Below, piece by piece: positions 1 to 38,648 of a stretch of 38,648 bases of DNA. The stretch's first letter is position 1, and every line of letters starts with the position of its first letter. The notes below the pieces were generated by a model. The model saw only the letters and a program-made list of their open reading frames with translations, was not told the origin of the DNA and ran no database searches. This DNA is from Halorientalis persicus (GTDB taxonomy: Archaea > Halobacteriota > Halobacteria > Halobacteriales > Haloarculaceae), in assembly GCF_900110215.1 (NCBI RefSeq), contig NZ_FOCX01000029.1, forward strand, positions 1-38,648, read 5' to 3'. The position numbers and the translations under genes were made by a program.

Positions 1-1220
1 GCGCCTCAAACCTCGGCCGGTAAGCTGTTACGCTTTTCTTAGAGGGTAGCTGCTTCTAAGCTCACCTCCCGGCTGTTTAGGGCTTGAGACCACCTTCGAT
101 CGCACTTAATCCACACTTTGGGACCTTAACCCAGCTCTGGGTTGTCTCCCTCACGGTACACAGGCTTACCCCGCATACCGGACTCCCCGCGTCGACAGCG
201 TCCGTAGGTTTGGAGTTTGACAGTGGAGCCGACTCCTCTCGGAGGCGGACACCACAATCGGTAGCTCTACCCCACGGACTACCTCGGCGGAGGTCATGCT
301 TCGACATGTTTCGGTCGGAACCAGCTGTTGCCGAGTTCGATGGGCCTTTCACCCCTACACGTAGGTCACGGGAGGGTATTGTAGGACACCATCCCTAACA
401 GGCTTCCACGTGCCTTTCGGCACGCTTCACCTTGCCCACGCGTAGATCACTCGGTTTCGGGTCGTGTCCACGAGACTCCCCGCGCTTGAACACGGCGGCC
501 CTGGCGCAAAGCGCTGCGGCCATGTCGGTTTCCCTGTGCCTTCCCCGATGACCGGGTTAGACTCGCCTCGTAGACACACTCCCTGGTTCGTTTTTCAAAA
601 CGTACGACGGAACATCGGCTCCTCACCAGTCCTACTGGAGGGTCGCCCCTCGATCGTTTCTGGTGAGGCCTTGTATGCCCCGTCGCTCCATCGCCACTTG
701 ATTTCAGGCCCTATTGCACCTCCCTTCTGAGGGTGCTTTGCAGCGTTCGCTCACGCTACTTTTCCACTATCGGTCTCGAGTCGTATTTAGCCTTGGCAGT
801 AGATGCCTGCCGTGTTCACGAGGGATTTCCAACCCCCGATACTCTGGAGCTGACGCACGTCGTACTGGTCTTCATTACGGGGTTGTCACCCTGTTTCACG
901 CTCCGTTCCAGGAGACTTCGTGAAGACGGTCAGACGATGAGTGTCAGTCCAAACACCACATTGCCCGTGAGGGCTTCGGTTTGGGCTAGGTCGCGTTCAC
1001 TCGCGGTTACTGACGACATCACATTCGTTTTCTCTTCCTGCCGGTACTGAGATGTTTCAATTCCCGGCGTTCCCCATTGCGCGAAGCAATTGCGGTGGGG
1101 ATTCCCATTCGGAGATCCTGAGTTCTTCGCCTCCGTGCGGCTCCCTCAGGCTTATCGCAGCTTGGCACGTCCTTCGTCGGCACCTGAGCCGAGCTATCCA
1201 CCAGCTGGCATAGTAGCCAA
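1..1220 (-). rRNA. 23S ribosomal RNA, 5' portion (truncated by window edge)
   Basis: The reverse complement reads as a haloarchaeal 23S rRNA, beginning TTGGCTACTATGCC at position 1220. It continues through recognisable conserved stretches, including the one ending ...AAGCGTAACAGCTTACCGG near position 20. About the first 1.2 kb of the molecule is present; the rest lies beyond the left edge. It is the last visible gene of a leftward operon 16S–tRNA-Ala–23S. The apparent open reading frames inside it are not genes. The exact 5' end is inferred by comparison with the remembered Haloarcula 23S start and could be off by a few bases. Confidence 0.97.
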
Positions 1221-1230
1221 TCGCTGATGA

Positions 1231-1360
1231 TGACCTGGAATGACTCCAGGTCAGTTGGTGACCCGGACTAGGTCCGGGTCGTGTAGTGACTCGGAATAAT
1301 TCCGAGTCGCGTCCGCCAGACACGCTGTCTGGCTGGCTGTCAGACTCAGAGAGTCTGACA
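1231..1360 (-). repeat. Tandem array of five perfect stem-loops in the 23S leader
   Basis: Five consecutive perfect inverted repeats lie just upstream of mature 23S. Arms are 1231-1239/1245-1253, 1260-1268/1272-1280, 1288-1296/1300-1308, 1315-1322/1326-1333 and 1338-1347/1351-1360. Stems are 8-10 bp with loops of 3-5 nt. The first three units begin TGAC at 1231, 1259 and 1287, and the fourth stem starts at 1315, an exact 28-nt period. Stem sequences differ between units, but both arms change together (for example C-G, C-G, T-A at the fifth pair), so structure rather than sequence is kept. It lies between tRNA-Ala and 23S, so it would be transcribed in the precursor RNA. Function unknown. Confidence 0.85.
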
Positions 1361-1570
1361 ACGTCGCTGAAGACTCGATAAACTGCACACGAGTCCAGTG
1401 GACGCCTGGATCGCACGTACACACAGTCTCATCTGCAACGCCCGGTGGTTGCCGGTGCGTGCATCAACCCTTCCCACTCGCGTTCACACGGAGTGGTGCA
1501 TCGGTCTTCCGTACCCGGGTCGAGTGGAGTGCCCCACTTAAGGGACACGGTTCGACTCGGGGACGGGATA
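1361..1570 (-). other. Remainder of tRNA-Ala to 23S spacer
   Basis: This is non-coding spacer between the hairpin array and tRNA-Ala. One arm of the pre-23S processing stem is expected here or within the array, but its partner would lie downstream of 23S, outside the window. A weak TATA-like GTTTATCG on the minus strand near 1374-1385 could be an internal promoter of the kind reported in some haloarchaeal spacers; I cannot support that further. Confidence 0.4.
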
Positions 1571-1642
1571 TGGACCCACTGGGATTTGAACCCAGGGCCT
1601 CCGCCTTGCAAAGGCGGCGCTCTGCCGCTGAGCTATGGGCCC
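1571..1642 (-). tRNA. tRNA-Ala (anticodon UGC)
   Basis: The reverse complement folds as a 72-nt tRNA. The acceptor stem is GGGCCCA paired with TGGGTCC and contains the G3:U70 wobble pair that defines alanine tRNAs. The anticodon stem is CCGCC/GGCGG with a seven-base loop TTTGCAA, giving anticodon UGC. The discriminator is A73 and no 3' CCA is encoded, as is usual in archaea. It sits in the 16S–23S spacer, the standard place for tRNA-Ala in euryarchaea, and is processed from the rRNA precursor. Confidence 0.98.
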
Positions 1643-1656
1643 TTCCCTGCGGACAA

Positions 1657-1675
1657 ATGTTAGCCCTGGCAGTTC
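1657..1675 (-). other. Pre-16S processing stem, 3' arm
   Basis: This 19-nt segment just downstream of the 16S 3' end is complementary to 3315-3333 upstream of the 16S 5' end. Seventeen of 19 positions pair, including one G·U, with two mismatches. A second complementary block, 1645-1652 with 3357-3364, extends it. Together they form the long stem that brackets precursor 16S, which the archaeal splicing endonuclease usually cuts at a bulge-helix-bulge. Confidence 0.75.
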
Positions 1676-1752
1676 ATAGGTGCTCGGTCGGAACGTGGCT
1701 CGAACGTGATCCTCCAAAGGTGGGCTGGGGCGTCGCCCCAGTCCCGGTCTGT

Positions 1753-3225
<1,473 letters not shown>

Positions 3226-3530
3226 GCATTCCCCAATCATGGGGGGCTGGCGGAGACACGCTATGTGTCCGTCATTCGGTGACAAGGTATCGAGAGATTC
3301 GATAGTGTATCACCGAACTGTCAAGGCTCACATCAGATACCATCTGTACGGCGAGGCCGCAGGGGTGGAATCCTCATACTTTCGCCCCACTGAATGTGGG
3401 GAGCGAGAGACCACTGTGTGGAAGCTCGCTCACATCGCCATCATCGACGAGGATACTCGTCTGGGGCGTGGATGGCGTAGCGGGCGACCCCCGCTCGCCG
3501 CCATCCGTCGTGTGCATTTCATTCGATGAG
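3226..3530 (-). other. 16S rRNA leader with processing stem and hairpins
   Basis: Transcribed, non-coding leader of the rRNA operon. It holds the 5' arm of the pre-16S stem at 3315-3333 (partner 1657-1675). It also holds several hairpins: 3255-3259/3265-3269; a two-part stem 3277-3282 and 3288-3293 with 3299-3304 and 3310-3315; a strong GC stem 3382-3390/3396-3406 with one bulged A; and one at 3470-3477/3497-3507. No protein-coding potential is evident. Confidence 0.7.
3315..3333 (-). other. Pre-16S processing stem, 5' arm
   Basis: Complementary to 1657-1675 across the whole 16S gene (17 of 19 paired). The pairing in the leftward transcript would enclose 16S in a long stem, as in other archaeal rRNA precursors. 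Confidence 0.75.
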
Positions 3531-3554
3531 GGTGGTACATAAATACCCGTCGAT
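3531..3554 (-). promoter_or_regulatory. rRNA operon promoter
   Basis: On the minus strand this reads ATCGACGGGTATTTATGTACC, closely resembling the haloarchaeal rRNA promoter pattern TTCGACGGT-TTTATGTACC. The TATA element TATTTATG is at 3538-3545, which predicts transcription starting near 3515, some 290 nt before mature 16S. Only one clear copy was seen, although many haloarchaeal rRNA operons have several. Confidence 0.75.
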
Positions 3555-3562
3555 AGAGATAC

Positions 3563-3607
3563 TGTGTGAGAACTGAGACCACAATACGGGACCGAACTTC
3601 TCACACA
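3563..3607. promoter_or_regulatory. 10-bp inverted repeat upstream of the rRNA promoter
   Basis: TGTGTGAGAA (3563-3572) and TTCTCACACA (3598-3607) are exact reverse complements separated by 25 bp, just upstream of the rRNA TATA box. The spacing suits a dimeric DNA-binding protein contacting two sites, or a cruciform. A regulatory role is inferred from position only. The following stretch to 3789 shows no gene. Confidence 0.4.
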
Positions 3608-3789
3608 CCGTAGATAGTTTCGATCGCGACAGGTCTGGGACGTGATCGGGCGTCTCACGAACGACACTGTTCGGCGGGCGGTTCTATCGAACCGCTGGAG
3701 TCGTGTTGGGTTTGGGTTCTGCCCGTCTCGGCGTCCGTCCCGCTCTCGAATGAGAAACCGACAAAGTTCGGCCGCCCGTACGCACGCGC

Positions 3790-3987
3790 ATGGTTCAGAC
3801 GATCACTGTCGAGGGAATGAGTTGCGAACACTGCGAGCAGACCGTCAGAGAGGCGCTCGAAAACGTCGACGGCGTAACGGAAGTGAGCGTCGACCGCGAA
3901 ACTGCGAAGGCCACAGTCGAGGGCGATGCCGAGGTGGGAACGCTCGTCGACGCGGTCGACGAGGCCGGATACGACGCGTCCGCGTGA
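3790..3987 (+). CDS. Small HMA-domain metal-binding protein (copper chaperone-like)
   Basis: A 65-residue protein consisting of a single heavy-metal-associated domain (beta-alpha-beta-beta-alpha-beta). It starts VQTITVEGMSC and carries the metal-binding GMSCEHC motif at residues 9-15, where the two cysteines bind Cu(I) or a similar ion. The length matches stand-alone CopZ/Atx1-like chaperones, which pass copper to P-type ATPases in the cytoplasm. No copper ATPase or copper regulator lies nearby, so the partner is elsewhere. The gene is monocistronic, divergent from the rRNA operon, with about 160 bp to the next gene. Metal identity is inferred from the family; copper is most likely. Confidence 0.9.
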   Translation: MVQTITVEGMSCEHCEQTVREALENVDGVTEVSVDRETAKATVEGDAEVGTLVDAVDEAGYDASA

Positions 3988-4147
3988 AAACACCGGATCG
4001 ACCGACTCTCTCGCCCCTGACTTTCGTCGGTAGCTGTCACTGCCAGCCACCAGCCCGGAAACCGAACCCGATCCGTCGCGGCGGTTAGGCGCTCGTTTCG
4101 GAACGAACCACTAAGTCGGGCGGTTCCGAACTGTTGACAACTACAGG

Positions 4148-5614
4148 ATGGGTGACGACACGACGACCGGCGTGCGGATCGGCGCTGTCGATCCGCCGCC
4201 ATGCAAGCGGCCGCTGGAGGCGATCGAACGCGACGGGGAGTGGATCGTTCGCGAGTACTACCGACGAACCGACGACCCCGGCGACGGTGTCTTCACGTTC
4301 GGGACCTACGACTCGCGGATCGACGCGATGCGAGAGGGACAGCGAGTTCTGAAGCGACGCCGCCATCCCTGTCTTTTGCGGTGGGACACGGAACGGAGTG
4401 TCGGTGGGCTCTACTGGAATCCAGCCTTCGAGGCGCTCACCGTCGAGTACAGCGACCTGCTCCAGTCGTGGGTCGTGACGCCGAAAGACGACCATTTCGT
4501 CTTCCAGGCCTCGGACTCGACCGACGGCGCGTACCAGCTCGGGAAACTGGTTCTGGAACAGTACGACTTCAAGACCGTCGAGTTCTACACGCGCGACGGC
4601 GAACTCGAGACGAAGCGCGAGCACCGTTTTCTCCGACACGACATCACGAAGTCCGGCGTCCGGTTCAAGCGCGGGCAGTTGCCTGCGAGCGTCGAGCGAC
4701 CGGCACCCCCACCCGAGGCCGCCCAGCAGTCGGGGTCGGAGTCGGGCGACGAGGCGGACCAGGGGGCCACCAAGATCATGAACACGCTGGCCTCCGTCAT
4801 CCCCGACATCACGAAACTGGAGGCGCTGTACCTCGAGGGGTCGGTATACCGCTACCGGACTCCCTGGGATGGGGGGTGGGCACAGATTTTGATACTGAAC
4901 CCGGAACAGCAGGATCATCGGACGCTCAAGCACGTGTTCGGGGACGCGATCGGCGCCTGGCGGAAGCTGGCCGACCACGAGAACGTCGCGACGATCCACG
5001 AAACGGGGGGTGAGCCCGCGACGTGGGTTGTCTTCGACGTGAGCGACACGCCGATCGCGGAGCTCCAGGAGCGTACGTCGACCCGCGAGCGGGTCCGACT
5101 CCTCTCCGGGCTTGGGTCGGCGGTCACGGCCGCTCAGCAGCGTGGTATCTACCGGACAGACCTCGAACCCGACAGGATCAGCGTCGACACGACGGCCGAT
5201 TCGGGCGTCGATCAGGGCGGCCTGCGACGCGAGCGGTCGGATACCGGACTGTCTCCTAGTGTCTCCGGGCTGGGCCTCCATCGCCGGATGAGTGAAGCCG
5301 CCGATCGGTACGACGCGAGTCGGTACATGGCTCCCGAGCAGCTTCGCCAGGAAGCGACGCCGACGACGCCCGTCTACCGACTCGGGGCCGTAGCGTACTG
5401 GCTCTTGACTGGGACGGAACCGTACCACAGACGCCAGGACTTCACGACAGCGATCAGAGAGGGCGACCTGACACCGCCGCACGAACTCGCCCAGTTGCCG
5501 TCTGCTGTCAGCGACTGTGTGGGGAAAGCGATGCACAGTGACCCGAACGCACGTCATCGCACCGGCGCGAAGTTCGTCAAGGCACTCGCGCGTGCGCTCG
5601 ACGTGAACGCGTAA
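4148..5614 (+). CDS. Protein-kinase-like protein with degenerate catalytic motifs (probable pseudokinase)
   Basis: 488 residues in two parts joined by an acidic, Ser/Pro/Gln-rich linker (about 183-207). Residues 1-180 form an N-terminal region I do not recognise. Residues 212-488 show a eukaryote-type kinase layout: a Gly-containing stretch near 230-243, a DHENVATI element (276-283), a catalytic-loop-like YRTDLEPDRI (335-344), SRYMAPEQL (391-399, the APE motif) and YRLGAVAYWLLTG (410-422, subdomain IX). Key residues look wrong. The beta3 lysine is not visible in AQILIL, the HRDxKxxN Lys and Asn read Glu and Arg, and the DFG position reads SGL (373-375). Catalysis is therefore doubtful; a regulatory or scaffold role is inferred. 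The closest annotation would be 'serine/threonine protein kinase-like'. Confidence 0.8.
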   Translation: MGDDTTTGVRIGAVDPPPCKRPLEAIERDGEWIVREYYRRTDDPGDGVFTFGTYDSRIDAMREGQRVLKRRRHPCLLRWDTERSVGGLYWNPAFEALTVEYSDLLQSWVVTPKDDHFVFQASDSTDGAYQLGKLVLEQYDFKTVEFYTRDGELETKREHRFLRHDITKSGVRFKRGQLPASVERPAPPPEAAQQSGSESGDEADQGATKIMNTLASVIPDITKLEALYLEGSVYRYRTPWDGGWAQILILNPEQQDHRTLKHVFGDAIGAWRKLADHENVATIHETGGEPATWVVFDVSDTPIAELQERTSTRERVRLLSGLGSAVTAAQQRGIYRTDLEPDRISVDTTADSGVDQGGLRRERSDTGLSPSVSGLGLHRRMSEAADRYDASRYMAPEQLRQEATPTTPVYRLGAVAYWLLTGTEPYHRRQDFTTAIREGDLTPPHELAQLPSAVSDCVGKAMHSDPNARHRTGAKFVKALARALDVNA

Positions 5615-5732
5615 TCGACAACTGGGAATAGCGGTCACGCGCCGCGCATCTGAGATCGGTGGACTGTTCCGGTCGTTCCAGGCCGGTGGGAACTCGCGGT
5701 ATGCCTTTACTCCGGGCCGTGGAAGGGTCCGT

Positions 5733-6164
5733 ATGTACGATTCCATCCTCGTGCCGACCGACGGCAGTGAGACGGCACAGACGGCGGTCGACCACGCCAT
5801 CGACCACGCGAAGCGATACGACGCGGCGCTGCACACTCTCTACGTCGTCGAAGAACCGCCGATGGACGAGGCGGGCGGTCCGGAAGTCCTCGAATCACTC
5901 GAAACGGCCGGTGAACGGGCGATCCAGCAGGTTGTCGACGCCGCCGAAGACGCCGAGGTGGGGACCGTCGAAGGGATGGTCGCGGAGGGCGCACCTCACC
6001 AGGCGATTCTCGACTACGTCGACCAGAATGGGATCGATCTCGTGGTCATGGGGACCCACGGCCGGACCGGACTGGACCGGCTCTTCCTCGGGAGCGTGAC
6101 GGAGAAGGTCGTCCGTGCGGCCCCCGTCGCGGTCCTCACCGTCGGTCCGGAGCCCGCGGACTGA
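5733..6164 (+). CDS. UspA family universal stress protein
   Basis: A 143-residue single Usp domain. It begins MYDSILVPTDGS, the usual first strand and nucleotide-contact Asp. It ends with the ATP-binding signature GTHGRTGLDRLFLGS (107-121), fitting the G-2x-G-9x-G-(S/T) pattern of ATP-binding Usp proteins. Such proteins are soluble dimers linked to stress or starvation responses; haloarchaea carry many paralogues, so the specific role cannot be assigned. The gene lies alone, 118 bp after the pseudokinase gene and convergent with arsA, whose stop is 22 bp away. Confidence 0.93.
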   Translation: MYDSILVPTDGSETAQTAVDHAIDHAKRYDAALHTLYVVEEPPMDEAGGPEVLESLETAGERAIQQVVDAAEDAEVGTVEGMVAEGAPHQAILDYVDQNGIDLVVMGTHGRTGLDRLFLGSVTEKVVRAAPVAVLTVGPEPAD

Positions 6165-6185
6165 GCCCTGGCCCGGTCGGGGCGA

Positions 6186-7118
6186 TCAAATCTCGATCCG
6201 GTCGGCCAGTCGTTCGAGCGCGTCACGACCGTAGGCTTCGGGGCCGAGGTCTGGGAGGACCTGGATCTCCCGTTCGGGAAACGTCTCGTGGATACGGTCG
6301 AGTTGTCGCTGGTGACTCTCGTGGCGGTCCCGGCACCGCGAACAGTCCTCGTCGGCCGTCTCCAGCACGCGGTTGACGAGCAACGTCTCGACGGGCACAT
6401 CGTACGATTCGAGCCGGTCGACGAGCCGCCGTGTCTCCTCGATGGCGAGCGTTTCGGGCAGGAGGACGACTCGGAAGTCCGTCCGTTCGGGGTCGCGCAG
6501 GAGGGCGGCGACGCGCTCCATCCGACCGCGGAACGCCTGGATCTCGTCTTCGCCACTGTCGTTCCCCCAGAAGGCGGCAGGCCCCACGACCATACTGCGC
6601 GCTGTGTCTACGAGCCGTCGAACCTCACCCCTGACTTTCGTCGCGGTCGAGAGCGACTCACTGAGAACGTCGGGGAGCGTCAACAAGCGGAGCGTGTGCC
6701 CGGTCGGTGCGGTATCGAAGACGACGCGATCCCACTCGTCGTCGGCGTAGTCGAGGAAGAACTGGAGGGAGGCGATCTCGTCGCTCCCCGGGACGAATCC
6801 GGCCTGGAACAGTCGCTCCACGTCCTCGTCGGTCATCGAGATACCGGCGTCCCGGAAGTCGGCGGCCAGCGACGAGACGATCCCCTGATAGGCCGCCTGA
6901 CCCTGCTCGGGATCAGCCTCGACGCCCCAGAGGTCGTCGTCGATGGCCGTCGGCTCTCCGGTCAGAGGCACGTCGAACGCGTCGCCCAGCGAGTGGGCTG
7001 GATCGGTCGAGACCAGCAGCGTCCGTTCGCCACGGGCCGCGAGTTCGAGCGCGGTCGCAGCGGCACAGGTCGTCTTGCCGACGCCACCTTTCCCACCGTA
7101 CAGGACGAATTTCGGCAT
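6186..7118 (-). CDS. arsA: ArsA/Get3 family anion-transporting ATPase
   Basis: 310 residues from the ATG at 7118, giving MPKFVLYGGKGGVGKTT with the deviant Walker A GKGGVGKT at 9-16. An in-frame upstream extension has no family similarity. Further signatures are STDPAHSLGD (switch I region) and DTAPTGHTLRLL, diagnostic of the ArsA/Get3/TRC40 clade. A late CSRC pair corresponds to the zinc-binding CxxC that Get3 uses for dimerisation. Family members either drive arsenite efflux or target tail-anchored membrane proteins. No arsenic genes are nearby, so the Get3-like role is at least as likely. It is divergent from the GT2 gene. Confidence 0.92.
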   Translation of the reverse strand: MPKFVLYGGKGGVGKTTCAAATALELAARGERTLLVSTDPAHSLGDAFDVPLTGEPTAIDDDLWGVEADPEQGQAAYQGIVSSLAADFRDAGISMTDEDVERLFQAGFVPGSDEIASLQFFLDYADDEWDRVVFDTAPTGHTLRLLTLPDVLSESLSTATKVRGEVRRLVDTARSMVVGPAAFWGNDSGEDEIQAFRGRMERVAALLRDPERTDFRVVLLPETLAIEETRRLVDRLESYDVPVETLLVNRVLETADEDCSRCRDRHESHQRQLDRIHETFPEREIQVLPDLGPEAYGRDALERLADRIEI

Positions 7119-7188
7119 GATTATACCGACGGGACCGAGAAACAAAAGTGACGACCGCCAAAGGACCGAGGTAACCAGACGTAATCTG

Positions 7189-7209
7189 TTTTTGGCGAAC
7201 CTAAAAATA
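7189..7209 (+). promoter_or_regulatory. TATA box overlapped by an iron-box-like palindrome
   Basis: TTTTTGGCGAACCTAAAAA at 7189-7207 is an imperfect inverted repeat (TTTTTrG...CyAAAAA), and its right half is part of the TATA-like CTAAAAATA (about 7200-7209). The ATG at 7239 is about 30 bp downstream, so the transcript is probably leaderless. The element resembles the boxes at 14601, 15814, 24989 and 25813-25868 in this window. Confidence 0.5.
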
Positions 7210-7238
7210 CAAGAGGCCCACGTACTGACGGGTACGTA

Positions 7239-7949
7239 ATGAGTCTTCAACAGGCGCGCGCGGAGAGTGAGCGGTTCACCTTCGACGATTTGAGTGTCGT
7301 CATGGGAACGTACAACGAGGCGGAAGCGATCGGGACGGTACTCGAAGACATCGACGACGTGACCGGCGGCCGGGCCGAGGTCGTCTGTGTCGACGGGTCC
7401 GACGACCGAACCCCGGACATCGCCCGCGACCATGGCGCGCGCGTCATCGAACAGGAGCCCCAGGGCTACGGCGTGGCGGTCGAAGCGGCCCTGCAGGCCG
7501 CGGACAGACCAGTCATCGTCACGACCGACTGTGACGACACGTACCCGATGGAGCGGCTACCGGACTTTCTGGACCGGATCAACGAAGGGTACGACGTTGT
7601 CAGCGGTGACCGACTCTATCACGGGGCCGACACCATGCCGACGTTCAACCGCTTGGGGAACCACGCCTTCGCCGCGCTGGCGAGTGCCCTGCTGGGCGAG
7701 CGGGTCCACGATACGACGACTGGAATGCGAGCCTACCGGAGCGAAGTGATCGAGAAGATCGACTGGACCGAGAACACGGGGCTCTCGGCGGAACTCCTCA
7801 TCAGGCCGCTCGTGCGTGAGTACGACGTGTGTGAAATTCCTATCGAGTACGGGGAGCGTGCGGGCGAGACGAAACTCGATCCCATCAGCGGGGGCTACGC
7901 CATCGCCAGATCCATCCTCACGGTCTCGGTCGAAGAACGACTGCGCTGA
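7239..7949 (+). CDS. Family 2 glycosyltransferase (dolichyl-phosphate mannosyltransferase-like)
   Basis: 236 residues with the GT-A fold of family 2. SVVMGTYNEAEAIGTVLEDI (19-38) is the nucleotide-sugar strand, VDGSDDRT (51-58) follows, and TTDCDDTYP (95-103) holds the metal-binding DxD/DD. The pattern resembles polyprenyl-phosphate sugar synthases (Dpm1/AglJ-type) that transfer a sugar from a nucleotide donor to dolichyl phosphate at the cytoplasmic membrane face. No C-terminal transmembrane helices are present, so it is the short soluble form. It is probably a step in N-glycan or other surface glycan assembly; the sugar cannot be told. Its promoter carries an iron-box-like element. It converges with the next gene, with only 6 bp between stops. 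Confidence 0.88.
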   Translation: MSLQQARAESERFTFDDLSVVMGTYNEAEAIGTVLEDIDDVTGGRAEVVCVDGSDDRTPDIARDHGARVIEQEPQGYGVAVEAALQAADRPVIVTTDCDDTYPMERLPDFLDRINEGYDVVSGDRLYHGADTMPTFNRLGNHAFAALASALLGERVHDTTTGMRAYRSEVIEKIDWTENTGLSAELLIRPLVREYDVCEIPIEYGERAGETKLDPISGGYAIARSILTVSVEERLR

Positions 7950-7955
7950 ACGCGG

Positions 7956-8546
7956 CTAGTTTTCGGTTTCGGACTGAGGGCCTCGCCGATAGCTCGTCGT
8001 CCCACCGGGGTGTCCCTGCGGGTTCTCGATGCCGACGAGTTCGCCGCCGGTCGGGGAGGCATAGAGGGCAAAGAGCAGATCGTTGACGAGGTAGTAGCGC
8101 ACGCGCTGGACGCTCCCGCCGTCGGGGTCGGGGTCGATCGTGTCGGCGTTCATCCGCTCGAAGGCCTCGACCCGGGTCGCCGGTGAGAGTGTTGCGAACG
8201 CGTCCACGTCGTACCACGTGTTCACGTAGTCGTCGAGGTACGCGACGGTCTCGGCGATCTCGGTCGCCCGTTCGGGATCGTCCGCGACGCGTCCGCGAAG
8301 GAAGTCGGTCACGAAGCCCTCGACGTTCTCGACGGGGGACGGATAGATCGCCTTCGCGACCGCGACTGCGGTCGTCAGCTCGTGCTCCGAGAGGCTCGCC
8401 GCCGCCTCGTCGGGGCCAGTGGGCGTGGTCGTCCGCCCCTCGCCATCGGCGTCGTCAGTCTCGCCCGACTGTGACAGCGCCAGCGCGCCGCCGGCGACGC
8501 CGACAGCGCCCAGCGCCGCGATGGCGTCCCGTCGGGTCAGTTCCAT
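7956..8546 (-). CDS. Tat-exported gluconate 2-dehydrogenase subunit 3-like protein
   Basis: 196 residues from the ATG at 8546; a GTG nine bases upstream is a less likely start. The N-terminus MELTRRDAIAALGAVGVAGG is a Tat signal (RR at 5-6, then a hydrophobic stretch). The remainder (HELTTAVAVAKAIYPS..., FVTDFLRGR..., YVNTWYDVDAF) matches the pattern of the small gamma subunit of membrane-bound sugar-acid dehydrogenases. That subunit is normally co-exported with a GMC flavoprotein partner. No GMC oxidoreductase or cytochrome is next to it. It follows the GT39-like gene by 24 bp on the same strand and is probably the last gene of the transporter operon. Confident as to family, not as to function. 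Confidence 0.75.
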   Translation of the reverse strand: MELTRRDAIAALGAVGVAGGALALSQSGETDDADGEGRTTTPTGPDEAAASLSEHELTTAVAVAKAIYPSPVENVEGFVTDFLRGRVADDPERATEIAETVAYLDDYVNTWYDVDAFATLSPATRVEAFERMNADTIDPDPDGGSVQRVRYYLVNDLLFALYASPTGGELVGIENPQGHPGGTTSYRRGPQSETEN

Positions 8547-8570
8547 ATCGGACACTGGTGACTCACCGGT

Positions 8571-10601
8571 TTATCCGTTATCCTCTCCGGCCGTCAGGTC
8601 GGTTCGGACCGTCGCCCACTCGGGTGCGAGATCGGGGACGTAACCGGCTTCCCCGCCGCACTCGCCGATGGCGACGCAGCGTTCGATTCGCGGCGTGAGC
8701 GCGCTGACGCGTCCGTCCGCCCGACGGACGGGCGTCTCGAACCGGTAGCTGAAACTCGCGCCGGGACCGCTATCGACGAACAGGGTCAGCGACACGTCCT
8801 CGCGGCCGTCGTACGGGATCGACCGTGTCGGCCAGCCCGGGCCGACGAGTCGGACGCGGTCGTCGGCGAAGCGAACCCGAGCGGTCGTCCGGTCGGTCGT
8901 ATTCTGCGCGACGACGGTCACACTCTCCTCGTCGGCGGTGAGGGTCGCCGACACCGACCGGTAGGTCGACGGGAGGCCGACCGTCGCGTTCAGCGTGACC
9001 GTCTCACCGGCGGCGAGATCGACCGGTTGGATGCGTGCGCCGCGGGGTGTACCGCTGTAGGGTTCCCACTCCCCGCGGAAGGTGTAGCGATAGAACGACC
9101 GATCGGGGTAGGCGTCCGCCACCGCGAAGGGCTGTTCGTCCATGGCGTAGACCGTCGCCCCGTCGAAGTCCGGATCGTTCCGGAGCGGCTGGAAGGGGTG
9201 GTTGAGCCAGTCGCCGTACGGCGTCGGCAGGAAGACCAGTCCGCCGTCGAGTGACCGCTCCTCGAAGGGCTCGTAGGCCTGTTCGTACGTCTCGGTCGCC
9301 CGGTCGTTCATCGCCACCGGCCGCTCGACGTTCGCCGCCGTGGCGGTGCCCAGTACACCCGCACTCACGAGGATCGCGGCGACGACGACAGCCTGCACCG
9401 CTCCGGGTTCGAACCGGTCCCGCGCCCTGTCTCGCACGGTGCCGACGAGGGCCAGCACGCCCACGGCCGCGAACGCGCCGAACGGCAGGAGGAGATCGAA
9501 GTGGTAGTAGGGGCCGTGTGAGGCGATCAATCCGTCGCCGGCTCGATCCAGCACGCCCAGGAGGTTGTAGTTACCCCAGAAGTAGACGTTCCCCACGACG
9601 ATGGTGCCGACCTGACCGACGAGGATCCCCTGCCGGGCCGAGAGTCCACGCCTGACCGCGACTGCGATCCCGCCGAGTGCGACCGCGGTCCCGAACAGCC
9701 CGCCCGCGACCCAGGTCGTCGTCAGCTGTTCCAACACCAGCGCGTTCGACCGGAGCGCGAGGCCGACGGTGTAGTCGATCTCGTGGCCGAGGATCTCGTG
9801 GTGACCGAAACCGAGCCCGTCCGCCGGCGCGAACGCCTGGTAGGGAAAGACCAGCGGCGAGCCGGTCATCACGGCGTTGTACCCGAGCGAGAGGGCAACG
9901 CCGCCCAGTCCGAACACCGCCGTGACGACTTGCCGCGGGAGCACGTCACGGCGGTCCCGGTAGAGCTTCCACAGCGCGTGCCCGATCACGGGGGCGGCGA
10001 ACAGTACCGCGGTGTACGGTCGGGCGAAGAAGGCCAGTCCCACGGCCGCGCCGGCCGCCCCGGCCCAGCGACGGTCCCCGGTCCGGTCGGCCCGGAGATA
10101 CGCGTAGAGGAACCCGAAGTTGAGCATCGTCGTCGGCGCGTACGGCAGGAACACCGCCGAGTCGATCAGAAAGAGCGGGGACGCCAGAACGAACAGGCCC
10201 GCGACGAGCCCGGTCCGGCGGTCGAACAGTTCCCGGACGACCAGCGCGACCAGCGCGACGTTGGCGGCGGCGATACCGGCCAGCGCCAGCCGCGCCGCGC
10301 CCACCAGCTGTCCGACGGCGAACATGGCGGGCACCACCGGCGCGTACTTCGAGTACAGCTGGCCCCCGTCCTCGACGAAAAACCAGGGGCGAAAGACCTC
10401 CTCGACCGGCGGCGAGAGAAACAGCTGGCCGTCGAGCAACATCGCCGCCTGCTGGAGGTAGACGCCCTCGTCGTGATTCAGCGAGTGGTACGGAAACAGA
10501 CCTGTGGCCAGCAGCCAGACTGCGACGGCGGCGACGGCGGCGAGTGCGACGACACCGGCGCGCCAGAGCCGCGGCCGAACGTCAGTCGTCCCGGAGGCCA
10601 T
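8571..10601 (-). CDS. GT39/ArnT-like polytopic membrane glycosyltransferase
   Basis: 676 residues from the ATG at 10601; a longer frame upstream lies inside the ATPase gene and lacks similarity. A first transmembrane helix (13-33) is followed by NHDEGVYLQQA (42-52). Its Asp-Glu pair is the hallmark of the first outer loop in GT-C enzymes such as ArnT and PMT, which take sugars from polyprenyl-phosphate donors. About ten further hydrophobic helices follow, then a soluble extracellular region of roughly 230 residues rich in beta-type sequence. The start overlaps the ATPase gene end by 20 bp, implying coupled translation with the transporter. Acceptor unknown. Confidence 0.8.
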   Translation of the reverse strand: MASGTTDVRPRLWRAGVVALAAVAAVAVWLLATGLFPYHSLNHDEGVYLQQAAMLLDGQLFLSPPVEEVFRPWFFVEDGGQLYSKYAPVVPAMFAVGQLVGAARLALAGIAAANVALVALVVRELFDRRTGLVAGLFVLASPLFLIDSAVFLPYAPTTMLNFGFLYAYLRADRTGDRRWAGAAGAAVGLAFFARPYTAVLFAAPVIGHALWKLYRDRRDVLPRQVVTAVFGLGGVALSLGYNAVMTGSPLVFPYQAFAPADGLGFGHHEILGHEIDYTVGLALRSNALVLEQLTTTWVAGGLFGTAVALGGIAVAVRRGLSARQGILVGQVGTIVVGNVYFWGNYNLLGVLDRAGDGLIASHGPYYHFDLLLPFGAFAAVGVLALVGTVRDRARDRFEPGAVQAVVVAAILVSAGVLGTATAANVERPVAMNDRATETYEQAYEPFEERSLDGGLVFLPTPYGDWLNHPFQPLRNDPDFDGATVYAMDEQPFAVADAYPDRSFYRYTFRGEWEPYSGTPRGARIQPVDLAAGETVTLNATVGLPSTYRSVSATLTADEESVTVVAQNTTDRTTARVRFADDRVRLVGPGWPTRSIPYDGREDVSLTLFVDSGPGASFSYRFETPVRRADGRVSALTPRIERCVAIGECGGEAGYVPDLAPEWATVRTDLTAGEDNG

Positions 10602-11739
10602 CGCTCTCGGTGGGGAACCAGGCGAGCCGGTGGTCGGCGACGAGGTCGACGCGCACGCGACGATCCAGATCGAGGTGGTCGGAGTGGTTGTGTTCGCAGT
10701 ACACCACGTCACCGGAGTCGAGTTCGACCGTGTAGACGAACGACGGGCCGGTGTACTCGCGTTCGACGATTTCGCCGTCGCCGTCGGTCCCCTCGGTCGG
10801 TATCGCTCGCAGGTCGTCTGGTCGTGCCAGCACGTCTATCTCCGCGCCGTCGTACTCCGGGCCGAGGCCCTGTATCATGTCCGTATCGAGCGTTCCCAGC
10901 CCCGTCTCGATCGTGTGTTCGTCCAGGCGGCCGGAGATGAACCCTGCCTGGCCGAGAAAGTCCGCGACGAACCGCGACTCGGGTTGCTGGAAGACGACCT
11001 CGGGCCGCCCGACCTGCTCGATCTGGCCCTCGGACATGACCGCCACCCGGTCGCTGATCGAGAGCGCCTCCTCCTGATCGTGGGTGACCGACAGCGCGGT
11101 GACGCCGGTCTCTTTCAGGATGCGCCGGACCTCCTCGCGCATCTGCTTGCGCAGGGAGACGTCCAGATTGGAGAACGGTTCGTCCAGCAGGAGGACGTCC
11201 GGCTCTGGAGCCAGCGAACGCGCCAGCGCGACCCGCTGTTGCTGGCCGCCCGAGAGGTCGTCGGGGCTGGCGTCGCGATAGTCGGCCAGCCCGACCAGGT
11301 CGAGCAGTTCCTCGACGCGTTCGTCCTGGGCGTCGCTGTCCCAGTCGTCGATGCCGTAGGCGACGTTCTCCCCGACCGAGAGGTGGGGGAAGAGGGCGTA
11401 ATCCTGGAAGACCAGGCCCACGTCGCGCCGGTCGGGTTCGACGAACCGTCCGTTCCCGGCGACGAGGTCGCCGTCGACGGCGATGGTGCCGCCGTCGGGA
11501 CGCAGGAGACCAGCCAGCAGACGAAGCGTCGTCGTCTTCCCACAGCCCGACGGGCCGAGCAGGGTGAGTAGCTCGCCCTCGTAGACCGACAGCGAGAAGT
11601 CGGCGACGGCACGCTCGTTACCGAACGTCCGCGTCACGCCGTCGAGTTCGAGGACCGTCTCGCGTGACTGGTTCCCTTCGTCGTGGTTCGCCGAGACGAC
11701 ACGTTCCGTCCGCGTCTGTGTTTGCGTTGATTCGGTCAT
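10582..11739 (-). CDS. ABC transporter ATPase, probable ferric iron uptake (FbpC-like)
   Basis: 385 residues. Walker A GPSGCGKT is at 62-69, signature LSGGQQQR at 162-169, Walker B VLLLDEP at 182-188 and H-loop His220 in SVTHDQEEA. The C-terminal ~140 residues form a TOBE-type regulatory region, as in FbpC, PotA and CysA. It powers import from the cytoplasmic side of the permease encoded directly upstream. Its start overlaps the permease stop by four bases (ATGA), so the two are co-translated. The substrate is inferred from the operon: binding protein and double-domain permease of the FbpAB type, plus an iron-box-like palindrome at the operon promoter. Confidence 0.92.
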   Translation of the reverse strand: MTESTQTQTRTERVVSANHDEGNQSRETVLELDGVTRTFGNERAVADFSLSVYEGELLTLLGPSGCGKTTTLRLLAGLLRPDGGTIAVDGDLVAGNGRFVEPDRRDVGLVFQDYALFPHLSVGENVAYGIDDWDSDAQDERVEELLDLVGLADYRDASPDDLSGGQQQRVALARSLAPEPDVLLLDEPFSNLDVSLRKQMREEVRRILKETGVTALSVTHDQEEALSISDRVAVMSEGQIEQVGRPEVVFQQPESRFVADFLGQAGFISGRLDEHTIETGLGTLDTDMIQGLGPEYDGAEIDVLARPDDLRAIPTEGTDGDGEIVEREYTGPSFVYTVELDSGDVVYCEHNHSDHLDLDRRVRVDLVADHRLAWFPTESDGLRDD

Positions 11740-13391
11740 GATGAGTCACCGGTTTCCTGTGAGAGGATGACGGCCATCGAGAGGCCGGAGACAACTACGA
11801 GGATCAGCGCCGGCACCGCGGCCTGCCCGTAGAAGCCCGCCTCCTGGACCGTCCAGATGTAGGTCACCAGGGTGTCGAACCCCAGCGGGCGGAGCATCAG
11901 CGTCGCGGGCAACTCCTTCATCGTCGTCAGAAAGACCAGGGCCGCACCGGCGGCGACCCCGGGGAGGATCAGCGGGAGCGTTACCGACCGGAAGGCGCTC
12001 AGTCGGGACCGCCCCAGCGTCTGTGCGGCCTCGACCAGCTCCCGGTCGACCTGCAGCGTCGAAGTCCGGATCGACCCGATCGCCTGGGGCATGAACCGGA
12101 CGACGTACGCGAACACGAGCATCGGAATGGTCTTGTAGAACAGCCCGACCACGTCGACGCCCGTCAGGTCCGCGAGCGCGGGTAACAGGTCCAGTCCGAA
12201 GCTGAGCAGGGCGATCGCCAGCACGATGCCCGGCGTCGCGTACCCGACGTAGGACGCGCGGTCGGCGAGCGCCGCCAGCCGAGAGTCCGTCCGGGCGGAC
12301 GCCATGGCGATGGGCAGCGCAACGACCACGGACGCTGCGGCGGCCAGCAGCGCAAGGTTCGCCGAGTTCCAGGCGTATTCCCAGGCGAACGCGACCTGTC
12401 CGGCCTCGTAACCCGGCCCGCCCTGCGTGAGCCACATCCCGAAGATGCCGATGGGCACGAGGATGGCGAGACCGAAGACGGCCACTGGGACCAGGAGCGC
12501 GGGATACTGCCACGCACCGAGGTCCAGGTCGACCGCGCCGCGGTTGCCCCCGCTCTCGTAGGCACCGGACTCGTCGGCGCCGATGCGGGACTCGATGGCG
12601 AGGATGACGGCCGTAACACCCAGCAACTGGAGCGAGAGGACCGCCGCGTAGTCCCGGGCGAAGGCGTTGTACTGCGCGTAGATGAATTGTGTGAACACCT
12701 CCACCCGCATGATATTGGGCGTTCCGAAGTCGGCCAGCGTGTAAAGTGCCACGAGCAGGGACCCGGCGGCGATGCCCGGGAGGATCTGTGGGATGGTGAC
12801 CCGTTTGAGCGCCTCCCAGCGACCGGAGTTGAGCGTCTGGCCTGCCTCGACGAGCGTCCCGTCGAGCGAGAGAAGCGACGCCCGCGTCGTCAGAAACACG
12901 TAGGGGTACGTGTACAGCGTCAGCACGAACGCCGCGCCGGCGAAGCCGTACACGGAGGGGAGTGAACTGATACCGACGGGTGCCAACAGGTCCGCGAGTG
13001 CCCCGTTCGGACCGAACGCCGAGACGAACGCGAAAGCACCGAGGTAACTGGGCACCGCCAGCGGCAACGCACAGAGGATCGTCCAGAATCGCGAGAAGGG
13101 CAGGTCACCCTGCACTGTCAGCAGGGCGAGCGCCACACCGAGGACGATGCTCGCGCCCGTGACCACCGCCACGAGCGCGATGCTCCGGACCAGCACCGCA
13201 GTCGTGCGCGACTCGATCGCCAGTTCGACCGCCGTCCAGCCCAGGCCCGCCGCGTCGATGGCGAGCCAGCCGATGGGGAGGACGAGGACGGCGGCGATAG
13301 CCGCACCGAGCAGCGTCAGCCCGGTATCGACAGTGGAGGACCTGTCAGCGGATCGACCGCTCATCCGCTCGAGGTCCTCCTCGTTGGTCAT
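11736..13391 (-). CDS. ABC transporter permease, two fused domains (FbpB-like)
   Basis: 551 residues with about 12 transmembrane helices arranged as two homologous permease domains. Each domain has an EAA loop that docks the ATPase: EAGQTLNSGRWEALKRVTIP in the first half and EAAQTLGRSRLSAFRSVTLP in the second. This fused layout is typical of the ferric-iron/thiamine/phosphonate branch (FbpB, ThiP). The start overlaps the binding-protein stop by four bases, and its own stop overlaps the ATPase start by four bases, so the three genes form one tight unit. Iron is inferred rather than shown; thiamine would be the main alternative. Confidence 0.92.
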   Translation of the reverse strand: MTNEEDLERMSGRSADRSSTVDTGLTLLGAAIAAVLVLPIGWLAIDAAGLGWTAVELAIESRTTAVLVRSIALVAVVTGASIVLGVALALLTVQGDLPFSRFWTILCALPLAVPSYLGAFAFVSAFGPNGALADLLAPVGISSLPSVYGFAGAAFVLTLYTYPYVFLTTRASLLSLDGTLVEAGQTLNSGRWEALKRVTIPQILPGIAAGSLLVALYTLADFGTPNIMRVEVFTQFIYAQYNAFARDYAAVLSLQLLGVTAVILAIESRIGADESGAYESGGNRGAVDLDLGAWQYPALLVPVAVFGLAILVPIGIFGMWLTQGGPGYEAGQVAFAWEYAWNSANLALLAAAASVVVALPIAMASARTDSRLAALADRASYVGYATPGIVLAIALLSFGLDLLPALADLTGVDVVGLFYKTIPMLVFAYVVRFMPQAIGSIRTSTLQVDRELVEAAQTLGRSRLSAFRSVTLPLILPGVAAGAALVFLTTMKELPATLMLRPLGFDTLVTYIWTVQEAGFYGQAAVPALILVVVSGLSMAVILSQETGDSS

Positions 13392-14596
13392 GGGGAGACG
13401 TTTGCCGATTCCATCAACTCGATGGTGTCTTGCACGTTCGATAGCCGCGAGAGGTCGATGTCCGGCGGGCTGAGCTCACCGACAGTCGGCAGGTCACCGA
13501 CGGGCTCGACGCCCTCGATCATCGGATAGGAGAAACTGACCGTCGCGAAGAACTCCTGGGCCTCCGCCGACAGCAGGTGGCGGACGAAGTTGTCGACCAG
13601 TTCGCCCTTGTCGGTGCCCTTGATCTTCATCGCACCGGAGATGTTGACGAGGGCACCGGCGTCGCCCTCGGTGAACGCGAGTTCGAGCGGCGCGTTGGGG
13701 CGCTGGTTCTTGACCCGCAAGGCGTAGTAGTGGTTCGCGAATCCGGCCGCTAGCGATCCGTTGGCGACGTTCTGGGAGACGGCGTACTCGTTGCCGTACC
13801 GCTCGGTTCCGGCCTCGCGCATATCGACCAGCCACTGGCGCGTCGTCTCCTTATTTTGGATGAGTCGCATCGCGGTCACGAACGACTTGAACGCGCCGTA
13901 AGTCGGGGCCCAGCCCATCGTCCCCTGGAGCGCGCTCGACTCCGGGAACTGCTGGACCTTGTTCGGGATGTCCGACGCACTCAGGCGGTTCGTGTTGTAC
14001 GGGACGGCCCGTGCGCGACCCGCGACGCCGGCCCAGGCGTTGTCGTCACCGACGAACTGGGCGTTCCCGACGGGCGCAACAGCCTCGTCCGAGAGCGATT
14101 CGTAGGCGTCGTTGTCCGCGACGTAGCCCAGTGAACTGGCGTCGATGGACCAGAACATATCGGCCTGCGACGCGCCTGCGTTGACCTCCTCGACGATACT
14201 CTGGGCCAGCGAAGCCGAGTCGTTGCTGCTGGGCTGGACGGAGAAGTCCGGGTAGATGGATTCGAGCTTGTTGATGAGGTTGGTGTAGATGCCACCCTCG
14301 CCCCCGCCGATGTAGAGGGCGAGGTCACCTTCGAGGTCCGGTAGATCGTTGATCGACGTGCCGCCGGGGTACGGGCGACCCTGTGCCAGTCGCCCGGAGC
14401 CACGGAAGTTGCCTTCGACCAGCGGTCCGGTCCCCCGGAAGTCCGAGACGTTCGCGTTCTGGGGCGTACTGTTGCCGCCGTCGTCACTGAACATCCCGAA
14501 ACAGCCGGCCACGGACGCGGTCCCCAGGACCGCACCGCCCTGCAGGAGCCGCCGTCGTGACACACTCCGTCCGTGAGAGTCGACTTCGTCTTCCAT
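13388..14596 (-). CDS. ABC transporter substrate-binding lipoprotein, probable iron (FbpA-like)
   Basis: 402 residues from the ATG at 14596. An N-terminal Tat signal (SRRRLLQG, 13-20) leads into a lipobox SVAGC with Cys32, so the mature protein is lipid-anchored outside the cell, as is usual for haloarchaeal binding proteins. The body has the two-lobed periplasmic-binding pattern of the Fe3+/thiamine/spermidine group (for example SGAMKIKGTDKGELVDNFVRHL near the C-terminus). It is the first gene of the leftward transporter operon. Its promoter contains a perfect 20-bp palindrome between TATA and start, suggesting repression by a DtxR-type metalloregulator when iron is sufficient. Confidence 0.9.
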   Translation of the reverse strand: MEDEVDSHGRSVSRRRLLQGGAVLGTASVAGCFGMFSDDGGNSTPQNANVSDFRGTGPLVEGNFRGSGRLAQGRPYPGGTSINDLPDLEGDLALYIGGGEGGIYTNLINKLESIYPDFSVQPSSNDSASLAQSIVEEVNAGASQADMFWSIDASSLGYVADNDAYESLSDEAVAPVGNAQFVGDDNAWAGVAGRARAVPYNTNRLSASDIPNKVQQFPESSALQGTMGWAPTYGAFKSFVTAMRLIQNKETTRQWLVDMREAGTERYGNEYAVSQNVANGSLAAGFANHYYALRVKNQRPNAPLELAFTEGDAGALVNISGAMKIKGTDKGELVDNFVRHLLSAEAQEFFATVSFSYPMIEGVEPVGDLPTVGELSPPDIDLSRLSNVQDTIELMESANVSP

Positions 14597-14600
14597 ATAT

Positions 14601-14630
14601 GTTTTAGGCCGGCCTAAAACACTTATACTT
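14601..14630 (-). promoter_or_regulatory. Iron transporter promoter with perfect 20-bp palindromic operator
   Basis: GTTTTAGGCCGGCCTAAAAC at 14601-14620 is a perfect palindrome. It lies four bases upstream of the ATG at 14596 and directly downstream of a TATA-like AAGTATAAGT (minus strand, 14621-14630). The operator therefore covers the expected transcription start of a leaderless mRNA, a classic repressor position. The TTAGGC/GCCTAA half-sites resemble those of DtxR/Idr/SirR-type metalloregulators. Confidence 0.8.
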
Positions 14631-14636
14631 GCCGGT

Positions 14637-15800
14637 TCAGTCGTCTGCAGTCGCTGGCGCGTGTTCCGTGACCGAGCCGGGGCGAATGTGTTCGAGACAG
14701 GAGAGCCAATCCTGCATGAACTCCCCGCAGTAGTTGAGGAACGCGGCGTTCTCGTAGTCGAAGTCGCCGTCGGCGAGGGCGTCGGCCATCGCGGCGAACA
14801 CACCGGCGTACGTGTCGGCGTCGTCGCCCACTTCGTCGATGATCTCCCAGACGTGTTCGTTCAGCTCCAGTCCGGGAACCTCGTTGTTCAGGTCCGAAAA
14901 CGTCGAGCGCGGTGCCTTGTTGTGTTCACAGAGCGGGTTCCCGTTGACGATCCGCTTGTCCAGCACGTCACAGGCCCGCTTGAGGAACAGGCCGCTCCAG
15001 ATGTCGTCGAACCGGCCAACGTCCCACTCGTTTTCGTCCATCGGCAACTGGTAGAACGCGGGGATGACCTCCCGGCGGAAGGCGAGATTCATGGAACAGA
15101 CAGTGAGGTAGTTGCCCCGTTCGGCGACGAAGTTGCCCTCGTAGTCGTCGGTCGAGGTCCGAGTCTGAGCCTGGCCCTGGAGGTCGCCGTCCATCAGGAT
15201 GCGCACCGCGTCGAGGTCGGGAACGTTCGTCCAGAGGCCCTGAGAGGCCACGACGTCGTCGATCTCGACGTCCTCGGTCTCGACCTCCTCGTCCATCGCG
15301 CTGTAGGGATACCCACGTGGGTAGAGCCCGTGTTCGTCGACGTTCTGGTAGAGGACGTTCACCCAGCGCTCGTCCGATCCGACCGACTCGATAGTGCCTT
15401 CGTAGGCGAGGTTCTCGAAGTGGCTCCCGAAGAAGTCGAAGTCGGGGTGGGGGAGCGTGTCGTCGTCGATGAAAAAGCCGTACTCGAAGTCGTGCGCCCA
15501 CATATACAGCAGGCCGAAACTCGTCTGAGCGTGGCTGGCTTCCGGGATCAGGTGGTTGTACTCCGGGACCCCCTGCGCTTCGAACCACTCCTCGCGGGCG
15601 CTCCCGTCGAAGACGCGGCCGTCGACGCCTTCCTCGTCGAGCATCGCCTGCATCTCGTCGGTGTCACAGAAGTCCTCCGTGACCAGCACCACGTGGAGCC
15701 GGTCCAGGTCGAAGTCGTGATCCCGCGCGTTCTCGAAGTACGTCCGCATACACTCGAACTCCCGAATCGTCGGCACGATCACACAAACGTCTCCACTCAT
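14637..15800 (-). CDS. RGP/GT75-like protein ('alpha-1,4-glucan-protein synthase' type)
   Basis: 387 residues. GDVCVIVPTIREFECMRTYF (3-22) opens a GT-A-like nucleotide-sugar fold, and YGFFIDDDTLPHPDFDFF (107-124) contains a DDD metal-binding motif. This corresponds to the motif of plant reversibly glycosylated proteins/UDP-arabinopyranose mutases (GT75). Further matches are scattered (WSGLFLKRACD), and haloarchaeal members are commonly labelled alpha-1,4-glucan-protein synthase. The biochemical activity in archaea is not established. It lies upstream of the iron transporter on the same strand, with that operon's own promoter between them, and has an iron-box-like element over its own promoter. 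Confidence 0.75.
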   Translation of the reverse strand: MSGDVCVIVPTIREFECMRTYFENARDHDFDLDRLHVVLVTEDFCDTDEMQAMLDEEGVDGRVFDGSAREEWFEAQGVPEYNHLIPEASHAQTSFGLLYMWAHDFEYGFFIDDDTLPHPDFDFFGSHFENLAYEGTIESVGSDERWVNVLYQNVDEHGLYPRGYPYSAMDEEVETEDVEIDDVVASQGLWTNVPDLDAVRILMDGDLQGQAQTRTSTDDYEGNFVAERGNYLTVCSMNLAFRREVIPAFYQLPMDENEWDVGRFDDIWSGLFLKRACDVLDKRIVNGNPLCEHNKAPRSTFSDLNNEVPGLELNEHVWEIIDEVGDDADTYAGVFAAMADALADGDFDYENAAFLNYCGEFMQDWLSCLEHIRPGSVTEHAPATADD

Positions 15801-15813
15801 TTCTTATCCGTTC

Positions 15814-15832
15814 TCTTTAGGCCTCCCAAAAA
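15814..15832 (-). promoter_or_regulatory. Degenerate iron-box-like element at the RGP-like gene promoter
   Basis: On the minus strand TTTTTGGGAGGCCTAAAGA lies 14-32 bp upstream of the ATG at 15800 and overlaps the AT-rich stretch that would be its TATA box. One half (GGCCTAAA) matches the perfect palindrome at 14601; the other (TTTTTGGG) is degenerate. The remaining ~200 bp to the next gene holds a TATA-like CTGTATAAGG at about 15906-15915, a possible promoter for the rightward reductase gene, and no coding sequence I can support. Confidence 0.4.
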
Positions 15833-16030
15833 TAACTGTCGTGTCTTCCCGGCGAGTGGGAACCGACCACAGGAGATCATTATACACTACCGATTTTGAT
15901 TAACGCTGTATAAGGGGAACTATTATCTGCCAGTGCATGGGCAAGACTACGTGAAGACAGGGGTGTGGCCACACGAAGTCGCGAGGTCGACAGAGAGGGT
16001 TGGACATGGCCACGCCGCAAATAACTAACC

Positions 16031-16771
16031 ATGCTCGAAAATCAGACCTGTGTGGTAACCGGTGCATCACGAGGTATCGGCCGCGGCATCGCAGAGGAGT
16101 TGGGCCGTCACGGGGCGAACGTCGTCGTCAACTACCGGACCTCGGAGGCGGCGGCGCACGAGGTCGCGGACCAGATCGAAGCGGATGGCGGGAACGCCGT
16201 CCCGTTGCAGGCCGACGTGGCCGACCAGGACGAGGTCGACGCGATGGCCGAGCGGGTGACGGAACTGTACGGACCGGCCGACGTGCTGGTCAACAACGCG
16301 GGGATCACCATCGACAAGAAGTTCGAGAACATGACCAAAGACGACTGGGAGACGGTGATGGACGTGAACCTCGGCGGCGTGTTCAACGCGACCAACGCCT
16401 TCTTCGAGGATATCAAGGCCGCCGACGAGGGCCGTCTCGTCAACATCTCCTCGGTCGTCGGTCAGCAGGGCAACTACGGCCAGGCCAACTACGCCGCCAC
16501 GAAGTCCGGCCTCTTCGGGTTCACCCGAACGCTGGCGCTCGAACTCGCATCGACGGGGTCGACCGCCAACTGCGTCGCCCCAGGGTTCGTGGAGACCGAT
16601 ATGCTCGAAGACGTGCCCGAGCGCGTCCAGCAGAAGATCCTCGATCGGATTCCACTCAATCGGTTCGCGACGGTCGACGACGTGGCCGGCATCGTCAGGT
16701 TCCTCGCGAGCCGGGACTCCAGTTACATGACCGGCCAGGTCCTGGCCGTCAACGGCGGCATGGAGTGGTAA
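16031..16771 (+). CDS. phaB: Short-chain dehydrogenase, probable acetoacetyl-CoA reductase (PhaB/FabG)
   Basis: 246 residues, classical SDR. The cofactor motif is TGASRGIG (10-17), NNAG (88-91) follows, and catalytic residues are Asn113, Ser140/141, Tyr154 and Lys158 (YAATK). The C-terminal GQVLAVNGGMEW is typical of FabG/PhaB. It reduces 3-ketoacyl substrates with NADPH. In haloarchaea lacking bacterial fatty-acid synthesis, the FabG-like enzymes next to PHA-precursor genes act as acetoacetyl-CoA reductases for PHB/PHBV. The immediate downstream gene, one base after the stop, is propionyl-CoA carboxylase pccB, and a beta-ketothiolase lies 4 kb further. The PhaB call is inferred from this context and remembered similarity. 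Confidence 0.85.
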   Translation: MLENQTCVVTGASRGIGRGIAEELGRHGANVVVNYRTSEAAAHEVADQIEADGGNAVPLQADVADQDEVDAMAERVTELYGPADVLVNNAGITIDKKFENMTKDDWETVMDVNLGGVFNATNAFFEDIKAADEGRLVNISSVVGQQGNYGQANYAATKSGLFGFTRTLALELASTGSTANCVAPGFVETDMLEDVPERVQQKILDRIPLNRFATVDDVAGIVRFLASRDSSYMTGQVLAVNGGMEW

Positions 16772-16772
16772 C

Positions 16773-18356
16773 ATGAGCCAGCAAGAGGAAGAGGCGTCCG
16801 ACCAGGCAGACGAACAGTCACCGGTCGAGGAACTACGCGAACGCCGCCGCGAAGCGGAACTCGGCGGCGGCGAAGCGCGCATCGAGCGCCAGCACGAGAA
16901 AGGTAAGATGACCGCCCGCGAGCGGGTCGACTACCTGCTGGACGACGGCACCTTCTGTGAAGTCGACGCGTTCGTCGAACACCGTGCCCAGTCGTTCGGG
17001 ATGGACGAGAAGACGTTCCCCGGCGACGCGGTCGTCACCGGCTACGGCGAGGTCAACGGCCGGAAACTCTTCGTCTTCGCTCACGACTTCACCGTCCTCG
17101 GTGGCTCGGTCGGCGAAGTCGTCGCCGACAAGATTTGCAAGGTGATGGACAAGGCCATCGAGAACGGCGTTCCCGTGGTCGGCCTGAACGACTCCGGCGG
17201 CGCGCGCATCCAGGAGGGCGTCGATTCCCTCGTCGGGTTCGCGAAGATCTTCAACCGAAACACCGAGGCCTCTGGCCTCATCCCGCAGATCTCGGCGATC
17301 ATGGGCCCGTGTGCCGGCGGTGCGACCTACTCGCCCGCGCTGACCGACTTCACGTTCATGGTCGAGGACACGAGCCATATGTTCATCACTGGCCCGGACG
17401 TGATCGAGACGGTCACCGGCGAGCAGGTCTCCAAGGAGGAACTCGGCGGCGCCAAGACCCACGCCACCAAGTCCGGCGTCGCCCACTTCGCGGAGCGCTC
17501 CGAGGAGGAAGCGCTGGACGACATCCGCAGACTGCTCTCCTATCTCCCCCAGAACAACATGGCGGACCCGCCGCGGGTTCAGCCCTGGGACGATCCGACC
17601 CGAACCTGTGACGACCTCGTCGACATCGTACCCGAGGAACCGCGCAAGCCCTACGACATGAACGACGTGATCGGGCGGATCGTCGACGAGGATTCCTTTT
17701 TCGAGGTCCACGACGGGTTCGCGCGCAACGTCGTCACCGGCTTCGGCCGCCTCGACGGCCGCGTCGTCGGCGTCGTCGCCAACCAGCCCCGCGTTTCCGC
17801 CGGAACCCTCGACATCGACGCCTCCGAGAAGGCCGCCCGGTTCGTCCGCTTCTGTGACTCGTTCAACGTCCCCATCGTCACGCTGGTGGACGTGCCCGGG
17901 TTCATGCCCGGCACCGATCAGGAACACAACGGCATCATCCGCCGGGGTGCCAAGCTGATCTACGCCTACGCAGAGGCGACCGTCCCGCTCATGTCGGTCG
18001 TCGTCCGGAAGGCCTACGGCGGGGCCTACATCGTCATGTCCTCGAAGTTCCTGGGGAGCGACGTGAACTACGCCTGGCCCGGCGCGGAGATGGCCGTGCT
18101 GGGGCCCCGCGGTGCAGTCAACATCCTCTATCGCAAGGAGATCGCCAACGCCGACGACCCCGACGCCAAACGCCAGGCGTTGATGGACGACTTCCGCGAG
18201 GAGTTCGCCCATCCCTACGGGCCGGCCAAACGCGGCTATCTCGACGACGTGATCGAGCCACAGAACACGCGCAAGCGCCTGATCGACGACCTGGAACTGC
18301 TCGAACGCAAGCGCGAGGACACGCCGCCCAAAGACCACGGCAACATCCCGCTATGA
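16773..18356 (+). CDS. pccB: Propionyl/acetyl-CoA carboxylase carboxyltransferase subunit
   Basis: 527 residues, the full length of biotin-dependent carboxyltransferase subunits. It transfers carboxyl from carboxybiotin to propionyl-CoA, giving methylmalonyl-CoA. Visible signatures are VGLNDSGGARIQEGVDSLVG (CoA-binding oxyanion region, about 130-150), ISAIMGPCAGGATYSPALTD, and in the C-terminal half VDVPGFMPGTDQEHNGIIRRGA. The start is one base after the reductase stop and the end overlaps pccX by four bases, so they form an operon. PccA (biotin carboxylase plus BCCP) is not in the window. In PHBV-producing haloarchaea this enzyme is reported to set the propionyl-CoA supply. Confidence 0.94.
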   Translation: MSQQEEEASDQADEQSPVEELRERRREAELGGGEARIERQHEKGKMTARERVDYLLDDGTFCEVDAFVEHRAQSFGMDEKTFPGDAVVTGYGEVNGRKLFVFAHDFTVLGGSVGEVVADKICKVMDKAIENGVPVVGLNDSGGARIQEGVDSLVGFAKIFNRNTEASGLIPQISAIMGPCAGGATYSPALTDFTFMVEDTSHMFITGPDVIETVTGEQVSKEELGGAKTHATKSGVAHFAERSEEEALDDIRRLLSYLPQNNMADPPRVQPWDDPTRTCDDLVDIVPEEPRKPYDMNDVIGRIVDEDSFFEVHDGFARNVVTGFGRLDGRVVGVVANQPRVSAGTLDIDASEKAARFVRFCDSFNVPIVTLVDVPGFMPGTDQEHNGIIRRGAKLIYAYAEATVPLMSVVVRKAYGGAYIVMSSKFLGSDVNYAWPGAEMAVLGPRGAVNILYRKEIANADDPDAKRQALMDDFREEFAHPYGPAKRGYLDDVIEPQNTRKRLIDDLELLERKREDTPPKDHGNIPL

Positions 18357-18667
18357 GCCGGGCCGAACACGACATGGATACCGAGGACGAACTCCTCGAA
18401 GTCGATCTGGATGCCCTGCTCGCGAGGCTGGAGTTCGAGACGACCGTGCCGACCCAGCGGGAGGCGGCCGCCGTGGCGGCGGCCATCGCGACTCACCGGA
18501 CAGACCGCGCGGTCGCGGCCGCCGAGGCCGCCGCCGAGAGCGAACCAGAGAGAGTGCCGGAGTGGAAGCTCGCGAGTCGACTTCGATCCACCGGGGAGAA
18601 TCCACGTCGTCGGCCCCGAAAGATCGAGCGCGGACGCGAATGGCGGGCCGCGGCGCGGTCGCTGTAG
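18353..18667 (+). CDS. pccX: Acyl-CoA carboxylase small subunit PccX (epsilon-like)
   Basis: 104 residues; the ATG overlaps the pccB stop (ATGA). The N-terminal half is acidic (DTEDELLEVDLDALL), then VPTQREAAAVAAAIATHRT (32-50), an Ala-rich helix, and EWKLASRLRS (70-79), ending in an Arg-rich tail. The location matches PccX, the small third subunit described for Haloferax propionyl-CoA carboxylase. The pattern of a short 'xxExAAvxAxxA' helix, a linker, then a Trp-containing W-x-x-x-x-R segment resembles the actinobacterial carboxylase epsilon subunit (AccE). That likeness is my inference. Confidence 0.8.
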   Translation: MSRAEHDMDTEDELLEVDLDALLARLEFETTVPTQREAAAVAAAIATHRTDRAVAAAEAAAESEPERVPEWKLASRLRSTGENPRRRPRKIERGREWRAAARSL

Positions 18668-18670
18668 GTC

Positions 18671-18859
18671 GTGGTCGATCTCGCCCCGGATTCCGCGATG
18701 TTCGCAGTCACCACGGTCAGTCTGTCCGTCGCCATCTGGATCGGGATCGAACTGTTCCTGTTCGATCAGTTTCGCTGGACGAACGCCCTGTCCGGAGCCG
18801 CGTGCGGCATCGCACTCGTCCTCGTAAACCGCTGGATGCACGAAACGACCGACAGATAG
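18671..18859 (+). CDS. Small two-helix membrane protein
   Basis: 62 residues from GTG at 18671, four bases after the pccX stop (a later in-frame ATG would shorten it). Two hydrophobic segments are visible: FAVTTVSLSVAIWIGIELFLF and LSGAACGIALVLV, joined by a short loop DQFRWTN, with the charged tail RWMHETTDR. It probably ends the reductase-pccB-pccX transcription unit. No family recognised; an accessory role at the membrane can only be guessed from position. Confidence 0.55.
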   Translation: MVDLAPDSAMFAVTTVSLSVAIWIGIELFLFDQFRWTNALSGAACGIALVLVNRWMHETTDR

Positions 18860-18887
18860 CGGCCCGCCAGTGGTTGCACTTCGTCGC

Positions 18888-19463
18888 TCATCCTGACAGC
18901 ACTGCGTCTGCCGTCACCACCGTTGCGAACTCACCGTCGAGATGCGCCAGCGCGGACCGGTGAACTCGCTCGGGCGGGATCGCTTCGCCGTCGAACTCGC
19001 GGTCGAACGTGGCCGTCGCGTCCGCGACCAGCAAGACCTGGTACCCGCGATTCTCGGCCATCCGGGTCGTGGTCGAGACGCAGTGATCGGTCGTCAAGCC
19101 TGCGATGACGAGTTGCTCGACCCCGCGCTCGTCGAGCCAGTCGTCGAGGGCGGTGCCCACGAAGGCACCGTTCACTCGCTTCGTGACGACGTGCTCGTCG
19201 TCGAGCGGTGCCAGTTTGGATTCGAACGCGAAGCCCGGTTCGCCGCGTCTGAGCGGCGAGTCCGGTTCCGTCGAGTCGTGGCGGACGTGGGCGACGGGCC
19301 GGCCAGTCTCCCGCCACGCGGTGAGCAGATCCGCTGCCCGCTGTTCGGCGTCGGGGTTGTTTCGATCGCCCCACGCGGGGTCGTCGAAGCCCTGCTGGAA
19401 GTCCACGAGGACGAGCACCGCGTCGTCGGCGACGGTCGCCGACCGCTTTTCAATCGGCGGCAT
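18888..19463 (-). CDS. Isochorismatase-family cysteine hydrolase
   Basis: 191 residues, alpha/beta hydrolase of the isochorismatase/nicotinamidase superfamily. The catalytic triad is visible: Asp21 (VLVDFQ), Lys95 (TKRVNGAF) and Cys128 (TTDHCVSTT). The family cleaves amides or enol ethers (nicotinamide, N-carbamoylsarcosine, isochorismate); the substrate cannot be told here. No strong nicotinamidase metal-site signature was evident. Its start overlaps the end of the YqcI/YcgG gene by 14 bp, so the two are co-expressed leftwards. Confidence 0.88.
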
Positions 19464-20259
19464 ACCCGTCCGGGAGGGTGTTCGGGGCTTTCGGGTGGTC
19501 GCGGGTCACGTTGATCGGGCACTCGTCGGGGGCCTGCTCCGGGTCCGAGGAGAGCATATACTGGGGCCACTCGCGGTCGCCCTCGACGCCGTAGTCGCCG
19601 ATGTCGGCGTGGGGACAGACGCCGTCGTAGTCCTCGATGCGGTCCTGGATGACCTCACGGGCTCGCTGGCCCGCGTCGGTGTCGTGAGTGATCCCCTCGA
19701 ACAGCGACCGGGGCTGGAACGTGATCTCCAGGCCGATGGGGCAGTACCGACTCTTGCGCGTGTCGTAGAAGGGCGCACGACAGGTCGGGAACATCGATTC
19801 GCCGCCGAAGGAGAACTCCCAGTATGGGTCGTCGGGGTCGGTCGGCACGTCCTCGGGCCACGGTTCCGGGTCGTGGACGTGGAGGAACTGCAGGACGTGC
19901 CAGAGGCGTTCGTGGTACTCCTGCTCGGTGAGAGGAACCTCGGGCGGTTTGAAGAAGGTGACCAGCGACGCCTGCTCGGAGTGGTCCCGATAGGTGTCGA
20001 GGTACTCGAGCAGTGTGTTCCGAAAGCGCAGGAGTGCGTCCTTGTCGGTCATCGAGGAGCAGAGCGTGTAGAGCGGGTCGCCGTTCTCGACGGACTCGAC
20101 GCCGAAAAAGCAGGGGAACGGCGAGCCGTTGCGTTCGCCGAGCAGGCCGTCCCTGAAACTCTCCCAGTGGTCGATCCCCCACTCGGGAAGGTCGCCGTCG
20201 GCCGCACGGTCCGCGAGCGTCGCCTGATCCAGCAGGACCTCGACTCCCGGTTCGTTCAT
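19450..20259 (-). CDS. YqcI/YcgG family protein
   Basis: 269 residues from the ATG at 20259; an upstream in-frame extension of 16 residues has no RBS and looks unrelated. Characteristic elements are [28 protein letters not shown], and [21 protein letters not shown] followed by ITFQPRS. These match the conserved core of the YqcI/YcgG family, related to heme-oxygenase-like or Cys-rich bacterial proteins of uncertain function. Several cysteines (FPC, TLC, TC, YC, VCP, ECP) could bind a cofactor. It overlaps the isochorismatase-like gene and follows the MOSC gene by 44 bp, suggesting a three-gene unit. Confidence 0.72.
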
Positions 20260-20303
20260 ATCTCCAGTTGGCTCCAGGGAAATTTGAAACTTGAGTTTCG
20301 TCC

Positions 20304-20768
20304 TCACTCCTCGGCCGGCCCGACGGCATCGCCCTCGGCGATGGCTCCGGACTCGACGATGCGGGCTCTGAGCCCGCCGCGGTGGACCAGCGCTTCCTCC
20401 ACGTCGGGCAGGCCAGTGTGCTGTTCCAGATACGAACAGGGTTCACACAGTTCGACGCCCTCGCAGACGGCGTCGCCCACGTGAAACCGGGCGTCGACAA
20501 GGTGGTTCAGCGCGACGCCGCGGGTCGTGACGTTCCGGCGGTGGATCCCCGGTTCGAGGTCGATATCGTAGTCGCGTTCGGCGGCCGCCAGGGCTTCGGC
20601 CTCGATGAGCGTGATGGCACGGTCCTCGCCGCCGCCGAAGGTACCTTCGCCCTCGAAGTAGCGGTCGCCGTCTAGTCCCTCGCCGGCGACGGCCCGGACG
20701 GTCTCGACGCGTTCGGGCGGCGCCCCGGGTGTCGGTGCGACGTGGATGTACTCGACGGTTCCGTTCAT
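20304..20768 (-). CDS. MOSC domain protein
   Basis: 154 residues forming a single MOSC domain (beta-strand-rich; fused to MOCO sulfurases and present in mARC/YiiM). Diagnostic elements are GLDGDRYF near 31-38, HRRNVTTRGVAL (76-87) and a CEPC motif whose first conserved cysteine is expected to carry sulfur. The family handles sulfur for molybdenum cofactors or metal-sulfur centres. First gene of the leftward MOSC–YqcI–isochorismatase unit, divergent from the ketothiolase gene with 122 bp between. Confidence 0.88.
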   Translation of the reverse strand: MNGTVEYIHVAPTPGAPPERVETVRAVAGEGLDGDRYFEGEGTFGGGEDRAITLIEAEALAAAERDYDIDLEPGIHRRNVTTRGVALNHLVDARFHVGDAVCEGVELCEPCSYLEQHTGLPDVEEALVHRGGLRARIVESGAIAEGDAVGPAEE

Positions 20769-20855
20769 ATCGCCCAGTTGTGAACGGGCTTACAAGACAC
20801 CATCGGGACGCGGCGCTCGCTCGGGAACATCGGTCGAATACCACGCTTTCAGCCA

Positions 20856-20865
20856 GATTTACAAT
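20856..20865 (+). promoter_or_regulatory. Promoter of the ketothiolase operon
   Basis: ATTTACAATA is centred about 30 bp before the ATG at 20891, the normal TATA distance for a near-leaderless haloarchaeal mRNA. An AGGTGAT directly before the ATG could act as a very short Shine-Dalgarno sequence. Confidence 0.5.
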
Positions 20866-20890
20866 ACCGCCCGTTGCAGTTGCAGGTGAT

Positions 20891-22045
20891 ATGGACAGGG
20901 AGGTTGCCATCATCGGCGGGTCGATGACGAAGTTCGGCCAGCGAGACGCCTGGATACGCGAGTTGCTCTCCCAGGCCGGCGAAGCGTGTCTGGAAGACGC
21001 CGGCGTCGAGCCCGACGACGTGGACCACGTCTACGTGTCGAACATGGCCAGCGGGGAGTTCGAGGGCCAGGGCGGGATCATGAACGCGGTGGCCCACGAT
21101 CTCGGGCTACTGCCGGCCTACAGCCAGCGCATCGACCAGACCAGTTCAAGCGGTGGCGCGGGGATGTACGCGGCCTGGCAGTCGATCAAATCAGGGGCCA
21201 GCGACATGACCCTGCTCGTGGGCGGCGAGAAGATGACCCACAAGGGCACCGGCGACGCGACCGACATCATCGCGTCGATCACACATCCCGCCGAGTACAA
21301 ACACGGCGTGACGCTCCCCTCCTTCGCGGGGATGACGGCGCGACACTACCTCGAAAAGTTCGACGCGCCCCGGGAGAGTCTCGCGAAGGTCGCCGTCAAG
21401 AACCACGAGAACGGCACCCGCAATCCGAAGGCGCAGTTCCAGAAGGAGATCACCGAAAAGAAAGCCCTCGAGAGTCCGATCATCGCCGACCCGCTCCGAC
21501 TGTACGATTTCTGTCCGATCACCGACGGGAGCGCGGCCCTCATGTTCTGCCCGGTCGAGGTGGCCGAGGAGTACGCCGACGACTACGCTGTGGTCTCGGG
21601 CATCGGCGGCGCGACCGACACCCACGTCGTCCACGAACGTGACGACCCGACGACGATGGGCGGCGTCGTCGATTCGGGCGAGGAAGCATACGAGATGGCC
21701 GGCATCGGCCCGGACGATATCGACGTGGCCGAACTCCACGATATGTTCACGATCCTCGAATTCCTCCAGATGGAGGGGCTGGACTTCGCCGAGACGGGCG
21801 AGGCCTGGAAACACGTCGAGGAAGGCCGAACGGCCATCGACGGCGACCGCCCGATCAACACCTCCGGCGGGCTCAAATCGAAGGGCCATCCGCTGGGGGC
21901 CAGCGGTGTCGCACAGGGGTACGAGATCTACGAGCAACTGGTCGGTGAAGCCGGCGAGCGCCAGGTCGACGCCGAGACGGGGCTGGCCTGCAACGTCGGT
22001 GGCTTCGGGAACTGCGTCATCACCACGATCATGGAGGCACGATAA
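20891..22045 (+). CDS. Haloarchaeal-type beta-ketothiolase catalytic (alpha) subunit
   Basis: 384 residues from ATG 20891. It is a thiolase-fold protein of the SCP2/archaeal branch, condensing two acyl-CoAs into 3-ketoacyl-CoA or the reverse. Where classical thiolases have the nucleophile in CxSG, this one has TSSSGGAG (84-91), so Ser85 takes the Cys position. His283 (ELHDMF) and His333 (KGHPLGASG) are in place. This agrees with the Ser-His-His triad reported for haloarchaeal PhaA/BktB enzymes. The downstream gene overlaps by one base and encodes the Zn-ribbon/OB-fold partner. Likely role: PHB/PHBV monomer supply with the reductase at 16031; PhaA versus BktB is undecided. Confidence 0.87.
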   Translation: MDREVAIIGGSMTKFGQRDAWIRELLSQAGEACLEDAGVEPDDVDHVYVSNMASGEFEGQGGIMNAVAHDLGLLPAYSQRIDQTSSSGGAGMYAAWQSIKSGASDMTLLVGGEKMTHKGTGDATDIIASITHPAEYKHGVTLPSFAGMTARHYLEKFDAPRESLAKVAVKNHENGTRNPKAQFQKEITEKKALESPIIADPLRLYDFCPITDGSAALMFCPVEVAEEYADDYAVVSGIGGATDTHVVHERDDPTTMGGVVDSGEEAYEMAGIGPDDIDVAELHDMFTILEFLQMEGLDFAETGEAWKHVEEGRTAIDGDRPINTSGGLKSKGHPLGASGVAQGYEIYEQLVGEAGERQVDAETGLACNVGGFGNCVITTIMEAR

Positions 22046-22416
22046 TGTCGATGGACGCCATCCGCTGTCCGAACGGTCACGTGAAGTACCCCACGCACCC
22101 GCGCTGTCCGGAGTGTGGCGAGGAACCGGTCGAGACGATCGACCTGAGCGACCGCACGGGCGAGGTCGTCACCTGGACGGAGAGCACCGCGACGCCGCCG
22201 GGCGTCCGCGAGCCGAACGTCCTGGCGTTCGTCGAGTTCGAGGTCGACGGCACGCCGGTCCGCGCGCTGGGGCAGATCGCCGACAACGCCGACGTGGAGA
22301 CCGGCGACGAGGTGGAACCGGTGTACGCCGACGAACTCCGCGAACCGGGTGTCGGGCTCAAGCCTGCCGACGCGGATCAGGAGTGGGACGGGTACCGATT
22401 CCGGCTGTCCCAGTGA
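22045..22416 (+). CDS. Ketothiolase beta subunit: Zn-ribbon plus DUF35 OB-fold
   Basis: 123 residues. The N-terminal rubredoxin-like zinc ribbon has CPNGH (8-12) and CPECG (21-25); it is followed by an OB-fold of the DUF35 type (TWTESTATPPGVREPNVLAFVEFEVDGTPVRALGQI...). The ATG overlaps the thiolase stop (TAATG), so the pair is translationally coupled. In archaeal thiolase complexes the DUF35 protein bridges catalytic subunits and shapes the CoA site, and haloarchaeal ketothiolases are reported to need it. The fourth zinc ligand pair is incomplete: the first knuckle is CPNGH rather than CxxC, so His may serve as ligand. Confidence 0.88.
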   Translation: MSMDAIRCPNGHVKYPTHPRCPECGEEPVETIDLSDRTGEVVTWTESTATPPGVREPNVLAFVEFEVDGTPVRALGQIADNADVETGDEVEPVYADELREPGVGLKPADADQEWDGYRFRLSQ

Positions 22417-22461
22417 GGGCGTCCGTCCGAACTGCGAACTCGCGTCGAAACGAGGGGCGGT

Positions 22462-22956
22462 TCAGATGGGGGATCGGTTCGCACGCGGCTGTCGTGGCTG
22501 GTTCCAGGGCCGAGACTGGCCGGGAACCAGCCCGCTCTCGGCTTCGAGCATCGAGATGCCGTCGAGGACTGTTCTGATTCCGGTCTCGGAACTGTGGGGA
22601 TAGAGTGCGATCAGGTCGTCCTCGTCGTACAACGCCAGACAGACGACGGGGAGGACAGCCGTTCTGTAGTGGCTGTCGGTGAAGCTGTTGTGACAGTCGT
22701 GGCGCTCGAAGGCGGGCGCGAGTGCGACGCCGTGGGCGTCGGCCCAGGCCTCGAACTCCCGGCAGAGCGCGAACTCACGACGGGCCTGGGTATCCCCGAC
22801 CGTCACGCGGTGGGGCCAGCGCTGGACGGACAGGTCGGCGATGACGCCCGCAGCGGCCAGCGCCTGGAGGCGACCCAGTATCCGGGACTGTTCGGTCGTG
22901 GCCGCTATCGGGACCGAATCGCGAAGGAACAGCTCCGCTCGTGTGATACGAGTCAT
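22462..22956 (-). CDS. Haloarchaeal conserved protein, paralogue A (HTH-annotated family)
   Basis: 164 residues from the ATG at 22956 (MTRITRAELFLRDS). It shares order and spacing with the neighbour at 23050: R-x-E-L-(F/Y)-x-R-S/D, a helical RLQ/EQLA..G segment, FALCREFEAWADAHGVALAPAFERHDC versus SAYDRFQDWADETGVSLEPFFDTRSC, LPVVCLALYDEDDLIALYPHS, and a VLDGI/DCL helix. Haloarchaea have many of these, sometimes annotated as HTH proteins; DNA binding is not evident to me. Function unknown. Confidence 0.7.
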   Translation of the reverse strand: MTRITRAELFLRDSVPIAATTEQSRILGRLQALAAAGVIADLSVQRWPHRVTVGDTQARREFALCREFEAWADAHGVALAPAFERHDCHNSFTDSHYRTAVLPVVCLALYDEDDLIALYPHSSETGIRTVLDGISMLEAESGLVPGQSRPWNQPRQPRANRSPI

Positions 22957-23049
22957 GGTTGCAGTGTGGACGCCGGCAGTGGGCTTAGCTGTTTGGGAAT
23001 CTGTCACACACCGATACGTACCGGGAACGGCGGGGCGTCCGGAAGGGGC

Positions 23050-23550
23050 TCAGTCCGACACTTCCGCGAGATTGAGCTGTTCGGTCGCGTCGGATTCGAG
23101 CGGGTCGGTGACTCGGCCCGGGGCGGCTTCGATAGCGTGGAGACAGTCGAGGACGGAGCGGGAGCCGTCGTTGGTCGAGTGGGGATACACGGCGTCGAGG
23201 TCTCCATCGCGGTAGACGGCGAGACAGAGCGCAGGCAGAACCAGCCACTCCCCTCGCTCCCCGGACTCCATGGAGTAACAGGAGCGGGTATCGAAGAACG
23301 GTTCGAGCGACACGCCGGTCTCGTCCGCCCAGTCCTGAAAACGATCGTACGCCGAAAGCTCGTCGCGACCGCTCGACAGCGGCACTTTCTTGTCCCAGGT
23401 CCGAATCGCCACGTCGTCGACGTGACCGCCGTCGGCGAGTTGCTCGAGCCGTCCCGCCACCGCGTCCCGTCGCCGTGAGGCGACCTCGGGTAGCGAAGAC
23501 CGAGCGTACAGTTCGACCCGTGTCCCAGCGGGACTCCCGTTACCGATCAT
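23050..23550 (-). CDS. Haloarchaeal conserved protein, paralogue B (HTH-annotated family)
   Basis: 166 residues from the ATG at 23550. It is paralogous to the gene at 22462 on the same strand, 93 bp apart, so a tandem duplication is likely. Shared features are the RVELYARSS N-terminus, RLEQLADGGHVDDVAIRTW, DWADETGVSLEPFFDTRSC, LPALCLAVYRDGDLDAVYPHS and VLDCLHAIEA. Conserved Cys and His residues are spread through the core. An AT-rich stretch ATAAATAAAAC near 23575-23585 is a good TATA candidate. The following 117 bp is non-coding. Role unknown; small soluble regulator or sensor is a guess. Confidence 0.72.
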   Translation of the reverse strand: MIGNGSPAGTRVELYARSSLPEVASRRRDAVAGRLEQLADGGHVDDVAIRTWDKKVPLSSGRDELSAYDRFQDWADETGVSLEPFFDTRSCYSMESGERGEWLVLPALCLAVYRDGDLDAVYPHSTNDGSRSVLDCLHAIEAAPGRVTDPLESDATEQLNLAEVSD

Positions 23551-23667
23551 TCCTACTATCGAATCACGGTATGAAATAAATAAAACCTGCTATGTTAGGC
23601 TTTGTTGATACTGTTACCCACAGTACGGCGGGGGTGACAGCGGCCGGGTGCAGCGAGCGTGGTGCCG

Positions 23668-24249
23668 TCAGTTCGACCCGGATTCGTCCGACCCGTCGTC
23701 GCTGTCACCGTCGTCGAGGTCGTCCTTGATCGACTGGAGTTCGGCGTCGACGTCGACCGGCACTGAGGCGCTGGTCGCCGGGTCCGACTCGCGGTCTGTG
23801 GATTCGGTTTCGGCGGCGAGGCGGTCGTCGATCTCGTCACGGAGCGACCGCGCTTCCGCGAGGACACGCGCTGCCTCGTCGTCGGTGGGGCGTCCCTCGA
23901 CGGCGTCCTGCACGTCGGCTAGGACGTCGTCCAGCTTCCGGACGGTGGTCCGGCTGAGCTGGACGGCCCGGTCGCGGACGGCCGTGTCGCGCTCGTCGGT
24001 CACACTGCGATCGGGGTCGGCGAGCCGGATCGCCCGCTGGAGCAGTCGGAGCGCGCGGACGTTCGTCTCTAGAATCAGGATCGCCCCCGGAATCGCCACC
24101 TCGTCTGTGAATCGGAGCAGTTCTCGCGGCGAGGGTGGGCGGAGTCGTCGTCGCCGACCCGGTTCGAGTTCGCGCTGGAGGTCCCGAAGCGAGCGTGCGA
24201 GGTCCGCCGCCAGCCGCGCGAGGTCCTCGTCGCTGGCCGAATCGCTCAT
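23668..24249 (-). CDS. Haloarchaeal conserved hypothetical, helical and acidic
   Basis: 193 residues from the ATG at 24249. It is mostly helical with heptad-like stretches (LARLAADLARSLRDLQRELE at 10-29, and VRKLDDVLADVQDAVEG), so coiled-coil association is likely. It contains a central moderately hydrophobic segment EVAIPGAILILETNVRALRLLQRAIRL that could be amphipathic or membrane-touching. The C-terminal 40 residues are very acidic and disordered (DDLDDGDSDDGSDESGSN). No known domain recognised. It is divergent from the gene at 24388, with about 140 bp between starts. Confidence 0.68.
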   Translation of the reverse strand: MSDSASDEDLARLAADLARSLRDLQRELEPGRRRRLRPPSPRELLRFTDEVAIPGAILILETNVRALRLLQRAIRLADPDRSVTDERDTAVRDRAVQLSRTTVRKLDDVLADVQDAVEGRPTDDEAARVLAEARSLRDEIDDRLAAETESTDRESDPATSASVPVDVDAELQSIKDDLDDGDSDDGSDESGSN

Positions 24250-24352
24250 ACTCCCCGTACGGCGCGTCGGGTCTTAAGCGCGGGCCATCACTGCCGACGG
24301 GTCGCCACGTCGTCACGGCCGATCGGTGCATTTCGAGCGCCGTAATCCGTGC

Positions 24353-24362
24353 AAATATTATA
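24353..24362 (+). promoter_or_regulatory. TATA box of the gene at 24388
   Basis: AAATATTATA lies 26-35 bp before the ATG at 24388 in an otherwise GC-rich area, consistent with a leaderless transcript and supporting that ATG over an in-frame one at 24349. Confidence 0.55.
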
Positions 24363-24387
24363 CCATTGGGCGCGTAAATTACTGTCA

Positions 24388-24972
24388 ATGAGCGCGAAAT
24401 CCGCGGCGGCGAAGGTACCCGGTGCGCTGTCGGGGCTCAAACGCCGTGGGGGTGGAATCCTCGTCGTTGGTGGAACCGACGGACAGCGACGGCTCTGTGG
24501 CCGGTTACTGGGGTCCTCCGAGCGGGAGCGAGTCGTCGTCGAGGCGACGGATTGCAGTCTGACGGCGGACTGTCCACACGAGGCGGCGGTGGTGCAGGGA
24601 CGGCCGGCCCAGCCCACAGCCTGCCGGGCCGGCGCAGTCCTGCAGTCGTCGTCGCTGGCCGACCGGGTGACCGAGGCCATCGACGTACACGGTCAGGGTC
24701 TAGCACCGGCGGAGTTGCGTGTCTGTCTCGGCCCGGTCGCGCCGGACACGCTCCAGTCCAGGTCGGTGTTTCTCGACGCCGTCCTCGAGGAGCTCGCCCG
24801 GACGAACGCGCTCGGTCACGTCCACGTCTCCGAGCCCTACGAGAGCGATCTCGTCCGCCGGCTGGAACCCCGCTTCGACGCCATCGTGGAAGTCCAAGAC
24901 GAGCCGCGACACCGACAGCGCTGGCACTTCCCCGACCACGGGGTCACTACCGACTGGATCGATTTAGGCTAA
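24388..24972 (+). CDS. Haloarchaeal RecA/KaiC-like degenerate NTPase-fold protein
   Basis: 194 residues starting MSAKSAAAKVPGALSGLKRRGGGILVVGGT. The opening hydrophobic strand ILVVGGTDGQRR sits where a P-loop would be, but no GxxxxGK(S/T) is present. Later segments LRVCLGPVAPDTLQSRSVFLDAVLEELARTNALGHVHVSEPY and FDAIVEVQDEPRHRQRWHFPDHGVTTDWIDLG resemble KaiC/RecA-superfamily proteins found in many haloarchaeal paralogues, often near signalling genes. The missing Walker A makes ATP hydrolysis unlikely. Role unknown. Confidence 0.65.
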   Translation: MSAKSAAAKVPGALSGLKRRGGGILVVGGTDGQRRLCGRLLGSSERERVVVEATDCSLTADCPHEAAVVQGRPAQPTACRAGAVLQSSSLADRVTEAIDVHGQGLAPAELRVCLGPVAPDTLQSRSVFLDAVLEELARTNALGHVHVSEPYESDLVRRLEPRFDAIVEVQDEPRHRQRWHFPDHGVTTDWIDLG

Positions 24973-24979
24973 CCAAAAC

Positions 24980-25004
24980 CCTTTTAGATTTAGGCCCGCC
25001 TAAG
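24980..25004 (+). promoter_or_regulatory. Iron-box-like palindrome at the promoter of the 56-aa gene
   Basis: TTAGGC at 24990-24995 and GCCTAA at 24998-25003 are exact inverted half-sites with a 2-bp centre, the same half-sites as in the perfect palindrome at 14601. The AT-rich CTTTTAGATT (24981-24990) is the probable TATA box, 23-32 bp from the ATG at 25013. The palindrome therefore sits between TATA and transcription start, where a bound repressor would block initiation. Confidence 0.7.
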
Positions 25005-25012
25005 GTCAGTCA

Positions 25013-25183
25013 ATGAGTCACGCGCCGGACACCGTCGACGACGCCGAGGCGACGGCCGACCCGGAAGACGATGCACCACTGATCAAGAGCCACAGGGCGA
25101 CCGACGAACGCACTGTGTTCACCGAGGACGGGAACACCGACGGCTGGATCGCGACGGATCTTACCGTCGAGTGCGAAGAATAA
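25013..25183 (+). CDS. 56-residue acidic haloarchaeal protein under an iron-box-like operator
   Basis: An ATG at 25013 opens a 56-codon frame ending TAA at 25181-25183. The protein begins MSHAPDTVDDAEATADP and ends DGNTDGWIATDLTVECEE. The RTVFTEDGNTDGWIATDLTVE segment looks like a small beta-structured unit seen in short haloarchaeal conserved proteins; I do not know the function. Support for reality: a TATA box at the leaderless distance, the palindromic operator, high acidity and codon use like its neighbours. Being short and operator-controlled, it could be an iron-responsive small protein. Confidence 0.7.
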   Translation: MSHAPDTVDDAEATADPEDDAPLIKSHRATDERTVFTEDGNTDGWIATDLTVECEE

Positions 25184-25232
25184 AACTGGATTTTCGCCGC
25201 ACGACTCGACGCGTTTCTCGGGCCGACCGGTT

Positions 25233-25778
25233 CTACTCGGCGCTCGTGTCGACCACGAGGGTGTCGTCTTCGAGGTAGTGGTCGAGGTGGTGAGCGTCGT
25301 CTTCGGTCTCGACGAGGATCTCACGCAGGATCTCGGCGGTAGCGTGATCGCCGAGTTCGGTCGCGAGTTCGATGTGCTCCCGGAGGTTCTCGATAATGTC
25401 GCCGTAGATCTCCAGGTCGTTTTTCAGTGAGGTGCGGATCGGGTACACGTCGCCGTCCTCGTGGGAGACGCCGGCCCGCTCCGAGAGGTTTGGCATACTC
25501 GCGACGGGCGTCCCGCCGATGGCCTGGAGACGCTCGGCGATCTCGTCGGCCGCGGCCTCGACGTTCTCGGCGGCCTCACCGAGGAAGATGTGGAGGTCGC
25601 GGAACTCCGCCCCCTCGACGTTCCAGTGGTGTTTGCGAAGCTGATGGTACAGAACGTACGCGTCCGCGAGGTCGTCGTTGAGCGCCTCGACGATCTGTTC
25701 CGCTTTCTCCTGGTCGAGCTGTAGCGCGTTCTCCTCGACTTCACCGAACTCTTTCCGGACAGTTTTCTCAGTGCTCAT
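25233..25778 (-). CDS. dpsA: DpsA ferritin-like iron-storage/DNA-protection protein
   Basis: 181 residues from the ATG at 25778, almost the length of Halobacterium DpsA. The Dps signature is clear: LRKHHWNVEGAEFRDLHIFL (48-67) followed by EAAENVEAAADEIAERLQAIGG. It includes His51 and nearby acidic residues that form the inter-subunit ferroxidase site. It forms a dodecameric shell that oxidises Fe(II) with peroxide and stores iron, protecting DNA. The promoter region carries three copies of the iron-box-like element plus a TATA box at 25803-25811, so iron control at transcription is strongly suggested. A longer upstream frame is spurious. Confidence 0.95.
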   Translation of the reverse strand: MSTEKTVRKEFGEVEENALQLDQEKAEQIVEALNDDLADAYVLYHQLRKHHWNVEGAEFRDLHIFLGEAAENVEAAADEIAERLQAIGGTPVASMPNLSERAGVSHEDGDVYPIRTSLKNDLEIYGDIIENLREHIELATELGDHATAEILREILVETEDDAHHLDHYLEDDTLVVDTSAE

Positions 25779-25802
25779 CTCGTGTAGAGAGTGGTTCCGC
25801 GG

Positions 25803-25868
25803 TATCATAAACTTTGGGTTCGCAAAACTATTTTTCGTAACCCAAAAGCCAATTTTGGCGAGCCGAAA
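25803..25868 (-). promoter_or_regulatory. dpsA promoter with three iron-box-like elements
   Basis: On the minus strand GTTTATGATACC places a TATA box at about 25803-25811, 25-33 bp from the dpsA ATG. Immediately upstream are three related elements (plus-strand reading): TTTGGGTTCGCAAAA at 25813-25827, TTTTTCGTAACCCAAAA at 25831-25847 and TTTTGGCGAGCCGAAA at 25853-25868. The first two are inverted copies of one another; the third is a near-perfect palindrome TTTTGGC-GA-GCCGAAA. All sites lie on the upstream (BRE) side of the TATA box, unlike the repressor-type positions at 14601 and 24990, which would fit activation rather than repression. Confidence 0.65.
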
Positions 25869-25879
25869 CCCGGGGACAC

Positions 25880-26251
25880 TCAGGAGCGGCTCAGGACCAT
25901 CGCTCGTTCGTCCTCGCCGATACTGGCGCCCGTTTCCCGTCGACACTGTTCCTCGTGGGCGTCCAGTACGGCGTGGAGGTCCGCCTCGGCGATGTCGAGC
26001 GCGTCGGCGAACTCGTCCCAGACGTGCGCGCGGAGGCGCAAGAAGTAGGTGTCGTCCGTTCGCTGGAGGACTGGCTGTTCGTGGAACTGCGAGCGCCACT
26101 CGTAGACGATGTTCTCGACACCCGGATTGTCCCGGATCTGTTGCTGGTGACGAGCCAGCAGGTCCCGGAGCGCCGCCTCGTCGAGGTCGTGGCGGCCGGC
26201 GACCGTAGCGAGCAGGTCGTCGTCGAAGGGGTCGAGCGAATCCCCGGTCAT
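25880..26251 (-). CDS. Haloarchaeal conserved hypothetical protein
   Basis: 123 residues from the ATG at 26251 (MTGDSLDPFDDDLL). Largely helical with the pattern LLATVAGRHDLDEAALRDLLARHQQQIRDNPGVENIVYEWRSQFHEQPVLQRTDDTY..., then HVWDEFADALDIAEADLHAVLDAHEEQ. No signal peptide or membrane segment. It resembles short haloarchaeal proteins of unknown function; I cannot assign a role. It lies upstream of dpsA on the same strand, and its stop at 25880 is only 12 bp from the dpsA iron-box cluster, so read-through into dpsA is possible. Confidence 0.7.
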   Translation of the reverse strand: MTGDSLDPFDDDLLATVAGRHDLDEAALRDLLARHQQQIRDNPGVENIVYEWRSQFHEQPVLQRTDDTYFLRLRAHVWDEFADALDIAEADLHAVLDAHEEQCRRETGASIGEDERAMVLSRS

Positions 26252-26339
26252 CGTTTCAACGAGGAACGGCAGGGGCAAAAACACCGTCGCCGAGGGGCGG
26301 GTCCGATAGGTTCATTCCCACGGGACCGAACCGAGTGGT

Positions 26340-26933
26340 ATGTGCGCTTGTTTCGCTCGCGACTCCTGGCGGTACGCGGCACCCCCCGCGGTCGTGGGGC
26401 TCTTTCTGTTGCCGTTCTCGCTGGTCGGCGCGGCCGTCGCCTTCCTCGCTGGCGGCGCGGCCCTCGGGTTCCACCGCGACCCGGATCGCAGCCCGCCGGG
26501 GGACGGCCTCCTCGCACCAGCGGACGGGACAGTCTCGGTCGTCCGCGAGGCGGACGGCCGTCTCCGACTCGGCGTGTTCATGAACCTGACCGACGTGCAC
26601 GTCAACCGCGCCCCCCTGGCCGGAACCGTCGAAGACGTGACTCACTCCCCCGGCAAGCACTGGCCGGCGTTCACGAAAGAATCCGACCGTAACGAGAAGG
26701 TCCATATCGAATTCGAGGAGTACACCGTCGTCCTGATCGCGGGGGCAGTCGCGCGGCGAATCCACCCCTACGTGGAACCGGGCGACTCCGTCGAACGCGG
26801 ACAGCGGATCGGGCACATCTCCTTCTCCAGTCGCGTGGACGTGATCATGCCCGAAGGCGTCGAACGCGAGGACCTCCGAGTCGAGAAAGGCGAGACAGTC
26901 AGGGCCGGCGAGACACAACTGGTGGCGGAGTAG
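26340..26933 (+). CDS. Phosphatidylserine/archaetidylserine decarboxylase
   Basis: 197 residues, the short one-domain PSD form. Two N-terminal hydrophobic stretches (13-45) anchor it in the membrane. LLAPADGTVS (57-66), MNLTDVHVNRAPLAG (81-95) and SPGKHWPAF (103-111) are family signatures. The enzyme self-cleaves and turns a serine into a pyruvoyl group, then decarboxylates archaetidylserine to archaetidylethanolamine. In haloarchaea this lipid step has been tied to archaeosortase-dependent protein anchoring. The cleavage motif reads SFSSRVDV (161-168) instead of the usual (L/F)GS(T/R): Ser163 replaces Gly and Ser164 would be the pyruvoyl precursor. No synthase partner is adjacent. Confidence 0.9.
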   Translation: MCACFARDSWRYAAPPAVVGLFLLPFSLVGAAVAFLAGGAALGFHRDPDRSPPGDGLLAPADGTVSVVREADGRLRLGVFMNLTDVHVNRAPLAGTVEDVTHSPGKHWPAFTKESDRNEKVHIEFEEYTVVLIAGAVARRIHPYVEPGDSVERGQRIGHISFSSRVDVIMPEGVEREDLRVEKGETVRAGETQLVAE

Positions 26934-26945
26934 CCGGTTTCCCGA

Positions 26946-26955
26946 ACTATATCCG
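26946..26955 (+). promoter_or_regulatory. TATA box of the acyl-CoA synthetase operon
   Basis: AACTATATCC lies 24-33 bp before the ATG at 26979. This is the leaderless distance and argues that translation starts at this ATG rather than the in-frame GTG at 26961, which would then sit before the transcription start. Confidence 0.55.
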
Positions 26956-26978
26956 TCGGGGTGGTCAACCTCGACACG

Positions 26979-29084
26979 ATGGGCGAGCTAGCTACGATGT
27001 TCGCGCCCGACCGGGTAGCGGTCGTGGGCGCGACCGAAAGCGAAGGATCAGTCGGCCGCGCCATCACGTCGAACCTCGCCGCCGACTTCGACGGTGAGGT
27101 GGTCCCCGTCAATCCCAACGCCGACACCGTCCTCGGTCTCCAGTGCTACGAGGACATCGGCGCGGTGCCGGGGACCGTCGACGTGGCAGTGGTCGTGGTG
27201 CCGGCATCCATCGCCGTGGACGTGGTCGAGAGTTGTGGCGAGACCGGCGTCGAGAACGTGGTCGTCATCACGGCCGGATTCAGCGAGGCCGGGAGTGACG
27301 GGGCGAGTCGCGAGCGCCGCCTCCGAGAGGTCGCCGACGAGTACGACCTCAACGTCGTCGGACCCAACAGTTTGGGAATCATGAGTACCGAGGTCGGGAT
27401 GAACGCGACGTTCGGCCCGGAGAACGCCCAGCCCGGTCCGATCTCGTTCATGAGTCAGTCCGGCGCGTTCGTCACGGCAGTGCTGGACTGGGCCAACGAC
27501 CGCGACGTGGGGTTCAAAGACATCGTCTCCCTGGGCAACAAGGCGGTGCTGGACGAACGCCACTTCGTCGCCGAGTGGGGCGACGATCCGGGGACTGACG
27601 TGATCCTGGCCTACCTGGAGGGCATCGAGAACGGCGGGCAGTTCATCCAGACCGCCCGCGAGGTCACCCAGGACACGCCGATCCTGATGGTCAAATCGGG
27701 CCGCACTGAGGCCGGGGCCTCGGCCGCAGCGTCACACACGGGAACGATGGCCGGCAGCGAACGCGCCTACGAGGCCGGCCTGGAACAGGCCGGCGTCCTC
27801 CGGGTCGAGACGGTCCAGGAGCTGTTCGACTACGCCGGCATCCTCTCGGGGCAACCCCTCCCCGAGGCCGACGGTGTCGCCATCGTCACCAACGCCGGCG
27901 GCCCGGGCGTCATGACGACCGACGCTATCGGAGACTCCGACCTCGATTTGGCCTCGTTCTCGAACGAGACCATCGACAGCCTCACGGAAGCCCTGCCCGC
28001 GGGCGCGAACGTCTACAACCCCATCGACGTGATCGGGGACGCGGACGTGGAGCGGTTCCGGGAAGCCATCGAAATTACGCTGGCGGACCCGAACGTCGGC
28101 GCGGCCATCGTGATGGCCTGCCCGACGGCCACGCTGACGTTCGACGAACTGGCCGAAGCGACCGTCGAGTTACAGGCCGAGTACGAGACGCCCGTGGCGG
28201 CGTCGCTGATGGGCGGGGACTCGACGCGGGCGGCCCAGTCGATCCTCTCGGAGGCCGGGATTCCGACGTACTTCGACCCGGCACGGGCGGTCCGGAGTCT
28301 CGACGCGCTCAGGGAGTTCCGCGAGATTCAGGCCCGCGAGTACGCCGAACCCGTCGAGTTCGACGTGGATCACGAACGCGCCCGCGAGGTGCTCGAATCC
28401 GCCAAGCGCCGGGACACCAACAGCCTCGGCGTCGAGGCGATGGATCTGCTCGACGCCTACGGCATCCCGACACCCGAAGGCGAGATCGTCGACGGGGAGA
28501 CGGAGGCCCGCGAGGCCGCCGAGCGGATCGACGACGGGGACGGCGTCGTGATGAAGATCGTCAGCCCGGACATCCTCCACAAGTCCGACATCGGCGGCGT
28601 CGAGGTCGGCGTCCCGGCCGAGGAGGTGGCCGACACCTACGAGGATCTGGTCACCCGGGCGCGCAACTACCAGTCCGACGCGACCATTCTGGGCGTCCAG
28701 ATTCAGGAGATGCTGGATTTAGACGCCGCGACCGAGACCATCGTGGGCATGAACCGCGACCCGCAGTTCGGCCCGCTGGTGCTGTTCGGGCTGGGCGGTA
28801 TCTTCGTGGAAGTGCTGGAAGACACCACGGTGAAGGTCGCGCCGGTCAGCGAACCCGAGGCGGCGTCGATGGTCGACGAGATCGAGTCCGCGCCGCTGTT
28901 GCGGGGGGCACGAGGTCGGGACCCGGTCGACGAGGCCGGCGTCGTCGAGACCATCCAGCGCCTCTCACAGCTGGTGACGGACTTCCCCGCGATACTGGAA
29001 CTGGACATCAACCCGCTCGTCGCGACGCCCGACGGCGTCTCGGCGGTCGACGTGCGACTCACTATCGATCAGGAGCAACTATGA
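26979..29084 (+). CDS. acd: ADP-forming acetyl/acyl-CoA synthetase, fused alpha-beta
   Basis: 701 residues from the ATG at 26979. The N-terminal CoA-binding Rossmann domain (FAPDRVAVVGATESEGSVGRA, 8-28) leads to a succinyl-CoA-ligase-like domain with SGAF and the phospho-histidine loop at His253 (AASHTGTMAG). After a linker, a C-terminal ATP-grasp domain follows (GVVMKIVSPDILHKSDIGGVEVGV ...). The enzyme converts acetyl-CoA, ADP and phosphate to acetate, ATP and CoA, the main archaeal route for energy from acetyl-CoA, or activates organic acids in reverse. The gene overlaps the next by four bases. Substrate preference (acetyl or branched/aryl) cannot be read from sequence. Confidence 0.93.
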   Translation: MGELATMFAPDRVAVVGATESEGSVGRAITSNLAADFDGEVVPVNPNADTVLGLQCYEDIGAVPGTVDVAVVVVPASIAVDVVESCGETGVENVVVITAGFSEAGSDGASRERRLREVADEYDLNVVGPNSLGIMSTEVGMNATFGPENAQPGPISFMSQSGAFVTAVLDWANDRDVGFKDIVSLGNKAVLDERHFVAEWGDDPGTDVILAYLEGIENGGQFIQTAREVTQDTPILMVKSGRTEAGASAAASHTGTMAGSERAYEAGLEQAGVLRVETVQELFDYAGILSGQPLPEADGVAIVTNAGGPGVMTTDAIGDSDLDLASFSNETIDSLTEALPAGANVYNPIDVIGDADVERFREAIEITLADPNVGAAIVMACPTATLTFDELAEATVELQAEYETPVAASLMGGDSTRAAQSILSEAGIPTYFDPARAVRSLDALREFREIQAREYAEPVEFDVDHERAREVLESAKRRDTNSLGVEAMDLLDAYGIPTPEGEIVDGETEAREAAERIDDGDGVVMKIVSPDILHKSDIGGVEVGVPAEEVADTYEDLVTRARNYQSDATILGVQIQEMLDLDAATETIVGMNRDPQFGPLVLFGLGGIFVEVLEDTTVKVAPVSEPEAASMVDEIESAPLLRGARGRDPVDEAGVVETIQRLSQLVTDFPAILELDINPLVATPDGVSAVDVRLTIDQEQL

Positions 29085-30148
29085 ACCCGCTACTCGTCAG
29101 TTCGACCGAGGCAAGTACAGGCAAGACGGCTGTCGCGCTCGCGCTGGCCCGCCACGCCGCCGACGGAGGCAAGTCGGTCGGCTACATGAAACCGAAGGGC
29201 ACCCGCCTGCAAAGCGCCGTCGGGAAGACGCTCGACCAGGATCCGATGCTGGCCCGCGAGATTCTCGATCTGGACGAACAGATGCACGAGATGGAGCCCA
29301 TCGTCTACTCGCCGACCTTCGTCCAGGAAGTCGTCCGCGGCCGCGAGGACCTCGACGCCCTCCACGAGAGCGTCACGGACAATTACGAGCGGATCGCCGA
29401 AGACAAAGACGCCGTCGTGATCGAGGGGGCCGGCGAGTACCGGACCGGCGGCATCATCGATCTGACCGATCCGGACCTGGCGGACCTGCTCGACGCTCGC
29501 GTCCTGTTGCTCGCGGACTACGACGAACCCTCGGATCTCGACGACGTGCTGGCGGCGGCCGACGCCTTCGGCGAGCGACTCGGTGGCGTCCTGTTCAACG
29601 GCGTCTCGGACGACGAGTTCGACGAACTCACAGAGGACGCGATCCCGTTCCTGACGGAACGCGACGTGACGGTCTTCGGCGCGATCCCACAGGTACAGGA
29701 ACTCTCCGGTGTCACTGTCGCCGAACTCGCTGAAGAGCTAGGCGCAGACGTACTCACCAGCGATGCCCCGGCAGACGCGTACGTGGAACGGTTCCTCGTC
29801 GGCGCGATGGGCCGGGACGCCGCGCTCTCGGGGTTCCGCCGGGCACGCGAGGCGGCGGTCATCACCGGCGGCGACCGATCGGACATCCAGACCGCCGCGC
29901 TCGGCGCACCCGGCGTCAAGTGCCTCCTGCTCACCGGGGGGCATCGTCCGAGCGGCGCGGTCGTCGGTCGCGCCGAGGAAGCGGAAAAACCCATCCTGCT
30001 CGTGCAGGGTGACACCCGGACGACTATCGATCGCGCCGAGTCGATCATCCGGAGCGGCCGAACTCGCGACCCCGAGACCGTCGAGCGAATGGGCCGCCTG
30101 CTGGCTGACGCCGTCGATCTGGACGCGCTGTTGGCCCTCGGCGACTGA
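29081..30148 (+). CDS. Phosphotransacetylase-family P-loop protein (BioD-like domain plus DRTGG)
   Basis: 355 residues. It opens MNPLLVSSTEASTGKTAVALALA, a dethiobiotin-synthetase-like P-loop (STEASTGKT, 8-16), then KPKGT and VIEGAGEYRTGGIIDLTD, the BioD-type switch region. The C-terminal ~130 residues resemble the DRTGG domain that precedes the catalytic domain in long bacterial phosphotransacetylases, here with the motif ITGGDRSDIQTAAL; the catalytic PTA domain itself is absent. The ATG overlaps the acd stop (ATGA), so it is produced with the acetate-forming synthetase. A role sensing or tuning acetyl-CoA/acetate flux is inferred from this pairing. Confidence 0.82.
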   Translation: MNPLLVSSTEASTGKTAVALALARHAADGGKSVGYMKPKGTRLQSAVGKTLDQDPMLAREILDLDEQMHEMEPIVYSPTFVQEVVRGREDLDALHESVTDNYERIAEDKDAVVIEGAGEYRTGGIIDLTDPDLADLLDARVLLLADYDEPSDLDDVLAAADAFGERLGGVLFNGVSDDEFDELTEDAIPFLTERDVTVFGAIPQVQELSGVTVAELAEELGADVLTSDAPADAYVERFLVGAMGRDAALSGFRRAREAAVITGGDRSDIQTAALGAPGVKCLLLTGGHRPSGAVVGRAEEAEKPILLVQGDTRTTIDRAESIIRSGRTRDPETVERMGRLLADAVDLDALLALGD

Positions 30149-30223
30149 CACGCAGCTTTCGAGCATTTATCTCCGAAATATAAAGACTGTAGGTTTATAC
30201 AGATTCGCGCCTAACCGATGTCT

Positions 30224-30270
30224 GGAGCCAGTTGGCTCCGTAGTGTCACACGCCGGGGGCACACGCCCCC
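30224..30270. terminator. Two hairpins between convergent genes, possible bidirectional terminator
   Basis: GGAGCCA-GT-TGGCTCC at 30224-30239 is a 7-bp stem with a 2-base centre. GGGGGC-ACAC-GCCCCC at 30255-30270 is a 6-bp GC stem with a 4-base loop, followed by TGGTTT. They sit in the 161-bp gap between the rightward acd operon and the leftward biotin operon, the position expected for terminators of both. The gap also contains AT-rich TTTATCTCCGAAATATAAAG (30167-30186). No gene is seen. Confidence 0.4.
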
Positions 30271-30309
30271 TGGTTTCCCTGTACGATCGACCGACGAGCG
30301 ACAGCGCCG

Positions 30310-30996
30310 TCACTCCCTCGGGAACACCGAGCGCGACAGGTGGTTGGCGACACCAGCCACCGCATCACTGGGTTCCGTCAGCGAGAGCGGCGGCACCGTC
30401 TCGATGGACACACCGGTCATCCCGGCTATCACGTCCGGATTGGTCCGTTCCGCGGTCGTCTCGCCCGCGTACTCGTTGAGAACGACGCCAGCGACCGGAA
30501 CGCCCCGTGCCCGAAGGGTCTCGACGGTCAGCGCCGTGTGATTGAGCGTTCCGAGTCCCGAACGAGCGACGACGAGCGCGGGCACGTCGAGATCGGCCAC
30601 GAGATCGACGACCTCCCGGCCGCCCGCCAGCGGGACACGAAGACCACCGATCCCCTCGACCACGCCGACCGCGGCGTCGGCGAGGGCGTCGCGACACTCC
30701 GACAGGATGGACTCGTAGGAGAGATCTACGTCGGCCTGTTCGGCGGCGACGGCGGGCGCGAGTGCTGGCTCCAGCCGTCGGAGGCAGGTCGCGGCCGCGT
30801 CGTCGCCACAGGCCTCGGCGACGAAGCCGGCGTCGTCGTCCGGCGGAAAGCCGGTCTGGCAGGGTTTCACCGCGCGGGCGTCGACGCCGGATTCGCGGAG
30901 CCAGCCGACCAGGCCCGCGGTGACGACGGTCTTGCCGACCCCGGTGTCCGTGCCGACGACGGCAAAGTCGGTGATGTCGTCGAATTCGTCGCTCAT
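30310..30996 (-). CDS. bioD: Dethiobiotin synthetase
   Basis: 228 residues from the ATG at 30996; longer frames upstream lie within bioF. The P-loop is GTDTGVGKT (15-23), followed by AVKPCQTG with the substrate-binding Lys and Thr, and EGIGGLRVPL corresponding to the EGAGG magnesium/CO2 site. It carboxylates diaminopelargonate using ATP and CO2 to close the ureido ring of dethiobiotin. Last gene of the leftward bioB-bioU-bioF-bioD operon; its ATG overlaps the bioF stop (ATGA). Confidence 0.94.
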   Translation of the reverse strand: MSDEFDDITDFAVVGTDTGVGKTVVTAGLVGWLRESGVDARAVKPCQTGFPPDDDAGFVAEACGDDAAATCLRRLEPALAPAVAAEQADVDLSYESILSECRDALADAAVGVVEGIGGLRVPLAGGREVVDLVADLDVPALVVARSGLGTLNHTALTVETLRARGVPVAGVVLNEYAGETTAERTNPDVIAGMTGVSIETVPPLSLTEPSDAVAGVANHLSRSVFPRE

Positions 30997-32261
30997 ACCA
31001 GCCCCAGCTCCCGACCGGCCTCGCGAAACGCCGCGAGACAGCGGTCGATTTCGTCCTCGGTGTGGGTCGCCATCGGCGCGACGCGGATGCGACTCGTCCC
31101 CTCCGGGACCGTCGGCGGCCGGATGCCGGGGGCGACGATGTCGTGACTCCGAAGGCGGTCGTCCAGCGCCATCGCGTCGTCGCGGTCGCCGACCACGACC
31201 GGGCAGATCTGCGTCTCGCCCCAGACCTCGTACCCGGCGTCCTCCAGACCGTCCCGGAGACGGGCCACGTTCTCCCAGAGCCGTTCGCGGTGGGCGTCGT
31301 CTTCCCGAGCGATCCGGAGAGCTTCGCGGGCCGCGCCCGCCGCGGGCGGCGCGAGCCCCGTCGAGAAGACGAACGACCGCGCGGCGTTCAGCAGGTGGTC
31401 GATCAGCGCCTCGCTCCCCGCGACGTAGCCGCCCTGGCTCCCCAGCGCTTTCGAGAGCGTACCCATCTGGACGTGGACGCGATCCGAGAGTCCCGCACGC
31501 TGGACGATGCCCCCGCCGCCCCCGTAGAGCCCGGTCGCGTGCGCTTCGTCGACCATCAGCCACGCGCCGAAGGACTCGACCACGTCACAGATCGGTTCGA
31601 GGGGGGCCACGTCACCGTCCATGCTGAACACCGAATCCGTGAGGACGAGCCAGGACTCGCCGGCGTCGCCCGTAGCCGCCGGACCGTTCGCCGCCCGTTC
31701 GGCCATCTTCGCCCGCAAGTCCGACGGATCGCAGTGGTCGTACACCACCGTCTCCGCGCGGGCCTGCCGACAGCCGTCGACGATACTCGCGTGGTTGAGT
31801 GCGTCCGAGAACACCACGTCGGGAGAGAGCGCCGAGATTACGCCGACGTTGGTAGCGTATCCCGACGAGAATACCAGCGCGCGCTCGGCGTTCTTGGCGT
31901 CGGCCAGGTCCCGCTCCAGCGCGCGGTGGGCCGGCGTGTCGCCGGTCACGAGCCGGCTCGCGCCCGCGCCGGTTCCGACCTCGCGTGCGGTCTCGGCCGC
32001 CGCTCGCTGGACGCGCTCGTCGCCGGCCAGCCCGAGGTAGTCGTTCGCGGCGAAGAGCAGTTGCTCGGGGCCGTCGAAGACCGGCTCGTCGGCACCCGGA
32101 TCGTCAGCGATTGGGCTACGCCCCCTCACCGCCGCGATGGGCGTGAGCTCCCGCCGGAGGCCGCGCTGATCGCGCTCGGCGAGCCGGCCGGCGGGGTCGA
32201 ATCCACGGTCGCCGGTTCCGCGCCGCTCCTCGCGCTCGTCGAGTGAGGCGTCGCTGGCCAT
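30993..32261 (-). CDS. bioF: 8-amino-7-oxononanoate synthase
   Basis: 422 residues, PLP fold type I alpha-oxoamine synthase. DEAH at 238-241 contacts the cofactor ring, and Lys271 in TLSKALGSQGGY forms the Schiff base. SDALNHASIVDG (152-163) and the C-terminal GTSRIRVAPMATHTEDEID are family marks that also occur in KBL/ALAS relatives. Neighbouring biotin genes settle the BioF identity. It joins pimeloyl-CoA or pimeloyl-ACP to alanine. An extra ~35-residue acidic N-terminal segment is present. The start overlaps the upstream stop by one base (TGATG), implying coupled translation. Confidence 0.93.
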   Translation of the reverse strand: MASDASLDEREERRGTGDRGFDPAGRLAERDQRGLRRELTPIAAVRGRSPIADDPGADEPVFDGPEQLLFAANDYLGLAGDERVQRAAAETAREVGTGAGASRLVTGDTPAHRALERDLADAKNAERALVFSSGYATNVGVISALSPDVVFSDALNHASIVDGCRQARAETVVYDHCDPSDLRAKMAERAANGPAATGDAGESWLVLTDSVFSMDGDVAPLEPICDVVESFGAWLMVDEAHATGLYGGGGGIVQRAGLSDRVHVQMGTLSKALGSQGGYVAGSEALIDHLLNAARSFVFSTGLAPPAAGAAREALRIAREDDAHRERLWENVARLRDGLEDAGYEVWGETQICPVVVGDRDDAMALDDRLRSHDIVAPGIRPPTVPEGTSRIRVAPMATHTEDEIDRCLAAFREAGRELGLV

Positions 32262-33319
32262 CAGAACCCGGGCATCAGGTCGGCAGGGCCGAACACGCCG
32301 TACTCGCCGGCGCGGTTACGACGGACGCCGGCCTTCAGGTAGCCCAGCGCCGGGCCGTTGACGTTAGCCGCCATGCTGGTCGCGTCGTCCAGCTCGAAGC
32401 TGTTCGTCCCGGTCTCGCCGTCGAAGGTGGTCCCCGTGACCCGCACCGTGGTCGTCGTCGGTTTCTCGTCGCTGGTCACGTCGAGAATCCCACCGACGGT
32501 CACGTCTTCGGCGTCACAGATGCCGGCCCGCTCCAGCAGCACGTCGTCGGCGTGTTCCATGTCCTCGAACTCGATGACGCCGTCGTACTCGTCGATGACG
32601 GCTTCGATCTCCGCGTCGCTCATCTCGCGGGCGTCGTCGATGTCGTACTCGGGGAGGTGGGCGATGTCCTCGCGAACGGTGCCGCGGTTGTCCTCGTAGC
32701 CGGACTTCAGGCCGACACCCCACCAGATCTCGACCTCGTGGACCTCGACGAACGACTGTGCGGCGATGGCTGCCGCGCCGGTGAGGAACCCGGGCGTCGC
32801 GCCCGCGCCGCAGACGAACGTGATGCCTTCCGCCTCGAACTCGTCGGTCCGATCGTCGAGCATATCGATGACCCGCGAACGCTTCAACACGTCCACGAGG
32901 ACACCCTCGTAGCCCGCCTCGGCGAAGCGATCGGCAACTCGGGGAATGAAGTCGTGCTCGAAGTTCGGGAGCGCGATGAGGACGGCGTCGATGTCGTCGC
33001 TCGCTTCGATGACCTCCTCGATGGGTTCCTCCGTCGGGTCGGCCTGGACCGAGGCCGCGACGCCTGCGTTCTCGCCGGTCTGTTTGACGCCGCTGGAGTC
33101 CGTTCCTGAGCCACTCGCTGCCGCAGTGCCACCATCGCTCGCGATGTTGCCTTCCGTCGCCGCGAGCAGTTCGTCCACGTCGAGTCCGTCGTGATCGACG
33201 GCGGCCCCGTTGCGGTCACACGCCGCAACGGGGGTGAGGTGTTCCTTGTCCGTCGAGACTTCCAGTGTCCGTCGGCCGATGCCACCGCAACCCAGTACCG
33301 CGAAGTTGACTTCGTCCAT
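32261..33319 (-). CDS. bioU: Saccharopine-dehydrogenase-like protein, probable BioU (replaces BioA)
   Basis: 352 residues. It opens with a Rossmann motif FAVLGCGGIGRRTLE (6-20), then VAACDRNG (31-38). The central VLVDVLKRSRVIDML (140-154) contains Lys146, and VCGAGATPGF (169-178) follows. It sits between bioB and bioF, with no bioA in the operon, although DAPA must be made from BioF's product. This fits BioU, the NAD(P)-dependent enzyme known from cyanobacteria whose own lysine supplies the amino group; Lys146 is the candidate equivalent of that lysine. Residues 55-98 form a Ser/Gly/Ala/Thr-rich insertion. Generic label elsewhere: saccharopine dehydrogenase-like oxidoreductase. Family is seen; BioU function is inferred. 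Confidence 0.75.
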   Translation of the reverse strand: MDEVNFAVLGCGGIGRRTLEVSTDKEHLTPVAACDRNGAAVDHDGLDVDELLAATEGNIASDGGTAAASGSGTDSSGVKQTGENAGVAASVQADPTEEPIEEVIEASDDIDAVLIALPNFEHDFIPRVADRFAEAGYEGVLVDVLKRSRVIDMLDDRTDEFEAEGITFVCGAGATPGFLTGAAAIAAQSFVEVHEVEIWWGVGLKSGYEDNRGTVREDIAHLPEYDIDDAREMSDAEIEAVIDEYDGVIEFEDMEHADDVLLERAGICDAEDVTVGGILDVTSDEKPTTTTVRVTGTTFDGETGTNSFELDDATSMAANVNGPALGYLKAGVRRNRAGEYGVFGPADLMPGF

Positions 33320-33352
33320 GTGTCGTAGCTGTGTTCTGAAAACCGCGAGTCA

Positions 33353-34480
33353 CTAGTCGTCCAGTTCCGCGTTACTCGTCGCCGTCCCGGCGGCCGTCTC
33401 CACGTCGTCGGCCTCCGCCGGATCCTCGCCGGTGCGGGCCTTGACGGCCGCCTTGTCGAACTCGTTTGCCTCCATGTTGGGCTCCATCCCGGCTTCCTCC
33501 ATGACCTCGATGTCGTCGCCGGGCGACTGCCCACCGGTCGTGAGGTAATCGCCGGTCAGGATCCCGTCGGCACCCGCCTCGAAGGGCAGGTGCTGTTCGT
33601 CCGTGTCGAGATTGACTTCCCGCCCGCCCGTCAGACGGACCCGAGCCTCCGGGTGGAGCAGGCGGTAGACCGCGATGGTCTTGATGATCTCCGGCGTCGT
33701 GATGTCGGCCGAATCACCCAGTTCGTCCCCGAGTGCCGTCCCCGCGACGGGATTGAGGATGTTGACGGGCAGTGAGGACACGCCGATGTCCTGGAGCGCG
33801 ATGGCCGCGTCGACCCGGTCGGTCGGCGACTCGCCCATCCCGAGAATGACGCCGGCACAGAGGTCCATGCCCACGTCCTTGGCGAGTTCGAGCGTCTCCA
33901 CCCGGTCCTCGAAGGAGTGGGTGTCGACGATCTCCGGGAAGAAGTTGGGCGAGGTCTCGATGTTGTGATTGTAGTGATTGATCCCCTCGTCGGCGAGGAT
34001 TTCGGCTTCCTCGCGCGTGAGGATGCCGAGGCTGGCGTCGACCTCCACGTCGGTCTCGTCCCGGACCAGCCGGATCGCACGCAGGACCTCCTGCCACTCC
34101 TCGGGCCGTTGCTTCTTGGAGACGCCTTTCTCGGCGACGACGATGCCGAACCGCTGGGCACCGTCGCGCTCAGCGCGTTTGGCCGCCTCCAGAATCTCCT
34201 CGGGGTCGAGGAACCCGTACGTCTCGATGCCGGTGTCGAAGTGGACCGACTGCGCACAGAAGCCACAGTCCTCGGCGCAGTTGCCCGCCTTCGCGTTCAC
34301 GATGGAACAGGCGTCGACCGTGTCGTCACCCAGCTGTGAGCGCACGTAGTCGGCCCCGGCCGCGAGTTCCTCGACCGGCTGTGCCATCAGGGCGAGTCCG
34401 TCGCGGCGGTCGAGTCGCTCACCCGCCAGCACCCGCTCGACGGCGTCGTCTATCGTCCGGTTGCCGGTCTCGTAAACCAC
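33353..34480 (-). CDS. bioB: Biotin synthase (radical SAM)
   Basis: 375 residues. The radical-SAM cluster motif is CxxxCxxC, with Cys68, Cys72 and Cys75 in NCAEDCGFCAQS. YNHNIETSPNFFPEI (residues ~168-182) and the C-terminal GADGILTGDYLTTGG match BioB. It inserts sulfur into dethiobiotin using SAM and an auxiliary [2Fe-2S] cluster. The C-terminal ~35 residues are an acidic Ala/Glu-rich extension typical of halophilic adaptation. First gene of the biotin operon, 33 bp before bioU. A TATA box at 34503-34512 gives a leaderless transcript. Confidence 0.95.
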   Translation of the reverse strand: MVYETGNRTIDDAVERVLAGERLDRRDGLALMAQPVEELAAGADYVRSQLGDDTVDACSIVNAKAGNCAEDCGFCAQSVHFDTGIETYGFLDPEEILEAAKRAERDGAQRFGIVVAEKGVSKKQRPEEWQEVLRAIRLVRDETDVEVDASLGILTREEAEILADEGINHYNHNIETSPNFFPEIVDTHSFEDRVETLELAKDVGMDLCAGVILGMGESPTDRVDAAIALQDIGVSSLPVNILNPVAGTALGDELGDSADITTPEIIKTIAVYRLLHPEARVRLTGGREVNLDTDEQHLPFEAGADGILTGDYLTTGGQSPGDDIEVMEEAGMEPNMEANEFDKAAVKARTGEDPAEADDVETAAGTATSNAELDD

Positions 34481-34502
34481 GGCTACCTAGGCAGTTGACG
34501 AA

Positions 34503-34512
34503 GGTATAAATC
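34503..34512 (-). promoter_or_regulatory. Biotin operon promoter (TATA)
   Basis: On the minus strand GATTTATACC lies 23-32 bp upstream of the bioB ATG at 34480. It is flanked by CCTAGG (34486-34491) and CTAGG (34512-34516), a loose inverted pair around the start region that could be an operator; that part is speculative. Confidence 0.55.
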
Positions 34513-34583
34513 TAGGGGTGACGATCGCGACACCGAGCCCTGTACCACTGCGAAAGAGCAGTTGTGGTGGAACAGAAGGAGGG

Positions 34584-35639
34584 TTACGGGATGAACCGGT
34601 CAGCGGAAACGGCTTCGCTGGCCAGCGGCGCGACCTGTCCCAGCACCACGTCGAAGTTCAGCCGGTCGATGGGGTAGAACTCCCGGAAGCAGTACTGGTC
34701 GACCGAGCCCACGGACTGGGAGAAGTCCCGCTCTATCCGGACCGTTCCCTGGCCGTCGATCGCGGTGAAGTCGTCGGCTTCGATCTCGCGCCCGTAGTCG
34801 TAACTCGCCGACGATCCGTAGTTGGTGTGCAGGTTCACGTACTGGGTCGGCTTCTTCGAATCCATCGTCACCTCTGTGGCGATAGTCTGAAGCATCAGGC
34901 CGTCGTCCGTCTCGTTCGTCGAAACCGCCTGTACCGACATCGACACGTCCGGGTGTGGCACTTTCAGTAGGTACGACTCATCTGCTCGTGTCGTCGTCAC
35001 GTCGACCTGATAGAGAGGCCGCGAGAGATAGTGTGGCAGGAGGTTGTCGTACGGGACGACGACGTTGTTGTCGCCGTCGACGCGGTACCCATCGGCCGAG
35101 TCGACCAGATCGAACGGGAGGCGGACGTCCTTGATGTCGCCGTCCAGTCCGGCGTCGAACTCGATACCCTCGTCGGTCTCGGTACCCTCGATTATCTCTC
35201 GACCGTACACGGGATCGAACGGCTTCGATGGTGGATAGTAGTCCGATTCGTAGGCAGCCCGCACGTCCTCGATAGTCGCGTCCGGCCCGACGCCGACGTG
35301 TAGTCTGCGATGGGTTCTCCAGACATCCCCGCCGTGGAACGACGAGTATGTCTCGTAGGTGTACCGCTGAAGACAGGCACCCAGTCCGAGTTCGTTCGTG
35401 ACGCCGTGGATCGGAATCCGATCGTCGTCTTTCTCGGTCCGCTCGGTGACTTCGACCAGTCGATCCAGCCCCTCCCACGGACGCACAGTACGAGTTTCGG
35501 TCTCGGAGGATACGTCGGTCGACGATCCGTCTGGGGTCGGCTCGTCTGTCGGCGTCTCCTCCTGGGTCGATTCGCTACAGCCAGCCAACAGGCCCGCACC
35601 ACTCGCCAAGGTTGCGAGGACCTCCCGCCGTCGACTCAT
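34584..35639 (-). CDS. Tat-exported lipoprotein of unknown function
   Basis: 351 residues from the ATG at 35639, giving MSRRREVLATLASGAGLLAGC. This has an RRR Tat motif (3-5), a short hydrophobic stretch, and a lipobox LLAGC with Cys21. A Thr/Ser/Glu-rich spacer (22-55) then leads to a globular domain with many beta-type segments and the cysteines of GACLQRY and QYCFREF. It is anchored outside the cell. No family recognised; no transporter or enzyme genes adjoin it. A TATA box is at 35664-35673. The region 35674-35880 upstream has no gene I can support. Confidence 0.72.
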   Translation of the reverse strand: MSRRREVLATLASGAGLLAGCSESTQEETPTDEPTPDGSSTDVSSETETRTVRPWEGLDRLVEVTERTEKDDDRIPIHGVTNELGLGACLQRYTYETYSSFHGGDVWRTHRRLHVGVGPDATIEDVRAAYESDYYPPSKPFDPVYGREIIEGTETDEGIEFDAGLDGDIKDVRLPFDLVDSADGYRVDGDNNVVVPYDNLLPHYLSRPLYQVDVTTTRADESYLLKVPHPDVSMSVQAVSTNETDDGLMLQTIATEVTMDSKKPTQYVNLHTNYGSSASYDYGREIEADDFTAIDGQGTVRIERDFSQSVGSVDQYCFREFYPIDRLNFDVVLGQVAPLASEAVSADRFIP

Positions 35640-35663
35640 ATATCTTTGCAATCATGTCTATCT

Positions 35664-35673
35664 GATATAAGTT
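35664..35673 (-). promoter_or_regulatory. TATA box of the lipoprotein gene
   Basis: On the minus strand AACTTATATC lies 25-34 bp before the ATG at 35639, consistent with a leaderless transcript. Confidence 0.5.
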
Positions 35674-35880
35674 AGCCATTCGTTTCGGGTAGGGGCAGCC
35701 GCAATACTGGACACACAGGTCGATCGTGGAGACTCCCTATCCATGAGAGAGACGTTCTATCAGTTATCAATCATCTCAGGAAATAGCTCACCGTGAGCCG
35801 TCGGCTGCAATGGGCCGAACCGGTCTGCGATTCCTGCTCGAGTTACGAACTGCTGTTGTCGATACCGGAGATCTGTGGTC

Positions 35881-36612
35881 TCAAACAGTTCGTCCGTTGC
35901 CGCCGTCCACGTCCAGCAGGGCGGCCGTGGAGAGGCCGCCGAACTTCGCGAGGCCGTTGACGAGGTGTAACGTCACGAGCGTCGCAAACACGCCGACGAC
36001 GGCCAGACCAGCGGCTTCGGGGAGGGTGTCGGCCACCCACACCGGGTCGCCACTGGTGAGGATGCCGACCGTGATTCCGTCGGCGGCGGACCCGACCTGC
36101 AGAGGCACGTCGGTGAGAACTGCCACTGGCGCGGCCAGCAGGGCGAGCGAGATCGTCGCCGCGGTGGTGAGCACGACGAAGGCCATCATTCCAAACAGGA
36201 ACTTGACACCGACCAGGAGCAGCGCTGTCCAGGTCGTCGGTGCAGTCACGACGGTGCGTGACCAGGCCAGAAGGGACTCCAGGTCCGTCCCGCCACGGTC
36301 GTCGGTCCGCCGCAGTGGTTCGGGTGCCGGGACGTCCATCCCGAGCAGATAGCGGGCGAGCGATGCCTCGAAGCCGGCGATGATCGTCACTCCGTACAGC
36401 GTCACCAGCAGGATAGGAAGACCGACCAGCGTGACCAGCAGGCCGACACCAGTGGTGATACCGACGGTGACGGCGACGAAGTACGCGAGGCCGAGCGGAA
36501 AGGCCAGCAGGAGGTACGCGAGGCTTCGGTACGTCTGTCCCCGGAACGGGACACCGAAAAAGCCCCGGAGGCTGTCCGTGATGGATCGTTCAGGTGAGCG
36601 GGTCTCCGTCAT
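35881..36612 (-). CDS. Sensor-domain integral membrane protein, paralogue 1
   Basis: 243 residues from the ATG at 36612. The sequence TYRSLAYLLLAFPLGLAYFVAVTVGITTGVGLLVTLVGLPILLVTL (27-72) is the start of the 'putative sensor' membrane domain found in haloarchaea and actinobacteria, often fused to a histidine kinase. Here it stands alone, with about five membrane helices and no kinase or DNA-binding part. The gene at 36807 encodes a paralogue in the opposite direction. A TATA box AGATATAAGTA at 36687-36697 (plus-strand reading) would give a leader of about 50 nt. What it senses is unknown. Confidence 0.8.
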   Translation of the reverse strand: MTETRSPERSITDSLRGFFGVPFRGQTYRSLAYLLLAFPLGLAYFVAVTVGITTGVGLLVTLVGLPILLVTLYGVTIIAGFEASLARYLLGMDVPAPEPLRRTDDRGGTDLESLLAWSRTVVTAPTTWTALLLVGVKFLFGMMAFVVLTTAATISLALLAAPVAVLTDVPLQVGSAADGITVGILTSGDPVWVADTLPEAAGLAVVGVFATLVTLHLVNGLAKFGGLSTAALLDVDGGNGRTV

Positions 36613-36697
36613 CGTTGCAATTCGTCCTTGGATTGTCGGCTCCGTATAGCGGAGCCCAGCGTCGCCGAGTCGGGGACACGCCCCCAAGATATAAGTA

Positions 36698-36916
36698 TCA
36701 GTTCCGGAACGTTCGGTAGATCGCGACGAGTCCCAGCGTGTGAGCGAGCAGGATCGCGACGAGCGCCTGTGCGTCCGACAGTCCAAACAGCGGCCCGAAC
36801 AGTCTCGTGACCGAGAACAGACTGATGACTCCGGACGTACGGTCGCATACACCTTTCCTCTCGCTCCGGTCGGTCCGATCCGCTCTCACCGCCCCACTGC
36901 GCCTGCAGACGTACAA
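36698..36916 (-). CDS. Possible small membrane protein (uncertain)
   Basis: A minus-strand frame ending at 36698 encodes LFGPLFGLSDAQALVAILLAHTLGLVAIYRTFRN, which looks like a real membrane segment with a charged end. The only start in frame is a TTG near 36916, and the first ~25 residues are Arg-rich and implausible. Most of it overlaps the 5' end of the opposite-strand sensor gene. Either a short gene with a non-standard start, a decayed remnant, or chance. Confidence 0.25.
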   Translation of the reverse strand: MYVCRRSGAVRADRTDRSERKGVCDRTSGVISLFSVTRLFGPLFGLSDAQALVAILLAHTLGLVAIYRTFRN

Positions 36917-37586
36917 GAACTTCGCGTACCTCTGGTTCGCGTTCCCGCTGGGTATCGTCTACTTCACCGCGCTCGTGACGGCGTTCTCGCTCAGCATCGG
37001 TCTCCTCGTCCTCGTCGTCGGCATCCCGCTCGTGCTTGTGAGCTTCCTGACGGCGCTGGCCCTCGGTCGGTTCGAGCGAGCGCTGACTGGTTGGCTCCTG
37101 GACGTGACGCTCCCGGAGCCGTCCTACGAGTATCTCTTCGGGGGGTCACCGATCGATCGTGCACGCGAGCTAGTGACCGACCGGACGACGTGGACGACGC
37201 CTGCATACCTGCTCAGCAAGTTCTTCTTCGGGTGTTTCGTCTTCGTCGTCATCGGAATCTCGTCGTCGATCGCCGGGTCCTTTCTCGCCACGCCGCTGTA
37301 CTACGACGAACCCGGTGTGTTCGTCGGTGTCCGACTCACGGAGCCGATCCGACTGACGCCGTCGCTAACCGTGCCGTGGGACGAACTGGCTGTCGGCGTC
37401 GAGACCGCCCTCCGCCTCACGTCGTGGCAGATCGAGACGCTGTCCGGGGCACTGGCGGTATCGGTTGCGGGTCTCCTCGTCGCCGTACTCGTACTCAACC
37501 TCTCGAACGGCATCGCCCGTCTCTGGGCGAGGTACACCCGCTATATGCTCGGAGCCAGGAGCACGACCGACTCGGCGACACGGTAG
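36807..37586 (+). CDS. Sensor-domain integral membrane protein, paralogue 2
   Basis: 259 residues from GTG at 36807 (MTENRL..., like the MTETRS start of paralogue 1); an ATG at 36825 is the alternative. LRLQTYKNFAYLWFAFPLGIVYFTALVTAFSLSIGLLVLVVGIPLVLVSFLTALALGRFERALTG matches paralogue 1 segment by segment, as do the later helices and the ...LVLNLSNGIARLWA region against LHLVNGLAKFGG. The conserved order shows an inverted duplication. No signalling output domain is attached, so it would need a partner protein. Function unknown. Confidence 0.8.
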   Translation: MTENRLMTPDVRSHTPFLSLRSVRSALTAPLRLQTYKNFAYLWFAFPLGIVYFTALVTAFSLSIGLLVLVVGIPLVLVSFLTALALGRFERALTGWLLDVTLPEPSYEYLFGGSPIDRARELVTDRTTWTTPAYLLSKFFFGCFVFVVIGISSSIAGSFLATPLYYDEPGVFVGVRLTEPIRLTPSLTVPWDELAVGVETALRLTSWQIETLSGALAVSVAGLLVAVLVLNLSNGIARLWARYTRYMLGARSTTDSATR

Positions 37587-37650
37587 GGGCGCGACGATTG
37601 CAGTCGACGAGACGGGGCTCTCGCCCTGCTTGCAGGGACGGAGACGACGT

Positions 37651-38055
37651 CTAGCTATACTGCTCGATCAGATCGACGAGCGTTCCCTTGTCCTGAACGC
37701 CGACGACCTGCTCGACGGCCTCGCCGTCGGCGAACAGGACGAGCGTCGGCACGCCCTGCACGTTGAACTGCTGGGCCAGCGGCTGGTGCTGGTCGACGTC
37801 GACCTTCGCGACGGTCGCGGCCGTCTCGGCGGCGATAGCCTCGACGGTCGGTTCGAGCATCTTGCAGGGGCCACACCAGTCCGCGTAGAAATCCACGAGG
37901 ACGACGCCCTCGCCGGTGAGGTCGGCGAAGTGATCGGCGTCCTCGACGTGGATCGGTTCGTCCGCTGTCGAACCGCCAGATAGCTCCGACTGCAGTTGCT
38001 CTTTCTTTTGTTCTCGGATCGACTCGATATCGTCCGAATCACTGGCGTCGCTCAT
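37651..38055 (-). CDS. trxA: Thioredoxin
   Basis: 134 residues from the ATG at 38055. Residues 10-25 form a charged helical N-terminal extension (IESIREQKKEQLQSEL), common in haloarchaeal thioredoxins. The thioredoxin fold has the active site ADWCGPCK with Cys61 and Cys64, then VDVDQHQPLAQQFNVQGVPTLVLFADG containing the cis-proline. A general cytoplasmic disulfide reductant. It converges with the sensor gene, 64 bp apart. A TATA box is at 38079-38088. Confidence 0.96.
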   Translation of the reverse strand: MSDASDSDDIESIREQKKEQLQSELSGGSTADEPIHVEDADHFADLTGEGVVLVDFYADWCGPCKMLEPTVEAIAAETAATVAKVDVDQHQPLAQQFNVQGVPTLVLFADGEAVEQVVGVQDKGTLVDLIEQYS

Positions 38056-38078
38056 ACCAGTACGTACGGCACCGTCCC

Positions 38079-38088
38079 GTATAACATC
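38079..38088 (-). promoter_or_regulatory. TATA box of the thioredoxin gene
   Basis: On the minus strand ATGTTATACG lies 24-33 bp before the ATG at 38055, the leaderless distance. Confidence 0.45.
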
Positions 38089-38175
38089 GTTGGCTGTGCA
38101 CGCTGTAGACACGACCAGCAGTCGCTCTCGGACCGATACTCCGGCCTCGTCGGATCGGCCCCACGCCGTCCAGTG

Positions 38176-38469
38176 TCAGTCGGTGGCGTCGACCGCCACG
38201 TCGCCGTTGGCGTCGACCGTCACGTCGTGGTCCTCGACGGAGAACGTGATATCATCGACCGCTTCGTCGTCGAACACGGCAGCCAGATCGTCGAGATCGA
38301 CGTAGGCGTCTAGATCGTCGAAATCGTCGGCGTCGCCGTCGACTGTTTCAGCGACCGCCTCCAGCACGACTCGACTCGCTGGTTGCGGACTGACCCAGGC
38401 TTCATCGTCATCGGAATCACCCTCCTCGTCCGGCCGCAGGATGTAGACCTCACCGTCGTTTGCTCCCAT
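38176..38469 (-). CDS. HalOD1 output-domain protein
   Basis: 97 residues. After an acidic lead (EEGDSDDDEAWVS), residues ~32-95 follow the HalOD1 pattern: SRVVLEAVAETVDGDADDFDDLDAYVDLDDLAAVF, then DDITFSVEDHDVTVDANGDVAV. HalOD1 is a small haloarchaeal domain found alone or after receiver and sensor domains, proposed as a signalling output. Leaderless transcription from the TATA at 38493-38501. Downstream target unknown. Confidence 0.85.
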   Translation of the reverse strand: MGANDGEVYILRPDEEGDSDDDEAWVSPQPASRVVLEAVAETVDGDADDFDDLDAYVDLDDLAAVFDDEAVDDITFSVEDHDVTVDANGDVAVDATD

Positions 38470-38492
38470 ATAGCCCTCTATATCTTATTACC

Positions 38493-38501
38493 TTATATAA
38501 A
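38493..38501 (-). promoter_or_regulatory. TATA box of the HalOD1 gene
   Basis: On the minus strand TTTATATAAGG lies about 25-32 bp before the ATG at 38469. The remaining sequence to 38648 holds nothing I can identify. Confidence 0.55.
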
Positions 38502-38648
38502 CCCATCAGCAATTTCAGGCTCTGAATACGCTCTCGGCCGGGTTCGGGTCGTGCGGGTCGTGTTTAGTTAATCGAATTGTGCCACCTCGCATGAGCGAGT
38601 AACCAATTTTCGGCTGTCTTCGGTTCGACGTGACTGAAGCAGTTCGAA

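Follow-up and report, generated by a model that had tools for sequence, protein, structure and literature searches.

Placement of iron boxes relative to the TATA box suggests iron activation of dpsA in Halorientalis persicus and its relatives

Introduction

The dpsA promoter of the haloarchaeon Halorientalis persicus carries iron boxes on the upstream side of its TATA box, whereas haloarchaeal iron-uptake genes are distinguished by a box downstream of TATA. This arrangement makes it probable that an Fe(II)-loaded regulator of the DtxR family acts as an activator of dpsA when bound upstream and keeps uptake genes off by blocking their promoters. Activation of dpsA is a plausible reading, favored by comparison across the whole order.

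The window analyzed here, 38,648 nucleotides in length, is an entire contig of a 4.87-Mb Halorientalis genome. Eight genomes of the genus contain a single dpsA homologue each, and the closest named relatives of DpsA occur in Halorientalis pallida (95%) and H. regularis (92%). At the start of the contig, about 1-3230 on the minus strand, the sequence looks by eye like a 23S rRNA, a tRNA and a 16S rRNA. The features that concern iron boxes are collected in Table 1, where the centers of D, M and P are distances from the TATA start.

Table 1. Coordinates in the window of dpsA, its promoter elements and other iron-box genes
Feature	Position	Strand	Description
dpsA, ferritin-like Dps protein	25233-25778	-	181 aa; ATG at 25778; PF00210, E 7e-32
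Predicted TATA box of dpsA	25805-25812	-	starts 34 bp 5' of ATG; same site in close Halorientalis relatives
P element	25813-25828	-	weak box; 2 mismatches to TTTNGGNNNNCCNAAA; center about -7; abuts TATA, overlaps BRE position
M element	25832-25847	-	1 mismatch to TTTNGGNNNNCCNAAA; center -27; register conserved across Halobacteria
D element	25853-25868	-	perfect box, 0 mismatches to TTTNGGNNNNCCNAAA; center -48
Gene of 56-aa protein	25013-25183	+	DUF7331 (PF24018)
Upstream box of 56-aa gene	24963-24978	+	center -10 from TATA-like CTTTTAGA (24981-24988)
Downstream box of 56-aa gene	24989-25004	+	1 mismatch; center +16
Substrate-binding protein of ABC importer	13388-14596	-	Pfam SBP_bac_8/SBP_bac_6
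ABC importer permease	11736-13391		Pfam BPD_transp_1
ABC importer ATPase	10582-11739		Pfam ABC_tran
Box of importer substrate-binding protein	14603-14618	-	perfect palindrome TTTAGGCCGGCCTAAA, between TATA (14622-14627) and ATG (14596)
Box of RGP-like protein gene upstream of importer	15816-15831	-	perfect; 15 bp 5' of ATG (15800)
Box of family-2 glycosyltransferase gene	7190-7205	+	perfect; 33 bp 5' of ATG (7239)

Iron boxes at the dpsA promoter

The dpsA promoter contains the palindrome of DtxR/IdeR-type iron boxes (TTAGG-N4-CCTAA or a close variant), with several boxes in front of the core promoter and the start itself left free, as in promoters of the IdeR-bfrB kind. On the coding strand, the gap in front of the gene holds D (TTTCGGCTCGCCAAAA), M (TTTTGGGTTACGAAAA), P (GTTTTGCGAACCCAAA), the TATA box (GTTTATGA) and the ATG, in that order, and the spacings of 21 bp between D and M and 20 bp between M and P each amount to about two helical turns. 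The original prediction had described three iron-box-like elements at this site; their coordinates were right, and D and M proved far above chance, while P alone was unconvincing. A weight matrix built from 34 boxes of genes other than dps (consensus TTTAGGCTAGCCTAAA) gave scores of 14.3 for D, 7.4 for M and -1.8 for P, and a best score that good was reached in 0.1%, 0.9% and 12.7%, respectively, of random stretches of the same make-up. D and M are thus real sites, and P is marginal when taken alone. Jointly, the three scores were matched in none of 4,000 such stretches; when the 110 bp upstream were shuffled 5,000 times with dinucleotide content preserved, three such sites arose once and the summed score was never reached. 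Given its weakness and its overlap with the BRE, P might even act as an inhibitory site.

The 5' neighbor of dpsA (25880-26251) runs in the same direction and ends at 25880, leaving a gap of 101 bp, so D, M and P can serve dpsA only. Sharing of the sites with a divergent promoter was ruled out, since the neighbor is co-directional and the gap has no second promoter. The end of this gene so close by, together with the 34-bp imperfect palindrome formed by M and P, would suit a transcription terminator or RNA structures of the 5' gene rather than operators. However, RNA folding was no better than that of shuffled sequences (z -0.66), and the register relative to TATA is kept even though the 5' gene varies, with a co-directional gene at 32 loci, a divergent one at 22 and none seen at 25. 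As its orientation differs between species, the elements belong to dps, and a hairpin or terminator was rejected as highly improbable.

Dps promoters across Halobacteria

The comparison was extended to 80 dps promoters from across Halobacteria, in 62 of which the TATA box starts at -34 or -35. A box with at most two mismatches is centered 25-32 bp upstream of TATA in 63 of the 80; the other 17 have no box within two mismatches at the -25 to -32 register, which counts against the activation reading. When anchored on TATA, a matrix trained without dps sites produced a single sharp peak at -28, with the best offset between -27 and -30 in 65 of the 80, and its best score was at least 8 in 67.5% of these promoters compared with 0.3% of shuffles. 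The promoters fall into two kinds. In the first (n=29; Halorubrum, Natrinema and others), a single strong and asymmetric box, TTTTAGGTCGTACGAAAAA, is combined with the BRE TTGATAA, while the box of the second, type II (n=51), is nearer to TTTTNGGNNNNCCAAAA. With Halorientalis left out, type II promoters show similarity peaks at -50 (z 5.9), -28.5 (z 16.9) and -8 (z 7.4). The peak at -50 is mostly an A-tract half-site, and that at -8, the position of P, consists of a T-tract and the BRE adenines, without the GG/CC core.

The half-site facing TATA differs from that of uptake genes, reading CCAAAA or CGAAAA in dps boxes as opposed to CCTAAA in uptake boxes; A at position 4 (TTTAGG) is present in only 4 of the 63 dps boxes, and C or T in 59. 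This rarity of TTTAGG would allow for a sister regulator with a slightly different preference. One alternative holds that dps boxes are read by a regulator other than that of the uptake boxes, such as a regulator of oxidative stress or a sister paralogue of the DtxR family, and it is compatible with activation. At least three DtxR-type proteins in the genome could supply such a reader, but the matrix built on uptake boxes still finds the dps sites, and D in the window scores like an uptake box (14.3). A separate regulator for dps is a tentative proposal.

Uptake promoters

Iron-uptake promoters were represented by 24 promoters of substrate-binding-protein genes, all of which have a box ending 2-7 bp 5' of the ATG and overlapping the start. 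In 13 of them, a second box lies about 30-37 bp further upstream and flanks TATA, so that the pair sandwiches the TATA box at about -18 and +17. This upstream box is found at -17 to -20, about 10 bp nearer TATA than the dps box. In several uptake promoters, automatic TATA calling took the box itself (TTTAGG) for TATA, and for these the distance to the ATG was used. A box downstream of TATA with at most one mismatch occurs in none of the 80 dps promoters versus 24 of the 24 substrate-binding-protein promoters, a complete separation whose Fisher value of 4e-24 is overstated because the species are related, and whose uptake promoters were picked for a perfect box near the start. The discriminator is the box downstream of TATA, not the boxes upstream.

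These results refine the original prediction, which set dpsA, with boxes on the BRE side, against the transporter and the 56-aa gene, with palindromes downstream of TATA. The transporter indeed has a single perfect box, placed between its TATA box and the ATG. The 56-aa gene has its downstream box as well, but also a second one upstream. Opposite placement holds for the downstream box, whereas a division into BRE side and downstream side is too simple, since 13 of the 24 uptake promoters and the 56-aa gene have an upstream box too. DUF7331 mini-proteins (50-60 aa) have an iron box near the start of their genes in four genera, and several of these genes adjoin dps.

The boxes might instead repress dpsA. 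In cells that are short of iron or unstressed, a regulator bound at P or M would keep TFB from the BRE, and its release under iron excess or peroxide stress would induce the gene. A precedent for such a model is the control of bacterial dps genes by PerR- or MntR-type regulators. P overlaps the BRE and abuts TATA, and the upstream box of uptake promoters (-17 to -20) shows that a box upstream need not go with activation. Nevertheless, the conserved site M at -28 is clear of both BRE and TATA, and in other genera the GG/CC core is missing from P. A metal-loaded repressor would also lower the storage protein in high iron, whereas DpsA of H. salinarum is down-regulated in low iron, as mentioned in PMC3600143 with reference to earlier work. 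Repression of dpsA is thus unlikely.

Iron regulon and candidate regulators

Genome-wide there are 15 perfect boxes, against none for the reversed pattern that served as a control. Five of the 15 lie in the 38.6-kb contig, where 0.12 would be expected (P about 9e-8), and several of those elsewhere precede genes of lipoprotein-type substrate-binding proteins, placing the motif before iron-uptake genes of the same genome. Boxes were counted in seven other haloarchaeal genomes, and in the five that were examined (Halorientalis marina, Halosimplex salinum, Haloferax denitrificans, Haloarcula argentinensis and Halobacterium bonnevillei) they precede the same families. Judged by these genes, the boxes form part of an iron regulon.

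The genes of dps, DUF7331, the RGP-like protein, the ABC importer and the family-2 glycosyltransferase lie together in an iron island, spanning 7190-25868 in the window, C1:2074282-2093876 in genome G001, C11:719098-736074 in G002 and C14:264467-282595 in G005. Its members mostly have their own box, and layout and spacing are similar in Halorientalis, Halosimplex and Haloarcula. Among the genes with iron boxes are one for a sugar-mutase-like protein and the one for the glycosyltransferase.

Among the DtxR-type proteins of the genome, a 143-aa protein on contig C45 and a 136-aa protein on contig C42 are candidate iron regulators. The short DtxR-like gene of C42 follows a siderophore-binding-protein gene (PF01497) in an operon with two perfect boxes at its promoter, separated by 36 bp, which implies that this regulator would itself be iron-repressed. 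On C45 (locus L003, 786-1839), the two-domain DtxR-like gene stands directly after the gene of a 166-aa protein that has no Pfam hit and looks ferritin-like by eye; no box within one mismatch was found nearby. A third protein, of 232 aa with a FeoA domain, is encoded on C70 next to a predicted membrane protein, which we take from its sequence to resemble UPF0016/Gdt1 manganese transporters, and it may be a manganese regulator. A 2024 study of TroR reportedly showed that, when iron is sufficient, this protein acts through a conserved motif to repress uptake and induce storage.

Box shift within Halorientalis and the ZIP-family transporter

D is perfect in all five of the closest Halorientalis genomes, where the mismatches in M number 1, 2 and 2 and exceed two in the remaining two genomes; a good M without D is found in three Halorientalis genomes that are more distant. 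Based on these eight genomes, the strong dpsA operator has shifted by 21 bp, from M to D, on the same face of the helix. This shift, along with the peaks at -50, -28.5 and -8, suggests that a spacing of about two turns is important. The imperfect M of the window (one mismatch), with more than two mismatches in two close relatives, counts against the activation reading.

A ZIP-family membrane transporter gene (PF02535), whose sequence is unrelated to dps, carries a box in the dps register. The gene lies on another contig of this genome (C50; locus L089, 640-1449, minus strand), and tblastn homologues have the box in 11 of 30 cases, all ending 47-52 bp 5' of the ATG, with centers at -27 to -29 from TATA where TATA was properly called. 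Such a dps-type register suggests that the transporter is switched on, not off, by iron, and it is possible that it acts as an exporter or detoxifier.

Proposed mechanism

We infer iron-dependent activation of dpsA from the placement of its boxes, the 5'/3' site rule of archaeal regulators, the IdeR-bfrB case and the fall of DpsA in low iron. The presumed regulator would be an iron regulator of the DtxR family with two domains, of the Idr/TroR type of haloarchaea, and D, M and P would be its operators. When Fe(II) is plentiful, metal-loaded dimers would occupy D and M, perhaps cooperatively, on the same DNA face two helical turns apart, and P might provide a weak third contact at the BRE. Dimers at about -28 and -48 would leave the core promoter (TATA, BRE and start) free and could help TBP and TFB to assemble, turning dpsA on. 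At uptake genes, with a box between TATA and the start and often a second just upstream of TATA, the loaded regulator would shut the promoter.

More speculatively, the spacing might amount to a quantized code, in which a DtxR-type box at about -28 or -48 (whole turns, same face) means iron activation, a sandwich at -18 and +17 means repression, and operators evolve by 21-bp jumps, as at dpsA of Halorientalis. If so, the ZIP-family transporter would be iron-induced and act in iron or manganese export or detoxification. If the spacing rule is true, sequence alone could tell, in hundreds of archaeal genomes, whether iron turns a gene on or off. Haloarchaea lend themselves to such a comparison: they use one 16-bp box at promoters defined by TATA, and two registers set storage apart from uptake across the order.

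Comparison with known systems

In Mycobacterium tuberculosis, IdeR acts as a repressor when its boxes cover the promoter, and as an activator of the ferritin gene bfrB through four upstream boxes; the TTAGG-N4-CCTAA unit binds one IdeR dimer, and IdeR-activated ferritin genes have several upstream boxes (PMC10317159). The two systems are alike in having several iron boxes 5' of a ferritin-like gene, one of them reaching the core promoter, in uptake genes with a box over the start and in the shared TTAGG-N4-CCTAA unit. They differ in that the dpsA promoter is of the archaeal TATA/BRE type, that its single-dimer boxes are about 21 bp apart as opposed to 19-bp double boxes, and that bfrB is activated mainly by relieving Lsr2. 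Even for IdeR, the way in which DtxR-family proteins activate genes is counted among the open questions (PMC10317159).

Within the archaea, DtxR-family control of iron genes exists in the same order, in the TroR/Idr/SirR network of Haloferax volcanii and in Idr1, Idr2, SirR and TroR of Halobacterium salinarum (PMC11349517, PMC6978704). OxsR of Haloferax volcanii, a member of the TrmB family, activates from a site 5' of BRE/TATA and represses from a 3' site (PMC9426492), and the same positional rule has been reviewed for the TrmB-family regulators TrmB, TrmBL1 and Tgr, including one of Halobacterium (PMC4158304). The likeness would lie in one archaeal regulator that activates from 5' of BRE/TATA and represses from 3'; protein family, motif and signal are different, and the haloarchaeal uptake genes described here often have boxes on both sides. 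The principle of dual regulation is already known from IdeR-bfrB, OxsR and TrmB, and dpsA would be an archaeal case of it with an unusually clear spacing rule.
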